Positions 1 through 64,000 of a stretch of DNA of 64,000 bases are shown in pieces (positions within the stretch are counted from its first letter, which is position 1; each line of letters begins with the position of its first letter). The position numbers and the translations under genes are program-made. Below the pieces are notes generated by a model. That model saw only the letters and a program-made list of their open reading frames with translations. It did not search any database and was not told the origin of the DNA. The DNA comes from Rhodospirillaceae bacterium (GTDB lineage: Bacteria > Pseudomonadota > Alphaproteobacteria > UBA8366 > Aestuariispiraceae), in contig PAQY01000002.1 in the NCBI GenBank assembly GCA_002709955.1, forward strand, positions 418,448-482,447, written 5' to 3'.

Positions 1-442
1 GGCGCACACGACCGGCGGCAAAGGTCAGCCTGTGCGCGCCGGGCAGGGCGCCTGGCCATTGCTGCTGTAGGGCTGTGGCACGGCTTGCATGCTGGGGGAA
101 GGTTGCATGGGCGCGGGCCAGGTCCGCGCGGGGCATGGGAAAGGCTTCGACAGAGATGAAATCAAGCGTTGATCCGGGTGGGGCTGTATTCTCCCACACG
201 GCCCAGGCCTCCAGAAAGTTCAATCCGGTGCCAAAGCCCGTTTCCGCCACGGTCAGCTTTGGCTTTTGGCACAGGGTTTCGAAATCCGTGCCTTGCAGGA
301 AGGTATGTTGAACCTCCCCACAGGGATCATCGGCGGAAAAGTACAGATCATCGAACCGGCTGGCATAGGGCGTGCCGTCCCGCCAATCAATTGCTGAAAG
401 GGGGGATGAATCAGACTGTGATGGAGGTCCGGCTGTTGTCAT
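1..442 (-). CDS. MnmD/MnmC-type tRNA (mnm5s2U34) methyltransferase, partial
   Basis: This is the first 147 codons of a gene that leaves the window at its left edge, so the C-terminus is unseen. Read from ATG at 442 on the minus strand it gives an ETGFGTGLNFLEAW motif, the S-adenosylmethionine-binding loop of the MnmD (DUF752) domain, followed by SVEAFP and a GAHRLTF stretch also typical of that domain. MnmD finishes the 5-methylaminomethyl modification of wobble uridine in tRNA. It cannot be told whether the gene is MnmD alone or the MnmC fusion with a C-terminal FAD oxidase domain. The start is supported by an in-frame ATG shortly before the conserved IDWRDGTPYA segment. Family assignment is firm; extent is not. 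Confidence 0.85.
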   Translation of the reverse strand, partial: MTTAGPPSQSDSSPLSAIDWRDGTPYASRFDDLYFSADDPCGEVQHTFLQGTDFETLCQKPKLTVAETGFGTGLNFLEAWAVWENTAPPGSTLDFISVEAFPMPRADLARAHATFPQHASRATALQQQWPGALPGAHRLTFAAGRVR

Positions 443-665
443 CGTCTGGATGATATGCCCAGCCAAGGGCGTCCAGGCAAAAAAAAACGACGCTACGATC
501 TTTTGCCTACACTTAATCTCATCGGCATCGGTCGTTGCGTCGCCAGTGTGCTCTCGGCCCAATGGGGTTCGGGGGAGAGCGGTTGGTCGATGGCCCAGTA
601 GTATCGGTTGGGTGTTACAAGTTTCTGACTCTGCGATGTTTTTTGCGTGACGATCGGTGTGGGCC

Positions 666-1211
666 TTATTTGGGACTCCGGTCTTCCTTGATCAGCACCG
701 TGGACAATGTCTGTTTGATCAACTCATCATACTGTGATGTCAGGTTTGCGGACGTGCGGGGCAGAGTGCCCATCACCTGAACCAGCAGGTCCGATCCCTC
801 ACAGACGATCATGTTGAAGGTCAGTGCATCATCCTGTTCCACCGGCTCATAGGGTTTTCCCTGGCAGGCCGATATCCCGGAATAGCCGGTGGGCATGTCG
901 TTCAGGATCAGGATGCGGGTGTCTGTGCTGTCCCAGGGCAGGGTGTCGCCGCCGCCCCGAAAACGCAGGTTTGGGTCTTTTTGCGCCAGCATATCCGAAA
1001 CGGTTTGGGCAAGGGTCTGATTGCTGCGCAAGGGCGCGGCAAAGGCATAAACAGGCACGGCATTGCCCGCCCGTGCGACCGATTGCAGCGGGGCATAGCT
1101 GCCGGTGGTGCTGGCATAGATTACGACGGTTTTCGGGACGGTCTGGTCACAGGCCGCTAAAAACAGCGCGATTAAGGTCAGGAAGGCGAGACGAGGGCGG
1201 GTTAAGCGCAT
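666..1211 (-). CDS. putative lipoprotein of unknown function
   Basis: The 181-residue product starts with a basic n-region, a hydrophobic core and a lipobox LAAC ending at Cys21, so it should be exported and lipid-anchored. No enzymatic motif was recognised in the mature part, which contains the segments VVIYASTTGSY and LILNDMPTGY. A longer reading frame begins at 1280, but the ATG at 1211 is preferred because an AGGAAAG ribosome site precedes it and the signal peptide begins there. It faces away from the nnr gene on the other strand. Lipoprotein status is well supported; function unknown. Confidence 0.7.
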   Translation of the reverse strand: MRLTRPRLAFLTLIALFLAACDQTVPKTVVIYASTTGSYAPLQSVARAGNAVPVYAFAAPLRSNQTLAQTVSDMLAQKDPNLRFRGGGDTLPWDSTDTRILILNDMPTGYSGISACQGKPYEPVEQDDALTFNMIVCEGSDLLVQVMGTLPRTSANLTSQYDELIKQTLSTVLIKEDRSPK

Positions 1212-1309
1212 GATCGTTTTTCTTTCCTGAGAAATTGTATCCTTTAAAAGTAAGTAAGGGGCGCATCGAAAGGATTTCAATACCTCCTTATTTGCGCAAG
1301 ACTATCCCA

Positions 1310-2845
1310 ATGACAGATATGGATATCTTACAGACGATTTTACCGGACTCGCTGGATGCTGATGCCTGGCGCGACTGTTGTCTGTTGCGCGTTGGGGAAA
1401 TGGCACGGGCGGATCGTCTGGCAATCGATGGCGGGGTGCAGGGCTACGCATTGATGCGCGCTGCTGGGGCGGCGGTTGCGCGCACTATCATCGATCGATA
1501 TGACCCCGGCACTGTCGCGATCCTGTGTGGCCCTGGAAACAATGGGGGGGATGGGTTTGTCGTTGCCTCCTTACTGGCAGAGCGTGGCTGGACCGTGCGT
1601 GTGGGGCTGTTGGGGGATAGGGACGCCCTGACAGGCGATGCAGCCCTGGCGGCGGGTGATTATACTGGGCCTTGTGATCCCTTGGGCCCGAACATTCTGG
1701 CGGATGCGACCCTGGTGGTCGATGCCGTGTTTGGTGCTGGTCTTAATCGTGACATTGGCGGCGCGGCAGCCGATACGCTGGCGGCGATTGGTGACATGCC
1801 GGTCATTGCGATTGATATGCCCAGTGGCGTTTCTGGCGATAGCGGTGAAATTCTGGCCGGGGGATTGGTCCAGGCAACGGCCACAATTTCATTCTTTCGG
1901 GGAAAGGCGGGTCATTGGCTGTTGCCCGGCCGCATGGCCTGTGGAGAACTGGTGATCGCCGATATCGGTATTCCAGACACTGTTCTGGATACGGTCGACC
2001 CGATGCTGGCGCTCAATCATCCAGCCCTGTGGGCCAAGGCGCTGCCCCGTGTAACACCGACATCCCATAAGTATAACCGTGGATATGTTCTGGTCGCAGG
2101 CGGCGCGGAATTGCTGGGCGCGGCGTTTCTGGCAACCCGCGCGGCACAACGCGCCGGGGCCGGTATTGTCACGGTCGCAGCGCCCATTCAGCAGGGGCCG
2201 CTGTATCGCCTTGCCCTGGAAAGCGCCGTTATTCGATCCATCAAGGATACCCGTGCCTTCATAGAAATACTGGAAGATACCCGCATCGGATGCACCGTGA
2301 TCGGGCCAGGCCTGGGGGTGATCGCGGCTGGATCGCATGAAAAGGTTTTGGCGGTTCTAAGGGAGGGGCGTCCCGCAATTATTGACGCGGACGCGCTGGT
2401 TCTTTTTGAATCCTCGCCCCAGACCTTGTTCGATGCGATTAAGGGGCCGGTCTTGCTGACGCCCCATGACGGTGAGTTCCGGCGGTTATTTCCAGACCTT
2501 GCGGATATGCCCAATAAGCTGGAGCGGGCGCGGCAGGCGGCGGCACGGTCCGGGGCGACGATCCTGCTAAAAGGTTATGACACGGTAATTGCCGACCCGT
2601 CGGGTTGCGCCGTGATCAATGGGAATGCTCCCGCCAATCTTGCCACAGCAGGGGCAGGGGATGTTCTGGCAGGCACTATCGCAGCCTTTATCGCTGGCGG
2701 CATGCCAGTCTTTGCCGCAGCCTGTGCCGGGGCCTATGTGCATGGGGCCGCTGCCGCCGCCTTTGGACCCGGACTAATTGCCAGCGATCTGCCCAGCCTG
2801 TTGCCAGCCGCAATTGAAAAGGTTCGTTCGCAGACAGTCATTTAG
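1310..2845 (+). CDS. nnr: bifunctional NAD(P)H-hydrate epimerase / ADP-dependent NAD(P)H-hydrate dehydratase
   Basis: This two-domain enzyme repairs hydrated NADH and NADPH: the N-terminal YjeF_N domain epimerises the hydrate and the C-terminal kinase-fold domain dehydrates it using ADP. The N-terminal half carries GPGNNGGDGF at residues 74-83. The C-terminal half has the nucleotide-site motif GAGD at about residues 448-451, followed by a glycine/alanine-rich helix. The length of 511 residues is normal for the fused form. The reading frame is open from 1235, but the ATG at 1310 is taken as start because it leaves a usual-length N-terminus before the conserved MARADRLAIDGG segment. No good ribosome site decides between 1310 and 1319. 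Confidence 0.93.
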   Translation: MTDMDILQTILPDSLDADAWRDCCLLRVGEMARADRLAIDGGVQGYALMRAAGAAVARTIIDRYDPGTVAILCGPGNNGGDGFVVASLLAERGWTVRVGLLGDRDALTGDAALAAGDYTGPCDPLGPNILADATLVVDAVFGAGLNRDIGGAAADTLAAIGDMPVIAIDMPSGVSGDSGEILAGGLVQATATISFFRGKAGHWLLPGRMACGELVIADIGIPDTVLDTVDPMLALNHPALWAKALPRVTPTSHKYNRGYVLVAGGAELLGAAFLATRAAQRAGAGIVTVAAPIQQGPLYRLALESAVIRSIKDTRAFIEILEDTRIGCTVIGPGLGVIAAGSHEKVLAVLREGRPAIIDADALVLFESSPQTLFDAIKGPVLLTPHDGEFRRLFPDLADMPNKLERARQAAARSGATILLKGYDTVIADPSGCAVINGNAPANLATAGAGDVLAGTIAAFIAGGMPVFAAACAGAYVHGAAAAAFGPGLIASDLPSLLPAAIEKVRSQTVI

Positions 2846-2931
2846 TAATATTTATCTCGAATTTGATTTAGTTACCTTTTGTAAAGGATTGACCTGTATC
2901 ATTTTTTCCCTGAAAGACTATCCAGGGGCGT

Positions 2932-2962
2932 TTCGCTGAAACTTTTTCGGGTTTACAGCGAA
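2932..2962 (+). promoter_or_regulatory. leader hairpin before small gene
   Basis: TTCGCTG-AAAC pairs with GTTT-A-CAGCGAA, an 11-bp stem with one bulged base and an eight-base loop. It lies about 20 bases before the start of the 81-residue gene and has no trailing T-run, so a leader structure is more likely than a terminator. Function is unknown. Confidence 0.4.
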
Positions 2963-2983
2963 TTTAAGGTGAGAGGTCAGGCT

Positions 2984-3229
2984 ATGTTTTTTCGCAAAGC
3001 TGTTTCACAGGATCGCGTCGCGGTCGGGCGGTCCTTTTTTCGGCGCCTGAATAACCGGGCCGTTGAAACGGCGGAGGTCTTGGGGATTGCCTCCGACGGT
3101 TTCGGAATTTTGCATGTACGGTATGAACTGACCGTGGAACAGGCCCAGTCCCATGCGGTCTATCCCGCTGGTACAAAGGTTCTTTCGCTCGCCACATTCA
3201 ATGAAACATACCCGCAAAGCGTCGCCTGA
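2984..3229 (+). CDS. small hypothetical protein
   Basis: This 81-residue protein is not assigned to a named family. The sequence has a basic N-terminus with FFRKAV and SFFRRLNNRAVETAEVLGI, then a beta-rich stretch GFGILHVRYEL and a C-terminal tail with YPAGTKVLSLATF. No signal peptide or membrane segment is apparent. The ATG at 2984 is preferred over one at 2969 because a GAGAGGT ribosome site sits before it. It lies alone between nnr and tRNA-Leu, behind a leader hairpin. Similar basic proteins of about 80 residues are known from Rhodospirillales as hypotheticals, but this is recollection and not something the sequence proves. Confidence 0.6.
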   Translation: MFFRKAVSQDRVAVGRSFFRRLNNRAVETAEVLGIASDGFGILHVRYELTVEQAQSHAVYPAGTKVLSLATFNETYPQSVA

Positions 3230-3275
3230 ACGGACCAATTCCACAGAATTGTGCGATTTTACTGGAATTGACGCT

Positions 3276-3304
3276 TTGACGCGGGGTACCGCGTTTGCTA
3301 TGAC
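3276..3304 (+). promoter_or_regulatory. sigma70-type promoter of tRNA-Leu
   Basis: A -35 box TTGACG at 3276-3281 is separated by 17 bases from a -10 box TATGAC at 3299-3304. Transcription would begin near 3311, about 57 bases before tRNA-Leu. Inverted repeats GCGCGCT / AGCGCGC (3307-3334) lie in the leader. Confidence 0.55.
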
Positions 3305-3367
3305 GCGCGCGCTTCGGCAACGGTCGGAGCGCGCGATCCGTTTTCGGAAAAGAACGGTCCGAGCAGT

Positions 3368-3452
3368 GCGGGCGTGGCGAAATTGGTAGACGCGCCAGAT
3401 TTAGGTTCTGGTAGGGCAACCTGTGGGGGTTCGAGTCCCTTCGCCCGCACCA
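3368..3452 (+). tRNA. tRNA-Leu (anticodon TAG)
   Basis: The acceptor stem GCGGGCG pairs with CGCCCGC at 3442-3448 and is followed by the discriminator A and an encoded CCA. The anticodon stem CCAGA/TCTGG closes the loop TTTAGGT, giving anticodon TAG, which reads CUN leucine codons. The GGTTCGAGTCC T-arm and a long variable arm are visible, as expected of a class II tRNA. It stands between a small hypothetical gene and tig. Confidence 0.96.
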
Positions 3453-3473
3453 CCGACCCTAAAGGTCAGGCGC

Positions 3474-3502
3474 TTGGATCATTTTCGTCGGGTATGTATC
3501 GC
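3474..3502 (+). promoter_or_regulatory. possible promoter of tig
   Basis: TTGGAT and TATCGC are 17 bases apart, about 40 bases before the tig start. The boxes match the consensus only moderately. Confidence 0.35.
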
Positions 3503-3541
3503 GATTTCATAAACACAAATTGAGCCGGGGCCCAATCTCCC

Positions 3542-4966
3542 ATGCAGGTAGTCGAAACAAAGAACGAAGGTCTGAGCCGCGAATTCACCATCACGGTCGC
3601 CGCGGATGAACTCGATCAAAAGGTCGAAACGAAGCTAATCGAGGTCGGGCAGACTGTAAAAATGCCAGGCTTTCGCCCGGGCAAAGTGCCCATGAAGATC
3701 TTGCGTCAGCGGTTCGGTCAATCCGTGCTGGGTGAGATTCTGGAAGGCACTGTTTCTGAAAGCAGCCAGGCTGTCTTGACGGAACGCTCGCTGAAACCAG
3801 CCATGCAGCCGAAAATCGAAATCTCAAGCTTCGATCCAGGATCTGATCTGGTCTATACGATGGCTGTGGATGTTATGCCGGAAATTGAACCGGTTGATTT
3901 CTCGACGCTGACTCTGACGCGCTATAAGCCAGAGATCACGGATGAAGAAGTCAATAACGCCATGGATGAACTGGCGCGCAACAATCGTGCGACCCAGAAA
4001 ATCGAAAAAGACCGCAAGACCCAGTCGGGCGATGTCGTGATCATGAATTTCAAGGGCTTTGTCGATGGCGAAGCGTTTGAAGGCGGTGAAGCAACCGATT
4101 TCCGTCTGGAATTGGGCAGCGGCCAATTCATTCCGGGGTTTGAAGATCAGTTGATCGGTCAAAAGGCCGGTGAAGACCTGAAGGTCAACGTATCCTTCCC
4201 GGAAGAATATGGTGCGGCGAACCTGGCGGGCAAAGCCGCTGTATTCGAATGCAAGATCAACGAAATTCACGAATACACCGACCGCGTTCTGGACGATGAA
4301 TTCGCCAAGGAATTGGGTCTGGAATCACTGGATGATCTGCGCGGCCAGATGCGCAGCCGGATCGAAGGCGAATATGCGGAATTGGCCCGCGCCAAGACCA
4401 AGCGTGAATTGCTGGATATCCTGTTTGAAAAGCATGACTTTGAAGTGCCGGAAGGCATGGTGACAGGCGAATTCGACCAGATCTGGTCACAATTCACCAA
4501 GGCCAAGGAAGAAGGCAATATCGACGAGGAAGATAAGGAAAAGGACGAAGAGGTCCTGAAATCTGAATATCGCGATATCGCCAAACGGCGCGTGCTTCTG
4601 GGACTGTTGTTGAGCCATGTCGGTGACACCGCAAAGGTCGAAGTCACCCAGGAAGAGCTGCAACAGGCGGTGTTCCGTCAGGCCCAGCGGTATCCGGGTC
4701 AGGAACGCGAAGTGTTCGAATACTTCACCAAATCGCCCGAAATGATGAACAGCCTGCGGGCACCGATCTTTGAAGAAAAGACGGTGGATTACATTCTGGA
4801 ACTGGCGACAGTGACGGATGTGTCCCTGCCGGTCGATCAGTTGCTGGAGTCTGATGACGACAGCACGGAAGGCGAAGAGGGCAAGAAAGCCAAGAAATCA
4901 GCAAAGAAATCTTCCGCGAAAAAGGCCGCCTCCAAGAAGGCTGCTGCGAAGAAATCTGCTGACTAA
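3542..4966 (+). CDS. tig: trigger factor, ribosome-associated chaperone and peptidyl-prolyl isomerase
   Basis: Trigger factor binds the ribosomal exit tunnel and shields nascent chains. The N-terminal ribosome-binding domain shows the signature GFRPGKVPMKILRQRFG at about residues 44-60. An FKBP-type isomerase domain follows at about 150-240 (GDVVIMNFKGFVDGEAFEGG), then the helical substrate-binding arms. At 474 residues it is longer than the usual 430-450. The extra length is a C-terminal tail of about 30 residues made almost only of Lys, Ala and Ser. It is followed by its own terminator and by clpP, the classic tig-clpP-clpX-lon order. Confidence 0.97.
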   Translation: MQVVETKNEGLSREFTITVAADELDQKVETKLIEVGQTVKMPGFRPGKVPMKILRQRFGQSVLGEILEGTVSESSQAVLTERSLKPAMQPKIEISSFDPGSDLVYTMAVDVMPEIEPVDFSTLTLTRYKPEITDEEVNNAMDELARNNRATQKIEKDRKTQSGDVVIMNFKGFVDGEAFEGGEATDFRLELGSGQFIPGFEDQLIGQKAGEDLKVNVSFPEEYGAANLAGKAAVFECKINEIHEYTDRVLDDEFAKELGLESLDDLRGQMRSRIEGEYAELARAKTKRELLDILFEKHDFEVPEGMVTGEFDQIWSQFTKAKEEGNIDEEDKEKDEEVLKSEYRDIAKRRVLLGLLLSHVGDTAKVEVTQEELQQAVFRQAQRYPGQEREVFEYFTKSPEMMNSLRAPIFEEKTVDYILELATVTDVSLPVDQLLESDDDSTEGEEGKKAKKSAKKSSAKKAASKKAAAKKSAD

Positions 4967-4994
4967 ATCCTGCTGCGTAATGCGGTCAGTACAG

Positions 4995-5032
4995 CGCCCC
5001 GGATGCCAGATATGTGTCCGGGGCGTTTGTTT
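4995..5032 (+). terminator. rho-independent terminator of tig
   Basis: CGCCCCGGA at 4995-5003 pairs perfectly with TCCGGGGCG at 5017-5025 (9 bp, 13-base loop), followed by TTTGTTT. It lies 28 bases after the tig stop, so tig and clpP are probably separate transcripts. Confidence 0.8.
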
Positions 5033-5107
5033 CCGCACCGCCCGGTGCAGATTTCCATAGACGGGGGCTTTACATCCCGGCCTGAGCCATTAACTCTGAG
5101 GTTCGCA

Positions 5108-5160
5108 ATCGTCACGGGGACGATGCGATGCCTCTGAATCCTGGTCACAGTCGGTGACCA
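5108..5160 (+). promoter_or_regulatory. tandem hairpins in the clpP leader
   Basis: Two perfect inverted repeats lie upstream of clpP: ATCGTC/GACGAT (5108-5113 and 5119-5124) and TGGTCAC/GTGACCA (5142-5148 and 5154-5160), each with a five-base loop. They could be operator sites or mRNA leader structures. No regulator is indicated by the sequence. Confidence 0.35.
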
Positions 5161-5203
5161 TTGGACTTCACGAAAATAGCTTTAGGGAGCAGTGAGTATT
5201 ACC

Positions 5204-5839
5204 ATGCGCGATCCGGTCGATCTTTACATGAACACGCTGGTGCCGATGGTGGTTGAGCAGACCAACCGCGGTGAACGCGCCTATGACATTTATTCGCGCC
5301 TGTTGAAGGAGCGTATTATCTTTCTGACAGGGGGCATTGATGATCATGTCGCCAGCCTCCTGTGCGCTCAGTTGTTGTTCCTTGAGTCAGAAAGTCCCGC
5401 CAAGGACATTTCTTTCTATATCAATTCACCAGGCGGCGTCGTGACCTCTGCGATGTCTGTCTATGACACAATGCAATATATCCGCTGTGACGTTTCAACA
5501 GTATGTCTGGGGCAGGCATGTTCTGCTGGATCGCTGTTGCTGACGGCCGGGCAGGCGGGCAAGCGGTATTCGCTGCCCTATAGCCGAATCATGGTGCACC
5601 AGCCTTCTGGTGGTGCCCAGGGCCAGGCGACGGATATCGAAATTCAGGCGCGGGAAATCCTGCGCATGCGGGAAACGCTGAATGGCATCTACGTTCATCA
5701 TACCGGTCGCAGCCTGAAAGAAATCGAAGCCGCAATGGAACGTGACAAGTTCATGAGCGCCGAAGAGGCAAAGAGCTTTGGGTTGATTGACGAAGTCGTC
5801 AATGAACGCCCATTGCCGGAAGGTGATTCTGATAAATAA
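5204..5839 (+). CDS. clpP: ATP-dependent Clp protease proteolytic subunit
   Basis: ClpP is the serine protease barrel that degrades proteins unfolded by ClpX or ClpA. Counting from the in-frame GTG at 5192, the catalytic triad is Ser111 (GQACSAGS), His136 (MVHQPSGG) and Asp185 (ERDKF), all intact. The start is uncertain. The GTG at 5192 lies only two bases after AGGGAG, too close for normal initiation, while the ATG at 5204 is about 14 bases away; I take 5204, which gives 211 residues. The N-terminus [21 protein letters not shown] is typical of alphaproteobacterial ClpP. A terminator separates it from clpX. Confidence 0.96.
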
Positions 5840-5847
5840 GCCCGATT

Positions 5848-5887
5848 CTCCTCGGGGGGATGATTTTTGTCCTCCCGAGGGAGTTTT
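5848..5887 (+). terminator. rho-independent terminator of clpP
   Basis: CCTCGGG at 5850-5856 pairs with CCCGAGG at 5874-5880, with further G-C pairing inside and a TTTT run right after. It starts eight bases past the clpP stop. Confidence 0.75.
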
Positions 5888-6151
5888 GCATGAATTTGGC
5901 TGATTGGCTGTGATGCAGGTCTTTTATACCCTAGAATCAGGGTGTTACTAGATCATTTCATTCATATGCCCCGTGGCCTGTTCTTGTGCAGTATGACAGA
6001 ATCGCGACACACCCAAGAGAATCCGTGATTTTCCGTTTGAGGGGGTGGGTCGCTAGGTCTACCATATGTGTTGGATACGAGGTCAGTGGGACGCATTGAC
6101 GGTATGCATGACAGAAAAGATCGGCAAGATCGGTAAGGAACCGGAGAGACG
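5888..6151 (+). other. intergenic region before clpX
   Basis: Together with the clpP terminator this makes about 310 bases without a gene. A TAGAAT box near 5931 could be a -10 element, but no convincing -35 box is placed with it. The ribosome site GGAGAG precedes the clpX ATG. Reading frames on the minus strand here are short and show no family features. Nothing else was recognised. Confidence 0.5.
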
Positions 6152-7420
6152 ATGAGCAAATCCAGCGGCAGCGACGGAAAGAATACGCTCTACTGCTCCT
6201 TTTGCGGTAAGAGCCAGCATGAAGTGCGCAAGCTGATCGCCGGACCAACTGTGTTCATTTGCGACGAATGCGTCGAATTGTGCATGGATATTATCCGGGA
6301 AGATCATAAATCCAGCGTTTCGAAAACATCGGACGGGGTGCCGACACCTCAAGATATCCGTCAGGTTCTCGACGATTATGTGATTGGTCAGGACTACGCC
6401 AAGCGCGTCCTGTCGGTTGCGGTGCATAACCATTACAAACGCCTGGCCCATGGTCAGAAGCAGAATGATGTTGAATTGCAGAAATCTAACATTCTGCTGG
6501 TCGGCCCAACCGGGTGCGGTAAAACCCTGTTGGCCCAGACATTGGCACGCATTCTGGATGTACCGTTCACCATGGCGGATGCAACGACATTGACCGAAGC
6601 CGGTTATGTTGGGGAAGATGTTGAAAACATTATCCTGAAGCTTCTGCAATCTGCGGATTACAATGTCGAACGCGCGCAACGCGGCATCGTTTATATTGAT
6701 GAGGTCGATAAGATTTCCCGCAAGTCTGATAACCCGTCGATCACCCGGGACGTGTCGGGTGAGGGGGTGCAGCAGGCCTTGCTGAAGATCATGGAAGGCA
6801 CGGTCGCTTCTGTCCCACCGCAAGGGGGCCGCAAGCATCCCCAGCAGGAATTCCTGCAGGTGGATACGACCAATATCCTGTTCATCTGTGGCGGCGCCTT
6901 CTCTGGATTGGAAAAGATTATCGCGTCGCGCGGTAAGGGCTCCTCCATTGGGTTTGGCGCGGATGTTCGGTCCGAAGATGACCGCAAGGTTGGCGTTATC
7001 CTGCGGGATGTCGAGCCGGAAGATATGGTCAAATTCGGCTTGATCCCTGAATTTGTTGGTCGTGTGCCGATGATCGCAACCCTGGAAGACCTGGATGAAG
7101 AGGCGCTGGTTGATATTCTGACCAAGCCGCGCAACGCCCTGGTCAAACAGTATGCGAAACTGTTTGAAATGGAAGATGTGGGGCTTGAGTTTACCTCAGA
7201 CGCTTTGAATGCGATCGCCAAACGGGCGATCGAGCGTAAGACCGGTGCGCGTGGTTTGCGCTCCATCATGGAAGCGATTTTGTTGGATACGATGTACGAC
7301 CTGCCCAGCCTGGAAGGGGTGGAGGAAATCGTGATCAACAAGGAAGTCGTCGAAGGTCGGGCAGAGCCGCTGTATATCTATTCAGACCGCAAGAATGAAG
7401 TTGAAAGCAATGCCTCGTAA
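6152..7420 (+). CDS. clpX: Clp protease ATP-binding subunit ClpX
   Basis: ClpX is the AAA+ unfoldase that selects tagged substrates and feeds them to ClpP. The N-terminal zinc-binding domain has Cys15, Cys18, Cys37 and Cys40. Walker A is GPTGCGKT (118-125), Walker B is YIDEVDK (181-187), pore loops are GYVG (151-154) and RKH (227-229), and the IGF loop that docks on ClpP is at 266-268. The C-terminal GARGLRS motif carries the sensor-2 arginine. The length of 422 residues is normal. It is transcribed apart from clpP, with a strong terminator behind it. Confidence 0.98.
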
Positions 7421-7444
7421 TTGAGGCTGCTTGTCGCATTTGGG

Positions 7445-7486
7445 CCGCGCCTGGTGGACTTGTCCACAGCGCGGTTCTTTTGTTTT
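7445..7486 (+). terminator. rho-independent terminator of clpX
   Basis: CCGCGC at 7445-7450 pairs with GCGCGG at 7469-7474, enclosing a second perfect stem GTGGAC/GTCCAC. It is followed by TTCTTTTGTTTT, 24 bases after the clpX stop. Confidence 0.85.
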
Positions 7487-7546
7487 CGTAATCTGTATTT
7501 GGAAGAGTGAAACTGCGAAAAAATGCCGGAATTCCGTTATGCTTTG

Positions 7547-7575
7547 CTTGAAGTGTGGGGCAAACAGCCCCACTA
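7547..7575 (+). promoter_or_regulatory. sigma32 (RpoH)-type heat-shock promoter of lon
   Basis: CTTGAA at 7547-7552 and CCCCACTA at 7568-7575 are 15 bases apart, close to the E. coli sigma32 consensus CTTGAA / CCCCATnTa. Lon is a known heat-shock gene. The -10 box also lies in an inverted repeat GTGGGGC/GCCCCAC (7555-7573), which could be chance or a binding site. Transcription would start near 7582, leaving a leader of about 160 bases. Confidence 0.55.
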
Positions 7576-7744
7576 TTAGTAAGGCCCGGCTGGCGTGGGT
7601 CTTTGAGTTCAAGATGGCGCCTTCAGCCGTTTGGTCTCCGGGTAAGGACACGCACAATCTCTGTGATTTTGTCTCACACACCCGATTATAAAAACGCGCG
7701 GGATTTCATTCCCTGAATGACCCCGCGCCATGGAGAGAATGATT

Positions 7745-10162
7745 ATGCAAGAACTCAAAACCGCCGTGGAATTGCCTGTCCTGCCATTGCGCGACATTGT
7801 GGTTTTCCCTCATATGATCGTGCCGCTGTTTGTGGGTCGCGACAAATCTGTGCGCGCCCTGGAAGATGTGATGCAGGATGACAAACAAATCCTGTTGGTC
7901 ACCCAGAAGAATGCGGGCGAAGACGATCCCAAGGCGGATGATATCTATGATGTCGGAACGGTCGCGACCGTTCTTCAGCTTTTGAAATTGCCCGATGGCA
8001 CCGTAAAGGTGCTGGTCGAAGGCGTGCAGCGTGCCCGGATCACACAATTCACCGCCACGGATGATTTCTTCCAGGTTCAGGCGGAAATGATTGATGATCC
8101 CGAAGAACCCGAAGCGGACCTGCAGGCCTTGAGCCGCGCCGTGGTTGGTCAGTTTGAACAATATATCAAGCTGAACAAGAAGGTTCCGGCAGAGGTGATG
8201 ATTTCGATCAATCAGATCGAAGAAGCCTCCCGACTGGCCGATACCGTTGCACAGCATCTGACACTGAAAATTTCTGACAAGCAGGATTTGCTGGAACTGG
8301 AAACGGTTTCGCTGCGGATGGAAAAGATCTTCGGCTTTATGGAAGGCGAGATCAGCGTTCTGCAGGTCGAAAAGCGCATCCGCAACCGCGTTAAGCGGCA
8401 GATGGAGAAGACCCAGCGCGAATATTATCTGAACGAGCAGATGAAGGCGATTCAGAAGGAATTGGGCGAGGGCGAAGACGGCAAGGACGAATTGTCCGAA
8501 CTGGAAGAACAGATTGAAAAGACCCGCCTGTCCAAGGAAGCCAAGGAAAAGGCGCTGGGCGAGTTGAAAAAACTGCGTTCCATGAGCCCGATGTCTGCGG
8601 AAGCGACGGTGGTGCGGAACTATCTGGACTGGCTGTTGTCGATTCCGTGGAAAAAGCGGTCCAAGGTTAAAACCGATCTGCGCGAAGCCAAGGAAACGCT
8701 GGATACCGATCATTATGGTCTGGAGAAGGTCAAAGAGCGGATTCTGGAATATCTTGCGGTGCAGGCGCGTCAGAAGAAACTTAAAGGCCCGATCCTGTGC
8801 CTCGTTGGCCCACCGGGTGTGGGTAAGACGTCTCTGGGTAAATCGATTGCGAAGTCCACCGGGCGTTCCTTTGTGCGGATGAGCCTGGGCGGCGTGCGCG
8901 ACGAATCGGAAGTGCGCGGACACCGTCGGACCTATATCGGATCGATGCCCGGTAAGGTCATTCAGGGCATGAAGAAGGCGAAAAAGTCCAATCCGCTTTT
9001 CCTGTTGGATGAAATTGACAAGCTGGGCGCTGATTGGCGCGGGGACCCATCTTCGGCATTGCTGGAGGTGTTGGATCCGGAACAGAACAGCACGTTCAAC
9101 GATCATTATCTGGAAGTGGATTATGATCTGTCCGACGTGATGTTCGTGACGACCGCCAATACCTTGCGGATGCCCCAGCCTTTGATGGATCGCATGGAGA
9201 TCATTCGCATTCCCGGTTATACCGAGGATGAGAAGGTTGAAATTGCGAAGCGTCACCTGATCAGCAAGCAACGCGGGGAAAATGGTCTGACCGAGAAGGA
9301 ATGGTCGATCACGGATGCGGCGCTGAAAGATCTGATCCGCTATTACACGCGCGAAGCAGGGGTCCGCAGCCTGGAACGGGAAATTGCGAATTTGGCCCGC
9401 AAATCCATCAAGGAAATCATGATGGGCGAGCGTGATTCGGTTGCCATTGATGTGGACAATCTGGGCACCTATGCCGGTATTCGGAAATTCCGCTTTGGCG
9501 AGATTGAAGATGAAGACATGGTTGGTGTGGTCACCGGTCTGGCCTGGACCGAGGTTGGTGGTGAATTACTGTCGATCGAAGGGGTTCTGGTGCCTGGAAA
9601 GGGCCGCGTTACAAAGACCGGGAAACTGGGCGATGTGATGCAGGAATCCATTCAGGCGGCTGAAAACCTGATCAAGAGCCGCGCTGTCTCTTTCGGGATC
9701 AAGCCAACGATCTTCAACAAGAACGATATCCATGTTCACGTTCCGGAAGGGGCGACCCCGAAAGATGGTCCGTCAGCCGGTGTTGCTATGGTCACAGCAA
9801 TTGTTTCCATTCTGACCAGTGTTCCGGTGAAACGGGATGTGGCCATGACGGGCGAAATCACCCTGCGGGGTCGCGTTCTGCCCATCGGTGGTCTGAAGGA
9901 AAAACTGTTGGCGGCCCTTCGTGGGGGAATCAAGACGGTTCTGATTCCAAAGGATAACGAAAAGGATCTGGCCGACATTCCCGATAACGTCCTTAAAGGC
10001 ATGACCATTATTCCGGTCAGCACAGTTGATGAGGTTCTGGGCCATGCCCTGGTTTCCCCATTGGTGCCAATTGAATGGTCCGCCGAAGATCAGGAACGGG
10101 CCGATGCGCCAGTTTGGTCGCGCGAATCGGGGGATGACCGTGATGGGGCCATCGCTCACTAA
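7745..10162 (+). CDS. lon: ATP-dependent endopeptidase La (Lon)
   Basis: Lon degrades misfolded and regulatory proteins in the cytoplasm. It has the N-terminal substrate-binding LAN domain (about 1-200), an AAA+ domain with Walker A GPPGVGKT and Walker [10 protein letters not shown], and a C-terminal peptidase domain. The catalytic dyad is Ser677 (DGPSAGVA) and Lys720 (GGLKEKL), 43 residues apart as in E. coli. The reading frame has in-frame ATGs at 7730, 7739 and 7745. The last is chosen because GGAGAG at 7732-7737 is correctly spaced only for it. It gives 805 residues, a normal length. It sits behind a heat-shock-type promoter and ahead of its own terminator. Confidence 0.98.
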
Positions 10163-10214
10163 ATAGCCTGATTTTGGGGTGTTTCCCCTAATGTTCGGGT
10201 GAAAATGGGTTAAA

Positions 10215-10258
10215 ACAGGGCGTCGGTGTTGCTATACCGGCGCCCTGTATTTTATTTC
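10215..10258 (+). terminator. rho-independent terminator of lon
   Basis: ACAGGGCG at 10215-10222 pairs with CGCCCTGT at 10241-10248, with inner CGGT/ACCG pairing, followed by ATTTTATTT. Confidence 0.8.
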
Positions 10259-10333
10259 AGGCTTTTGTTACTAAATTTACCAACAAGATATCTAAAAATC
10301 CGCAGAAAACCGGGCGAAATTAAGTGTTTCGCG

Positions 10334-10363
10334 TTGACGGATATCCTCAATTACCCTTACACT
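10334..10363 (+). promoter_or_regulatory. sigma70-type promoter of hup
   Basis: TTGACG at 10334-10339 and TACACT at 10358-10363 are 18 bases apart. The transcript would start near 10370, about 54 bases before the HU start codon. Confidence 0.55.
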
Positions 10364-10423
10364 TTGCCTCGTTCGGATAATCCTATCCAATTTTTAACAT
10401 CCCGAAACATTAGGGGGGTTCCT

Positions 10424-10696
10424 GTGAATAAGAACGATCTCGTCGCTGCCGTTGCCGATTCAGCCGGCCTGTCCAAAGCCGATGCCGCTAAAGCGGTTGA
10501 CGGTGTTCTCGAAGCCATTACCGGTCAGCTGAAAGCTGGCGGTGATGTGCGTATCGTAGGATTTGGCACTTTCGCTGTTAGCAAGCGTGCAGCGTCTAAA
10601 GGCCGCAATCCTCAGACCGGTGCGGAAATCAACATTCCGGCATCCAATCAGCCGAAATTCAAGGCTGGTAAAGGTTTGAAGGACGCTGTCAACTAA
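10424..10696 (+). CDS. hup: DNA-binding protein HU
   Basis: HU is a small dimeric nucleoid protein that bends DNA. The 90-residue product has the usual helical N-terminal half and the beta-arm signature GFGTFAVSKRAASKGRNPQTG, with the DNA-intercalating NP proline in the arm. The frame is open from 10226, but the GTG at 10424 is the start: it gives the standard HU N-terminus MNKNDLVAAVA and a strong AGGGGGGT ribosome site lies just before it. HU directly after lon is a common alphaproteobacterial and gammaproteobacterial order. Confidence 0.97.
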   Translation: MNKNDLVAAVADSAGLSKADAAKAVDGVLEAITGQLKAGGDVRIVGFGTFAVSKRAASKGRNPQTGAEINIPASNQPKFKAGKGLKDAVN

Positions 10697-10739
10697 GACC
10701 GCGAATCGAAGCAGGCAACTGTTTCACTGAATTAAAACC

Positions 10740-10778
10740 AACCGCTCTCATAAATTTTGAGGGCGGTTGATTTTTTTT
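10740..10778 (+). terminator. rho-independent terminator of hup
   Basis: AACCGCTCTCA pairs with TGAGGGCGGTT (11 bp with one G-T pair), followed by GA and a run of eight T, 43 bases after the hup stop. Confidence 0.9.
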
Positions 10779-10789
10779 GAAAGCAAGGT

Positions 10790-10818
10790 TTGATCCTTCG
10801 CCAAAGGCACGCTATAGA
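10790..10818 (+). promoter_or_regulatory. sigma70-type promoter of tRNA-Val
   Basis: TTGATC at 10790-10795 and TATAGA at 10813-10818 are 17 bases apart. The predicted start point is only a few bases before the mature tRNA at 10832. Confidence 0.6.
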
Positions 10819-10831
10819 CCCCCTCACACAG

Positions 10832-10907
10832 GGGCGGTTAGCTCAGCTGGCAGAGCATCTCGTTTACACCGAGAGGGTCGGCGGTTCGATCCCGTCACCG
10901 CCCACCA
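10832..10907 (+). tRNA. tRNA-Val (anticodon TAC)
   Basis: The acceptor stem GGGCGGT pairs with ACCGCCC, followed by A and an encoded CCA. The anticodon arm TCTCG-TTTACAC-CGAGA shows anticodon TAC, which reads GUN valine codons. The GGTTCGATCC T-arm is present and the length of 76 bases is standard. Confidence 0.97.
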
Positions 10908-11264
10908 TGTGTTCCTCCTGAAAAATCTTTGAGTTTTTTGTTTTCATTCTTAGGGGTGAAAATGTGTGGGAACGCATGTCGTTTTTCAGGAATTATTTTC
11001 TTTCACCTTTTCGTATGCTGCTTCAAGAGACTGAATGCGCGTCCCGTTTTAATGTCATGCTATGCGTTGGGGCGGCAAAATAGTGCGCCAATTGAATGGT
11101 GGGCCGACTATCCGTCAGAATCGCAGCCGCTGCTGATAGGATGTCAGTGGGCATAATGTCTGAAATTTAAAAATAGTGTGGATGGCACAGACATTCTAAA
11201 CGCCCGATTTTCGCACTCCCTCGCTTTTTCTTGCAAAAAATATGTCATGCGCGTCGTTGGTTGC
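10908..11264 (+). other. intergenic stretch between two tRNA genes
   Basis: About 360 bases without a supported gene. A short frame at 10929-11156 encodes a cysteine- and phenylalanine-rich peptide without family features or ribosome site, and I do not accept it. A T-rich run near 10929-10951 follows tRNA-Val, but without a clear hairpin. Confidence 0.5.
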
Positions 11265-11293
11265 TTGACAGGGGGGAGGTGGTGCAATATCAC
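11265..11293 (+). promoter_or_regulatory. sigma70-type promoter of tRNA-Asp
   Basis: A perfect -35 box TTGACA at 11265-11270 is 17 bases from TATCAC at 11288-11293. The start point would be near 11300, about 34 bases before the tRNA. Confidence 0.65.
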
Positions 11294-11333
11294 CCGTCTC
11301 GCTGAGGACGGATCGTTGCTCAGCCACCCATGC

Positions 11334-11410
11334 GGGGGTGTAGCTCAGTTGGTTAGAGTGCCGGCCTGTCACGCCGGAGGTCGCGGGTTCGAGCCCCGTC
11401 ACTCCCGCCA
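11334..11410 (+). tRNA. tRNA-Asp (anticodon GTC)
   Basis: The acceptor stem GGGGGTG pairs with CACTCCC with one G-T pair, followed by discriminator G and an encoded CCA. The anticodon arm CCGGC-CTGTCAC-GCCGG shows anticodon GTC. The T-arm reads GCGGGTTCGAGCCCCGT. The length of 77 bases is normal. Confidence 0.97.
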
Positions 11411-11728
11411 TTTTCTCAAAGTATTTCAATTATTTCGCGGATCTCCAGCCGGGGGTCCGTATCGCCGTGCTGCGCTGCGTCAATTCACCCTGTCTGGAGA
11501 CTTTTAAGTCCCTTCAACAGCTACTATAGTAACACATCGCCTGGGGTCGTTTTGGCATGCGAAGCCTTGACCGGATCGATCCGGCATGCGAAATGGCGGT
11601 GCGTTAGAAGGGCGTGTTCAGTCCCCCCTGGTTAAAAGGGTGATCAACTGAACCGTTTTGGGACATGGGGATTGTGGGGCGTTCTTCAAGCCGCCTTAAA
11701 TCCCTCTTTAACCGGTGCGGAGACCGCG
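11411..11728 (+). promoter_or_regulatory. upstream region of the nuo operon
   Basis: About 318 bases without a gene. A TATAGT box at 11525-11530 could be a -10 element. The decamer GGCATGCGAA occurs twice, at 11554-11563 and 11583-11592, flanking the perfect 14-base palindrome CCGGATCGATCCGG (11571-11584). Further down, GTTCAGT (11616-11622) can pair with ACTGAAC (11647-11653), forming a leader hairpin. These are candidate control elements for the complex I operon; none is proven. Confidence 0.45.
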
Positions 11729-12094
11729 ATGGAAGAGCTGCTGAGCCAATACTTCCCAATCTTGGTTTTCCTTGGGATCGCGATGGGCATTGCGATACTC
11801 ATGGTGGGTGGCAGCATGATTGCCGCGAAACAGCATCCCGACTCTGAAAAATTATCGGCCTATGAATGTGGCTTTGAGGCGTTTGACGACGCGCGGTCGC
11901 GGTTTGATGTCCGGTTTTACCTGGTCACATTGCTTTTCATCATCTTCGACCTGGAAGTTGCATTCCTGTTTCCTTGGGCTGTTGCCTTGGGGGATATCGG
12001 ATTGTTCGGTTTCTGGTCGATGGTGGTCTTCCTGGGCGTGTTGACCATTGGTTTTATTTACGAATGGCGCAAAGGGGCACTGGAATGGGAGTAA
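11729..12094 (+). CDS. nuoA: NADH-quinone oxidoreductase subunit A
   Basis: NuoA is a small membrane subunit of proton-pumping complex I, at the junction of the peripheral and membrane arms. The 121-residue product has three hydrophobic segments and the conserved [20 protein letters not shown] loop containing the redox-sensitive cysteine. The frame is open from a TTG at 11672, but the ATG at 11729 with GGAG before it gives the usual length. It opens the 14-gene nuo operon and overlaps nuoB by ten bases. Confidence 0.96.
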
Positions 12095-12630
12095 CCACCG
12101 GTCATCAAGGAACCGTGCTGCCACCTGGCCCCGGTCAGGATCTGGCGCTGGATGCGGTTACCGACGCGCTGCAGGACAAGGGCTTTGTCGTTGCGAATCT
12201 GGACAAGCTGGTCAACTGGGCGCGCACAGGGTCGCTGTGGCCGATGACCTTTGGTCTGGCCTGCTGCGCCGTGGAAATGATGCATGCGTATATGCCGCGC
12301 TATGACCTGGACCGATTTGGTGTTGTTCCGCGCGGCAGTCCCCGTCAGTCAGATGTCATGATCGTTGCTGGAACGCTGACCAATAAAATGGCCCCGGCGC
12401 TGCGCAAGGTTTATGACCAGATGGCAGAGCCGCGCTGGGTTATTTCCATGGGGTCCTGCGCGAATGGGGGGGGCTATTATCACTATAGCTATTCCGTCGT
12501 GCGCGGCTGTGACCGAATTGTCCCGGTCGATATCTATGTCCCTGGATGCCCGCCCACTGCAGAAGCCCTGGTTTACGGTGTGCTGCAATTGCAAAAGAAA
12601 ATTCGGCGTACTGGAACGATCCTGCGATAA
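12085..12630 (+). CDS. nuoB: NADH-quinone oxidoreductase subunit B
   Basis: NuoB holds the terminal [4Fe-4S] cluster N2 that passes electrons to quinone. The tandem cysteines [17 protein letters not shown] and VPGCPP provide the four ligands. The start is the ATG at 12085, inside the end of nuoA, giving 181 residues with a short N-terminal extension [15 protein letters not shown] before the conserved core. An upstream in-frame start at 11974 would overlap nuoA too far. Confidence 0.97.
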
Positions 12631-12681
12631 GCGGTTTCGGGTCGGCATGTCAGTCCGTTTTGATATGAAGTTAGGGTGATC

Positions 12682-13314
12682 ATGAGCGCGACACGCGAAG
12701 CCTTGAGAGACCTTGGGGCGTATATCGAGTCCAAATTCGGCGAGCAGATGGACAGCCAGACCCTGATCAATGGGGAACTGGTGGTGACAATCTCGTGCCA
12801 GAATTTGCTGAAGCTGTGTAAGTTTCTGCGCGATGATTCGCATTGCCTGTTCAGCCAGTTGATCGACATTTGCGGGGTGGATTTTCCAGAGCGGGAAAAG
12901 CGTTTCGAAGTTGTCTATAACCTGTTGAGCATGAAGCATAATATCCGCTGTCGCGTGAAAGTGATCGCTGATGCGGACACCACGGTGCCATCCGTCGTAT
13001 CGATCTGGCCTGCGGCGGATTGGTACGAGCGTGAAGTCTGGGACATGTATGGTGTGTTCTTTGGCGACCACCCGGACCTGCGCCGCATTCTGACGGATTA
13101 TGGCTTTGATGGTCATCCCCAGCGTCGCGATTTCCCGCTGACCGGTTTTGTTGAATTGCGCTATGACGAAGAACAACGTCGGGTCGTCTATGAGCCCGTC
13201 AAATTGACACAGGAATTTCGTAGCTTCGACTTTATGAGCCCGTGGGAGGGGATGACCCCGAAACTGCCGGGGGACGAGAAAGCCGAAGAGCAGGCTGAAG
13301 GGGATAAGGCATGA
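12682..13314 (+). CDS. nuoC: NADH-quinone oxidoreductase subunit C
   Basis: NuoC is the 30-kDa peripheral-arm subunit that packs against NuoD. The signature [20 protein letters not shown] and the following [19 protein letters not shown] are present. The ATG at 12682, five bases after TTAGGG, is preferred over the GTG at 12676; this gives 210 residues. The acidic tail [13 protein letters not shown] is not conserved. NuoC and NuoD are separate genes, overlapping by four bases (ATGA), not fused as in some gammaproteobacteria. Confidence 0.97.
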
Positions 13315-14546
13315 GCCTCACCGAGCCGTTCGATAGAAGTCTTGCCAATAAGGCCTTGGGTGGGACCGATCAGGATCCGACCATCAAAACCCTTACGATG
13401 AATTTTGGCCCCCAGCATCCAGCCGCCCATGGCGTGTTGCGTATGGTGATGGAGATGGACGGGGAGGTGATCGAACGCCTGGACCCGCATATCGGCCTGT
13501 TGCATCGTGGCACGGAAAAGCTGATCGAATATAAAACCTATCTTCAGGCGATCCCCTATTTTGATCGGTTGGACTATGTCGCACCAATGGCGCAGGAGCA
13601 CGCCTTCTGTCTGGCGACAGAGCGTCTGTTGGGGCTGGAAGTGCCCTTGCGCGGCCAGTATATGCGCGTCTTGTTTGACGAGATCAGCCGGATTTTGAAT
13701 CATCTGCTGAACGTGCCCGCCTATGCCCTGGATGTCGGGGCCATGACGCCGATGTTGTGGGCGTTTGAAGAGCGCGAAAAGCTGATGGAGTTTTATGAAG
13801 GCGTTTGCGGTGCGCGCATGCATGCCGCCTTTTATCGCGTCGGCGGTGTTCACCAGGACATGCCGCCCCCGATGGCGGAGAAGATTGGGGAATGGGTCGA
13901 TGGTTTCCCTAAATTCATCGATGACCTGGAAAACATGCTGACGGAAAACCGCATTTTTAAACAGCGGTCCGTCGATATCGGGATTATTTCGCCAGAAGAC
14001 GCCATGGCCTGGGGCCTGACCGGGCCGGTATTGCGGGCATCCGGAATTGCCTGGGACTTGCGCAAATCACAACCTTACGAGGTCTATGATCGCTTGGACT
14101 TCGATATCCCAACCGGCAAGACTGGGGATTGTTATAGCCGATATCTGGTTCGGGTTGAGGAAATGCGGCAATCCCTGTCGATCATTAAACAATGTCTGCG
14201 GGATATGCCCAGCGGGCCCGTTTTGACGGAAAACACGAAGGTTGCCCCACCACGACGGGGTGATATGAAGCGGTCGATGGAAGCATTGATCCATCATTTC
14301 AAACTGTATACCGAAGGCTTCCATGTGCCGGAGGGGGAAACCTATACAGCCGTCGAAGCCCCCAAAGGGGAATTTGGCGTCTATCTGGTGTCCGATGGAT
14401 CGAACAAGCCGTATCGCTGTAAAATCCGGGCACCGGGCTTTGCGCATCTGCAGGTAATGGATCACGTCTGTAAGGGACATATGCTGGCTGATTCGGTGGC
14501 CGTGCTGGGCTCTTTCGATGTCGTGTTTGGAGAGATCGACCGCTAG
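13311..14546 (+). CDS. nuoD: NADH-quinone oxidoreductase subunit D
   Basis: NuoD forms the quinone-binding cavity together with NuoB. The 49-kDa family features [14 protein letters not shown] near the N-terminus, [12 protein letters not shown] and the C-terminal DVVFGEIDR are present. The product is 411 residues, with about 20 extra N-terminal residues before the conserved core. Translation is likely coupled to nuoC through the overlapping ATGA. Confidence 0.98.
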
Positions 14547-14578
14547 TCGCGGTTTGTCCTGTAAGGGTAGGTTAGACG

Positions 14579-15184
14579 ATGAGTGCTGAGAGCTTTGAAT
14601 TCACCGGCGACTTCCTGAAGGAAGCCCAGCGGAATATTGCAAAATATCCGCAAGGGCGTCAGCAATCGGCCGTTCTCACCTTATTGTTCCTGGCACAGGA
14701 ACAGCGCCATGATCAGGGTCATTACTGCGACGAAGCGGTTATGCGCACAATCTCTGAAATGCTGGATATGCCCTATATCCGCGTGATGGAGGTTGCCAGT
14801 TTCTTCACCCAGATCAATCTGGAACCAGTTGGCGAGTTTCATATCCAACTGTGCGGAACAACGCCGTGCATGTTGCGTGGCGCGGAAGACATCAAGTCCG
14901 CGATTGAATCGAAGCTTGGCATTCATGCGGGACAGACGACACCGGACAAGAAATTCACCCTGACAGAGGTTGAATGCCTGGGGGCCTGCTGTAACGCGCC
15001 GATGGTTCAGATCAACGATGATTACTTTGAGGATCTGACCCCCGATATCATGACGGGCCTGATCGAGAAATTGGCTAAGGGGGAAGCTGTGACGCCCGGT
15101 CCTCAGAATGGACGCTCCGGCTCTGAGCCGGAAGGTGGCCCGAAAACCCTGCAAACCGGCCCTGCGCCGCAGATCAGAAGCTAA
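14579..15184 (+). CDS. nuoE: NADH-quinone oxidoreductase subunit E
   Basis: NuoE is the 24-kDa subunit with a [2Fe-2S] cluster (N1a) in the NADH-oxidising module. The ligands are visible as CGTTPC and, later, CLGAC. The family core ends near residue 165; the remaining tail of about 35 residues is rich in Gly, Pro and Ser and is probably disordered. It lies between nuoD and nuoF with short gaps. Confidence 0.97.
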   Translation: MSAESFEFTGDFLKEAQRNIAKYPQGRQQSAVLTLLFLAQEQRHDQGHYCDEAVMRTISEMLDMPYIRVMEVASFFTQINLEPVGEFHIQLCGTTPCMLRGAEDIKSAIESKLGIHAGQTTPDKKFTLTEVECLGACCNAPMVQINDDYFEDLTPDIMTGLIEKLAKGEAVTPGPQNGRSGSEPEGGPKTLQTGPAPQIRS

Positions 15185-15196
15185 GGGGGCCGACAG

Positions 15197-16507
15197 ATGC
15201 CAGATTGGTCGCCACTTCAGGACGAAGACCGGATTTTCAAGAATCTTTACGGATATCATTCGTGGAACTTGGAATCGGCGAAAAAGCGCGGTGCCTGGGA
15301 CAATACCAAGGCATTGATTGACCTTGGCCGTGACAAGATTGTTGAGATCGTTAAGGCATCCGGCTTGCGCGGGCGCGGCGGGGCAGGGTTCCCGACCGGC
15401 CTGAAATGGTCGTTCATGCCCAAGGCAACGTCGGACAAACCGTCCTATTTGGTCGTGAATGCTGATGAATCAGAGCCCGGCACCTGTAAGGACCGGGAGA
15501 TCATGCGCAATGATCCCCATACCTTTATCGAAGGTTGCCTGCTGGCCTCCATCGCGATGGGTGCGCATCATTGTTATGTCTATATTCGTGGCGAATATCG
15601 CTACGAATACAACATTCTTGAAAAGGCTGTTGCCGAAGCCTATGAGGCCGGTCTGGTCGGCCCGAAGGCCTGTGGCAGTGACTATCCATTTGATATTTAT
15701 ATCCATCATGGCGCGGGCGCATATATCTGTGGTGAAGAAACCGCACTGTTGGAAAGCCTGGAAGGCAAGAAGGGCCAGCCGCGCCTGAAACCGCCTTTCC
15801 CGGCGATGGCGGGCCTGTATGGGTGCCCGACCACAGTGAACAATGTGGAAAGCATCGCGGTTGCGCCAGCCATCCTGCGCCGTGGGGCTGAATGGTTCCT
15901 GGGCTTTGGTCGCGAAAACAATGCTGGCACGAAGCTGTTCTGTGTCTCAGGCCATGTTGAGAAGCCCTGTAACGTTGAAGAAGCCATGTCGATCCCGCTG
16001 AAAGAATTGCTGGAACGGCATTGCGGCGGTGTGCGCGGCGGTTGGGACAATCTGAAGGCGGTGATCCCGGGCGGATCGTCCGTGCCGCTGCTGCCCAAGG
16101 ATATCTGCGACACGGTGCTGATGGATTTCGATGCGCTGAAGGAACAGAAGTCCGGCCTGGGAACGGCAGCGGTGATCGTCATGGATCAGTCCACCGATGT
16201 CATCAAGGCGATCGCCCGGTTGAGCTATTTTTATAAGCACGAAAGCTGTGGTCAGTGCACCCCGTGCCGCGAAGGCACCGGCTGGATGTGGCGCGTGATG
16301 GAACGGTTGGTTAAGGGGCAGGCAGAGATCGAAGAGATCGACACCCTGCTGGAAGTCACCAAACAGGTTGAAGGTCACACGATCTGTGCGCTTGGCGATG
16401 CAGCAGCCTGGCCGATCCAGGGGCTGGTCCGCCATTTCCGCGACGAAATCGAAGATCGCATCAAAAACCGCACCCGCGTCGCCGTTGGCGCGGTCGCGGC
16501 TGAATAA
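15197..16507 (+). CDS. nuoF: NADH-quinone oxidoreductase subunit F
   Basis: NuoF binds NADH and FMN and holds [4Fe-4S] cluster N3, the entry point for electrons. The glycine-rich [13 protein letters not shown] motif binds the nucleotides, [14 protein letters not shown] lies in the FMN site, and [14 protein letters not shown] supplies three cluster cysteines, with a fourth in [10 protein letters not shown]. The length of 436 residues is normal. Confidence 0.98.
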
Positions 16508-16523
16508 GGATAGGGCGCTCGAT

Positions 16524-18605
16524 ATGGCGACGATAACGATCAAGATTAACGGGCAAGAGCAAGAGGTCGAGCAGGGCATGACCGTGCTGCAGGCCTGTGA
16601 GCAGGCCGGCGTCGAAGTGCCGCGCTTTTGCTATCATGAGCGTCTGTCGGTCGCGGGCAATTGCCGTATGTGTCTGGTTGAGGTGAAGCCTGGCCCGCCG
16701 AAGCCTGCCGCGTCCTGCGCGCTGCCGGTGGCCCCCAATCAGGAAATCTTCACCGAATCCGAAATGGTGGTGAAGGCGCGCAAGGGCGTGATGGAATTCC
16801 TGTTGATCAATCATCCGCTGGATTGCCCGATCTGTGACCAGGGCGGCGAATGCGACCTGCAGGATCAGGCCATGGCCTTTGGCCGCGACGGGTCTCGCTA
16901 TACCGAGAATAAGCGCGCGGTGAAGGACAAATATATGGGCCCCCTGATCAATACGATCATGACCCGGTGCATTCATTGCACGCGCTGTGTGCGCTTTGTC
17001 GCGGAAGTCGCGGGCGCGGAAGAAATCGGCCTGCTGAACCGGGGCGAAAATGCTGAAATTTCAAGCCTGGAGCAGGCGGTCGACAGCGAATTGTCTGCCA
17101 ATGTCATTGATTTGTGCCCGGTCGGCGCCCTGACATCCAAACCCTATCAGTACAATGCACGTCCCTGGGAATTGAAGAAGACCGAAAGCGTGGATGTGAT
17201 GGACGCCGTTGGTTCCAACATCCGCGTCGATGCGCGCGGGAATGAGGTTCTGCGAATCCTGCCGCGCCTGAATGAAGACGTGAATGAGGAATGGATTTCT
17301 GACAAGACGCGCTATGCCTGTGACGGGCTGCGCCGTCAGCGTTTGGACAAGCCGTACATCCGGGGCATGGATGGCAAGCTGAAACCGGCAAGCTGGCAGG
17401 ATGCCATGGCTGCTGTCGCCAAGGCGGCAAATGGCCTGAAAGGGGAGCAGATCGCCGCCCTGACCGGGGATCAGGCCTGTGTGGAAAGCGTCTATTCCCT
17501 GAAGAAGCTGATGGACCTGATGGGTTCCCCCAATCTAGATTGCCGTCAGGATGGGGCCAAGCTGGACGCTGGCGTGCGCGCCGGTTACATCTTCAACACC
17601 ACGATTGCTGGAATCGAACAGGCTGATGCGCTGTTGATCGTCGGCGCGAATATTCGGTGGGAAGCCCCGATTATCAATGCCCGCATTCGCAAGCGTTGGC
17701 TGACCGGCGCGTTGCAGGTTGCGACCATCGGCGAACAGATCAAAACGACCTATGACAGCGATTATCTGGGGGCTGGCCCTGAGACTTTGAGCGCTGTTGC
17801 GGATGGCAGTCATCCTTTTGCAGAAATTTTGAAATCTGCTGAAAACCCGATGATCATTGTCGGGCAGGGCGCTTTGACGCGCAAGGATGGCGCGGCGGTT
17901 CTGGCCGCAGCGAAGAAAATTGCTGATATCAGTGGCATGATTAAGGAAGACTGGAACGGCTTTAACGTTCTGCACACCGCGGCCAGCCGCGTTGGGGCGC
18001 TGGATGTTGGATTCGTCCCTGGCGACAAGGGGGCTGATCGTGACGGCATTCTGGCTGGTGCGGCAACGGGCGCGATTAAGCTGGTCTATCTGTTGGGAAC
18101 CGATGAAATGGACCTGGCCCCGTTGAAAGACAGTGGTGCCTTTGTCGTCTATCACGGTCACCATGGGGATAAGGGCGCGCATGTCGCCGATGTGATCTTC
18201 CCGGGTGCGGCCTATACCGAAAAGAATGCGACCTATGTGAACACGGAAGGGCGCGTTCAACTGGCCCGTCGGGCGACCTTCCCACCAGGCGAAGCAAAGG
18301 ATGATTGGGCGATCATACGCGCCCTGTCCGAAACGCTGGGTAAACCCTTACCCTGGATCAGTTTTGATGAATTGCGCATGGCGATGCGCGGGGCCCATCC
18401 GCATCTGGCACGCATTGATGATGCAGAACCGGCAAGCTGGGCTGATTTTGGCACGCCTGGCGCGATGGACGCGGCCGCCTTTACCACGCCGATTGAGAAT
18501 TTTTATATGACCGACCCGATTTCGCGGGCGTCGGAGACGATGGCGGAATGCACACAGACATTTGTGCTGGACCGTAACGGGAAGGGGACCGGGACCCATG
18601 GCTGA
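16524..18605 (+). CDS. nuoG: NADH-quinone oxidoreductase subunit G
   Basis: NuoG is the 75-kDa subunit that carries several iron-sulfur clusters in series. The N-terminal ferredoxin domain has cysteines in [17 protein letters not shown] and [21 protein letters not shown] and [10 protein letters not shown] supply further cluster ligands. The rest is a molybdopterin-oxidoreductase-like domain without the cofactor. The start is the ATG at 16524 (AGGATAGGG before it); the frame opening at 16368 lies inside nuoF. The product has 693 residues, and its end overlaps nuoH by eight bases. Confidence 0.97.
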
Positions 18606-19644
18606 CCTGTTTGAAGGCATTTGGTGGTCTGGCTATGTCTGGCCGACGCTGATCACGGTTCTTCTGATCCTGTGCATTATGATTCCGGTTATGCTGTCGG
18701 TTGCCTATCTGACGCTGGCAGAGCGCAAGGTCATCGGCTGGATGCAATTGCGCAAGGGCCCGAATGTGGTGGGACCCTTTGGCCTGTTACAGCCAATTGC
18801 GGATGCGTTAAAGCTGCTGATGAAGGAAACCATCATCCCGGCAGGGGCGAACCCAGTCCTGTTCCTGATTGCGCCGATGTTGACCTTTGTACTGGCACTG
18901 ATTGCCTGGGCGGTTATTCCGTTTGATGAAGGTATGGTCTTGGCGGATATCAATGTCGGGGTTCTGTATCTCTTCGCGATTTCATCGCTGGGCGTCTATG
19001 GCATCATTATCGCGGGTTGGGCATCGAACTCTAAATACGCCTTTCTCGGCGCGTTGCGTTCTGCGGCGCAGATGGTGTCTTACGAAGTCTCCATCGGGTT
19101 TGTAATCGTAACCGTGCTGATCTGTGTCGGTTCACTGAACCTCAGTGACATTGTGCGGTCCCAGGCCGGGGGCGGCTTCTGGAACTGGTATTTCCTGCCC
19201 CTGCTGCCGATGTTCGTGGTCTTCATCATTTCGGCCCTGGCGGAAACGAACCGTGCGCCGTTTGACTTGCCGGAAGCAGAAGCGGAGCTGGTTTCAGGCT
19301 ATAACGTCGAATATTCGGCAATGGCCTTTGCCCTGTTCTTCCTGGGTGAATATGCCAACATGATTTTGATGAGCGGGATGACCGTGGTTCTGTTCCTGGG
19401 GGGCTGGTTGCCGCCGGTGGATGCACAGCCCTTTACCTGGGTGCCGGGACCAATTTGGTTTGCGCTGAAGATCGCCTTTGTGCTGTTCATCTTCCTGTGG
19501 GTCCGCGCGACATTTCCGCGCTATCGATATGACCAATTGATGCGCCTGGGCTGGAAGGTTTTCCTGCCCCTGTCGCTGTTCTGGGTCGTTGCAACCGCCG
19601 GGTTCCTGGTCGCATTTGACCTGTTGCCCACTGGCACGAATTAA
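18598..19644 (+). CDS. nuoH: NADH-quinone oxidoreductase subunit H
   Basis: NuoH is the membrane subunit at the quinone entrance, linking the peripheral arm to the proton pumps. About eight hydrophobic segments can be seen. Conserved loops include [17 protein letters not shown] and [20 protein letters not shown]. The ATG at 18598 lies within the end of nuoG, giving 348 residues. Confidence 0.97.
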
Positions 19645-19663
19645 CGGAAAGGAGAGACGCTGG

Positions 19664-20152
19664 ATGGCAAGCCTCGACAGAACTGCCCGATCTTTCCTGC
19701 TGACGGAATTGCTCAGCGGTATGGCGCTGACACTCAAGATGATGTTCAGCCCTAAACACACGATCAATTATCCCTATGAAAAGGGGCCCTTGAGCCCCCG
19801 TTTCCGGGGAGAGCACGCCCTGCGCCGCTATCCCAATGGGGAAGAGCGCTGCATCGCGTGCAAACTGTGCGAGGCCGTATGCCCCGCCCAGGCGATCACG
19901 ATTGAGGCCGAACCGCGCGCTGATGGATCACGCCGGACGACTCGCTATGACATTGATATGACCAAATGTATCTATTGCGGCTATTGCCAGGAGGCCTGCC
20001 CGGTGGATGCAATTGTTGAAGGACCGAACTACGAATTTGCGACCGAAACCCGCGAAGAACTGTTCTATAACAAGGATAAGCTCCTTGCGAATGGCGAACG
20101 TTGGGAATCGGAGATCGCGGCTAACCTTGAATTGGACGCGCCTTACCGCTAA
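19664..20152 (+). CDS. nuoI: NADH-quinone oxidoreductase subunit I
   Basis: NuoI carries two [4Fe-4S] clusters (N6a and N6b) between NuoG and NuoB. The paired motifs [12 protein letters not shown] and [12 protein letters not shown] are intact. The ATG at 19664, preceded by GGAGAG, gives 162 residues, the normal alphaproteobacterial size. The upstream in-frame codons from 19589 lie in the end of nuoH. Confidence 0.98.
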
Positions 20153-20201
20153 ACCGCTTGCGGAACAGCGCACCGATTGATTGAAACCGAGGGGGGAACC
20201 A

Positions 20202-20810
20202 ATGGCATTCGCCGGGTTCATGTTTTACATTTTTGCCGCGATCTGCGTGGCGTGTGCCGTGATGGTGATTACATCGCGCAACCCCGTGCATTCGGTCCTG
20301 TTCCTGATCCTGGCCTTCTTCAATGCGGCGGGATTGTTCGTGCTGATCGGGGCAGAGTTTCTGGCGATGATCCTTGTTGTCGTTTATGTCGGCGCGGTTG
20401 CGGTGCTGTTCCTGTTCGTTGTGATGATGCTGGACGTGAACTTTGTGGAATTGCGGCGCGGCGTTAAGAGATATGTTTATCTGGGCGCAACATTGGGCGG
20501 CATCCTGTTCCTGGAACTGGCGCTGGTGGCGACGTCCTGGACCCTGGGCCCGCAAATGTCTTCCATCACACTGGGCCCTGTTGTTGGCACGGTCAGCAAC
20601 ACGCGCAGTATCGGGCAGGTCATTTATACGGATTATGTCTATCTGTTTCAGGGGGCCAGCCTGATTCTGCTGGTCGCCATGGTGGGGGCGATTGTGCTGA
20701 CGCTGCGGTCGCGCGCCGGTGTTAAGAAACAGGTTATCGCCGATCAGGTGTCACGCTCTTCCAAGGACGAGCTGATTGTGGTCAAGGTCGACTCTGGCAG
20801 CGGCATCTAG
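20202..20810 (+). CDS. nuoJ: NADH-quinone oxidoreductase subunit J
   Basis: NuoJ is a membrane subunit with five predicted hydrophobic helices. The N-terminal segment SRNPVHSVLFLILAFFN and the following LIGAEFLAMILVVVYVGAVA are characteristic of the family. The start is the ATG at 20202 after GGGGGGAA; 202 residues. A polar tail of about 30 residues follows the last helix. Confidence 0.96.
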   Translation: MAFAGFMFYIFAAICVACAVMVITSRNPVHSVLFLILAFFNAAGLFVLIGAEFLAMILVVVYVGAVAVLFLFVVMMLDVNFVELRRGVKRYVYLGATLGGILFLELALVATSWTLGPQMSSITLGPVVGTVSNTRSIGQVIYTDYVYLFQGASLILLVAMVGAIVLTLRSRAGVKKQVIADQVSRSSKDELIVVKVDSGSGI

Positions 20811-20825
20811 CGGGGAGCGACGGAA

Positions 20826-21134
20826 ATGGAAATCGGACTTTCACATTATCTTGCCGTTGCGGCCGTGCTGTTCACATTGGGGCTGTTTGGCATCTTTTTG
20901 AACCGCCGTAATGTCATTGTTATCCTGATGTCGGTTGAATTGATGCTGTTGGCGGTGAATATCAATCTGGTCGCTTTCTCGGCCTTCCTGCAGGACCTGA
21001 CGGGTCAGATCTTTGCCATGTTCGTCTTGACCGTGGCGGCGGCAGAGGCCGCAATCGGTCTTGCCATCCTGGTCGTCTTCTATCGTAACCGCGCATCTAT
21101 CGCGGTTGACGATGTCAGCAACATGAAGGGTTAG
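20826..21134 (+). CDS. nuoK: NADH-quinone oxidoreductase subunit K
   Basis: NuoK is a small membrane subunit with three helices and two buried glutamates used in proton translocation. Here they are in VELMLLAVN and [11 protein letters not shown]. The length of 102 residues is standard. It lies between nuoJ and nuoL with gaps of 12-15 bases. Confidence 0.97.
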
Positions 21135-21146
21135 GGCGGTACTCCC

Positions 21147-23141
21147 ATGGAATCACTCATCGTATTTCTGCCGCTGATCGGGGCGTTGGTTGCTGGCTTT
21201 GCCGGGCGCGCCATTGGCGGGCATAAGGGGGATGTGTTCGCACAGATCGTCTCTTCCGGCCTGCTGGTGCTGTCGGCCATTCTGGCCTGGATCGTCTTTA
21301 TCAAGGTTGGCATTCTGGCAGAAGACCCGACAGGCAAGGCCTATACGGTGGAGTTGCTGCGTTGGGTGACGGTTGGGAATTTCTCCTTCGACTGGGCATT
21401 GCGCATTGATACGCTGACCTGCGTCATGCTGGTTGTGATCACCACGGTTTCGTCCCTGGTGCATATCTATTCCATCGGATACATGCATCATGATCCCAGC
21501 ATTCCGCGGTTCCAGGCCTATCTGAGCCTGTTTACCTTTATGATGCTGATGTTGGTGACGGCCGATAACCTGGTACAGATGTTCTTTGGCTGGGAAGGCG
21601 TTGGTCTGGCATCCTATCTATTGATCGGGTTCTGGTACAAAAAGCCTTCCGCCAATGCGGCGGCGATCAAGGCCTTTGTCGTCAACCGCGTCGGGGATTT
21701 TGGGTTTGCCCTTGGCATTTTCGGTGTGTTCGTCCTGACCGGATCTGTGTCTTTTGACAGTGTTTTCAATGCGATCCCAGGCATTGTTGGGGATGGTGGC
21801 GCTGCAACCAACTTCAATTTCCTGTGGTTCACGCTGACCGGACAGGAAGCGGTGACTGCAGTCTGTCTGTTGCTGTTCATGGGCGCGATGGGGAAATCGG
21901 CGCAATTGGGCCTGCATACCTGGCTGCCCGACGCGATGGAGGGGCCAACACCCGTTTCCGCGTTGATCCATGCCGCGACCATGGTGACGGCTGGCGTCTT
22001 CATGGTGTGCCGTCTGTCGCCAATTTTTGAATATTCCGAAACCGCCTTGATGGTCGTAACTTTTGTCGGGGCCTCAACAGCGTTCTTTGCGGCGACAATC
22101 GGACTGACCCAAAATGATATCAAACGGGTGATTGCCTATTCCACCTGTTCTCAGCTTGGCTATATGTTCTTTGCCGCAGGTGTTTCGGCATATCCCGCCG
22201 CGATGTTCCATCTGTTCACGCATGCTTTCTTCAAGGCGCTGTTGTTCTTGGGGGCCGGTGCAGTGATCCATGCCGTCTCGGACGAGCAGGATATGCGCAA
22301 AATGGGTGGCCTTGCCCCCTATATCAAAAAGACCATGCTGATGATGTGGATTGGCTCCCTGGCCCTGACAGGGATCGGCATTCCGGGTACATCCATTGGC
22401 TTTGCGGGATTCTTTTCCAAGGATGTTATCCTGGAAAGCGCCTATGCCGCTGAAACCGGGATCGGGCGCTATGCCTTCTGGTTGGGCGTTGCGGCGGCCA
22501 TCATGACGGCCTTTTATTCTTGGCGCCTGTTGTGGATGACATTCCATACCCCAGCGCGCGGGGACGAGAAGGTTATGGCCCATGTCCATGAATCGCCCAA
22601 TGTCATGCTGGTACCGCTATACGTTCTGGCGATTGGGGCTGTCTTTGCGGGCGTTATCTTTGCACCCTATTTCACGGGTCATCATTTCCAGCAGTTCTGG
22701 GGGGATTCGATCCTGATCCTTGAAAGCCATACGGCACTGGAAAATGCCCATCATGTTCCGTTCTGGGTAAAGGCTACTCCGTTGGTGGTCGGCCTGATCG
22801 GGATATTCGGCGCGATCTGGGTGTATCGTGGCGGTCTGGAGCGCGGCAAATCCATTGGTCGTTTCTGGGGCCCGTTCTATCAGTTCTCGCTTAACAAATG
22901 GTACTTTGATGAATTGTACGACTTCCTTTTCGTTCGGCCCAGTTTCGCCCTTGGGCGGCTGTTCTGGAAACGGGGGGATGGCGACGTCATCGATGGCCTG
23001 GGGCCGGATGGCGTGGCCAAAAGTACGTCAAACCTCGCCGGGCGGATCAGCCTGCTGCAAAGCGGTTATCTGTACCATTACGCATTCGCCATGTTGATCG
23101 GTGTTGTTGTGCTGATCAGCTTCTATTTGTTGGCTCACTAA
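21147..23141 (+). CDS. nuoL: NADH-quinone oxidoreductase subunit L
   Basis: NuoL is the most distal antiporter-like proton pump of complex I, with a long lateral helix. The 664-residue product has about 16 hydrophobic segments. Landmarks are [18 protein letters not shown] (functional Glu), [20 protein letters not shown] and [12 protein letters not shown] near the end of the core. It fits the family in length and order. Confidence 0.97.
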
Positions 23142-23169
23142 GGCCGTCGGGAAGGGACCGAACCTCAAA

Positions 23170-24702
23170 ATGTCGGAAGCCTCGTTTCCTCTTCTCAGTT
23201 TGACGACATTCGCTCCTTTGGTTGGGGCGCTGTTTGTCATGATCATCCGTGGAACGCCCGAAGAAGTGGCGCGCAATGCCCGATGGGTGGCGTTTGTCGC
23301 CTCGGTGACGACCTTCCTATTGTCCTTGCTGGTGCTGGCTAATTTTGACGGTTCCTCAGCTGATTTCCAGCTGGTTGAATATCAGCCCTGGCTGGAATCG
23401 GTCGGGATTGGCTATAAGATGGGTGTGGACGGGATTTCGATCTGGTTCGTTCTGTTGTCCACCCTGTTGTCGCCCCTGTGTATCCTGGCAAGCTGGCGCT
23501 CCATCAAGGTGCGGGTGCGCGAATATATGATCGCCTTCCTGGTTCTGGAAACCATGATGGTTGGCATGTTCTGCGCCCTGGATATGCTGTTGTTCTACAT
23601 CTTCTTTGAAGGTGTGCTGTTGCCGATGTTCCTGATCATCGGTGTCTGGGGCGGTGGCCGCCGGATTTATGCGGCGTTTAAGTTCTTCCTGTACACGCTG
23701 CTGGGATCCATCCTGATGCTGGTGGCGATCATCGCGATGTATTACAGCGCAGGCGGTACGACCGATATTCCAACATTGATGACAACAGTGTTCCCGCGCG
23801 ATCTGCAAATGATCCTGTGGCTGGCCTTCTTCGCAAGTTTTGCCGTGAAGGTGCCGATGTGGCCGGTTCATACCTGGTTGCCCGACGCCCACGTAGAAGC
23901 GCCAACTGCGGGCTCGGTCATTCTGGCAGGGGTGCTGTTGAAGATGGGGGGCTATGGCTTCCTGCGCTTCTCTATCCCGATGATGCCTCTGGCGTCTGAA
24001 GCCTATGCGCCGCTGGTCTTTACGCTGTCTTGTGTTGCGGTTGTCTATACTTCTTTGGTCGCCCTGGTGCAGGAGGATATGAAGAAATTGATCGCCTATT
24101 CCTCCATCGCGCATATGGGCTTTGTGACGGCGGCGATATTCTCCATGAACGAAACCGCGATTGCGGGATCGATTATTCAGATGTTGAGCCATGGTCTGGT
24201 CTCAGGTGCCTTGTTCCTGTGTGTGGGCGTGGTTTATGACCGGCTGCACACCCGCGAGATTTCCCGCTATGGCGGGCTGGCGACCAATATGCCGCGCTAT
24301 GCCCTGGTATTCATGCTGTTCACCATGGCCTCAGTCGGTCTTCCCGGCACCAGCGGCTTTGTGGGTGAATTCCTGATCCTGTATGGCGCGTTTGAGCATA
24401 ACACCTATGTCGCGGCCTTCCTGGCGACGGGGATGATCCTGGGGGCGGCCTATATGTTGTATCTGTATCGCCGGGTCGTCTTTGGGGCGCTGACGAAGGA
24501 TGATGTCAAAGGCATGTTGGATATGAGCCCGCGCGAAATCGCGATCTTTGTTCCGCTGATCATTCTGACCCTGTGGATGGGGATATACCCATCGACCTTC
24601 CTGGATCCGATTGAGGTGTCAGTGACGAATTTGGTGGAAAATTATGATGCGGCACTGGCCGCGGCCCAATCGGGTGCCGCGCTGGTCACCGGTAACCAAT
24701 AG
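23170..24702 (+). CDS. nuoM: NADH-quinone oxidoreductase subunit M
   Basis: NuoM is the second antiporter-like pump. The 510-residue product has about 14 hydrophobic segments. [17 protein letters not shown] carries the functional glutamate, [20 protein letters not shown] the channel lysine region, and [10 protein letters not shown] is conserved. It follows nuoL in the usual order. Confidence 0.97.
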
Positions 24703-24722
24703 AAAGAGGGGGGAGACCTAGT

Positions 24723-26171
24723 ATGTTCGAAACCTCCGCATTCGCACCGGCCCTACCGGAAATTGCTTTGGCCGCCAGCGTGATGGCACTGATGATGGTT
24801 GGCGTGTTTTCTGATGCCAAAAAAGCCCTGGCCCGTGTTTCCTTTCTGGCGATCCTGGTGCTGGTGGGCACGGCCGTATTGGTGGTCATAACCGGGACGG
24901 ACAATCGTGTCGGCTTTGGCGGATTGTTCATTGTCGACAGTTTCGCCGTCTATATGAAACTTCTTGTGTTGATCGCAGCCCTGTGTGGTTTGGTGATGAG
25001 CGATCGCTATATCCGGCGTGAGGGCATGGCGCGGTTTGAATATCCGATCCTGCTGTGTTTTGCGACCCTGGGCATGCTGATGATGATTTCAGCAAATGAC
25101 CTGATGTCGCTGTATATCGGCCTGGAATTGCAGAGCCTGTCGCTGTATGTCGTGGCCGCTTTTCAGCGCGACCAGTTGCGATCGACAGAGGCTGGATTGA
25201 AGTATTTCGTGCTGGGTGCCTTAAGTTCCGGCCTGTTGCTGTATGGCTGTTCGCTGATCTATGGCTTTGCTGGTACCACCAGTTTCACTGCGTTGGCTCA
25301 GGAAATGGCCAATATGGATGCCGCACCGACGGGCCTGATCGTTGGTCTGGTCTTCCTGTCGGCCGGGCTGGCTTTCAAAATCTCGGCAGTTCCTTTTCAT
25401 ATGTGGACGCCAGACGTTTATGAAGGTGCCCCGACATCCGTGACCGCCTTTTTCGCCGTTGCCCCCAAGATCGCGGCGATGGCGCTTATTCTGCGCGTCA
25501 TGCTGGGCCCGTTTGGGGATCTGATCGCGGAATGGCAACAGATCATCTGGATGATTTCCGTCGCCTCCATGATTCTTGGGGCATTTGCCGCCATCGCACA
25601 GACCAATATCAAGCGTCTGATGGCCTATTCCTCCATCGGTCATGTCGGCTATGCCCTGATGGGCCTGGCGGCGGGGACCGAGGCCGGGGCAGGGGCTGTC
25701 ATGATGTATATGGCGATTTATCTGGCGATGAATGTCGGAACCTTCGCCATTATCCTGTCGATGAAGGTCAAGGACAGGATGGTTGAAAATATCTCTGATC
25801 TGGCCGGTCTGTCGAAGACACGCCCGGGCATGGCACTGGCGCTGATGATCTTCATGTTCTCCATGGCAGGCATTCCGCCGCTGGCCGGGTTCTTTGGGAA
25901 GTTCTTTGTCTTCAGTGCGGCAATTGACGCGGGATTGATCTATCTGGTGGTCATCGGGGCCGTAACCAGCGTGGTCAGCGCCTTCTATTACCTGCGCATC
26001 ATCAAGGTCATGTATTTTGATGAGGCGGATGAAACGCTGGATGCGATGGAAGGGCGCGCGATGAAGGGGATATTGCTGGTATCGTCTCTGGCAATCCTGG
26101 TCTTTATCCTGTTGCCCCAGACCCTGGCGGACTATGCAGCCTATGCCGCGACATCCCTGTTTGCCGGTTGA
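24723..26171 (+). CDS. nuoN: NADH-quinone oxidoreductase subunit N
   Basis: NuoN is the third antiporter-like pump and the last complex I subunit of the cluster. Family segments include [17 protein letters not shown] (Glu), [20 protein letters not shown] (channel region) and [11 protein letters not shown]. The product has 482 residues. The gene is followed within 40 bases by birA, so the operon probably continues. Confidence 0.97.
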
Positions 26172-26207
26172 TCCAGCGCCCGTGCCATACGCCAATGCAA
26201 TACGCCA

Positions 26208-26939
26208 GTGATTGAAACAACGCTCTATCCACCCGGTTGGTCCGTTCAGCGGTTCCAGGAGGTTGGGTCGACGATGGATATCGCGCGGGATCTGGCCGAC
26301 CATGATGCCCCGGACAGAACCGTTGTCCGGGCAGATATTCAGACCGGCGGTCGTGGGCGATATGGCCGCCAATGGGTATCAGAGGCTGGCAATCTGTATA
26401 TGACATTGCTGCTGAGGGAGGACCGGCCCCTGGCAGATTGTGCACAGCTTTCCTTTGCTGCCGCACTTGCGCTTTATGATGCGATTGGCCTGCCTGATGT
26501 TGCGTTGAAATGGCCCAATGACGTCCTGATCGGGGGTAAGAAGACGGCAGGTATTCTGCTGGAAGCAGGCGGCCCCGCCACAGCCCCGTGGATATTGATT
26601 GGCATGGGGGTCAATGTGGCCCACCATCCACCGGATGCGCCCTATCCTGCGACGCATCTGGCGCAAGAGGCCTATGCCCATGAAATCGATACACTGTGCC
26701 GCAGTGTGCTGGAAGGAATCGACCGATGGCGCGGAATTTGGCATAAGCAGGGTGCCCCATCGATTCACGCCGCCTGGCTGGACAAAGCTCATGGGCGTGG
26801 TCAGGACATTCGCGTCCGCCTGTCATCAAAAGAAATTGTTGGGCGGTTTGAGACATTGGACGCAGATGGCGCATTGGTCGTTCTGGATAAGGCGGGCACG
26901 CGACATAGAATTTCTGCCGGTGATGTATTTTTTGCGTGA
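26208..26939 (+). CDS. birA: biotin--[acetyl-CoA carboxylase] ligase, monofunctional
   Basis: This enzyme activates biotin with ATP and attaches it to carboxylase carrier proteins. The biotinyl-AMP loop GGRGRYGRQW lies at residues 48-57, and LKWPNDVLIGGKKTAGIL carries the catalytic lysine region. The C-terminal SH3-like domain is present. With 243 residues it lacks the N-terminal winged helix of E. coli BirA, so it should not act as a repressor. The start is the GTG at 26208. birA after nuoN is a conserved alphaproteobacterial arrangement. Confidence 0.93.
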   Translation: MIETTLYPPGWSVQRFQEVGSTMDIARDLADHDAPDRTVVRADIQTGGRGRYGRQWVSEAGNLYMTLLLREDRPLADCAQLSFAAALALYDAIGLPDVALKWPNDVLIGGKKTAGILLEAGGPATAPWILIGMGVNVAHHPPDAPYPATHLAQEAYAHEIDTLCRSVLEGIDRWRGIWHKQGAPSIHAAWLDKAHGRGQDIRVRLSSKEIVGRFETLDADGALVVLDKAGTRHRISAGDVFFA

Positions 26940-26957
26940 TCTTGAAGGATGAAGTGA

Positions 26958-27734
26958 ATGCTGCTTGCAATTGACTCCGGCAATACAAATGTCGTCTTCG
27001 GCGTGTTTGATGGGACGGATTTTGTAAAAGCCTTTCGCTGCGCCAATGATCCGAAGCGCACCGCAGACGAGTATATCGTCTGGCTGAGTGAATTGATGAA
27101 ATTAAACGGGCTGGATCACACCAAAATCACCGGGACCGTGATTGGGTCGGTGGTGCCGGAAACGGAATTCAATCTGGTCAGCCTGTGCCGGCGTTATTTC
27201 GATGGGGAGCCAATTGTTATTGGTGAACCCGGTGTGGAATTAGGAATTCAGGTTTTAATCGACCGGCCGGAACAGGCCGGGGCAGACCGCCTGGTGAATG
27301 CGGTAGAAGCGCATCGGACCTATGGCGGGCCTTTGATTTGTATCGATTTTGGCACGGCCACAACATTTGATGTGGTGGACGGAGATGGAAATTATCGCGG
27401 CGGTGTGATTTCACCAGGGATACGCTTGTCATTGGAGGCCTTGTATCTGGCCTCCGCCAAGTTGCCCCTTGTGGAAGTTGCGCCGTCAAAGACAGTGATC
27501 GGAAAATCCACGGTGCATGCCATGCAATCGGGTATTTTCTGGGGCTATGTCAGTATGATTGAAGGCATGGTGGACCGAATCCGCCGTGAATATGGAGAAG
27601 ATATGAAAGTTATTGGTACCGGTGGATTGGCGGAGCTTTTCGCCGAACGCACGGATGTTATTGAACATACGGACAGATCCCTGACCTTGCGTGGGCTCGT
27701 TGAAATCTATCAGCGGAACGGGGGTATTGTATGA
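26958..27734 (+). CDS. coaX: type III pantothenate kinase
   Basis: CoaX phosphorylates pantothenate in the first step of coenzyme A synthesis. The N-terminal phosphate-binding motif DSGNTN (residues 6-11), the pantothenate-site segment PEQAGADRLVNA and the second phosphate motif DFGTATTFDVV are all present. The length of 258 residues is normal. Its stop overlaps the rnj start by four bases. Confidence 0.96.
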   Translation: MLLAIDSGNTNVVFGVFDGTDFVKAFRCANDPKRTADEYIVWLSELMKLNGLDHTKITGTVIGSVVPETEFNLVSLCRRYFDGEPIVIGEPGVELGIQVLIDRPEQAGADRLVNAVEAHRTYGGPLICIDFGTATTFDVVDGDGNYRGGVISPGIRLSLEALYLASAKLPLVEVAPSKTVIGKSTVHAMQSGIFWGYVSMIEGMVDRIRREYGEDMKVIGTGGLAELFAERTDVIEHTDRSLTLRGLVEIYQRNGGIV

Positions 27735-29407
27735 GCACCCCTGGTTTCCGCGACACAGACACACCCGGTCCTGATGAGTTCCTATTCCTGCCGCTGGGCG
27801 GCACGGGCGAGATCGGGATGAACCTGAACCTGTATGGCCATGACGAAAAATGGTTGATGGTGGATTGTGGCATCACCTTTGGGGATGAACGCACCCCTGG
27901 CATTGATGTGATCATGCCCGACCCGGCCTTTATTGAGGAACGTATCGAAGATTTGTGCGGGCTTGTCCTGACCCATGCGCATGAGGATCATCTGGGCGCG
28001 GTACAGTATCTGTGGCCCAAATTGAAATGCCCGATCTATGCGACACCTTTTACGGCAGCGGTTCTGCGCCGGAAATTGTCAGAAGTTGATTTTGGCCGAA
28101 AGGTCCAAATCATTGAGGTACCGATGTCGGGTACCTTTGACGTTGGCCCGTTCAATATTGAACTGATCACGCTGACCCATTCCATTCCAGAACCCAATGC
28201 TTTAGCGATCCGGACATCGGCAGGGGTCGTTCTGCATACGGGGGATTGGAAGCTGGACCCTGATCCCCAGGTTGGCCCGACGACGGATGAGGCCCGCTTG
28301 ATCGCCATCGGGGAAGAAGGCGTGATGGCCATGGTCTGTGATTCGACCAATTCCCTGAATTCCGGACGCAGCGGATCCGAAGGCGATGTACGCAAGAACC
28401 TGGCGGATGTGGTGCGTGACTGCCAGGGCGGTGTTGCGATTGCCTGTTTTGCGTCCAATGTTGCGCGCCTGGAAAGTGCAGCCAAGGCAGCGATTGCCTG
28501 TGGCCGTCAACCGGCTTTGGCCGGTCGGTCCTTGTGGCGCATGAATGAATGTGCCCGCGAATGTGGCTATTTACAGGATTTACCGCCGTTCCTGAATGAT
28601 GAGGCCGCGTCCCGCCTGCCTGCGGAAAAGGTCCTGTGGATTTGTACCGGCAGTCAGGGGGAGCCCCGCGCTGCGCTGGCCCGCATCGCCCGGGGTGACC
28701 ATCAGAATATCAAGCTGGGGCAGGGGGATACGGTAATATTCTCCAGCCGTGAGATACCGGGCAATGAGGTATCGATTGGCGAATTGCAGAATTCTCTGAC
28801 CGAACTGGGCTGCACAATCATCACCGCCAATGACGCGGAAATTCATGCATCGGGTCACCCAAACCGTGATGAACTGGCCGATATGTATTCCTGGATCCGC
28901 CCCCAGGTGGCCGTCCCGGTCCATGGGGAACATCGGCATTTATTGGCCCATGCACGGTTGGCAGAAAGCTGTCAGGTGCCCCATGGCATCGTCGCCCAGA
29001 ACGGAATGCTGATGAGCCTGACCAATAACGGTGCGGAAGTGATCGATCAGGTCTATTCCGGACGTCTGGCGGTGGATGGCGATCGCCTAATTCCCATGGA
29101 TCACGGATCGATTCGCCAGCGCAAGCGGTTGGCCCAGAATGGGGCTGCCGTGGTTTCTATCGCCCTGGACAAGTCCGGTCGACTGGCAGACGAGGCACAA
29201 TTGACCCTGGCTGGCTTGTTGGATTCCGACGGGCCGGAATGGGATGACTTGCTGGATCTGGCGGAAGAGACGGTCGAGAATCTGTCAAAGGCCCAGTTGA
29301 AAGATGACGATCAGGTCGTGGAAGCCGTGCGGATTGCTATTCGTCGCAAGCTGCAGGTCATGACACGTCGTCGCCCTCAGGTGGATGTACATTTATTAAG
29401 AGTTTGA
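27731..29407 (+). CDS. rnj: ribonuclease J
   Basis: RNase J is a metallo-beta-lactamase-fold ribonuclease with 5'-exo and endonuclease activity, involved in rRNA processing and mRNA turnover. The zinc motif HAHEDH occupies residues 82-87, and downstream conserved histidines lie in SIPEPNAL, IHASGHPNRDEL and PVHGEHRHL. The beta-CASP and C-terminal domains follow. The length of 558 residues is normal. Translational coupling with coaX is likely. Confidence 0.96.
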   Translation: MSTPGFRDTDTPGPDEFLFLPLGGTGEIGMNLNLYGHDEKWLMVDCGITFGDERTPGIDVIMPDPAFIEERIEDLCGLVLTHAHEDHLGAVQYLWPKLKCPIYATPFTAAVLRRKLSEVDFGRKVQIIEVPMSGTFDVGPFNIELITLTHSIPEPNALAIRTSAGVVLHTGDWKLDPDPQVGPTTDEARLIAIGEEGVMAMVCDSTNSLNSGRSGSEGDVRKNLADVVRDCQGGVAIACFASNVARLESAAKAAIACGRQPALAGRSLWRMNECARECGYLQDLPPFLNDEAASRLPAEKVLWICTGSQGEPRAALARIARGDHQNIKLGQGDTVIFSSREIPGNEVSIGELQNSLTELGCTIITANDAEIHASGHPNRDELADMYSWIRPQVAVPVHGEHRHLLAHARLAESCQVPHGIVAQNGMLMSLTNNGAEVIDQVYSGRLAVDGDRLIPMDHGSIRQRKRLAQNGAAVVSIALDKSGRLADEAQLTLAGLLDSDGPEWDDLLDLAEETVENLSKAQLKDDDQVVEAVRIAIRRKLQVMTRRRPQVDVHLLRV

Positions 29408-29430
29408 ATGGATTAGACGGGAGAGTTGTG

Positions 29431-29835
29431 ATGATTGGTAAGCTTAATCATGTCGCTATTGTGGTGCCGGACCTGGCCGCGGCCAGTGCGGTGTATCGCG
29501 ATACATTGGGCGGCGATGTTTCCGATCCTCATGACCTGCCGGAACATGGAGTAACGACGGTTTTCGTCAATTTGCCCAATACCAAGATTGAGCTTTTACA
29601 CCCCTTTGGGGATGATTCGCCCATCGCAAAGTTCCTGCAAAGCAATCCATCCGGTGGCATGCATCACATTTGTTACGAGGTCGACAATATCATCGCCGCC
29701 CGCGACAAGTTGCTGGCGGATGGGGCGCGCGTGCTGGGCAGTGGAGAGCCGAAGATCGGGGCCCATGGCAAGCCGGTCTTGTTCCTGCATCCCAAGGACT
29801 TCTGTGGCACATTGGTGGAACTGGAACAGGTATAA
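29431..29835 (+). CDS. mce: methylmalonyl-CoA epimerase
   Basis: This VOC-fold enzyme interconverts the two methylmalonyl-CoA epimers in the propionate pathway. LNHVAIVVPDL starts the first beta-alpha repeat, HHICYEVDNI the second, and the end KDFCGTLVELEQV carries the metal-binding glutamate. The frame opens at 29404, but the ATG at 29431, five bases after GGGAGAG, gives the usual 134 residues. It belongs to the tail of the nuo-birA-coaX-rnj block. Confidence 0.94.
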   Translation: MIGKLNHVAIVVPDLAAASAVYRDTLGGDVSDPHDLPEHGVTTVFVNLPNTKIELLHPFGDDSPIAKFLQSNPSGGMHHICYEVDNIIAARDKLLADGARVLGSGEPKIGAHGKPVLFLHPKDFCGTLVELEQV

Positions 29836-29846
29836 AGGTCACGGCT

Positions 29847-30077
29847 ATGAGCATCGCATCCTTTATCGTCGTTTATATCATTGCATGGTGGCTGGTTTTT
29901 TTCATCGTGCTGCCTTTCGGTGTTCAGCGGGATGAAAGCCCGACAGAAGGGCATGATGTCGGCGCACCGCTTAAACATATGATCGGCAAGAAGGCACTGT
30001 GGTCCACCCTGGCAGCCTTCGTTATCCTGTTTGCCTATTGGGTGGCAGCTGATGTGTTGAACGTTCATCTGGTGTAG
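29847..30077 (+). CDS. DUF1467 family small membrane protein
   Basis: The 76-residue product has two hydrophobic helices, one at the N-terminus (FIVVYIIAWWLVFFIVLPFGV) and one near the C-terminus, joined by a polar loop. Such DUF1467 proteins are found right after mce in many alphaproteobacteria, and their function is unknown. The ATG at 29847 lies 11 bases after the mce stop. The conserved WWLVFF...LPFG...E pattern supports the assignment. Confidence 0.85.
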   Translation: MSIASFIVVYIIAWWLVFFIVLPFGVQRDESPTEGHDVGAPLKHMIGKKALWSTLAAFVILFAYWVAADVLNVHLV

Positions 30078-30082
30078 GGGCG

Positions 30083-30643
30083 ATGGGCTGGTATTGCGAT
30101 TATGCGATTGGGGACCCGTTACACGGGGACTACCACGATACGGAATATGGCTTCCCGGAAAGTGACGAGCGCCGGTTGTTCGAGCGGCTGGTCATGGAAA
30201 TCATGCAGGCCGGACTGAACTGGGGCCTGATTCTGAAGAAGCGGGAAGGGCTGAACGCCGCCTTCCACGGGTTTGATGTCGATACGGTCGCCCAATACGG
30301 GGATGAAGATATCGCCCGGTTGCTGAATGACCCCATGATCGTGCGCAACCGATTGAAGGTGAATGCCGCGATCCATAATGCGCAGGTCATTCAACAGCTT
30401 CGCGACAGCCATGGCAGTTTCGCCAATTGGATTGCCGCCCAACATCCGTTGAAGAAAACTCAATGGGTGAAGCTGTTCAAGAAGACATTCAAATTCACCG
30501 GGGGCGAAATCACCAATGAGTTTTTGATGTCCATCGGATATCTGCCCGGAACCCACCGGGAAGATTGCCCAGCCTATCAGAAACTCACCGCCCTATCCCC
30601 ACCCTGGCGGGCGCAAGGCCTGGCATTCTATCAGGAACCCTGA
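30083..30643 (+). CDS. tag: DNA-3-methyladenine glycosylase I
   Basis: Tag removes 3-methyladenine from alkylated DNA. The zinc site of the family is complete: Cys5, His18, His158 and Cys162 (spaced as in E. coli Cys4, His17, His175, Cys179). Glu39 in VMEIMQAGLNW matches the base-recognition glutamate. The 186-residue length fits. It starts five bases after DUF1467 and may share its transcript; most alphaproteobacteria have proS here instead. It ends one base from a convergent gene. Confidence 0.95.
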   Translation: MGWYCDYAIGDPLHGDYHDTEYGFPESDERRLFERLVMEIMQAGLNWGLILKKREGLNAAFHGFDVDTVAQYGDEDIARLLNDPMIVRNRLKVNAAIHNAQVIQQLRDSHGSFANWIAAQHPLKKTQWVKLFKKTFKFTGGEITNEFLMSIGYLPGTHREDCPAYQKLTALSPPWRAQGLAFYQEP

Positions 30644-31852
30644 TCAGGCCTTGGGTTTGGCAAGCTCCACAACTTTTTTGTAAAGGGCGGAGTCTGTATC
30701 TGCTAAAGCTTCAACCACTGTGAAATGGTTCAGTCCCGGCATTTCCAGATAGTCGATATCCTTGCGGCGGTCGCGCCAATGATCGGCATAATCCTGACTT
30801 TGCCGCCGAAATTCCTCGCTTTCCGCACCCCCGACAGCCGCGATAAACGGGGCGTTTGATACCAAATTCAGCAGCATGGGGCTGAGGGTGCGCGCATCGT
30901 CTTCCGTCAGACGCAGGGCATTGTTCAACCCGATATGGCGTAACGGTTCCAGATCAAAAAGACCCGATATTGAGACGGTACCCTTGATCAGGTCGCGGGG
31001 AAGGTCTGGATCAATCTGGGGCCAATGGGTGGCGGCCAGCATCGCGACCAGATGTCCCCCGGCGGAATGGCCGGAAATTGTAATCCAGTCACCATCATAG
31101 CCATGCTGATCTGCCGTCTTATACAAATGCGCCAGGGCGGCGCGGCAGTCTGTGACAATATCGCCGATGCTGGCGGGCGGACATAGGGGATAGTTTAGGG
31201 TGGCAACGGCGATCCCGGCCTCTACAATTTTTCTGCAAAGGTGCGCATTGTCCTTTTTATCCAGCGCCTGCCAATAGCCGCCGTGGATATAGACATGCAA
31301 AGGGGCGTTCTTAACCCCCTGTGGCAGGTACAGGTCGATTGTATGGGCACCATCCGGGCCATAGCTGATTTCGGCAGTCCGGGTCTTTTGATGGGCGGTG
31401 CCGTCCACGCGCCAGGCGGCCATGATCTGGGCTGCTTCTGGCACAGACACACGCGGGCTGTATTCCCGTGATAGAGACGCCGCATCATAGTCCAGATAGA
31501 CGGGATATTCAGTAACGGGTGGGATATGGGCGACCGCCGTAAAGCTAAGGGACTCGCCCTTGATCAAGGTGATTTCCCCGAAATTCCCCCCCAGTATTTC
31601 ACGGTACAGCAGATCGATTTCGGGCAAGGCGGCATCAAAGGCATCGGGATCCGGCGTTGTGATCGTCAGGGTACGGATATGGGGCGGGGCGGCCCCTTGT
31701 CTGGCAAGATCCAGACCCAGGGCCCGTGCTGCGGCCAAAACGTCTTCTGTCAGGGTCTGCCCCTCAATCGGGCCTGATGTCGCAGTGACGGCTGTGTGAT
31801 TGGGGTCAGCCTGGATCGCAGGGGCGGGTTGGTCACGCCATGTGAAATGCAT
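30644..31852 (-). CDS. RidA-like domain fused to an arylformamidase-like alpha/beta hydrolase
   Basis: The product has 402 residues and two parts. Residues about 20-112 resemble a RidA/YjgF domain (SGPIEGQTLTEDV...ALGLDLARQGA...IRTLTI), but the arginine that RidA uses for imine hydrolysis is not found at the matching place. Residues about 165-400 form an alpha/beta hydrolase of the kynurenine-formamidase type, with the oxyanion motif HGGYW (190-194), the nucleophile Ser263 in GHSAGG and His376 in GLNHFT. The acid is probably Glu344 or Glu346 in GGAESEEF. The substrate is unknown; an N-formyl or amide compound is a fair guess. ATG at 31852 is used; a TTG lies just before it. Confidence 0.75.
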   Translation of the reverse strand: MHFTWRDQPAPAIQADPNHTAVTATSGPIEGQTLTEDVLAAARALGLDLARQGAAPPHIRTLTITTPDPDAFDAALPEIDLLYREILGGNFGEITLIKGESLSFTAVAHIPPVTEYPVYLDYDAASLSREYSPRVSVPEAAQIMAAWRVDGTAHQKTRTAEISYGPDGAHTIDLYLPQGVKNAPLHVYIHGGYWQALDKKDNAHLCRKIVEAGIAVATLNYPLCPPASIGDIVTDCRAALAHLYKTADQHGYDGDWITISGHSAGGHLVAMLAATHWPQIDPDLPRDLIKGTVSISGLFDLEPLRHIGLNNALRLTEDDARTLSPMLLNLVSNAPFIAAVGGAESEEFRRQSQDYADHWRDRRKDIDYLEMPGLNHFTVVEALADTDSALYKKVVELAKPKA

Positions 31853-32047
31853 CAAAAACTCCAGAAGAGAAGGGTCACGGAAAAGCGCAACATGTCGATC
31901 TTAGGACCGGAAAGTCGCACACACGTCTATCTGAACTAGGTGTATACGCATGCCTGGTGAACGGCAATCCGCGGAACCCGATATTTTACCGGTTCGCGAA
32001 ATGGGGTTGCTTACGCAGGGCCTTCAAGCTGATCCACCGGGGCAGTG

Positions 32048-33286
32048 TCAGCGCTGCATCGCCCGGGCCAGGATGGCGCTGGCCAGCACCTCAACGCCTG
32101 CGGCCAGGTCTTCTGCGGTGGCGGATTCCAGCTCATTATGGCTGATCCCATCCTTGCAGGGGACGAAGACCATAGCGGTTGGTTGGTTTTCCGCCAGATA
32201 GCAAGCATCGTGACCGGCCATGGAAAAGATATCCATCACCGGGATATCCAAAGACGCCGCCCCGGTCTTCAACAGCGCCACAAGCTCCTGATCAAAAACC
32301 AGGGGGGATTCCTGATCCAGAATCGTCCAGGTGACGGATACTTTTCCATAGTCCTGTTCGGCCTGCATCGCATGGTCAATTGCGGTCTGCATTGTTGATA
32401 TTCCGTCTTGCGTGGGATGGCGCAGATCGATGGAAAATGTGACCCTGCCCGGAATGGTGTTCCTGGAATTGGGGTACACATTCAGGGCCCCTACGGTACA
32501 GACACCCTGGGGTGGATGGTCCTGACCAATCTTTTCCAGGGCCACGACCAGGCGTGCAGCGGCAGTCAGGGCGTCCTGGCGCATCGACATTGGCATCGTC
32601 CCGGCATGACCCTCTGTGCCCGTCACGGTTACATCATAGCGCACCTGACCACGCGCGCCTGTTACGATGCCAACGGCATAGCCATCCCGCTCCAGGATTG
32701 GTCCCTGTTCGATATGGGCTTCGAACAGGCTGTCATAGGGGCGGTTTCCCAGGGGAAGGGGGCCTTTTGCCCCAATCGCGACAAGGGCGTCTTCAAATCG
32801 TATGCCGGTTGGGTCTGTTGCATTATAGGCCTGCTCCAGATCCGCCTTTCCCGCAAACAATGCCGATCCGCTATGGGCAAAGCGGGTTCCTTCTTCATTC
32901 GTCCAGGCGACAACCTCGATGCTGCGTTCGGTTTCAATTCCCGCATCATTCAGGGCGCGCAGAATTTCCAGCCCGGCCAGAACTCCATAGGCACCATCAT
33001 ATTTTCCGCCCGTGGGTTGGGTATCCAGATGACTGCCGGTGCAGACGGCTGGCAGGGCAGGGTTACGCCCCAGACGGCGGGCAAACAGATTGCCAACGCA
33101 ATCGGTCTCAACGATATATCCTGCCGCCTGCGCCCACTGGGTGAACAGCGCGCGGGCCTGTTGATCCTGTACCGTCAGGGCCTGGCGATTGACCCCGCCT
33201 TTTGGGGTTGCGCCCAATTGGCCCATCTCTTCATGGCTGCGCCACAAACGGTCTGCATCAATGGGCAGGCTGGGATGGTTTCTCAT
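32048..33286 (-). CDS. M20-family amidohydrolase (N-carbamoyl-L-amino acid hydrolase / allantoate amidohydrolase type)
   Basis: The 412-residue enzyme belongs to the hydantoinase/carbamoylase group of M20 metallohydrolases, which cleave N-carbamoyl or ureido bonds. Metal ligands can be seen as His86 (GSHLDTQ), Asp97 (GGKYDG) and the Glu pair 131-132 (NEEGTRF). EGHAGTMPM is the dimerisation-domain motif. The frame opens at 33406, but the ATG at 33286 follows a GGGATAG ribosome site and gives the normal size. It lies seven bases after the LDH2-family gene, with which it probably forms an operon. The substrate cannot be told: carbamoyl amino acids, allantoate and ureidoglycine are all handled by this group. 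Confidence 0.88.
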   Translation of the reverse strand: MRNHPSLPIDADRLWRSHEEMGQLGATPKGGVNRQALTVQDQQARALFTQWAQAAGYIVETDCVGNLFARRLGRNPALPAVCTGSHLDTQPTGGKYDGAYGVLAGLEILRALNDAGIETERSIEVVAWTNEEGTRFAHSGSALFAGKADLEQAYNATDPTGIRFEDALVAIGAKGPLPLGNRPYDSLFEAHIEQGPILERDGYAVGIVTGARGQVRYDVTVTGTEGHAGTMPMSMRQDALTAAARLVVALEKIGQDHPPQGVCTVGALNVYPNSRNTIPGRVTFSIDLRHPTQDGISTMQTAIDHAMQAEQDYGKVSVTWTILDQESPLVFDQELVALLKTGAASLDIPVMDIFSMAGHDACYLAENQPTAMVFVPCKDGISHNELESATAEDLAAGVEVLASAILARAMQR

Positions 33287-33293
33287 GTTGCAT

Positions 33294-34304
33294 CTATCCC
33301 ACCAGGCCGTTGATCGTATCGACCAGAGAACGCGGCAGGACAATACCGGTGGTCGGTGTCTCCGTGCGGGCCTTGCGGCGGCGCTGTCCGGGCAGGCGTA
33401 CGCCATCCATCGCAGTCAATTCACTGAACAATGCCTCACAATGCTGTGCCCAATGATCCGCGTCGCCAAAGTGGGTTGGGTCAATCGCCATGATGAATTC
33501 GCCACCAATCGGGGGGCCACCATCCTTGTTGTCCAATCGCCCGGCCTCAGCGGAAAAGACCGATCCGATCAGCCCGCCCGCCAGCAATTCGACCATCAGG
33601 GCGATATTCGACCCCTTGTATCCACCAAAGGGGGATTGCGCGCCTTTCAGGACCTCTGCCGGATCCGTTGTTGGATTGCCATCCACATCGATGCCTGTTC
33701 CTGGGGGGACAGGGTGCCCGTCGCGGGCATGGATCATCACATCCCCCCGCGCCATCGCCGCAGAGGCCTGATCGAATACATAGGGGTCCTTGCCTGGGCG
33801 GGGCCAGGAAAAGGCCATCGGGTTGGTGCCAAAGAAAGGTTTGATCCCCCCAGCCGGCGCGACCATGGGGGAAGCCTGTGTGAAGGCAAAGGCGCATAGG
33901 CCTTGTTCCGCCAGGGTCTCAACCTCCGGCCACAGGGCGGCAAAGTGATAGATATCCACCAGCCCCATCCCGGCAATCCCCTGAGACTTTGCCTTCTTCG
34001 CAAGCACCGGAAGCCCAACTTCCAGGGCAAGGGGCGCAAAGCCACCGTCGCCGCTTACGCGGACCGCACCGGGCGCGATTTCAGAGGCGATAGGGCGCGC
34101 CGTTCCCTTGACCTTTCCGCTTTTCAGGGACGCGCAATAGCCCGGCAGGCGGAACAATCCATGACTGGCACAGCGATCCCGTTCCGCCCGGATCATGATA
34201 TCGGTAACAGCGCGGGCATTTTCTGCGTCTGCGCCATTGGCGGTCAGGGCGGCGGTAGAAAGGGCGGTGGCTTCGGTCAGGCTTAACGTTACGGTATCGC
34301 TCAT
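33294..34304 (-). CDS. LDH2/MDH2 family NAD(P)-dependent dehydrogenase
   Basis: The 336-residue product belongs to the malate/L-lactate dehydrogenase 2 family, which includes ureidoglycolate dehydrogenase, sulfolactate dehydrogenase and cyclic imino-acid reductases. The conserved ASHGLFRLPGY segment has the catalytic His48, and FFGTNPMAFSWP is also typical. It precedes the M20 hydrolase by seven bases. Together with a ureido-cleaving enzyme the pairing would suit ureidoglycolate or amino-acid-derived 2-oxo acid metabolism, but this is inference. Confidence 0.85.
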   Translation of the reverse strand: MSDTVTLSLTEATALSTAALTANGADAENARAVTDIMIRAERDRCASHGLFRLPGYCASLKSGKVKGTARPIASEIAPGAVRVSGDGGFAPLALEVGLPVLAKKAKSQGIAGMGLVDIYHFAALWPEVETLAEQGLCAFAFTQASPMVAPAGGIKPFFGTNPMAFSWPRPGKDPYVFDQASAAMARGDVMIHARDGHPVPPGTGIDVDGNPTTDPAEVLKGAQSPFGGYKGSNIALMVELLAGGLIGSVFSAEAGRLDNKDGGPPIGGEFIMAIDPTHFGDADHWAQHCEALFSELTAMDGVRLPGQRRRKARTETPTTGIVLPRSLVDTINGLVG

Positions 34305-34357
34305 ACTGCGGGCTCCTCTTGATTAATAAGGCAGCCTATCGGGCGTCGTCGTATTTG

Positions 34358-35263
34358 TCAGGGCTTTACGCGAATTTCGGGGGGAACTTCTGGAACATTG
34401 CGTTTGCGTTCCCGATAGATCGTGTACAGCCCGCTGGCCACAACGACCGCGCCGCCGATCAAGGTCCACATATCGGGCAGGTTGTTAAATACGATATAGC
34501 CCATCAGTGTCGCCCAGACCAACAGCGTGAAATTAAACGGTTGAAGGATAGAGGCGGGCGCGCATTCCAAGGCCTTGATCAACAGCAGGTGGCCCACCGC
34601 CCCGGTCAGGGACAATAGCGCTAGCAAACGCCAGGCTTGGGGGGTCGGTTCAATCCAATATAAGGGGCCGATACAGGTCATGATCGCAGCCCCGATCACG
34701 GCCATATACAGCATGGATGTATTTGTACTGTCATTCCGACTGACGATACGGGTCAGCACATGATAGATGGAAAACATCAGGGCGGCGGACAGTGCGATCA
34801 GGGATTCCAATTGGAAGACGCCAAAGCCGGGCCTTAGAATGATCAGCACGCCCGAGAATCCTACAAGGACCGCAGCCCAGCGCCGAATGCCGACTTTTTC
34901 CCGCAGGATCAGGGCGGACATGGCCGTCACCATCAACGGAAAACTGGCAAAAAGAGCATGAGTTTCCGCCAGTGACAGAATCCGTAAAGCCAGAACGAAG
35001 GCGCTGATTTCCAGGACGATCAGCAGGGACCGGACAATCTGTAACCAGGGCCGGTGGGCCTTGACGACTTGTTTCAGCGGTTGGTTCCAACTGCTGAGGA
35101 TGACCGCGAAGACACCGAAAAATAAAAACCGCACCCATAAAATCTGTGGCGCGTCATAGCTTTGCGCCAATTGCTTGGTCACTGTATCCTGACAGGCGAA
35201 GATAAACATCGCCATTACAATCATCAGGATACCCTTGGTGGGGTTGTCAATTTTATCGGTCAT
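34358..35263 (-). CDS. DMT superfamily (EamA) transporter
   Basis: The 301-residue protein has ten hydrophobic segments in two five-helix EamA repeats, the second starting near residue 150. IFACQDTVTKQLAQ in the first helix and the basic tail YRERKRNV are features of this family. These carriers export or import metabolites; the substrate is unknown. It stands 53 bases upstream of the LDH2 gene on the same strand, so it may belong with the amidohydrolase pair. Confidence 0.9.
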   Translation of the reverse strand: MTDKIDNPTKGILMIVMAMFIFACQDTVTKQLAQSYDAPQILWVRFLFFGVFAVILSSWNQPLKQVVKAHRPWLQIVRSLLIVLEISAFVLALRILSLAETHALFASFPLMVTAMSALILREKVGIRRWAAVLVGFSGVLIILRPGFGVFQLESLIALSAALMFSIYHVLTRIVSRNDSTNTSMLYMAVIGAAIMTCIGPLYWIEPTPQAWRLLALLSLTGAVGHLLLIKALECAPASILQPFNFTLLVWATLMGYIVFNNLPDMWTLIGGAVVVASGLYTIYRERKRNVPEVPPEIRVKP

Positions 35264-35411
35264 GATCCGGGCATATACCGAAAATGCGCCCGGCTCAACG
35301 GCTGTTTATGGTTTTGGCGGTGGAAGCAGACTGTTTTCGCCGGATCGCTTGATCCCCCCGACATGGGGGATTAAGAGAAGCCCTGACTTTAAGCGAAAGG
35401 TACCTTTGTAA

Positions 35412-36986
35412 ATGTCTCAACTGTCTGATCAGGTCGCGCATCGGCGCACTTTTGCGATCATCAGCCATCCGGATGCGGGTAAGACAACGCTGACGGAAAA
35501 GCTGTTGCTGCGCGGCGGGGCCATTCATCTGGCGGGAGAGGTCAAGGCGAAGGGGGATCGTCGTCGCGCCAGATCCGACTGGATGAAGATCGAACAACAG
35601 CGTGGCATTTCGGTCACCACATCGGTGATGACCTTTATCCGCGATGGGGTGATCTTTAATCTGTTGGACACGCCGGGCCACGAAGATTTTTCTGAAGATA
35701 CCTATCGCACGCTGACAGCCGTGGACAGCGCGGTCATGGTGATCGATGCCGCGAAAGGGATCGAACCCCAGACCCGGAAATTGTTTGAAGTCTGTCGCCT
35801 GCGGGATATGCCCATCGCGACCTTCATCAACAAGCTGGACCGGGAAGCGCGCGACCCGTTTGAACTGATGGATCAGATCGCCGATGAACTGGCGCTGGAT
35901 GTCGCCCCGGTGGCCTGGCCAATCGGGTCTGGGCGCGACTTCAAAGGGTGCTATGACCTGATCAATGATCGTGTTCTTCTGATGGGGGAAGACCGGACCG
36001 AAATGGTACAGGTCGGTGGCCTGGATGATCCCAAGCTGGCCGATTTGATCCCCGCCGCGCAACTTTCCAAATTGCGGGACGAGGCGGAATTGGTGCGCGC
36101 CGCCTGTCCGGAATTTGATCTGACCGCCTATCTGGAAGGACATATGACGCCGGTCTATTTCGGCAGTGCCTTGCGTAATTTTGGCGTCGGACATTTGCTG
36201 TCCGGGATCAGCCTGTATTCGCCACCCCCCCGGTCTTTGCCAACCGACAAGCGCGCCATTGATCCGTCTGAAGAGAAGGTGACGGGCTTTGTCTTCAAGG
36301 TTCAGGCCAATATGGACCCGAACCATCGGGACCGCATCGCCTTTGTGCGCCTGTGTTCCGGCAAGTTTAAGCGCGGCATGAAGCTGAAGCATGTACGGTC
36401 TGGGAAACCGATGGCGATCTATAACCCGATCCTGTTTTTTGCCCAGGACCGCGAAATCGCGGACGAAGCCTATCCGGGGGATATTATTGGGGTCCCCAAT
36501 CACGGCACGCTGCGGGTTGGGGATACACTCAGCGAGGCGGAAGATGTGCGCTTCACCGGTATTCCGAACTTCGCGCCAGAAATTCTGCGGCGTGTGCGCC
36601 TGGATGATCCCATGAAGGGGAAACATCTGAAAAAAGCGCTGGAGAGTTTGGCGGAAGAAGGCGTGACACAGGTCTTTAAGCCGGAATTGGGCGCAAACTG
36701 GATTGTGGGCGTTGTCGGGCAATTGCAATTGGACGTGCTGCAAACCCGGATTGAGGCTGAATACGGGATCAATGTGACGCTGGAACCAGCCCCTTATGAG
36801 ACGGCACGATGGGTATCTGCGGAGGATCCAGCCGTGCTGGATAAATTCATGGGCGCGATCCGCAGCGCGATGTCGACGGATCGGGATGGGGCACCGGTAT
36901 TCCTGGCCCGCAATCATTGGGAGTTGAATCACCAATTGCAAAACAATCCGGATGTTCGCTTCTCAAAGGTTAAAGAGCGCTCCTAA
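35412..36986 (+). CDS. prfC: peptide chain release factor 3
   Basis: RF3 is the GTPase that recycles RF1 and RF2 after termination. The G domain shows SHPDAGKTTL (G1), DTPGHEDF (G3) and NKLDRE (G4), and RGISVTTSVMTF gives switch 1. The domains 2 and 3 of the RF3 type follow, ending with HWELNHQLQNNPDV. The length of 524 residues is normal. It is a single gene, divergent from the DMT transporter. Confidence 0.97.
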   Translation: MSQLSDQVAHRRTFAIISHPDAGKTTLTEKLLLRGGAIHLAGEVKAKGDRRRARSDWMKIEQQRGISVTTSVMTFIRDGVIFNLLDTPGHEDFSEDTYRTLTAVDSAVMVIDAAKGIEPQTRKLFEVCRLRDMPIATFINKLDREARDPFELMDQIADELALDVAPVAWPIGSGRDFKGCYDLINDRVLLMGEDRTEMVQVGGLDDPKLADLIPAAQLSKLRDEAELVRAACPEFDLTAYLEGHMTPVYFGSALRNFGVGHLLSGISLYSPPPRSLPTDKRAIDPSEEKVTGFVFKVQANMDPNHRDRIAFVRLCSGKFKRGMKLKHVRSGKPMAIYNPILFFAQDREIADEAYPGDIIGVPNHGTLRVGDTLSEAEDVRFTGIPNFAPEILRRVRLDDPMKGKHLKKALESLAEEGVTQVFKPELGANWIVGVVGQLQLDVLQTRIEAEYGINVTLEPAPYETARWVSAEDPAVLDKFMGAIRSAMSTDRDGAPVFLARNHWELNHQLQNNPDVRFSKVKERS

Positions 36987-37170
36987 AGCATTAAATTTAT
37001 TGGATATCATTAGGAATTGGGAACTTTTTTCCACGGTGGGTGGAATTGCAAGGCGTGATGATTTGCCGCTATTGTCGGAACCGGTTTTCGGAAATATAAG
37101 ATATATTCACTTTAAGTATTATTTTCACAATCTGGACGTCGTATCTCTTTATTTAGAGGGCTAGCTGGTT
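36987..37170 (+). other. AT-rich intergenic region
   Basis: This stretch is clearly richer in A and T than its surroundings and contains several TAT/TTTA motifs, for example around 37100-37125 and 37145-37157. It probably holds the promoter of the PAS gene, but no single box pair is convincing. AGAGGG at 37155-37160 is the likely ribosome site. Confidence 0.4.
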
Positions 37171-38148
37171 ATGGCTGCGGAATTATCACTTGTTGAGCAA
37201 CGGGACCGTTTCGTCGCCTTTGCCTTTGCTGCCTCTGACGTCTTGATGGAAGTGGACCAGGACGGGATCGTGGTATTCGTATCAGGATCGGTGAAAAGCC
37301 TGTTGGGGCGGTCTACGAATGAATTGATGGGGACGCATGTCGCAGGGTTGGCGGCAGATGAAGATTGGGTTGTTCTGACCGAATTCTTGAAAAAGCTTCA
37401 GGTCACCGGACGGGCATCGGATCGGTTGATTACCTTACGCCGCGAGGGCGACCAGGTTCATCAGGTCAGCGTATCGGGGATGAGCAGCCCACAGCGGCGC
37501 GGCATTCACCATCTCGCGATAAAGCGGGTTCCGCTAGCATCGCGCCGTTCAGAAGCCCTGATCCCAGAACAGCCGATGAGTGTTCTTGATTTTGCCAACA
37601 GTTCGGCTGCTATGGGTGTCGCGGCGCGAAAGTCTGGCGAGGGCGTTAATCTGGCCATGTATGATGTTGGCTGGGACGCTGTTGAAAACGCGATCAATCC
37701 AGAAGACGCCAGAGCCTTGAATGACACATTGGTTCACACCATGCGCGCCTGGGCGGCCGGTGGCAGTGGGGTTGGTCAGATCGGGAAGGGGAAATACTCC
37801 CTGTTGCTGGACGAAGGCATTGACCCCAAGTCACTGTCCAACCGCATCGCCGAAGTCACGAAGGAACGCCACAGCAATTTGGACCTGAAAATCAGTGAGA
37901 CGGCTTTGAGCCTGTCTGATGTCATCGACACGGATGATTTTGGGGCAAAATTTGAAGAAGCCATGGCGCATTTTGATCGGGTAGGGGGCGAGAAGTTCGA
38001 TTTGGGCAGTTTTACGGATGTGCCCCCCAAGAAAAAAGTTCCGCCGCCCCGCCCAGCAAAAACGGCGCCGGCTGTTCCCCCTCCGTCTCGCACTCAGACC
38101 GCCAGTCAGCGTGCGCGCCGTAAGGGAACAACGGAAGGGTGGGGCTAG
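37171..38148 (+). CDS. PAS-domain protein with low-complexity Pro/Lys tail
   Basis: Residues about 5-125 form a PAS sensor domain (FAFAASDVLMEVDQDGIVVFVSGSVKSLLG...TNELMGTHVAGL). Residues about 138-265 resemble the degenerate GGDEF-like region of some alphaproteobacterial PAS-EAL proteins, without a GG(D/E)EF motif. The last 40 residues are rich in Pro, Lys and Ala. No EAL, kinase or other output domain follows, and the sequence after the stop does not continue one. It may be a sensor that acts through protein contacts, or a shortened PAS-EAL protein. The output is unknown. Confidence 0.7.
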   Translation: MAAELSLVEQRDRFVAFAFAASDVLMEVDQDGIVVFVSGSVKSLLGRSTNELMGTHVAGLAADEDWVVLTEFLKKLQVTGRASDRLITLRREGDQVHQVSVSGMSSPQRRGIHHLAIKRVPLASRRSEALIPEQPMSVLDFANSSAAMGVAARKSGEGVNLAMYDVGWDAVENAINPEDARALNDTLVHTMRAWAAGGSGVGQIGKGKYSLLLDEGIDPKSLSNRIAEVTKERHSNLDLKISETALSLSDVIDTDDFGAKFEEAMAHFDRVGGEKFDLGSFTDVPPKKKVPPPRPAKTAPAVPPPSRTQTASQRARRKGTTEGWG

Positions 38149-38277
38149 GCCTCCCCCCCGTTTCACAGGTCTTACACATCTTCGGACAGCTGCGTGATAC
38201 AGCCCCTCCGTGGCTGGTAATGATATCAGCGATCGCTAAGATATGCTTCATAACGATATCTTTGGAGGATGTGTGTC

Positions 38278-38757
38278 ATGCGCAATAGTCAGTTTGTACG
38301 GGTACTTTCGGCGGTGGTATTTATGCTGGCAGTGACGCTGGGCGTGAATGGCACACCCACGGTTGCGACAGCGGGAGAGGTCAATGCCACCAGCTTTGGG
38401 GGCATTGCCATTGATGGGACGGACCCCGTCGCCTATTTCACCGATGGGAAAGCGGTCGAGGGGCAAAGCGATTTCAGTTATGACTGGATGGGCGCGACCT
38501 GGCGTTTCGCAAGTGCTGAAAACCTGGAAAAGTTCAAGGCCGATCCAGAAGCTTATGCGCCACAATATGGCGGATATTGTGCCTGGGCCGTCAGCCAGGG
38601 TTATACGGCCGGTATTGATCCGAATGCGTTCCGAATTGAAGGCGGTAAATTGTATCTGAATTACTCAAAAGGGGTTCAGGATCGTTGGATGTCGGATGTT
38701 GATGGAAACATTGCCGCCGCAGACCGCAACTGGCCGGACGTGAAAAAGGGCCTGTAG
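38278..38757 (+). CDS. exported YHS-domain protein
   Basis: The 159-residue product begins with a signal peptide (basic start, hydrophobic VLSAVVFMLAVTLGV, cleavage near ATAGE). The mature part has a YHS domain: GIAIDGTDPVAYFTDGK, then WRFASAENLEKFKADPEAYAPQYGGYCAWA. YHS domains often bind copper or other metals, and periplasmic forms are widespread in marine bacteria. The frame starts at 38269, but GGAGG at 38264-38268 fits the ATG at 38278. An AGCGATCGCT palindrome lies upstream at about 38229-38238. Confidence 0.88.
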   Translation: MRNSQFVRVLSAVVFMLAVTLGVNGTPTVATAGEVNATSFGGIAIDGTDPVAYFTDGKAVEGQSDFSYDWMGATWRFASAENLEKFKADPEAYAPQYGGYCAWAVSQGYTAGIDPNAFRIEGGKLYLNYSKGVQDRWMSDVDGNIAAADRNWPDVKKGL

Positions 38758-38811
38758 CGGCTGCCTAGTAATGGGAAGTTCCAGTCGCGCCTGAACGAAA
38801 ATCACGCTACG

Positions 38812-38845
38812 CTGAAGGCTATTCAGGGTCACAGCCTTCAGGGTG
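38812..38845 (+). promoter_or_regulatory. hairpin next to the ribosome site of the M81 peptidase gene
   Basis: CTGAAGGCT (38812-38820) pairs perfectly with AGCCTTCAG (38833-38841) over a 12-base loop. The stem ends at the GTGAGGA ribosome site of the next gene. The octamer TTCAGGGT occurs twice here (38822-38829, 38838-38845). The structure could end the YHS transcript or modulate initiation; there is no T-run. Confidence 0.4.
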
Positions 38846-38854
38846 AGGATTGTT

Positions 38855-40372
38855 ATGCCGCGTATCGCCATTGGCGGGTTTCAGCATGAAACAAATACTT
38901 TCGCGCCGGTAAAGGCAGATTTCAAAGCCTTTGAAGAGCCAGGCGGCTGGCCTGGACTGGTGCGGGGGGAGGCGCTGTTTCCCGCCGTGGATGGTGTCCA
39001 TATTCCCGTTACCGGGGCACTGGATATCTTGCGCCAAGCGGGGGCGGATATCATCCCGTTATGCTGGTCCGCCGCGACCCCTTCCGCCCATGTAACGCAG
39101 GATGCATTTGAGCGGATAACGGAAATGATGCTGGCGGATCTGGCTGTGGCCTATCGCGCGGGGCTGGATGGATTGTATCTGGATCTGCATGGCGCGATGG
39201 TCTGTGATCATCTGCAGGATGGGGAAGGGGAATTGCTGCGTCGCATCAGGGCGCTGGTCGGGCCCGACCTGCCTATTGCAGTCAGTTTGGACCTGCATGC
39301 CAATATTACACAGGCAATGGTGCACCATGCCGATGTGCTGGATATCTATCGGACCTATCCCCATGTCGATATGGGGGAAACCGGGGCGCGCACAGCGACG
39401 CATTTGCTTAAAATGATCGCCCAGGGGGGCCGCCCGGCAAAAGCCTTTCGACGCACGGCGTACCTTATCCCATTGAATTTTGGCTGTACGGATATTGAAC
39501 CGCCGAAGAATTTGTATGGTTCCGTGCTGCCCAGTCTTTTGGCGGGTGACACGAAACTGATGGCACTGGCATTGGCGATGGGCTTTCCCCTGTCAGACAT
39601 TGCTGAAATCGGACCGGGCCTTGTGGCCTATGGGGCCGATCAGGCGGCGGCAGACCGTGCGGCCGATGCCCTGATGGATCAGATGGTTCAGCACGAGGCC
39701 GGGTTTGGGGACCGTATCTGGCGACCAGCAGAGGCGATCGAGCATGCCAAAGCGCTGTTACAGCAACGGGGAGCAGGCCCGGTCGTGTTAGCCGATACGC
39801 AGGATAATCCAGGCGGTGGTGGGCCCGGCGATACGACAGGCATGCTGCGCGCGCTTTTGTCTGGTGGCGCAGGACAGGTGCCCGGTGGCGCGACAATAGG
39901 CGTGTTCAATGACCCTGAAACAGCCCAGCGCGCCCATCGCCACGCGGTTGGGGCGGTTGTGGATTTTGACCTTGGGGGAAAGCTGTTTCCCGGGGATAGC
40001 CCGATATCGGGACCGTTTGAAATCAGGGCCTTAGGCAATGGCGCCTTTACCGGCACAGGACCCATGTGGGGCGGCGCGCGCTATCAGATGGGCCCCTATG
40101 TGCGTCTGCACCGCGATGGTGTCGATATCGTTGTCGCGTCGCGACCGGAACAGGCGGGCGATCAATCCATGTTTCGCCATGTTGGGATAGAGCCGTCACA
40201 GACCGGCATTCTGGTCGTAAAAAGCTCCGTCCATTTTCGCGCCGATTCCGCCCCCTTGGCCCGTGCAGTGTTGACCGTTGCCGCACCGGGCCCCGTCTAT
40301 GCAGATCCAGGCAGCCTGGATTTCAAAAACATCCGCCCCGGCCTTCGCCTGCGGCCTGGGCAACCAGATTAG
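38855..40372 (+). CDS. M81 family metallopeptidase (MlrC-like)
   Basis: The 505-residue product belongs to the MlrC family, named for a microcystin-degrading peptidase but widespread in bacteria that do not meet microcystin. Family landmarks are GGFQHETNTFAP at the N-terminus, SLDLHANIT and TYPHVDMGETG, which carry the zinc ligands, and DTQDNPGGGGPGDTTG. The ATG at 38855 is preceded by GTGAGGA. Such enzymes probably cleave unusual peptides or ureido/hydantoin-like compounds; the substrate here is unknown. Its stop overlaps the convergent gene by four bases. Confidence 0.9.
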   Translation: MPRIAIGGFQHETNTFAPVKADFKAFEEPGGWPGLVRGEALFPAVDGVHIPVTGALDILRQAGADIIPLCWSAATPSAHVTQDAFERITEMMLADLAVAYRAGLDGLYLDLHGAMVCDHLQDGEGELLRRIRALVGPDLPIAVSLDLHANITQAMVHHADVLDIYRTYPHVDMGETGARTATHLLKMIAQGGRPAKAFRRTAYLIPLNFGCTDIEPPKNLYGSVLPSLLAGDTKLMALALAMGFPLSDIAEIGPGLVAYGADQAAADRAADALMDQMVQHEAGFGDRIWRPAEAIEHAKALLQQRGAGPVVLADTQDNPGGGGPGDTTGMLRALLSGGAGQVPGGATIGVFNDPETAQRAHRHAVGAVVDFDLGGKLFPGDSPISGPFEIRALGNGAFTGTGPMWGGARYQMGPYVRLHRDGVDIVVASRPEQAGDQSMFRHVGIEPSQTGILVVKSSVHFRADSAPLARAVLTVAAPGPVYADPGSLDFKNIRPGLRLRPGQPD

Positions 40373-41157
40373 AACAGTCGGCGTTTTTCCAGCAGCAGTT
40401 GGACAATTCTGTCCATGTGCCCCGCTGTGTCGGATGAATGCAGGGACGCGCACAGATTGGCGGCTGTGGGGGTGGGCAATTTGTCTTTTTGGACAGCCCC
40501 TTGAAGGGCGTCCAGGGCGGGTCCGCCGCCGCTGGCGATATCGCACAACACCAGCGGGCTTAGGGCCCCCACCGAATTTATGCGGCCAAAACGGGTGATG
40601 GTATCCAGGGACGTCAGAAATTTTGGACCGACAATTTGCTGGGCGATCTTATCTGGCGCGACCTCGTTTAAGATACTTTCCGTTGCATGGATCAGGAAGG
40701 GCAGAACAGGATCACCCTTTCTGAACAGGCAAGCAGCGTTGTGAATATTGCGCCAGGTCTTTAATCGCTTGCCGACATCGGTATCGACCCATAATTCACG
40801 CCCAAAGGCATTGGAGTCCGGGATGCTGTCGATTTCCAGTAAGTCTGGTGCGAAAACCAGCAAATCCGCATCAAACCAGACGGCACGGTCATAGCCATTG
40901 CTCAACGCATCGCGCAGCAATACCAGCCGCGCCAGATCCGCCTGAATGGGCAGATGGTCCTGAAGTTTCAGGCGCAGATCATCTGGCAGCAGGTCAAAGA
41001 TTTCATCGCCCAGAAACCGGTAGTCATATCCCCGTTGTTCGGTCCAGCGGCGCACGCTGTCAACGCAGGGGCCGATCCAGCCGCGCAGGACCTGGAAGTT
41101 ATGGCTTTGCAGAATGATGGTCCTGGATGCCGCCACGGCTAAACGCTCAATCGGCAC
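40369..41157 (-). CDS. glycosyltransferase-like protein with DxD motif
   Basis: The 262-residue product resembles short GT-A-fold glycosyltransferases that act on nucleotide sugars. DAD at residues 96-98 in AVWFDADLLVF is the metal/sugar-nucleotide motif, and YDYRFLGDEIF and the NIHNAACLFRKGDP segment fit. No membrane segment or signal peptide is seen. The start is a GTG at 41157 inside the end of xth, suggesting translational coupling; no clear ribosome site precedes it. The acceptor is unknown. Confidence 0.6.
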   Translation of the reverse strand: MPIERLAVAASRTIILQSHNFQVLRGWIGPCVDSVRRWTEQRGYDYRFLGDEIFDLLPDDLRLKLQDHLPIQADLARLVLLRDALSNGYDRAVWFDADLLVFAPDLLEIDSIPDSNAFGRELWVDTDVGKRLKTWRNIHNAACLFRKGDPVLPFLIHATESILNEVAPDKIAQQIVGPKFLTSLDTITRFGRINSVGALSPLVLCDIASGGGPALDALQGAVQKDKLPTPTAANLCASLHSSDTAGHMDRIVQLLLEKRRLF

Positions 41158-41930
41158 CAGACAGGGGTATGATCCGACGGCTTTTCCTTGCCGCGCGGGC
41201 TCTTATCAATATCGCATTCTTCCAGCATATCCGCTGCGCGGGGCGACAACAGCAGGTGATCGATGCGCAATCCTTCATCCTTTTGCCAGCGACCCTTTAC
41301 ATAATCCCAATAGGAATAGCGGTGGGCTTCATGGGGATGCAGCGCGCGATAGGCTTCGGTCAGGCCCAGATTCAGCAACTGGCGGAATCGGTTGCGGCTT
41401 TCCGGTTGGCACAGGGCGTCATCGGCCCAGCCTTCGGGATCATAAATATCATCATCGGTTGGGCAAACATTGTAATCGCCCCCCAGGACGGCGGGTATTT
41501 CCATGGGCAGGATCGTGTCGCGGGCATGGGCGACCAGACGATCCATCCAGCGCAGCTTATAGGGAAATTTGTCCCCCTCATCGACAGGATTGCCATTGGG
41601 CAGATAGATGGAGGCAACCCGTACCCCCTTGATCGTTGCTTCGATATAGCGGGCCTGTTCGTCGCCATCATCCTGGCCTGGTAATTGGGGCAATCCGCGG
41701 CGCACATCTTCAATGGCATGGCGCGATAGAATGGCAACACCGTTATAGGTCTTTTGCCCGTGGACTTCCGCCTGATAGCCCAATGCATCCAGTTCCAGGC
41801 GCGGAAAATCATCATCGACGCATTTCAATTCCTGCAACAGGACAACGTCGGGCTTGGCCTGTTCCAGCCACTCCGTAACACGGGGCAGGCGGGCCTTGAG
41901 AGAATTCACATTAAAGGTCGCGATCAACAT
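41139..41930 (-). CDS. xth: exodeoxyribonuclease III / AP endonuclease
   Basis: Exonuclease III repairs abasic sites and 3'-blocked ends in DNA. Catalytic residues of the family are present: Asn7 in FNVNS, Glu34 in LLQELKC, the GGDYNVCP motif and the terminal SDH at 252-254. The length of 263 residues is normal. It overlaps the glycosyltransferase-like gene by 19 bases and is divergent from the glutamine-synthetase-like operon. Confidence 0.95.
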   Translation of the reverse strand: MLIATFNVNSLKARLPRVTEWLEQAKPDVVLLQELKCVDDDFPRLELDALGYQAEVHGQKTYNGVAILSRHAIEDVRRGLPQLPGQDDGDEQARYIEATIKGVRVASIYLPNGNPVDEGDKFPYKLRWMDRLVAHARDTILPMEIPAVLGGDYNVCPTDDDIYDPEGWADDALCQPESRNRFRQLLNLGLTEAYRALHPHEAHRYSYWDYVKGRWQKDEGLRIDHLLLSPRAADMLEECDIDKSPRGKEKPSDHTPVWCRLSV

Positions 41931-42076
41931 GCGCGGACTATATCGCGCACCGCCTGGGATGGACAGACTTTCGCGACCGATCTGATTAAATTTTCTGTAA
42001 TTTCATAAACTGCGCCAAAGCGTGATAATTGGTCATGGACAAGACGGTATGGGTTAGGACTTAATATCCATATGGT

Positions 42077-42123
42077 GCATTGCAGCAATGCTTGGGATCG
42101 TTGTTATGGGGCGTTTTAAAACG
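42077..42123 (+). promoter_or_regulatory. two palindromes upstream of the glutamine-synthetase-like operon
   Basis: GCATTGC-A-GCAATGC (42077-42091) and CGTTTTAAAACG (42112-42123) are perfect dyads in the space before the operon. They may be binding sites; no regulator gene lies beside them. Confidence 0.35.
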
Positions 42124-42171
42124 TGAACGGGCTTGTGATGTATTCTTTTGCGCTTGTCTGAATGGGGGCGA

Positions 42172-42198
42172 CAGGATTAGACAAATTGTCATGTCCTG
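42172..42198 (+). promoter_or_regulatory. 27-bp interrupted dyad, candidate operator
   Basis: CAGGA and GACAA on the left mirror TTGTC and TCCTG on the right around position 42185, giving ten matched pairs in a 27-base element with 3-base unmatched spacers. It lies 30-56 bases before the ligase start, a usual place for a repressor or activator site of the LacI, GntR or LysR kind. Confidence 0.5.
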
Positions 42199-42227
42199 AC
42201 TCAAAATCATAAAAAGCGAGTGTGTCG

Positions 42228-43592
42228 ATGCCTGGGAATTTATCATTTGAAGATTTGAAGTCCGCCGTTCAACGCGGGGAGATTGATACCGTGTTGGCCT
42301 GTATCGTTGATATGCAGGGCCGCCTGATGGGCAAGCGCTTCCAGGCAGAGTTCTTCGTGGAAAGCGGTTGGAACGAAACACACGGCTGTAACTATCTTCT
42401 GGCAACAGATTTAGAGATGGAAACGGTTCAGGGCTATGCGTCGACCAATTGGGCCGCAGGCTATGGTGATTACACTTTCAAGCCGGATCTGACGACATTG
42501 CGTCATGTTCCCTGGCTGGAGGGAACTGCCCTGGTTCTGTGCGATGTGCAGGATCATCACCATAATGATATCGCCCATTCCCCCCGCGCTATTTTGAAAA
42601 AGCAAGTGGCGCGCCTGAAGGATATGGGGTTTCAGGCATTCATGGCGACAGAGCTGGAATTCTTCCTGTTCGAACCCTCCTATGAGGAAGCGGCGGAAAG
42701 CGGCTATCGCGGGTTGCAGACGATCAGCAACTATAATGAGGATTACCACATCTTCCAGACCACGAAGGAAGAGCATGTCATGCGGGCGATCCGCACAGGC
42801 TTGCAGGGTGCCGGTATCCCCGTTGAAAATTCCAAGGGTGAGGCGGATGCGGGCCAGGAAGAAATCAATGTGCATTACTCCGATGCCCTGGATACCGCTG
42901 ACAATCATGCCTTTGTCAAAAACGCCTGTAAGGAAATTGCCTGGACGCGCGGGCGCGCACTGACCTTTCTGGCGAAATGGCACACGGATAGGGCGGGGAA
43001 TTCCAGCCATGTGCATCAGTCACTTTGGAACCTGGATGGCACGTCCGCATTTTATGACCCCAAGGCCCCGATGGGAATGTCGGACCTGATGCGCCATTAC
43101 ATGGCCGGCCTGTTGGCCCATGCCAGTGATATCACGCTGTTCCTGGCCCCCTATGTGAACAGTTACAAACGGTTCCAGGAAGGAACCTTTGCGCCCACCA
43201 AGGCGATCTGGTCCCGCGACAATCGCACGGCGGGGTATCGGCTGTGTGGAGAAGGCACCAAGGGCATTCGTGTTGAATGTCGCGTTGGCGGGGCGGATTT
43301 GAACCCCTATCTGGCGATGTCTGCCCTTTTGGCGGCGGGGATCGATGGCATTGAACGCAAGCTGGAACTGGAAGAGCCCTATACGGGGGATGCCTATAAG
43401 GGGCGCAAGCTGCGGCATATTCCCAATAATCTGCGCGATGCCATGGCGGTCACCAACAAGTCCAAAATGCTGCGGGCGGCCTTTGGCGATGGGGTGATCG
43501 ATCATTATCTGCGCGCGGCGGATTGGGAATTGTCTGAATACAATAGGTGTGTCACAGACTGGGAAGTCGCACGCGGCTTCGAAAGGGCCTAA
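42228..43592 (+). CDS. glutamine-synthetase-like gamma-glutamyl-amine ligase
   Basis: The 454-residue product belongs to the glutamine synthetase superfamily, nearer to the PuuA/IpuC/GlnT-like group than to nitrogen-assimilating GlnA. FMATELEFFLFEP and the HVHQSLW loop form the ATP/metal site, and RVECRVGGADLNPYLAMSA near the C-terminus replaces the RIE.R.PD...NPYLA of GlnA. Enzymes of this group join glutamate to an amine or amino alcohol. It starts a tight operon with aldehyde and alcohol dehydrogenases, which points to catabolism of an amino alcohol such as ethanolamine. The ATG at 42228 is preferred over the GTG at 42222, but both lack a strong ribosome site. Confidence 0.8.
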   Translation: MPGNLSFEDLKSAVQRGEIDTVLACIVDMQGRLMGKRFQAEFFVESGWNETHGCNYLLATDLEMETVQGYASTNWAAGYGDYTFKPDLTTLRHVPWLEGTALVLCDVQDHHHNDIAHSPRAILKKQVARLKDMGFQAFMATELEFFLFEPSYEEAAESGYRGLQTISNYNEDYHIFQTTKEEHVMRAIRTGLQGAGIPVENSKGEADAGQEEINVHYSDALDTADNHAFVKNACKEIAWTRGRALTFLAKWHTDRAGNSSHVHQSLWNLDGTSAFYDPKAPMGMSDLMRHYMAGLLAHASDITLFLAPYVNSYKRFQEGTFAPTKAIWSRDNRTAGYRLCGEGTKGIRVECRVGGADLNPYLAMSALLAAGIDGIERKLELEEPYTGDAYKGRKLRHIPNNLRDAMAVTNKSKMLRAAFGDGVIDHYLRAADWELSEYNRCVTDWEVARGFERA

Positions 43593-43598
43593 ATCAGC

Positions 43599-44981
43599 AT
43601 GTCTCAAACTATTCAGTGTATCTCTCCGATAGACGGTTCCGTCTTTGCGGAGCGCCCGGTTCTGTCCCTTGAGGCGGCAAAATCGGCAATTAAGAATGCC
43701 CGGAAGGCCCAAAAGGATTGGGCGGCGAGACCGCTGCAGGATCGGATTGATCTGGTCCGCGCCGGGGTCGCCCGCCTGGGGGAGATGTCCGATCAAATCG
43801 TGCCGGAATTGGCGCATATGATGGGGCGCCCAATACGCTATGGCGGTGAGTTTCGCGGTGTGGATGAGCGCGCCAGTTATATGGCCGATATTGCAGCCGA
43901 CAGCCTGGCACCCATGGTTGTTGAGGAGAGTGATCGTTTCGAGCGGCGTATCCTGCGCGAGCCCCACGGGCTGGTCCTCGTGATTGCGCCCTGGAATTAC
44001 CCCTATATGACCGCGATTAACACGGTTGCACCTGCGCTGATTGCAGGAAATGCGGTGATGTTGAAGCATGCCAGCCAAACCCTTTTGGTGGGGGAGCGTA
44101 TGGTCGCTGCCTTTACCGCTGCGGGCGTTCCAGCAGCCGTGTTCCAGAATGTGTTTCTGGATCATCAGACCACAGCGGATCTGATCGCGGACAGGCAGTT
44201 CAATTTCGTGAATTTCACCGGATCTGTTGGCGGGGGGCAGGCAATTGAACGCGCTGCGGCGGGAACGTTCACCGGATTGGGGCTTGAGCTGGGCGGCAAA
44301 GACCCAGGCTATGTGATGGAAGATGCCAATCTGGAGGCTGCTGTCGATACCCTTATCGATGGGGCGATGTTCAATTCCGGTCAGTGCTGTTGCGGGATAG
44401 AGCGGATTTACGTGGCAGAGCCATTGTTTGATGCCTTCGTGGAGAAGGCTGTTGCCATTGTTTCCGGCTATACGCTTGGGAACCCGCTCAATCCCGAAAC
44501 CACGCTGGGCCCAATGGCACACAGGCGGTTTGCGGCAGAAGTTCGCGCCCAGACACAAGACGCCCTTGAAAAAGGGGCCCGTGCCCTGATCGACCCGACC
44601 TTGTTTCCACAGGATGACGGCGGCGCGTATCTGATGCCTCAGATTCTGGTCGATGTGACCCATGACATGCGGGTAATGCGCGATGAAAGTTTCGGGCCCG
44701 TTGTTGGTATCATGAAGGTCAAGGATGATGCGGAAGCCATCGCGTTAATGAATGACAGCGAATTTGGTCTGACCGCGTCTTTGTGGACCCAGGATGTCAC
44801 CCGCGCGGCGGCCCTTGGTGCACAGATTGAAACCGGTACCGTGTTTATGAATCGCGCTGATTATCTGGATCCTGGTCTGTGCTGGACCGGATGCAAAAAC
44901 ACCGGGCGTGGCGGGGCCTTATCGATCATCGGGTATCAGTCTCTGACCCGTCCGAAATCTTACCATTTAAAGAAAGCTTAA
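43599..44981 (+). CDS. NAD(P)-dependent aldehyde dehydrogenase
   Basis: The 460-residue product is an aldehyde dehydrogenase superfamily member. Catalytic residues are Asn133 (APWNYP), Glu230 (LELGGKDP) and Cys264 within FNSGQCCCG, all intact. It begins six bases after the ligase and four bases before the alcohol dehydrogenase. In a gamma-glutamylation route it would oxidise the gamma-glutamyl aldehyde to the acid. The exact substrate is inferred only from the neighbours. Confidence 0.9.
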   Translation: MSQTIQCISPIDGSVFAERPVLSLEAAKSAIKNARKAQKDWAARPLQDRIDLVRAGVARLGEMSDQIVPELAHMMGRPIRYGGEFRGVDERASYMADIAADSLAPMVVEESDRFERRILREPHGLVLVIAPWNYPYMTAINTVAPALIAGNAVMLKHASQTLLVGERMVAAFTAAGVPAAVFQNVFLDHQTTADLIADRQFNFVNFTGSVGGGQAIERAAAGTFTGLGLELGGKDPGYVMEDANLEAAVDTLIDGAMFNSGQCCCGIERIYVAEPLFDAFVEKAVAIVSGYTLGNPLNPETTLGPMAHRRFAAEVRAQTQDALEKGARALIDPTLFPQDDGGAYLMPQILVDVTHDMRVMRDESFGPVVGIMKVKDDAEAIALMNDSEFGLTASLWTQDVTRAAALGAQIETGTVFMNRADYLDPGLCWTGCKNTGRGGALSIIGYQSLTRPKSYHLKKA

Positions 44982-44984
44982 ACC

Positions 44985-46142
44985 ATGAGCATCACAGCCA
45001 ATTGGTCTTACCCTACCGCCATTAAGTTTGGTGCCGGCCGCATAGCGGACCTGGCGGAATCCTGTCGTGCAGCGGGAATGTTGCGCCCCTTGCTGGTCAC
45101 GGATCGCGGGCTTGCCAATATGCCCATCACACAGAATGCGCTGGATCGCCTGAATGAGGCTGGTCTGGGTCGTGCCTTGTTCTCTGAGGTCGATCCAAAC
45201 CCGACAGATGCCAATCTGGAAGCCGGAATCAAGGCGTTTCGGGCGGGGGATCACGATGGCGTTGTTGCCTTTGGCGGGGGGTCTGGTCTGGACATTGGCA
45301 AGTTGATCGCCTTTCAGGCGGGTCAGACGCGCCCAGTCTGGGATTTTGAAGATATTGGCGATTATTGGACACGGGCAGATGCTGCTGCGATCTATCCAAT
45401 CGTTGCGGTGCCAACGACGGCGGGGACTGGGTCGGAAGTTGGGCGCGCTGGTGTCGTGACCAATAGCGAAAAGCAGGTCAAATCGGTGATCTTCCATCCT
45501 AAAATGCTGCCGACCGTCGTGATATCAGACCCGGCACTGACGGTTGGCTTGCCACCTGTCCTGACCGCGGGAACGGGATTGGATGCCTTCATCCATTGTC
45601 TGGAGGCCTATTGCTCCCCGTTTTATCACCCGATGTCTGAGGGCATCGCGGTTGAGGGCATGCGCCTGGTCAAAGAAAATCTGCTGCGGGCCTATAAGGA
45701 TGGGTCGGATATTGAAGCACGGGGGCATATGATGTCTGCCGCCGCTATGGGGGCTGTTGCCTTTCAGAAAGGCCTGGGCGGGATACACAGCCTGTCGCAT
45801 CCAACAGGCGTGCTTTATCATACCCACCATGGCCTGACGAACGCGGTCTATATGCCTTACGTGCTGATGCACAATCGCAGCGCCATTGAGGATAAGATCA
45901 ACCGTTTGTCGGCCTGGCTGGATATTTCCGGCGGGTTTGATGGGTTTATGCAATGGGTGTTGGATTTCCGTGCAAAACTGGCAATTCCGGAGACATCCAA
46001 GGCATTGGGCATCGATGATGCACAATTCCATCGCATGGCGGAAATGGCTGTTGTTGATCCAACGGCTGGGGGGAATCCCATTCCCCTGAGCGTGGCGGAT
46101 TGTGAAACCCTGTATCAGCGTGCCTATGATGGGGAAGTATAG
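44985..46142 (+). CDS. iron-containing alcohol dehydrogenase
   Basis: The 385-residue product belongs to the type III, iron-dependent alcohol dehydrogenases. The NAD-binding FGGGSGLDIGK and PTTAGTGSEV motifs and the metal-site histidines in DAFIHCLEAY, GIHSLSHPTG and HTHHGLTNA are present. It lies in the operon between aldehyde dehydrogenase and LysE-type genes with gaps of zero to three bases. It would oxidise an alcohol group to the aldehyde that the preceding enzyme uses. Confidence 0.92.
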   Translation: MSITANWSYPTAIKFGAGRIADLAESCRAAGMLRPLLVTDRGLANMPITQNALDRLNEAGLGRALFSEVDPNPTDANLEAGIKAFRAGDHDGVVAFGGGSGLDIGKLIAFQAGQTRPVWDFEDIGDYWTRADAAAIYPIVAVPTTAGTGSEVGRAGVVTNSEKQVKSVIFHPKMLPTVVISDPALTVGLPPVLTAGTGLDAFIHCLEAYCSPFYHPMSEGIAVEGMRLVKENLLRAYKDGSDIEARGHMMSAAAMGAVAFQKGLGGIHSLSHPTGVLYHTHHGLTNAVYMPYVLMHNRSAIEDKINRLSAWLDISGGFDGFMQWVLDFRAKLAIPETSKALGIDDAQFHRMAEMAVVDPTAGGNPIPLSVADCETLYQRAYDGEV

Positions 46143-46733
46143 GTGCTGACATTCGCCGCAGCGGTATTTTTCCTGATCATCACACCGGGTCCAGGTGTTC
46201 TGTCAACGGCGGGCGTCGGTGCCAGCTATGGGCCCGGGGCGGGGACCAGATATCTGCTGGGGTTATGGCTTGGCACCAATCTGGTCGCGCTGGCGGTCGT
46301 ATCAGGTATGGCGGCCGTTATCCTGGCCGATCCGCGCATTCGCACCGTTCTGCTATTCGCATCGGCGGCCTATCTGCTGTATCTGGCGGCCAAGATTGCC
46401 TTTGCCGGGTCAAAAATTGCGTTTATCCAGCGCAGCAAACCGCCGGGCATTGTTGGTGGATTGGCATTGCAGGCAATCAATCCAAAGGCTTATGCGGTCA
46501 ATACAGCGCTGTTTACTGGTTTCGCCTTTATGCCCGACAGTACCTTGACGGAAACCCTGATCAAATTTGCCATTATGAATGCGATCTGGGTTCCGATTCA
46601 TTTTCTATGGCTTTGGGCGGGTGTTACCCTGCACCGGTTGGACCTGTCAGACCGCACACAATTCATCATCAATGTGGCGATGGCCCTATCGATGCTGACC
46701 GTGGTCGGACTGGCGGTGTATTCCCAACTTTAG
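46143..46733 (+). CDS. LysE family translocator
   Basis: The 196-residue membrane protein has about six hydrophobic segments. The N-terminal FFLIITPGPGVLSTAGVGASYGPGAGTRYLLG region is the LysE/RhtB signature. Members export amino acids or related compounds. The GTG start follows the alcohol dehydrogenase stop directly, so it belongs to the same operon. In this setting it may export an amino acid or excess product; this is a guess. Confidence 0.88.
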   Translation: MLTFAAAVFFLIITPGPGVLSTAGVGASYGPGAGTRYLLGLWLGTNLVALAVVSGMAAVILADPRIRTVLLFASAAYLLYLAAKIAFAGSKIAFIQRSKPPGIVGGLALQAINPKAYAVNTALFTGFAFMPDSTLTETLIKFAIMNAIWVPIHFLWLWAGVTLHRLDLSDRTQFIINVAMALSMLTVVGLAVYSQL

Positions 46734-46739
46734 TTGACG

Positions 46740-48140
46740 TTACGGATCGATCGGGCTGGGTGGAACACCACCGCTTTCGATAACCGTCCCGGCGGCGAAT
46801 AGCAGGTCTTCGCGATAGCGGGGCCCAACCAATTGCACCCCAAGCGGGGCCGTTCCGCTGAACCCGGTGCTGACCGTCAGGGCAGGCACCCCAAAAAAGG
46901 GCAGGGCGACCTGGGTTAATTGTGCCTCAAACACGCGATCAAACCCTGCGGGCGACGATACATCCAATTGATCGGGGAAAGGTGGTTCCGTTGAAACAGG
47001 CAGCAGGACAATCGGGTTTTCCTGCAAGAAAACCTGCCATTCACGGACCAACCGGGCGCGTAATTGCAGCGCATCCATCACGGAATTGAAATCAGGCACG
47101 CCGCCATGGCGTTCCAGTTGCGCATAGACGAATTTGGAATCCGCCTCATCCTCTTTCTCCAGGGCCTTCAGGGCGCCACGTTTGAATTCCGAAAGCCACA
47201 AGGTCACCTGAGCTGCGACAGCGGCGCGCAAGGGTGGGCAGGGACCTTCGACCACATCCCATCCGGCATTGCTCAATTGATCGGCGGCCTTGCGTAGGGC
47301 GGCAGCGACATCCGGGTGAATAGATGTATTCTCCGGTGCGCTGGCCAGAACCACACGCTTTGGCAAATCCGGCATTGCTGCTGGGGCAGGGACATACCAG
47401 CTATCGCGAATATCCGGCGCACTCATCGCTTTAAAACCAAGCTCTAAATCTTTGATTGTGCGCGCAATTGGGCCGGATACAGCCATTAATTGTCCGCCAA
47501 TATGACGATCGGGGGCGGTGAAGTTCATGGCGGGAACCCGTCCCACGGTCGGGCGCAGGCCATGAATGCCACAGGCATAGGCGGGATAGCGTATTGACCC
47601 TGCAATATCGGTCCCATGCGCCAGGGCACCGATCCCGGAGGCTACGGCTGCCGCCGCGCCTCCGGAAGATCCCCCCGGTGTCAGGGCTGGATCGCGCGGA
47701 TTCTTTGTTGCGCCATGCAGATTGTTCTTTGTGAACCAGCGCAGCGAGAAGGCGGGCGTATTGGTGCGACCGACGATAACCGCCCCGGCCTTGCGCAGAT
47801 TGGCGACAACGGGGCTGTCTTCCTGTGCAATTAGGTCTTTCTGCTGGATCAAGCCATTGGTTGTGGGATGGCCCTTTTGATCGACATTCACCTTCACCGT
47901 CACGGGCACCCCTGCAAGACAGCCCAGCGGGTCGCCTTTCGCAACGGCCTGGTCTATTGCTTTTGCCGCAGCCAAAGCTTCTTCTGGCATTTCTGTCACG
48001 ACGGCATTCAGCTTGGGATTAACCGCCGCCAGTCGCGCCAGCGCGCTTTCGGTCGCGGCCTGTGCCGAAAATGCGCCAGCCCGTATTCCAGACGACAGAT
48101 CAGCAGCAGACAATCGCCATAGATCGGCAGTATCGGTCAT
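46740..48140 (-). CDS. amidase (amidase-signature family)
   Basis: The 466-residue product is an amidase-signature hydrolase, a Ser-cisSer-Lys enzyme. The lysine is in VTVKVNVD and the serine pair in the glycine-rich GGSSGGAAAAVASG. The frame begins at 48206, but the ATG at 48140 follows AAGGA and gives the normal start. It is the second gene of a pair with the DAO-type oxidase (gap 10 bases) and is convergent with the LysE gene. It could cleave a gamma-glutamyl amide from the neighbouring operon, but amidases of this family are too diverse for a substrate call. Confidence 0.9.
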   Translation of the reverse strand: MTDTADLWRLSAADLSSGIRAGAFSAQAATESALARLAAVNPKLNAVVTEMPEEALAAAKAIDQAVAKGDPLGCLAGVPVTVKVNVDQKGHPTTNGLIQQKDLIAQEDSPVVANLRKAGAVIVGRTNTPAFSLRWFTKNNLHGATKNPRDPALTPGGSSGGAAAAVASGIGALAHGTDIAGSIRYPAYACGIHGLRPTVGRVPAMNFTAPDRHIGGQLMAVSGPIARTIKDLELGFKAMSAPDIRDSWYVPAPAAMPDLPKRVVLASAPENTSIHPDVAAALRKAADQLSNAGWDVVEGPCPPLRAAVAAQVTLWLSEFKRGALKALEKEDEADSKFVYAQLERHGGVPDFNSVMDALQLRARLVREWQVFLQENPIVLLPVSTEPPFPDQLDVSSPAGFDRVFEAQLTQVALPFFGVPALTVSTGFSGTAPLGVQLVGPRYREDLLFAAGTVIESGGVPPSPIDP

Positions 48141-48150
48141 ATGAAATCCT

Positions 48151-49227
48151 TCACTGCACAAATCGCGACAGGCGATAGGGGGCCAAGAGGGGGGATTCGT
48201 TCCCACCCAGAATTTCCTGTGACAATAACTGGGCGGTAACCGCAGCCAGAGTAAACCCGGAATGCATCATGGCGATATAGGCGCCTGGAAGAGATGGAAT
48301 CGCACCAATCACCGGATAGCCATCCCCAGGAATGGGGCGTGTCGCAATGGTGGTGCGTTCAACACTCAGCACGCCAAGGGCTGGCATCATCTTCTGCGTT
48401 ATCTCGATCATGCGGGCAATTGTCGCTTCCGGATCATCCAGGCCGCCGGGGCCATGGTCATATTCGCCAATAACCAGCCGCCCGTCAGACAGTTGTTTGA
48501 CATGGACGGTATCGGTCCACAGCGCCCGGGTCAGTCGTTTGGAAATCGGGGCCGTGGTGATCAGAAGACCGGCCTTGTGTGCTGTCGGCAGGGCGATGTC
48601 GAACGCTGCCAGCAGGTCAGGATTGCCTGTTCCTGCCGCCAGGATCGTCACATCCGCCTGCAAGGTCCCGTAATTGGTCTGAACACCGATAATCCGGTCA
48701 TCCTGGTGCAGCAATGACTGCACGCGGCGGCCAAAGGCGCAGCGCGCACCGATTGCTTGTGCCGATTCGATCACAGTCTGGGTCGCATGTGCGCCATCCA
48801 CCAGGCCGTCCTCTGCCGAATACAATGCGCCCTGCGGCGGCGAGGTCAGAAGGGGTTCAAGTATTCGAATCTCGTCGGCATTGACGATCTTCATCGTACC
48901 GCCCCAATCCTTTTGGGGATGTCCGCCGGCCTTCGGTGTGTAAAGGTCAGGATCCCAGACCAGCGCGCCGGACCAGTCGATTTTCAGCCGCCCGGATAAT
49001 TCCTGTTCCAGATCATGATAGGCGGCCACACCGGCCTTGCGCAGGTCATAATAGGGCTTGTCCCGTGCCGAAGCGGCATTCAGCCATGCCCAGGAGGCCC
49101 CGGAGGCTTTGTTATGCGCCTGTCCGGCATCCAGAATGGTTACATGCAATCCTGCGCGCGCCAGACGATAGGCCAGACAGGCCCCAACGATCCCGGCCCC
49201 GACAACCACTGCGGTTTTCACGGTCAT
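48151..49227 (-). CDS. FAD-dependent oxidoreductase of the DAO family
   Basis: The 358-residue product has the dinucleotide-binding GAGIVGACLAYRLARAGLHVTILDAG motif in its first 35 residues (VVVGAGIVG) and the C-terminal GYPVIGAIPSLPGAYIAMMHSG pattern of D-amino-acid oxidase/glycine oxidase-like enzymes. These oxidise amines or amino acids to imines, with oxygen or a respiratory chain as acceptor. It is followed by the amidase in an operon. The substrate is unknown; a secondary amine or D-amino acid is likely. Confidence 0.88.
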   Translation of the reverse strand: MTVKTAVVVGAGIVGACLAYRLARAGLHVTILDAGQAHNKASGASWAWLNAASARDKPYYDLRKAGVAAYHDLEQELSGRLKIDWSGALVWDPDLYTPKAGGHPQKDWGGTMKIVNADEIRILEPLLTSPPQGALYSAEDGLVDGAHATQTVIESAQAIGARCAFGRRVQSLLHQDDRIIGVQTNYGTLQADVTILAAGTGNPDLLAAFDIALPTAHKAGLLITTAPISKRLTRALWTDTVHVKQLSDGRLVIGEYDHGPGGLDDPEATIARMIEITQKMMPALGVLSVERTTIATRPIPGDGYPVIGAIPSLPGAYIAMMHSGFTLAAVTAQLLSQEILGGNESPLLAPYRLSRFVQ

Positions 49228-49470
49228 ACCCTATATCCTTACCAGCACTAACTTTTAATTTAACCTAGCATGCGATAGGGGTGCGGTGAAAAGCCCGAAC
49301 TGATATGCAAAATAAAGAAAGACATTTTTCCCAAGCTGGTGTTACACTTACACTAATCGAGCGATCCTCCTTCACAGGTCGTATCGAATAAATATCCGCA
49401 CAAAGTTGCGGGAACGGGAAGAATGCTGGGAATTCATAGATGACATCGCATCGCGGTGTTTTTGTATAAG

Positions 49471-49488
49471 TCGCCTAACTTTAGGCGA
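49471..49488 (+). promoter_or_regulatory. inverted repeat upstream of the ABC transporter genes
   Basis: TCGCCTAA-CT-TTAGGCGA is a perfect 8-bp dyad with a 2-base centre. It lies about 36 bases before the permease start in the space shared by the two divergent operons. It may be an operator or a short leader hairpin. Outside it, the 297-base gap (49228-49524) shows no gene. Confidence 0.45.
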
Positions 49489-49524
49489 TGTAAGCGCCTA
49501 TTTGCTTGGGGGAGATTCGAGCAG

Positions 49525-50499
49525 ATGGATAGAGTTTTTATTACGATTGCCCAACGGCTTGGCCTTGGTGTGGTCACCCTGTTTGTGGTCAGTTTGATCA
49601 TCGCGGGTATGCTGGAAACCCTGCCGGGTGATTTCTGTCAGGCTTTCTATGGGCAACAGGCGACGGAAAAAACGGTTGCCGAATGTCGCCAGCGCAATCA
49701 CCTGGATGAATCTTTTATCGTCCGATACGGAATTTGGGTGAAAGACGCGGTTCAATTTGATTTTGGCGAATCGTTATCCAACAAGCGGGATGTGGCACAA
49801 GTCATTGGTGTGCGGTTGGAAAACACGCTGTTCCTGGCTGGGTTTGCCGCCGCGATTTCCGTTCCGCTCTCTCTGTTTCTTGGCATTCTAGCGGCCCTGT
49901 ATCGGTACAGCTGGTACGACCGGCTGGTGAATGTTTTCACCCTGACATCCATTTCTTTCCCGGAATTTTTCGTCGCCTACATTTTGATCCTGTGGTTATC
50001 AATTTCGACCATTGGTGCAGATGGGACGCCGCTGTTTCCGAATATGGCCATGGTGAATGTGGATACGCCTTTCTGGACCAGGGCACATATGATGTTCCTG
50101 CCGGCCCTGACGCTGACGCTTGTAGTGGTTGCCCATATGATGCGCATGACGCGGGCGGCGATCATCAATCTTCTGGCCAGCCCTTATATCGAAATGGCCC
50201 GGTTGAAAGGCATTTCGAATTCCAGGATTATCGTCAAACACGCCTTGCCCAACGCTCTGGCCCCCATCGTCAACGTGATCGCCCTGAATCTGGCCTATCT
50301 GATTGTCGGTGTGGTGATTGTCGAGGTTGTGTTAAGCTATCCAGGCCTTGGTAAAATCCTTGTTGATGCGGTGAAGTTCCGGGATTTCCCATTGGTGCAG
50401 GCCAGCGTGATGATCTTTGCGGCGACCTATGTCCTGCTTAACCTAACGGCCGATATTGTGACGATTGTCAGCAATCCGCGCCTGCTACACCCAAGATAA
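49525..50499 (+). CDS. ABC transporter permease, oligopeptide/dipeptide (DppB/OppB) type
   Basis: The 324-residue product has about six membrane helices. The first helix with a long periplasmic loop is typical of DppB. The cytoplasmic loop YIEMARLKGISNSRIIVKHALPNAL has the EAA motif that docks on the ATPase. The frame opens at 49456, but the ATG at 49525 downstream of GGGGGAG gives a proper first helix. It is the first gene of a three-gene operon with no substrate-binding protein. Confidence 0.92.
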   Translation: MDRVFITIAQRLGLGVVTLFVVSLIIAGMLETLPGDFCQAFYGQQATEKTVAECRQRNHLDESFIVRYGIWVKDAVQFDFGESLSNKRDVAQVIGVRLENTLFLAGFAAAISVPLSLFLGILAALYRYSWYDRLVNVFTLTSISFPEFFVAYILILWLSISTIGADGTPLFPNMAMVNVDTPFWTRAHMMFLPALTLTLVVVAHMMRMTRAAIINLLASPYIEMARLKGISNSRIIVKHALPNALAPIVNVIALNLAYLIVGVVIVEVVLSYPGLGKILVDAVKFRDFPLVQASVMIFAATYVLLNLTADIVTIVSNPRLLHPR

Positions 50500-50511
50500 G
50501 GAGGCGACAGG

Positions 50512-51720
50512 ATGTCTGCGACCGATATCATTCCGCCGCCGGAACTTGCCAAGCCAGCCTCCATGGCCTGTCGTTTGGGAAGCGCCCTGACAGTGCTGAT
50601 CCCTCTTGCGGTGTTTGCCATTTCTTTTTCCGCTGACAGCGCAAGCGCAATTGCCGGAATGGTGGCTTCCGTCGTATTTGGCGGTCTTCTGTACCGATTT
50701 TGGGGACGGCTCAGCCTGCCTCCCATACGGGAGCAGGCAATTGTGTTCTGCATCCTGGTTTATGGTGCATTTGTCGCTGTGTATCTGGAAGGCTTCAGCC
50801 TTTATCCCTGGTCGACATTTTCGGGCCTGGTCAGCGTTGTCGTGCTGTCCATGATGGTGGCGGTGACCTGGAAGGAAACACGTAAGGCACCGATCACGGC
50901 AAAATTCGGACTGATTATCATCGCCCTGAATATTCTGATGGTGTGCATCGCCCCCATTTTGGCACCGCATGAACAATCACAAGTTCTGGGCGGCGCATAT
51001 ATGGTTTGGGGAACGCCGTTTGCAGATGGCGGGACAGCATGGTTTGGAACGGATGAATTGGGCCGCGACTATCTTTCGCGCATGATATATGCCATCCGAA
51101 ATACGGTCGGGATCGCCATTGTGACGACGGCGCTGACCTTCATTGTCGGCGCTTTTGTCGGGCTGTTGGCTGCGTCCTTACGGGGTTGGGTTGATCAAAG
51201 TCTCAGCCGCATGGTCGATGTGCTGATGGCCATTCCCCCGCTGATCTTTGCCTTGTTGATTCTGACCGTTGTGGGAACCGGGGTTATCAAGCTGATACTG
51301 GTCATCGCCTTGCTGGATTCAACGCGGGTATTTCGCCTGTCGCGGTCTGTCGCCATGAATATTGTCGTGATGGATTACGTCGAAGCCGCCAAGTTGCGGG
51401 GCGAGAAGCTGATGTATGTGATTTGGCGCGAAGTATTGCCAAATGCCGCAGCGCCGCTGATCGCGGAATTCGGATTGCGCTTCTGCTTCGTCTTCCTGTT
51501 TATCAGTTCGCTCAGCTTCCTGGGACTAGGCTTACAGCCGCCAACCGCGGATTTGGGATCGATGGTTCGTGACAGCGCCAATCTGATCAATTTCTATCAA
51601 TATAATAAATTGATGGCGATCACCCCGCTGTTGCCCGCCTTTGCCATTGCCTTGCTGACAATTGCGGTAAACTTCGTGGTGGACTGGTTCCTTCACAAGA
51701 CAAGTGGATTGAAAGAATGA
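50512..51720 (+). CDS. ABC transporter permease, DppC/OppC type
   Basis: The 402-residue product is longer than the usual DppC (about 300). The excess is an N-terminal region of about 110 residues with three to four extra hydrophobic segments, before the family core starting near APHEQSQVLGGAY. The core contains GTDELGRDYLSRMIYAIRNT and the EAA loop MDYVEAAKLRGEKLMYVIWREVLPNA. It overlaps the ATPase gene by four bases. Extended OppC-type proteins occur in other bacteria; the role of the extension is unknown. Confidence 0.9.
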   Translation: MSATDIIPPPELAKPASMACRLGSALTVLIPLAVFAISFSADSASAIAGMVASVVFGGLLYRFWGRLSLPPIREQAIVFCILVYGAFVAVYLEGFSLYPWSTFSGLVSVVVLSMMVAVTWKETRKAPITAKFGLIIIALNILMVCIAPILAPHEQSQVLGGAYMVWGTPFADGGTAWFGTDELGRDYLSRMIYAIRNTVGIAIVTTALTFIVGAFVGLLAASLRGWVDQSLSRMVDVLMAIPPLIFALLILTVVGTGVIKLILVIALLDSTRVFRLSRSVAMNIVVMDYVEAAKLRGEKLMYVIWREVLPNAAAPLIAEFGLRFCFVFLFISSLSFLGLGLQPPTADLGSMVRDSANLINFYQYNKLMAITPLLPAFAIALLTIAVNFVVDWFLHKTSGLKE

Positions 51721-53393
51721 GCAACCAAGCAAATCGTGGAGCCAAGGGTGATATCCTTCTGGAGATCAAGGGCCTGAAAATTGAAGGCCGCGCCGATGAA
51801 GATTGGATCGAAATCGTCCATGGCGTCGATGTGACCCTGAAGCGGGGGGAAGTCCTGGGCCTGATCGGTGAATCCGGGGCGGGCAAGTCAACGATTGGAC
51901 TGGCCGCCATGGGCTATGCCCGGGATGGCTGTCGATTGAGCGGTGGGGAAATCTGGTTCGACGGGCTGGAATTGCGCGGGGCATCCGATGAACAGCGCCG
52001 TAAATTGCGCGGCCACCGCATCGCCTATGTAGCGCAATCGGCAGCGGCGTCCTTCAATCCCGCTCATAAACTGATCGACCAATATTGCGAAGGACCGGTA
52101 CAACACGGCGTCATGTCCCGCGATAAGGCGGAAAAGGATGCCAAAGATCTGTTCCGCCGTCTGCGTCTGCCCAATCCCGACACAATCGGCTATCGCTATC
52201 CTCATCAGGTATCTGGTGGACAGCTACAGCGCGCCATGACGGCCATGGCGATGGCCTGTCGCCCCGATCTGATCGTGTTTGATGAACCGACAACGGCCCT
52301 GGATGTCACAACACAGATTGAGGTTCTGGCGGCCATCCGGGATATCGTGGAACAATTTAATACCGCGGCGATCTATATCACCCATGATCTGGCGGTCGTG
52401 GCCCAAATGGCAGATACCATCAAGGTCTTGCGTCATGGTCATACGGTAGAGGAACGCGATACAAGAACCCTTTTGTCCAAGCCGCAGGAGCAATATACAA
52501 CAGACCTGTTGGCGGTGCGCAGCTATGCGCGGGAAGAGCGCCAAAGACCCGAAAATGAGGGGCCTGTCCTGCAGGTGCGCGGCGTCGATGCATCTTATGG
52601 CACCGTGCCCGTATTGTTTAATGTCAGCTTTGATGTTTACAAAAAACGCACTGTCGCTGTCGTTGGGGAATCGGGCAGTGGCAAAAGCACAACAGCGCGC
52701 GTCATAACCGGCCTGTTGCCACCCAGGAAGGGGGAGGTCCTGTATAAGGGCCAGGCATTGCCTGTGGACTATCGCGCCCGCAGCAAGGATCAACTGCGCA
52801 AGATGCAGATGATCTATCAAATGCCCGATACCGCCCTTAATCCAAAATCGCGCATTCGCGATGTGATCGGGCGGCCGGCCAGTTTCTATCTGGGACTCAG
52901 TGGCAAGGCGCTGGAAGCCCGCGTGAAGGATCTTCTGCGCTTGGTGGAGCTGGAGCCGGATCAATATTACAACCGCCTGACCACGGAATTATCGGGGGGC
53001 CAGAAGCAGCGCATCTGTATTGCCCGCGCCCTGGCGGCGGAACCGGAAGTCATCATCTGTGACGAGGTAACGTCTGCTCTGGACCAATTGGTCGCGGAGG
53101 AAATCCTGAAACTGTTACAGCGGATGCAGGATGAATTCGACCTGTCCTATATGTTCATCACCCATGATCTGGCGACGGTGCGCGCCATTTCGGATGAAGT
53201 GGTGGTCATGCAGAACGGGAAGGTTGTTGAATCGGGACCCAAGGGGGAAATGTTCACCCCGCCGCATCACGACTACACCGATCTGCTGTTGTCCTCAGTG
53301 CCCGAAATGGACCCGGACTGGCTGGACCATCTCCTCGCCGAACGCGAAGAAATGGCCCGCCAGGGTCGTGTGCTGAAAGCCGCTGATAACTAA
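51717..53393 (+). CDS. ABC transporter ATP-binding protein with two fused nucleotide-binding domains
   Basis: This 558-residue protein joins DppD- and DppF-like ATPases. The first domain has Walker A GESGAGKST (51-59), signature VSGGQLQRAM and Walker B LIVFDEPTTALD. The second has Walker A GESGSGKST near 315-323, LSGGQKQRICIARAL and VIICDEVTSALD. Both sites look active. Oligopeptide/dipeptide importers are powered by such pairs. Its stop overlaps that of the convergent TRAP gene. Confidence 0.95.
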   Translation: MSNQANRGAKGDILLEIKGLKIEGRADEDWIEIVHGVDVTLKRGEVLGLIGESGAGKSTIGLAAMGYARDGCRLSGGEIWFDGLELRGASDEQRRKLRGHRIAYVAQSAAASFNPAHKLIDQYCEGPVQHGVMSRDKAEKDAKDLFRRLRLPNPDTIGYRYPHQVSGGQLQRAMTAMAMACRPDLIVFDEPTTALDVTTQIEVLAAIRDIVEQFNTAAIYITHDLAVVAQMADTIKVLRHGHTVEERDTRTLLSKPQEQYTTDLLAVRSYAREERQRPENEGPVLQVRGVDASYGTVPVLFNVSFDVYKKRTVAVVGESGSGKSTTARVITGLLPPRKGEVLYKGQALPVDYRARSKDQLRKMQMIYQMPDTALNPKSRIRDVIGRPASFYLGLSGKALEARVKDLLRLVELEPDQYYNRLTTELSGGQKQRICIARALAAEPEVIICDEVTSALDQLVAEEILKLLQRMQDEFDLSYMFITHDLATVRAISDEVVVMQNGKVVESGPKGEMFTPPHHDYTDLLLSSVPEMDPDWLDHLLAEREEMARQGRVLKAADN

Positions 53394-54802
53394 GACTTAC
53401 CCAACAGCAATTCAGGCAGATATAGGACAATTCCGGGCCATGCGATCAGGCCCGCGATTGTCAATGCGTCTGCGATGAAGAAGGGGGTGGCCCCCTTGAA
53501 GACCTGTTGCACCGTGATATCGGGCCGCACGCCCGCAACCACGAAGCAGTTTAATCCAATGGGGGGCGTGATCAGACACAACTCTGCCATCTTCACCACG
53601 ATGATCCCAAACCAGATCGCACAGCCAACGCCCGACATGCCAAAGGCACTGTCAGCGGCACTGACATCCAGGCCCCCATTCAAGGCCATGACGGCTGGAT
53701 AGACGACGGGCAGGGTCAGCAACAGCATGCCAATCGCGTCCATGAACATGCCCAGCACGGCATAGGCCAGCAGGATGATGATCAGGGTCAGCATCGGGCT
53801 TTGTTCCAGGGATCCGATCCATTCGGAAAAGGCCCCGGGCAGGTCCGCAAACCCCAGGAAGCGAACGTAAATCAGCACGCCCCAGATGATGGTGAAAATC
53901 ATCACTGACAGCTTTGCTGTTTCCAACAGGGCGCTTTTCAGTTCCTTCCACCGCATGCCGCGATACAGGGCCATCAGGAAGACAACAAAGGCCCCCAAGG
54001 CACCACCTTCTGTTGGCGTCCCCCAGGCATCCCCGCCAAACGGGTTATAGACAAAGAAGATGATGATCGCGATGACGAAGAAAATGGGGAAGGCACCGGG
54101 CAGGGACTTGAACCGCTGTACCCAGGTAAACCCGCCGACCGGGGGGCCAAAATTCTTGAAGGTCATGGCCAGGCCGATCACCAGACCGCCATAGATCACG
54201 GCAGAAAAGGCACCGGGCAGAAACCCGGCCAACAGCAGGGCCCCGACATCCTGTTCCACGATGATGGCATAAATCACCAGAATAGCAGATGGTGGGATCA
54301 GGGAGGCAAGCGTACCCGCTGCGGCGACAACGCCTGCGGCAAAACGCTTGTCATAGCCAACGGCCAGCATTTCCGGAATAGCCACCCGGGCAAAAACGGC
54401 AGAGGTCGCGACCGAAGCGCCAGATACCGCCGCGAAACCCGCTGTCGCAAAGACGGTAGAGACGGCCAAACCGCCCGGCAGCCAGCCAACCCAGCGCTTG
54501 GCTGCTTCAAACAAGGCCTTGGTCAGGCCTGCATAATAGGCCAGATAGCCAATCAGGATGAAGGTTGGAATCAGCGATAAGGCCTGTGAGGAAATCTTTG
54601 AATGGGGGACCTGGCCTGCGGTTTTCACGGCGACCGTCAGGGCCCAGAAGAATTGATCGCCCGCCATGCCTTTCTTGGCCCAGAAGATCCAGACCAGTCC
54701 GATCAGTCCGGCCAGGGCGGCGGCAAAAGCAACCCGCATCCCAATCATAACCATGATCAACAGGATGATGGTAACTGCAATTCCGATATCGATGCTGCTC
54801 AT
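53390..54802 (-). CDS. dctM: TRAP transporter large permease (DctM)
   Basis: The 470-residue membrane protein is the ion-coupled channel of a TRAP importer, with about 12-14 hydrophobic segments. The family features are seen in GVAAAGTLASLIPPSAILVIYAIIVE and the C-terminal ITPPIGLNCFVVAGV. It is about 40 residues longer than the common DctM, mainly in the middle. It overlaps dctQ by four bases and completes a dctP-dctQ-dctM operon. Confidence 0.93.
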   Translation of the reverse strand: MSSIDIGIAVTIILLIMVMIGMRVAFAAALAGLIGLVWIFWAKKGMAGDQFFWALTVAVKTAGQVPHSKISSQALSLIPTFILIGYLAYYAGLTKALFEAAKRWVGWLPGGLAVSTVFATAGFAAVSGASVATSAVFARVAIPEMLAVGYDKRFAAGVVAAAGTLASLIPPSAILVIYAIIVEQDVGALLLAGFLPGAFSAVIYGGLVIGLAMTFKNFGPPVGGFTWVQRFKSLPGAFPIFFVIAIIIFFVYNPFGGDAWGTPTEGGALGAFVVFLMALYRGMRWKELKSALLETAKLSVMIFTIIWGVLIYVRFLGFADLPGAFSEWIGSLEQSPMLTLIIILLAYAVLGMFMDAIGMLLLTLPVVYPAVMALNGGLDVSAADSAFGMSGVGCAIWFGIIVVKMAELCLITPPIGLNCFVVAGVRPDITVQQVFKGATPFFIADALTIAGLIAWPGIVLYLPELLLGKS

Positions 54803-55452
54803 TTATTCGACCCCTTCTCATCATCATCGAAACCGGAAACGGTTTCCGCTTCACGCGCGGCAACGGTGCTGGCATCTTCGATCATGGGCACGGCGACAGG
54901 GTCGTTTGTGCCGCGGATCAAGGCCGCGCCATAGCCCCAGATCTGCAAAACCAGGCGCAGGCACAGAACACTGAAAGCAAGAGGTGCCAAAAGCTTCGCG
55001 GGCCAAATTGGCAGGCGGATGTCTAGGGTCGAATCGCGACTCCACATCGGGGAGGCAAAGTCGAAGGAGCGTTCAAAATGGGCATAGCTGCCCCAGACCA
55101 TCAGCATCATCAGAATCAGCATGACGACGCAGGAAACGACTTCGGCCAGCCAAAGTGGGCGACCCTTCAGGCGTCCGATCAGGATATCCATACGAATATG
55201 ACCGCCAAGACGCTGACAATAGGCGATCCCGATGAAGGCGATCAACGGCATCGCCTGTTCAATCCAGTCCACATAGCCGGGCAGGGGGGAATTAAAAAAA
55301 TGGCGACCGGTCACACTGACCACCGCCAGAAACATAAGTGAAAAAACCGCAATTCCGCCGATCAGGGCAAAAAATTCTTCCAGCCGATGAAGGCTGCGAT
55401 CAATTTTGCTTAAGGCCGAATTGTCGACCAGTATCGATGTCGCGCCGGACAT
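54799..55452 (-). CDS. dctQ: TRAP transporter small permease (DctQ)
   Basis: The 217-residue product has four hydrophobic helices and the family pattern VVSVTGRHFFNSPLPGYVDWIEQ and GHIRMDILIGRL. It joins the large permease to the binding protein. The frame is open from 55512. The ATG at 55452 is preferred because AAGG lies five bases before it. A polar C-terminal tail of about 30 residues follows the last helix. A strong hairpin lies between this gene and dctP. Confidence 0.9.
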   Translation of the reverse strand: MSGATSILVDNSALSKIDRSLHRLEEFFALIGGIAVFSLMFLAVVSVTGRHFFNSPLPGYVDWIEQAMPLIAFIGIAYCQRLGGHIRMDILIGRLKGRPLWLAEVVSCVVMLILMMLMVWGSYAHFERSFDFASPMWSRDSTLDIRLPIWPAKLLAPLAFSVLCLRLVLQIWGYGAALIRGTNDPVAVPMIEDASTVAAREAETVSGFDDDEKGSNK

Positions 55453-55497
55453 GGTGCCTTGCTCCCCAATGGAATCCATAGAAATTGCAAGAAGGGA

Positions 55498-55536
55498 CCG
55501 CCACCGTTTCACCCGATGGGGTGGAAACGGTGGCGG
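55498..55536 (-). promoter_or_regulatory. dctP-dctQ intercistronic hairpin
   Basis: CCGCCACCGTTTC pairs perfectly with GAAACGGTGGCGG (13 bp), with ACC/GGT inside the loop. It sits in the 126-base gap between dctP and dctQ. There is only a weak T-run after it on the minus strand, so it is more likely to stabilise the dctP message or partly terminate than to stop transcription fully. Confidence 0.65.
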
Positions 55537-55578
55537 CGACTGTGACCAGCCCCAATAAGGGCCTATCAGGCGAATGTG

Positions 55579-56586
55579 TTATTTGGCAATTTCACTTTGA
55601 ACCAGATCCAGAAGCTCCTGTGCAGGAAGGCCACGGGCGTTGTTTGCTTCAACCCATGCGCTTGCGGCTGGACCAGCAACTTTTTCACGGAACGATGCCA
55701 GGGTGGCTTCGTCATAGGTGATCCGCTCAACACCTTTGGAATCCAGCAAGGGGCCCCATTTCGCCATGGTCTGGTTATTGTAGTAATCGATATAGAAAGC
55801 CAGGGCTTCATCGACAGAACCCAACAGCGCGTCGCGTTCCTTGTCGGTCAGCGCGGCAAGGGCGTCCGTGTTGACAACAACCGGGCAATTCACGGTGCCG
55901 GGATTCAGGTTCGTCGTCCACCACTTGGCATTCTCAACAGTGCCAAAGGACATATGGGCGTGAGGGGCGAAAGAAACAGCCTTCACAACGCCGCTGTCCA
56001 TTGCCTGGCGGGTTTCCGCTGCGGGAACAGAGGTCGGGATTGCCCCAAGCGTGCTCATCGCTGCGCCGATCCCACCGGTTGCGCGGACAGTCAAACCGTC
56101 AAACGCAGCCAGCGATTTTGGCGCATCACCAACACCAACGATGTTGTATTGCGGCATCGGGGTTGGCATCAGAAGGGTCGCATTCCAACGCGCCAGATCC
56201 GCGACAACCGCAGGATGGCTATAGACTGCCTGAGACACTTGAACTTCTTTTTCCAGTGAATCGACGCCCAGGAATGGAAGCTCCAGCACGGTGATCGACG
56301 GGTTCTTGTCTTCGTGATACCCGGCACAGAACTGCGCCATTTCAAAGGCACCGATGGAAATGCCGTCCAGGTTTTCTTTCGCCTTGGACAGGCCGCCATA
56401 GGAAATGTTCAGGGTGAATTCGCCATTCGTCTTGGCGCTGACCAGTTCCGCAATTTTTTCGACATTTTCGGTAAAGGCGCGGCGTTTGCCCCAGACGGAG
56501 ACATTCCATTCCGTCGCCAGGGCTTCCCCGGCAAAAGCAAATACCAATGTAGTTGTGGCCGCAAGACCGAGCAGGTTGCGTTTCAT
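55579..56586 (-). CDS. dctP: TRAP transporter substrate-binding protein (DctP)
   Basis: The 335-residue product has a signal peptide (residues 1-24, ending FAGEALA) and a DctP domain. NLDGISIGAFEMAQFCAGYH and the substrate-arginine region DGLTVRATGGIGAAMSTLGA are visible. The GGGAGGT ribosome site before its start is excellent. The ligand cannot be named: carboxylates, amino acids, taurine and ectoine all use this family. Confidence 0.94.
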   Translation of the reverse strand: MKRNLLGLAATTTLVFAFAGEALATEWNVSVWGKRRAFTENVEKIAELVSAKTNGEFTLNISYGGLSKAKENLDGISIGAFEMAQFCAGYHEDKNPSITVLELPFLGVDSLEKEVQVSQAVYSHPAVVADLARWNATLLMPTPMPQYNIVGVGDAPKSLAAFDGLTVRATGGIGAAMSTLGAIPTSVPAAETRQAMDSGVVKAVSFAPHAHMSFGTVENAKWWTTNLNPGTVNCPVVVNTDALAALTDKERDALLGSVDEALAFYIDYYNNQTMAKWGPLLDSKGVERITYDEATLASFREKVAGPAASAWVEANNARGLPAQELLDLVQSEIAK

Positions 56587-56693
56587 TGTTACCTCCCAAA
56601 GGTTATAGATACGCGATTGATGCGTTTATAAGGAAACTATAACCCGTCTTGATCCTTCAACCCATGAAGGAATCTGCCAAACAGCATTTTCTA

Positions 56694-56713
56694 CCCTGCG
56701 GATTTCCGCAGGG
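56694..56713 (-). terminator. possible terminator after the PleD-like gene
   Basis: CCCTGCGG-ATTT-CCGCAGGG is a perfect 8-bp stem with a tetraloop, 39-58 bases beyond the end of the PleD-like gene. The T-run that should follow on the minus strand is poor, so it may also be a leader element of dctP. Confidence 0.5.
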
Positions 56714-56751
56714 CTAGACAGGCGATAGATTGTTATGGGGATTTCTGCGCT

Positions 56752-58095
56752 TTAATTTGCCACAGACTTGGCGCGCGCCATGAAGGTTTCGGGCGTGTCG
56801 TCGGGTTCCAGTGCGGTTGCCCCGCCAACGGCCCAGGCCCGCACGGATTGCATCACATCCTCCCCCAGATTGAACTCTGAATTATGCAGAATGCCGATAA
56901 TGCGCTGGGCGACGCCATTTGCCTCTGCGCGGGGTGTTTCTGGCAGAAGAATGCCGAAAGCATCCGGCCCGATGCGCGCGACAGTATCTTCGATACGGGT
57001 CATGCTGGTAACCCAGTCCGCCAGTTGATGGGCCAATATTTCAGCATTTTCGGTGCCGTATTCTTCCTGAATGCGGGGCAGGGTTGGGATCGACAGATAG
57101 GCCATCGCCAAACGGGCGTTGCGCGCCTGGGCGGTTTCAATGGTCCTGGCCAGATGCGCATCCCAAAACTGCCTGGAATAGGCGACACCACTGACATCGG
57201 CTGTTTCATCTTTCAGCAATGCCTTGAAAGGATCGCGCAATGTCCAGCGCAGCCGTTGGCGACCAACCAGCATATGGATATAGGTGCACAGCCGATCCGC
57301 ATCAGACAGGCCAGACAGCACGATGGCGGCACCGCCCCGATAGAAATCCTTGGCACGGTCGCGTGTGGCCGGTGCCGTCAGCACCAGTGTTGGCAAATTA
57401 AACAGGCGTGGATTGTGGCGAATATGGCCGCACAGATATTGTGTGCGTTCAAAATTATCCTCGCTGGCGGTCATGATCACGGCGGCATCGAACCGACCAT
57501 TGTCCAGCGCATCGGCGGCGCGGAAGTAACCTGTTTCGGGGACGCATTCGAACCCGCCATCATTCAGCGCTTCAACCAGATCGATCATCGACGCATCATC
57601 CGGGGCAACGGCCAGCACCAGGGGGCGCGCGGGATAGGCGCGGATGAAATCCTTTGGATCGACTGTTAATCCGAACGCCGCCGCGGTCTTTATGCGTCGG
57701 GACAGTTCCGCCTGCATAACCGACGAGCGGGTTAATCTGGGCAGGCGTAACAGCAATTCCTGATTATCATCATTGGGTCCCAGAATGTCATCGACATCTT
57801 CATCCCGAACCAGGGTCAGCAGGTCTGCCTGGGGTGGCAGATCCAACAGCACGATGGGAATGGATTGCGTTGCGTCTGCTGTTTTCAACGCCCTGACAAT
57901 ATTCAAGGAATCCACAGGCGCGGTGAACTGCCCCATCAGAATGACGTCTGGCATGCGAGAACCCGCGAGGCCGATCAACGTGTGAGCGTCCGAAGCCTGA
58001 ATACAGCGATAGCCAGCGGCATTCAGAAATTCCGCACGGGAAAGGGCGCGGTCCGGGTCCGGGTCCCCGATCAGGATGTAAGCCAGATGTGGCAT
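56752..58095 (-). CDS. PleD-like protein with two degenerate receiver domains and a degenerate GGDEF domain
   Basis: The 447-residue product shows the PleD layout: two receiver-like domains (about 5-120 and 157-275) and a GGDEF-like domain (about 310-445). In each, the residues needed for activity are replaced. The first receiver has Gly55 where phospho-Asp is expected (PDVILMGQFTAP), the second has no Asp in DAAVIMTAS, and the GGDEF motif reads GPDAF (376-380). It should neither be phosphorylated normally nor make cyclic di-GMP; a scaffold or effector role is likely. The ATG at 58095 is used because the first receiver strand begins right after it. Confidence 0.75.
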   Translation of the reverse strand: MPHLAYILIGDPDPDRALSRAEFLNAAGYRCIQASDAHTLIGLAGSRMPDVILMGQFTAPVDSLNIVRALKTADATQSIPIVLLDLPPQADLLTLVRDEDVDDILGPNDDNQELLLRLPRLTRSSVMQAELSRRIKTAAAFGLTVDPKDFIRAYPARPLVLAVAPDDASMIDLVEALNDGGFECVPETGYFRAADALDNGRFDAAVIMTASEDNFERTQYLCGHIRHNPRLFNLPTLVLTAPATRDRAKDFYRGGAAIVLSGLSDADRLCTYIHMLVGRQRLRWTLRDPFKALLKDETADVSGVAYSRQFWDAHLARTIETAQARNARLAMAYLSIPTLPRIQEEYGTENAEILAHQLADWVTSMTRIEDTVARIGPDAFGILLPETPRAEANGVAQRIIGILHNSEFNLGEDVMQSVRAWAVGGATALEPDDTPETFMARAKSVAN

Positions 58096-58160
58096 TGCTT
58101 GTTGAACCCTTCCCCAACAGTCTTGTCTGTGAACAGAAACCTGTCGCGCAATCGCAATCA

Positions 58161-58174
58161 GTCTTGACCAAGAC
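58161..58174 (+). promoter_or_regulatory. dyad between divergent pleD-like and acyl-CoA ligase genes
   Basis: GTCTTG-AC-CAAGAC is a perfect 6-bp dyad with a 2-base centre. GTCTTG also occurs at 58120-58125. The place, about 105 bases before the ligase operon, suits a TetR- or GntR-type operator; no such regulator gene lies in the window. Confidence 0.4.
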
Positions 58175-58278
58175 GCTTCACTAAACAACAAAGATAGGAA
58201 AATCAAACCGGTGTGGCGAGCAAAATCCGGCACAATTCGCAGCGCCGGAGAATGATCTGGGGATTTGGAGGAACATCA

Positions 58279-59925
58279 ATGTCGCAAGGGCAGAATACGA
58301 TATACGATCAGGACCTGGATCGGGGGGCGGCGAATTATGTACCGCTGTCGCCGATCAGCTTCCTGAAGCGCGCCGCTACGGTGTTTCCCAATCGAACGGC
58401 AATCATTCATGGCGATCTGCGCTATACCTATGGAGAGTTTTATTCCAGGGTCCGCCGGTTCGCCTCTGCCCTGAAAGCGCGGGGCATCGGGCGCGGGGAT
58501 ACGGTCTCTGTATTAAGCCCGAATGTGCCAGCCCTGCTGGAGGCGCATTATGCGATCCCGATGATTGGTGCGGTTCTGAATGCGCTGAATACCAGGCTGG
58601 ATGCCGCGACCATTGCCTTCATTCTGGAACACGCGGAAACCAAGGCCGTGCTGTCGGAATGTTCCCTGAATGGCGTGATGGGGGAGGCGTTGAGACTGAC
58701 CAAGAACCGACCGGCGATCCTGATCGATATTGTCGATCCCATGGAACCGGAAGGGCCGCGCATCGGGACGACGGATTATGAAACGATGCTGGTGCAGGAA
58801 GGGGATCCCAGCTTCACCCACGACCTGCCTGCGGATGAATGGGATGCGTTGTCGCTGAACTATACATCCGGCACGACGGGCAATCCGAAAGGGGTCGTCT
58901 ATCATCATCGCGGGGCCTATCTGAATGCGATGTCCAATGCCCTGACGTTCCAATTAAACAGCCGGTCGGTGTATTTGTGGACATTGCCGATGTTCCATTG
59001 CAATGGCTGGACCTATACCTGGGCCGTCACAGCCGCCTGTGGCACGCATGTATGCTTACGGCGTGTCGATCCGGCGCTGATTTTTCCAATGATCCGCGAT
59101 CATGCGGTGACGCATATGTGCGGGGCACCAATTGTGCTGACCATGTTGATCCATGCCCCGGCCGACCAAAAAGTTGAATTCCCGCAACGGGTTGAGGTCT
59201 GTACAGGGGGCGCAGCACCACCGTCTTCGGTGATCGCAAAGATGGAGGGTATGGGCTTTAACGTCACGCATATGTACGGCATGACGGAAAGCTATGGCCC
59301 AGCAACGGTGTGTTCCTGGCAGCCAGATTGGGATGGGCTGGAATTGTCGGAACGCGCGCCCCTGATGGCGCGACAGGGGGTTGCAATGGTCGCCCTGGAA
59401 GAACAGCGCGTTGCGGATCCTGAAACCTTTATTGATGTGCCCAAGGATGGGGAAACGATCGGGATGCTGATGCTGCGATCCAACACTATCATGCGCGGTT
59501 ATTTGAAGAACCCGACAGCGACACAGGAAACGCTGAAGAATGGCTGGTTGAATACCGGTGATCTGGCGGTCATGCATGAAGATGGCTATGTCGAGATCAA
59601 GGACCGCGCCAAGGACATCATCATTTCAGGCGGGGAGAATATATCGTCCCTGGAAGTGGAAGAGGTCCTGTTCCGCCATCCAGATATCATGGAAGCCGCC
59701 GTGGTTGCGGCACCTGATGAAAAATGGGGGGAGACGCCCTGTGCCTTCGTAACGCTGGCACCAGGCAAGGAAGGTACCTTGGATGATGTTGCGGTGATTG
59801 AATATTGCAAACAGAATATGGCCCGCTTTAAGGCACCCACTCGGGTGATATTCGGGCCTTTGCCAAAGACAGCGACAGGGAAGATCCAAAAATTTGTACT
59901 GCGCTCTCAAGCAAAGGAAATCTGA
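58279..59925 (+). CDS. acyl-CoA synthetase (AMP-forming), LvaE-like position
   Basis: The 548-residue enzyme activates a carboxylic acid as its CoA thioester through an acyl-adenylate. Motifs are YTSGTTGNPKGVVYHHRG (P-loop), TMYGMTESYGP-type binding segment (HMYGMTESYGPA), NTGDLAVMHEDGYVEIKDR and the catalytic lysine in PKTATGKIQK. A GGAGGA site precedes the ATG at 58279; the frame opening at 58213 has no ribosome site. It begins a six-gene operon that matches the components of the levulinate/4-hydroxyacid pathway, where the ligase makes the starting acyl-CoA. Confidence 0.92.
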   Translation: MSQGQNTIYDQDLDRGAANYVPLSPISFLKRAATVFPNRTAIIHGDLRYTYGEFYSRVRRFASALKARGIGRGDTVSVLSPNVPALLEAHYAIPMIGAVLNALNTRLDAATIAFILEHAETKAVLSECSLNGVMGEALRLTKNRPAILIDIVDPMEPEGPRIGTTDYETMLVQEGDPSFTHDLPADEWDALSLNYTSGTTGNPKGVVYHHRGAYLNAMSNALTFQLNSRSVYLWTLPMFHCNGWTYTWAVTAACGTHVCLRRVDPALIFPMIRDHAVTHMCGAPIVLTMLIHAPADQKVEFPQRVEVCTGGAAPPSSVIAKMEGMGFNVTHMYGMTESYGPATVCSWQPDWDGLELSERAPLMARQGVAMVALEEQRVADPETFIDVPKDGETIGMLMLRSNTIMRGYLKNPTATQETLKNGWLNTGDLAVMHEDGYVEIKDRAKDIIISGGENISSLEVEEVLFRHPDIMEAAVVAAPDEKWGETPCAFVTLAPGKEGTLDDVAVIEYCKQNMARFKAPTRVIFGPLPKTATGKIQKFVLRSQAKEI

Positions 59926-59929
59926 GACG

Positions 59930-60691
59930 ATGGAATTAAGGTTGGACGGAAAACGCGCCCTTGTGACAGGCGCTTCCAGCGGTTTTGGGCAACATTTTGC
60001 GCGCACACTGGCCATGGCGGGGGCGGATGTCGCCCTGGCCGCACGCCGTATTGATCGGCTGGAAACAGAGGCTGCGTCGATCACACAGGATACCGGACAA
60101 AGGGCCATTCCCGTTGCGTTGGATGTCGCCGATGTTTCGTCGATTGAAACCTGTGTTTCTGCCACTGTCGATGCGCTGGGCGGCATTGATCTGCTGGTGA
60201 ATAATGCCGGTATCGTCGTCACCAAACCGTCCCTGAAACAGACTGAAGCCGATTGGGATCAGGTGATGGATGTCAATTTGAAGGGGGCGTTCTTCGTCGC
60301 CCAGGCCTGTGCCCAGCATATGGCGGACGGGAGCGGGGGCGCGATCGTCAATATTGCCAGCCTGCTGGGAGAGCGCGTTTCAAAGACGGAAATATCCTAT
60401 TGCGTGTCCAAGGCGGGACTGGCGCATATGACCAAGGCGCTGGCCTATGAATGGGCGAAACATGGCATACGGGTCAATGCGATATCGCCTGGCTATGTTA
60501 AAACCGATCTGAACCGTGCTTTTCTGGAAGGGGAGATGGGGCAGACAATGATGCGCCAGATTCCAATTCGACGCTTTGGGGAGCCGGAAGACCTGGACGG
60601 CGCATTGCTGTATCTATTAAGTGACCTCGCGGCCTGGACAACAGGCCATATCCTAACCGTCGATGGGGGCCATTCTCTGGCGACCCCCTGA
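59930..60691 (+). CDS. short-chain dehydrogenase/reductase, LvaD-like position
   Basis: The 253-residue product is a classical SDR with TGASSGFGQHFA (cofactor loop), NNAG, and the Ser-Tyr-Lys triad with YCVSK and an upstream serine in NIASLLG. The terminal segment GHILTVDGGHS is usual for the class. The ATG at 59930 lies four bases after the ligase stop. In the lva pathway an SDR reduces the 4-oxoacyl-CoA to 4-hydroxyacyl-CoA; that assignment is inferred from the operon. Confidence 0.92.
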   Translation: MELRLDGKRALVTGASSGFGQHFARTLAMAGADVALAARRIDRLETEAASITQDTGQRAIPVALDVADVSSIETCVSATVDALGGIDLLVNNAGIVVTKPSLKQTEADWDQVMDVNLKGAFFVAQACAQHMADGSGGAIVNIASLLGERVSKTEISYCVSKAGLAHMTKALAYEWAKHGIRVNAISPGYVKTDLNRAFLEGEMGQTMMRQIPIRRFGEPEDLDGALLYLLSDLAAWTTGHILTVDGGHSLATP

Positions 60692-60709
60692 TCAGAAAGG
60701 TGACATATC

Positions 60710-61024
60710 ATGATTATCGACCACCGCACCTATACCGCCCATCCTGGCAAGCTGCCGGCATTCCTGAAAGCCTATGAGGAGCTGGGTTTTGCCCTGCAGA
60801 CCAAACATCTGGGCAATCCCGTCGGCTGGTATATCTCGATGGATATCGGGGAGCTCAATCAGGTGATCCATATGTGGCAGTATGAAGATCTGGCGGATCG
60901 CGCCGCGCGGCGCGCTAAATTGGCGGCAGAACCTGGCTGGGCCATTTATCTGAAGGAAGCCACCCCCTTCCTGCAGAAGATGGAAAACAAGATTTTGACG
61001 GTTGCTCCCTTCTTCAAACCATAA
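60710..61024 (+). CDS. NIPSNAP family protein
   Basis: The 104-residue product fits the NIPSNAP family: IIDHRTYTAHPGKLPAFLKAYEEL, then the conserved VIHMWQYEDLADRAARR pattern and a short C-terminal beta strand. These form a dimeric ferredoxin-like fold, and no enzymatic function is established for most of them. It lies between the SDR and acyl-CoA dehydrogenase with gaps of 17-18 bases, so it is part of the operon, although known lva operons lack it. Confidence 0.85.
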   Translation: MIIDHRTYTAHPGKLPAFLKAYEELGFALQTKHLGNPVGWYISMDIGELNQVIHMWQYEDLADRAARRAKLAAEPGWAIYLKEATPFLQKMENKILTVAPFFKP

Positions 61025-61041
61025 TTGAGAGATAATACGTT

Positions 61042-62241
61042 ATGGATTTCACATTACCGGCTGAGGTCGATCGCCTGCGTCTTCAGGTGCGCGAATTTGT
61101 TGATACACATCTGATCCCTATGGAATCGGATATAACCACATATGACGCGCATGAAAACATTGCAGATGTCCCATTGGCGGCCATGCGGGCCAAGGCCAAG
61201 GATGCCGGTCTGTGGGCCCCGCAAATGCCGGTGGAGAGCGGTGGTCTGGGCCTGAACACCCAGGGCATGGCGGCGTTCTATGAAGAAGCGAACAAGTCGA
61301 TCTTTGGGCCGGTCGTATTCAACTGTGCGGCACCGGATGACGGCAATATGTTCATCCTGAACCGCATTGCGCGCGACGATCAAAAGGAAAAGTGGTTACA
61401 GCCCATTGTGAATGGGGATGTGCGTTCTGCCTTTGTCATGACGGAACCAGCCCCTGGCGGCGGATCAGATCCGTCCATGATCCGAACCCGCGCGGAAAAG
61501 CAGGGTGATAAATGGATCGTCAACGGCCATAAATGGTTCATCACCGGGGCCGGTGTTGCCAGTCATTTCATCCTGATTGCCAGAACATCCGATGACACAC
61601 GTAAAGGCCTGACAGCCTTTATGTTCCATAAGGACCAGCCCGGCTGGGAAATCATCCGGCGGATCGCGATCATGGGACCGGAAGAACATGGCGGGCATTG
61701 TGAGCTGAAATTCAACGGGCTGGAAATTCCGGATGAAAATCGCCTGATGAATGTGGGGGATGGGTTGAAGCTGACCCAAATCCGCCTGGGCACGGCGCGC
61801 CTGACCCATTGCATGCGGTGGCTGGGCCTGTCACAGCGGGCCCTTGGCATTGCGCGGGATTATGTTGAAAACCGTGAAGGGTTCGGCATGCGACTGGCAG
61901 ATCGTGAATCCGTGCAATTGATGCTGGGCGATGTCGCCATGCAGATTGAACTGGGGCGTCTGTTGACCATGCGTGCGGCCTGGACACTGGATCAGGGCGA
62001 CAAGGCCCGCAAAGAAGTCTCCATGGCCAAGATTCAGGTGGCCGATACGCTGCATACGGCGGTGGATACTGCCATCCAGTTGAATGGCGCGCGGGGATAT
62101 TCCAAGGACACGGTGCTGGAATGGATATATCGCTATGCCCGTCAGGCCCGCTTGGTTGATGGTGCATCGGAAGTTCACAAAATGGTGCTGAACCGTTTCC
62201 TGACGGCAGAGGGCGATGATTTCTGGCGGTGGGGCGTTTGA
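61042..62241 (+). CDS. acyl-CoA dehydrogenase family protein, LvaC/ACAD11-like
   Basis: The 399-residue product is an FAD-dependent acyl-CoA dehydrogenase. It has the FVMTEPAPGGGSDPSMI flavin-binding segment and YRYARQARLVDGASEVHKMVLNRFL at the C-terminus. In the mammalian ACAD10/11 and in Pseudomonas LvaC, a related enzyme acts on 4-phosphoryloxyacyl-CoA. The next gene being an APH-family kinase strongly supports that role here, as in the ACAD10/11 fusion. An ordinary beta-oxidation role is the alternative. Confidence 0.9.
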   Translation: MDFTLPAEVDRLRLQVREFVDTHLIPMESDITTYDAHENIADVPLAAMRAKAKDAGLWAPQMPVESGGLGLNTQGMAAFYEEANKSIFGPVVFNCAAPDDGNMFILNRIARDDQKEKWLQPIVNGDVRSAFVMTEPAPGGGSDPSMIRTRAEKQGDKWIVNGHKWFITGAGVASHFILIARTSDDTRKGLTAFMFHKDQPGWEIIRRIAIMGPEEHGGHCELKFNGLEIPDENRLMNVGDGLKLTQIRLGTARLTHCMRWLGLSQRALGIARDYVENREGFGMRLADRESVQLMLGDVAMQIELGRLLTMRAAWTLDQGDKARKEVSMAKIQVADTLHTAVDTAIQLNGARGYSKDTVLEWIYRYARQARLVDGASEVHKMVLNRFLTAEGDDFWRWGV

Positions 62242-62243
62242 TC

Positions 62244-63284
62244 ATGCAGGGATTGTCCGCACAGGATAAGGAACGCCTGTGTCAGTGTTTGGCGGACGTA
62301 TTTTCCGCCCGGTCAGTATCAATAGACGCAATGTCAATTCTGTCTGGTGGCGCGATCCAGGAAAACTGGGCACTGGACCTGACCATTACCGGGGGCCAGC
62401 GGGACGGGCATTTGTCGACTGTTTTGCGCACCGACAGCCCCACAGGGGTCGCAGTCAGCCTGTCACGGGCGCAGGAATTTTCGTTGCTTCAGGCGGCATG
62501 GGATGCGGGGGTTACTGTTCCCGAACCCTTGCTGTGCGTCACGGATATGGCTGTGATTGGCAAGGAATTCTGCCTGATGCGCCGGGTGGGCGGAACCGCC
62601 TTGGGACAGCGCATTACCCGCGATATGACCGTTGGCGGCGACCGGGAGGCCTTGACGGAACGTCTGGGGCGAGAGATGGCGCGTATTCATTCTATCACGC
62701 CAGACACCCACCAGTTTGCCTTCCTGGATGCACCGCCTGATGATCCGGCGGCGGCGGAATTAGCGTCCATGTGCCGGTTTCTGGATGAAATGGACCGGCC
62801 GCGCCCTGTTCTGGATTGGACAATCCGGTGGCTACAGCGCAATCGACCCGAACCACAGGGCACTGTTCTGGCCCATCATGATTTCCGGACCGGAAACTAT
62901 ATGGTGGACGAGTCCGGGCTGACCGCCATTCTGGACTGGGAATTCGCAGGCTGGTCGGATCGGTGCGAGGATATCGGCTGGTTCCATGCCATGTGCTGGC
63001 GGTTTTCAGGACGCGATAAACCGGCTGGCGGCATTGGCAGCCGGGAGGCCTTTGCGCGGGGATACGAGGCCGTCTCTGGCCTGAAGATCGACCAAACGCG
63101 CGTCTATTATTGGGAAGTGTATGCGCATTTGCGTTGGGCCGTGATCGCCTTGCAGCAGGGGGACCGGTATTTGGTCGGGGGGGAACGAACGCTGGACCTG
63201 GGGCTGACCGGACGGCGACCCGCTGAAATGGAATTGGAAATGTTGCGCATGACTGCACCGCACAGCCTGGGAGAGGCCGTATGA
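62244..63284 (+). CDS. APH-family phosphotransferase, LvaA/ACAD11-kinase-like
   Basis: The 346-residue product belongs to the aminoglycoside-phosphotransferase/choline-kinase fold. The catalytic HxDxxxxN motif is His211, Asp213 and Asn218 (HHDFRTGN), and the metal-binding Asp231 lies in LDWEFAGWSDRCEDIGW, as in the kinase domain of ACAD10/11. It probably phosphorylates the hydroxyl group of a 4-hydroxyacyl-CoA, not an antibiotic. The ATG at 62244 lies two bases after the dehydrogenase stop; in-frame GTG 62229 overlaps it. The gene overlaps the DUF6285 gene by four bases. Confidence 0.88.
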   Translation: MQGLSAQDKERLCQCLADVFSARSVSIDAMSILSGGAIQENWALDLTITGGQRDGHLSTVLRTDSPTGVAVSLSRAQEFSLLQAAWDAGVTVPEPLLCVTDMAVIGKEFCLMRRVGGTALGQRITRDMTVGGDREALTERLGREMARIHSITPDTHQFAFLDAPPDDPAAAELASMCRFLDEMDRPRPVLDWTIRWLQRNRPEPQGTVLAHHDFRTGNYMVDESGLTAILDWEFAGWSDRCEDIGWFHAMCWRFSGRDKPAGGIGSREAFARGYEAVSGLKIDQTRVYYWEVYAHLRWAVIALQQGDRYLVGGERTLDLGLTGRRPAEMELEMLRMTAPHSLGEAV

Positions 63285-63637
63285 CGCCCGATAAACCAGA
63301 ATCGCAGGATTTATTGAAAGCCGCCCAGGATGTGATGAAATCTGTCCTGATCCCGGCGCTGCCGGAGGAACACCGCCTGGATGCGCTGATGGTCCTGTCC
63401 ATTATGGCAGGGGCACAGCGGGATCTGGCAGATCGTGGCGGCTTGGCAGAACGACAGGCCTTGCGCTTGCAAAAGATACTGCCGGATGGCGGCACTGTTC
63501 GGGATCTGTGCGCGGCGATACGCAAGGGTGACTTCGACCAGGGGGAGGCGGCGCAGGTCTTGCACGCTGTTCTGTTGGAAGATGTTCAGGATCGGCTGGA
63601 CCTGGTAAATCCGAAATACTTGAAGGCTGCGGGTTAG
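63281..63637 (+). CDS. DUF6285 protein, LvaB-like
   Basis: The 118-residue helical protein matches the DUF6285/LvaB type: QDLLKAAQDVMKSVLIPALPEEHRLDALMVLSIM near the N-terminus and a further helical pair. In Pseudomonas LvaB is needed, together with the kinase LvaA, to phosphorylate 4-hydroxyvaleryl-CoA. The ATGA overlap with the kinase gene suggests a paired complex here too. It ends the operon, 12 bases from a convergent gene. Confidence 0.8.
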   Translation: MTPDKPESQDLLKAAQDVMKSVLIPALPEEHRLDALMVLSIMAGAQRDLADRGGLAERQALRLQKILPDGGTVRDLCAAIRKGDFDQGEAAQVLHAVLLEDVQDRLDLVNPKYLKAAG

Positions 63638-63649
63638 GAAGGCCGCTGG

Positions 63650-64000
63650 TTAGATAAAAGCATCTTCCATCTCAACCCGACGCTCTGGTCCTTTGTATTT
63701 CGGGTCGATGCGGCGACGTCGATCTGGTCCGAAATATGTCGGTGACCTGACAAATTTCTTAGGATTCTTGATGGTCGCGTCCACACGCTGTTTGATGGAC
63801 TGCATCGTCAAAGGTTTCACCAGAAACTCAGAAACACCGGCATCGCGGGCTTCATAAACAATCGGCAGCGACGTTTTATCGCTCATGATAATGATCGGCA
63901 GATACCGGTTTGGGCTTTCTTCTGACAATCGAATATATTTGGTCAATTCGATGCCACTCATGGGCTCCATATTCCAGTCGACGATCAGCAGATCAATTGA
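63650..64000 (-). CDS. CheY-like response regulator, partial
   Basis: The visible 116 residues of a gene that begins beyond the right edge. LLIVDWNMEPMSGIELTKYIR has the phospho-acceptor Asp, IIMSDKT the conserved serine/threonine position and FLVKPLT the lysine. The tail FGPDRRRRIDPKYKGPERR is a motif seen in many Rhodospirillales single-domain regulators. Its N-terminal acidic residues are not visible. The function is unknown. Confidence 0.93.
   Translation of the reverse strand, partial: SIDLLIVDWNMEPMSGIELTKYIRLSEESPNRYLPIIIMSDKTSLPIVYEARDAGVSEFLVKPLTMQSIKQRVDATIKNPKKFVRSPTYFGPDRRRRIDPKYKGPERRVEMEDAFI

Follow-up and report, generated by a model that had tools for sequence, protein, structure and literature searches.

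What does a bacterium do with a glutamine synthetase homologue that is followed, almost without spacing, by two dehydrogenases and a LysE-type gene? Such an arrangement occurs in a 64,000-nucleotide stretch of contig PAQY01000002.1 from a Rhodospirillaceae bacterium (the whole stretch is the window here), and it raises the questions of which amine the ligase would accept and whether the LysE gene belongs to the route. We consider it likely that the ligase and the two dehydrogenases (the trio) form the core of a gamma-glutamyl ethanolamine pathway leading from ethanolamine to glycine, with unlinked uptake and hydrolysis and with LysE as a neighbour. Substrate, reaction order, hydrolase and uptake are what we infer from gene order, homology, tree position, residue changes and the presence or absence of partner genes.

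Gene order and upstream region

The locus comprises the following features:

41139-41930, minus strand: XthA, divergent neighbour upstream of the operon
41931-42221: intergenic region 5' of the ligase, between divergent XthA and the operon
42222-43592 from GTG, or 42228-43592 from ATG, plus strand: glutamine-synthetase-like ligase (ORF list)
43599-44981, plus strand: aldehyde dehydrogenase (Pfam Aldedh, E 3e-114)
44985-46142, plus strand: iron-containing alcohol dehydrogenase (Pfam Fe-ADH 3e-46, ADH_Fe_C 1e-37)
46143-46733, plus strand: LysE-type translocator (Pfam LysE, E 4e-9)
46740-48206: amidase, neighbour downstream of LysE
48151-49227: FAD oxidase with weak similarity to glycine oxidase ThiO (111.9 bits; cut-off 250.8)

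The ORF coordinates and Pfam assignments bear out the four-gene order with 0-6 base spacing described in an earlier note on this DNA, all four genes lying on the plus strand and separated by 6, 3 and 0 bases; that note began the ligase at the ATG at 42228, and the ORF listing begins it at GTG 42222. Long antisense ORFs overlying the four genes are presumed to be shadow ORFs. The likeliest promoter region of the operon is 41931-42221. A scan of 41900-46850 for promoters and terminators gave nothing above chance: two weak sigma-70-like matches lie at 42002 and 42178, and four were found across the scanned span against 4.3 expected.

A distinct clade of ligases

The ligase carries a Gln-synt_C domain (Pfam, E 1e-99), and its best solved relatives, 5dm3 (668.6 bits) and 11zs (639.5 bits), stand far above the next (183.7 bits). 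In a tree of 109 sequences, which omits relatives 119, 120, 121 and 124 (already in as L-loci) and the short loci L088-L106, it is nested among ligases linked to EtoX or ethanolamine-permease-like genes, within a clade of 101 members with a root support of 0.894. Outside this clade fall E. coli GlnA, six paralogues from the window genome and E. coli PuuA, which groups with these paralogues. Of the comparisons that the earlier note called for, this tree covers PuuA and GlnA and places the ligase with neither E. coli protein.

The active site points the same way. Glu327 and Tyr179, so named as the ammonia-site residues of true glutamine synthetase in PMC6529630, are both replaced, by Phe and Asp respectively, and the catalytic Glu/His/Arg positions are kept; around Asp50 the alignment is gapped. 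Phe occupies the Glu327 position in 100 of the 101 clade members and Asp the Tyr179 position in every one. We predict from these sequence features that the ligase is a gamma-glutamylethanolamide synthetase of the ETAGA type, with fair confidence in ethanolamine as its substrate. Membership of the ligase family cannot by itself distinguish ethanolamine from its near analogues: a putative rhizobitoxine operon also contains a ligase of this clade, and there serinol would be the more likely amino alcohol.

The trio as the probable core of an ethanolamine route

In Phaeobacter sp. MED193, genes for RpiR, a gamma-glutamylglycine amidohydrolase of the N-formylglutamate amidohydrolase family (GGAH) and the ethanolamine TRAP transporter EtoVWX precede an ETAGA-GAADDH-GETADH trio; the operon proteins rise in phosphorylethanolamine-grown cells, and EtoX binds ethanolamine with a Kd of 7.9 uM (PMC10132767). 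Judged from the published gene order, the window shares with MED193 the succession of ligase, aldehyde dehydrogenase and alcohol dehydrogenase; it differs in that no RpiR, GGAH or EtoVWX adjoins the trio, that a variant EtoX-like protein is encoded elsewhere and that LysE follows. That paper cites Vetting et al. 2015 for related genes of Chromohalobacter salexigens and Agrobacterium C58. Next to the ligase of locus L032 is a binding protein that matches 4uab (E 3e-173), and 4UAB is identified in PMC12410723 as Csal_0678, solved with ethanolamine.

For Streptomyces coelicolor GlnA4, PMC6529630 proposes gamma-glutamylation of ethanolamine followed by alcohol and aldehyde oxidation, and reports Phe in place of Glu327, with either Val or Asp, by model, in place of Tyr179. 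By these reported residues GlnA4 and the window ligase are alike in having Phe for Glu327 and lacking Tyr179; the GlnA4 cluster is described there with a short-chain dehydrogenase, unlike the iron alcohol dehydrogenase of the window. With the E. coli Puu pathway (PuuA, PuuB, PuuC, PuuD) the window shares gamma-glutamylation, oxidation to the acid and hydrolysis, but the E. coli pathway has, by annotation, a gamma-glutamylputrescine oxidase in place of an alcohol dehydrogenase. The IpuC pathway for isopropylamine and alaninol, in which the amine is gamma-glutamylated and an amino alcohol is an intermediate, resembles the window by description, in the idea of a gamma-glutamylated amine with such an intermediate.

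In the pathway that we propose, the ligase would join glutamate and ethanolamine at the expense of ATP to give gamma-glutamylethanolamide, the iron alcohol dehydrogenase would oxidise the hydroxyl group to an aldehyde, and the aldehyde dehydrogenase would convert this to gamma-glutamylglycine, from which a hydrolase encoded outside the operon would free glycine and glutamate. Candidates for that hydrolase elsewhere in the genome are a gamma-glutamyltranspeptidase, a PuuD-like enzyme and an N-formylglutamate-amidohydrolase-family enzyme. The two oxidising proteins are accordingly named as predicted gamma-glutamylethanolamide dehydrogenase (Fe-ADH) and predicted gamma-glutamyl-aminoacetaldehyde dehydrogenase (Aldedh); the alcohol dehydrogenase exceeds the cut-off of none of 14 NCBIfam families, and the aldehyde dehydrogenase that of none among the 25 listed of 44. 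The earlier suggestion of gamma-glutamylation of an amino alcohol, with oxidation of the alcohol and then the aldehyde, is supported at the level of sequence, and such a route is already in print (PMC10132767), as is its first step for Streptomyces (PMC6529630).

Conservation of the order extends well beyond the window. Among the best 80 of 237 confirmed candidate loci, which include L008 and L009 (from G004 and G002, both in the window's genus), an aldehyde dehydrogenase lies just downstream of the ligase on the same strand in 68, an iron alcohol dehydrogenase in 66 (two of them fragments at contig ends) and both in 62, frequencies that argue against a chance order. The other genes are more variable (GGAH 55/80, RpiR 52/80, EtoX 33/80, LysE 2/80). 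These counts use thresholds of at least 45% identity to the window proteins for the dehydrogenases and 38% for GGAH, and so miss replacements from other families. The picture is similar in the 58 loci with at least 6.5 kb of upstream and 4.5 kb of downstream flank: Aldedh 53, Fe-ADH 51, both 49, GGAH 45, EtoX 23 and LysE 1. Thirteen plasmid loci, hand-picked among 40 listed of 521 records, hold the whole trio in nine cases; the four without it (L167, L168, L174 and L176) lack an adjoining iron alcohol dehydrogenase, which counts against the ethanolamine route. Neighbours in four of the thirteen fit glycine as the end product and so support it, three having beta-hydroxyaspartate-cycle genes and a Salipiger plasmid glyA, folD and purU.

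A split and reduced operon

The complete RpiR-GGAH-EtoVWX-ligase-aldehyde-alcohol dehydrogenase operon is present in two congeneric genomes, G003 and G005, and a third, G001, carries it as far as the aldehyde dehydrogenase, with no alcohol dehydrogenase detected. In the window, no transporter, RpiR or amidohydrolase adjoins the trio, which counts against the ethanolamine route: XthA occupies the upstream place where a divergent RpiR was sought, and no GGAH is adjacent. The best operon-type amidohydrolase of the window genome reaches 36% identity, against 54-100% in G001, G003, G005 and G010, and its context is like that of the extra paralogue of G005, not the true one. GGAH is not an absolute mark of the operon, since it is missing in 25 of the 80 loci (and in 13 of the 58 widely flanked ones). 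The TRAP genes at 53390-56586 of the window were rejected as EtoVWX, their large subunit being 27-30% identical to EtoW-type genes upstream of ligases. In the window genome there is no match to the TIGR00908 permease, nor to the ethanolamine ammonia-lyase EutB, the latter absence counting for a gamma-glutamyl route. The window version is thus a split, reduced form in which the enzyme core is kept and uptake, regulation and final hydrolysis are replaced or moved; to call it a compact route, as the earlier note did, misleads, because the trio has no genes for uptake or final hydrolysis beside it.

Uptake and the possibility of another amino alcohol

Uptake would probably fall to an EtoVWX-type TRAP transporter on contig C7, unlinked to the trio, whose EtoX homologue is 65% identical to one EtoX. 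Compared with its relatives, this protein is changed at 16 of 154 near-invariant positions, so its ligand may differ; it shares changed positions with a distinct subgroup, among them F170I, F190V and F244A. The alignment has 50 rows, with some genomes present twice, and its 48-row reference includes L034 and L100 of the variant group. The C7 module also has glycerol-type genes: one scores 401 bits with the glycerol kinase model, below its cut-off of 590, and another 234 bits with the glycerol-3-phosphate oxidase model, whose cut-off is 460. Variant modules mostly come with a DeoR/GlpR-like regulator.

These features suggest that the pathway might serve another small amino alcohol (serinol, alaninol, propanolamine or aminopropanediol) brought in by the altered transporter. 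The exchange of several large aromatic residues for smaller ones, the glycerol-type genes and the clade member in the putative rhizobitoxine operon favour this reading, but only two variable positions distinguish the six ligases assigned to the subgroup (window, L008, L009, L010, L034 and L100; that of Paracoccus albus was left out) from 50 ligases linked to EtoX or a permease, and in Chelatococcus the same transporter module adjoins ethanolamine ammonia-lyase genes (EutBC). We hold another substrate to be unlikely and retain ethanolamine.

The same module invites a further, equally tentative idea to which we give a small share of belief: the variant transporter, built with the glycerol-kinase-like and glycerol-3-phosphate-oxidase-like genes, could import a larger headgroup such as glycerophosphoethanolamine, with interchangeable ethanolamine cassettes. 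Besides EutBC in Chelatococcus, the gamma-glutamyl trio is adjacent in Paracoccus albus; trio and module are unlinked in the window genome, as they are in Marivibrio, which has ligase and aldehyde dehydrogenase only. If such import were true, the glycerol and ethanolamine parts would be handled together. One literature search aimed at the variant module returned no paper, an absence of little weight, since a keyword search for the gamma-glutamyl route also came back empty although PMC10132767 describes that pathway in different terms.

LysE as a probable neighbour

The earlier note read LysE as an export valve, which would release glycine, gamma-glutamylglycine or excess amine. The 0-base gap on the same strand means that LysE is perhaps co-transcribed, and the order is kept in the same-genus genomes G002 and G004; but LysE adjoins the trio in just 2 of the best 80 loci, and both of these seem to belong to the window's genus; among 14 family genomes 11 have orthologues of at least 60% identity, of which only three adjoin it. 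In sister genome G005, some 76 kb separate LysE from the trio, and its neighbours there are the amidase, FAD oxidase and peptide ABC genes that it also has in the window. Apart from G005 and, loosely, G003, the family genomes have no such amidase next to LysE, so that its old company is clear in a single genome. A functional valve seems to us quite improbable, and LysE probably just lies next to the pathway genes. The amidase and FAD oxidase were likewise not adopted as pathway hydrolase and glycine oxidase, since in G005 they accompany LysE away from the trio.

The weakest reading, a PuuA-like polyamine ligase or an ordinary glutamine synthetase, can be dismissed as extremely improbable: family-level homology speaks for it, but the scores to the GlnT (TIGR03105; 248.4 bits, cut-off 469.6), GlnA (244, cut-off 429) and gamma-glutamylputrescine models (211, cut-off 650, which E. 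coli PuuA also fails) are all far too low, the tree position and the loss of both ammonia-site residues oppose it, and an alcohol dehydrogenase stands where the Puu pathway has an oxidase.

Implications

Read as the core of a gamma-glutamyl ethanolamine pathway, the trio would extend a described route for ethanolamine, a phospholipid headgroup, to one more lineage. The locus also carries a warning that LysE beside a catabolic operon should not be read as an export valve, the sister genome suggesting a neighbour. Finally, the variant EtoX module with its glycerol-type genes offers a small, directly testable lead.

The ligase and its gene row

Four genes stand in one row on one strand of the window, with gaps of 6, 3 and 0 bases; the row is real and placed as the earlier note described, by open reading frame coordinates and strand, and Pfam confirms all four families:

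42228-43592, + strand, glutamine-synthetase-like ligase (in-frame GTG at 42222 as alternative start)
43599-44981, + strand, aldehyde dehydrogenase
44985-46142, + strand, iron alcohol dehydrogenase
46143-46733, + strand, LysE-type protein

A divergent exodeoxyribonuclease III gene lies upstream, with about 290 bases between it and the ligase, while an amidase and an FAD oxidase (Pfam) lie convergent downstream of LysE, followed by three genes that we take, from their sequences and general family features, to encode a peptide-type ABC transporter. At 38843-40372 the window also encodes a member of the M81 metallopeptidase family (DUF1485 and MlrC_C) that is distantly related to microcystinase MlrC, scoring 155.6 bits against a curated cut-off of 999.

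Among solved structures, the ligase matches 5dm3 (668.6 bits), presumably the Chromohalobacter protein Csal_0679, and 11zs (639.5 bits) along its length, the next match reaching 183.7 bits and methylamine ligase 9qur 151.0. It falls far under the cut-offs of the NCBIfam GlnA, GlnT and gamma-glutamylputrescine synthetase models, the last of which is not decisive alone because E. coli PuuA fails it too. A tree of 109 sequences sets the ligase in a group of 101 that leaves out E. coli GlnA and PuuA as well as six paralogues of the ligase's own genome and takes in more distant ligases of Arthrobacter, Meiothermus and Paraburkholderia. Support is 0.894 at the root of this group and 1.0 for the window ligase with those of two loci apparently of its genus (L008 and L009), some nodes between the root and the window ligase being weakly supported, down to 0.219. 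Among the positions checked, the metal-binding Glu and His are retained, as are the Arg residues. Asn264 is replaced by Ala, as in PuuA, Glu327 by Phe (100 of the 101 group members) and Tyr179 by Asp (all 101), and the latter two replacements are expected to suit an amine bigger than ammonia. Excerpts of PMC6529630 give the Streptomyces ethanolamine ligase GlnA4 Phe at the Glu327 place, a likeness to the window ligase, and Val or Asp at the Tyr179 place.

Related loci and the probable ethanolamine route

The gamma-glutamyl ethanolamine pathway is not new as a pathway. As excerpted, Westermann et al. 2023 (PMC10132767) describe a Phaeobacter MED193 operon of RpiR, gamma-glutamylglycine amidohydrolase (GGAH), the ethanolamine TRAP transporter EtoVWX, ethanolamine gamma-glutamylase, and aldehyde and alcohol dehydrogenases; five of its proteins increase when phosphorylethanolamine is the phosphorus source, its binding protein EtoX has an ethanolamine Kd of 7.9 uM, the pathway itself is labelled predicted, and Vetting et al. 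2015 is cited for Chromohalobacter and Agrobacterium. For Streptomyces the same chemistry was proposed by Krysenko et al. 2019 (PMC6529630, likewise in excerpt), with GlnA4 reported as its first enzyme.

Within a few kb of the ligase, in the best 80 of 237 candidate loci, we find aldehyde dehydrogenase in 68, iron alcohol dehydrogenase in 66 and both in 62, together with GGAH, counted as a gene of the N-formylglutamate-amidohydrolase family (55), RpiR (52), EtoX (33), an amino acid permease (11), an ethanolamine-permease-like protein (9, one scoring 370.8 bits against the TIGR00908 cut-off of 381.75) and LysE (2). The EtoX-type protein of one locus, L032, matches 4uab (E 3e-173), given in an excerpt of PMC12410723 as the structure of Csal_0678 with ethanolamine. 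Nine of 13 plasmid loci looked at hold the whole trio of ligase and two dehydrogenases; three of these nine adjoin beta-hydroxyaspartate-cycle genes, annotated for glyoxylate use, and one, from Salipiger, adjoins glyA, folD, purU and serine ammonia-lyase. The other four carry more distant ligases, beside short-chain-type and aldehyde dehydrogenases, aldehyde dehydrogenase only, or neither. For the closer ligase group, these neighbour patterns fit ethanolamine in, glycine out.

GGAH and RpiR accompany the trio beside beta-hydroxyaspartate-cycle genes in L164, L165 and L175, on Aminobacter and Paracoccus plasmids typed conjugative or mobilizable, one being pMET3 of Aminobacter sp. NyZ550. On Paraburkholderia phymatum pBPHY02 (L168), a same-clade ligase, 59% identical, is accompanied by a LysE-family gene and a PuuD-like hydrolase, and the stretch they share appears to contain the putative rhizobitoxine operon of PMC5789663; this ligase perhaps uses serinol there or has a protective role. 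Same-clade ligase clusters of a Ruegeria conchae plasmid (L166, 5546-12895) and an Arthrobacter U41 plasmid (L167) have an inositol-monophosphatase-family gene upstream, and a phosphorylated amino alcohol is conceivable as their source. Ten reduced loci (L010, L011, L013, L017, L020, L041, L054, L068, L074 and L084) pair the ligase with one or neither dehydrogenase and no GGAH; flanks are wide in five, and contig ends may contribute in the other five.

A split arrangement and the LysE gene

The canonical cluster RpiR-GGAH-EtoVWX-ligase-aldehyde dehydrogenase-alcohol dehydrogenase occurs in two genomes of the window's genus, G003 and G005, and also in G001, where alcohol dehydrogenase was not detected. 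The window genome (G000; 4.2 Mb, 24 contigs) and its congeners G002 and G004 have the trio and LysE in its place. In contrast to the MED193 operon, their EtoX-like gene lies on a separate contig from the trio (C7 in G000). EutB and a TIGR00908 permease were not found in G000, which is 99.6% complete. Its best match to the operon-type GGAH of G005, on contig C9, is 36% identical. An aldehyde dehydrogenase gene is situated about 4.5 kb from this match, as is one from a G005 paralogue additional to the true GGAH; two more N-formylglutamate-amidohydrolase-family genes lie on C1 and C8. Operon-type GGAH is absent also from the family genomes G008 and G011, both with EtoX adjoining the ligase. In such genomes another enzyme would therefore have to perform the last hydrolysis, for example a gamma-glutamyltranspeptidase or PuuD-like enzyme; G000 has several of the former and two strong PuuD-like matches.

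Of 14 family genomes, 11 have a LysE orthologue (at least 60% identity). The G005 copy is separated from the ligase by about 76 kb, and the window's order and orientation of LysE, amidase, FAD oxidase and ABC genes are kept there; in G003 the distance is about 81 kb and the amidase stands about 7 kb off; in G007 the distance is about 11 kb and LysE is without the amidase; and in the remaining LysE-bearing genomes that lack the trio beside it, LysE is on a contig other than the ligase's, again without the amidase. Most simply, the trio would have arrived upstream of an older LysE block, although that block is clear in one genome only; LysE may now be co-transcribed with the trio. The amino-alcohol route of the earlier note was right in kind and, from the published operon, the clade and the neighbours, can be named with fair confidence as the ethanolamine route; its export valve finds no comparative support, LysE adjoining the trio in just three of the 11 genomes (G000, G002 and G004).

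A variant EtoX-type transporter module

Of 154 near-invariant EtoX positions, 138 are unaltered in the C7 binding protein, among them a Glu that, by alignment, we infer to be the ligand-binding Glu220 of 4UAB. Eight of the protein's 16 changes recur in the EtoX-like proteins of L034, L100, Marivibrio (G012), G004, Paracoccus albus, Chelatococcus, Neorhizobium SOG26, Rhizobium ACO-34A and Tistrella; in G006 and G009, where EtoX occurs without a close ligase, these positions have the ordinary residues. In the window genome and seven of these nine carriers, the variant gene occurs with two FAD-type oxidoreductases and a glycerol-kinase-like gene:

L112, 8589-16662 (contig C7 of G000), variant EtoX module; also at L156, L159, L206, L207, L208, L209 and L210

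A DeoR-type regulator lies in or adjoins the module, Neorhizobium having just a 37% match on the far side. L034 shows, in place of the glycerol-type module, the canonical RpiR-GGAH setting, and the surroundings of L100 span 4.4 kb of sequence only. The module leads directly into ligase, aldehyde and alcohol dehydrogenase in Paracoccus albus, adjoins eutBC in Chelatococcus, and has neither trio nor eutBC beside it in Tistrella. Because the ligases tested alongside the variant differ at just two weakly distinguishing positions, they probably act on the usual substrate. The cargo of the variant transporter may be ethanolamine or a bigger glycerol-linked headgroup, and we regard the transporter's module as a modest lead.
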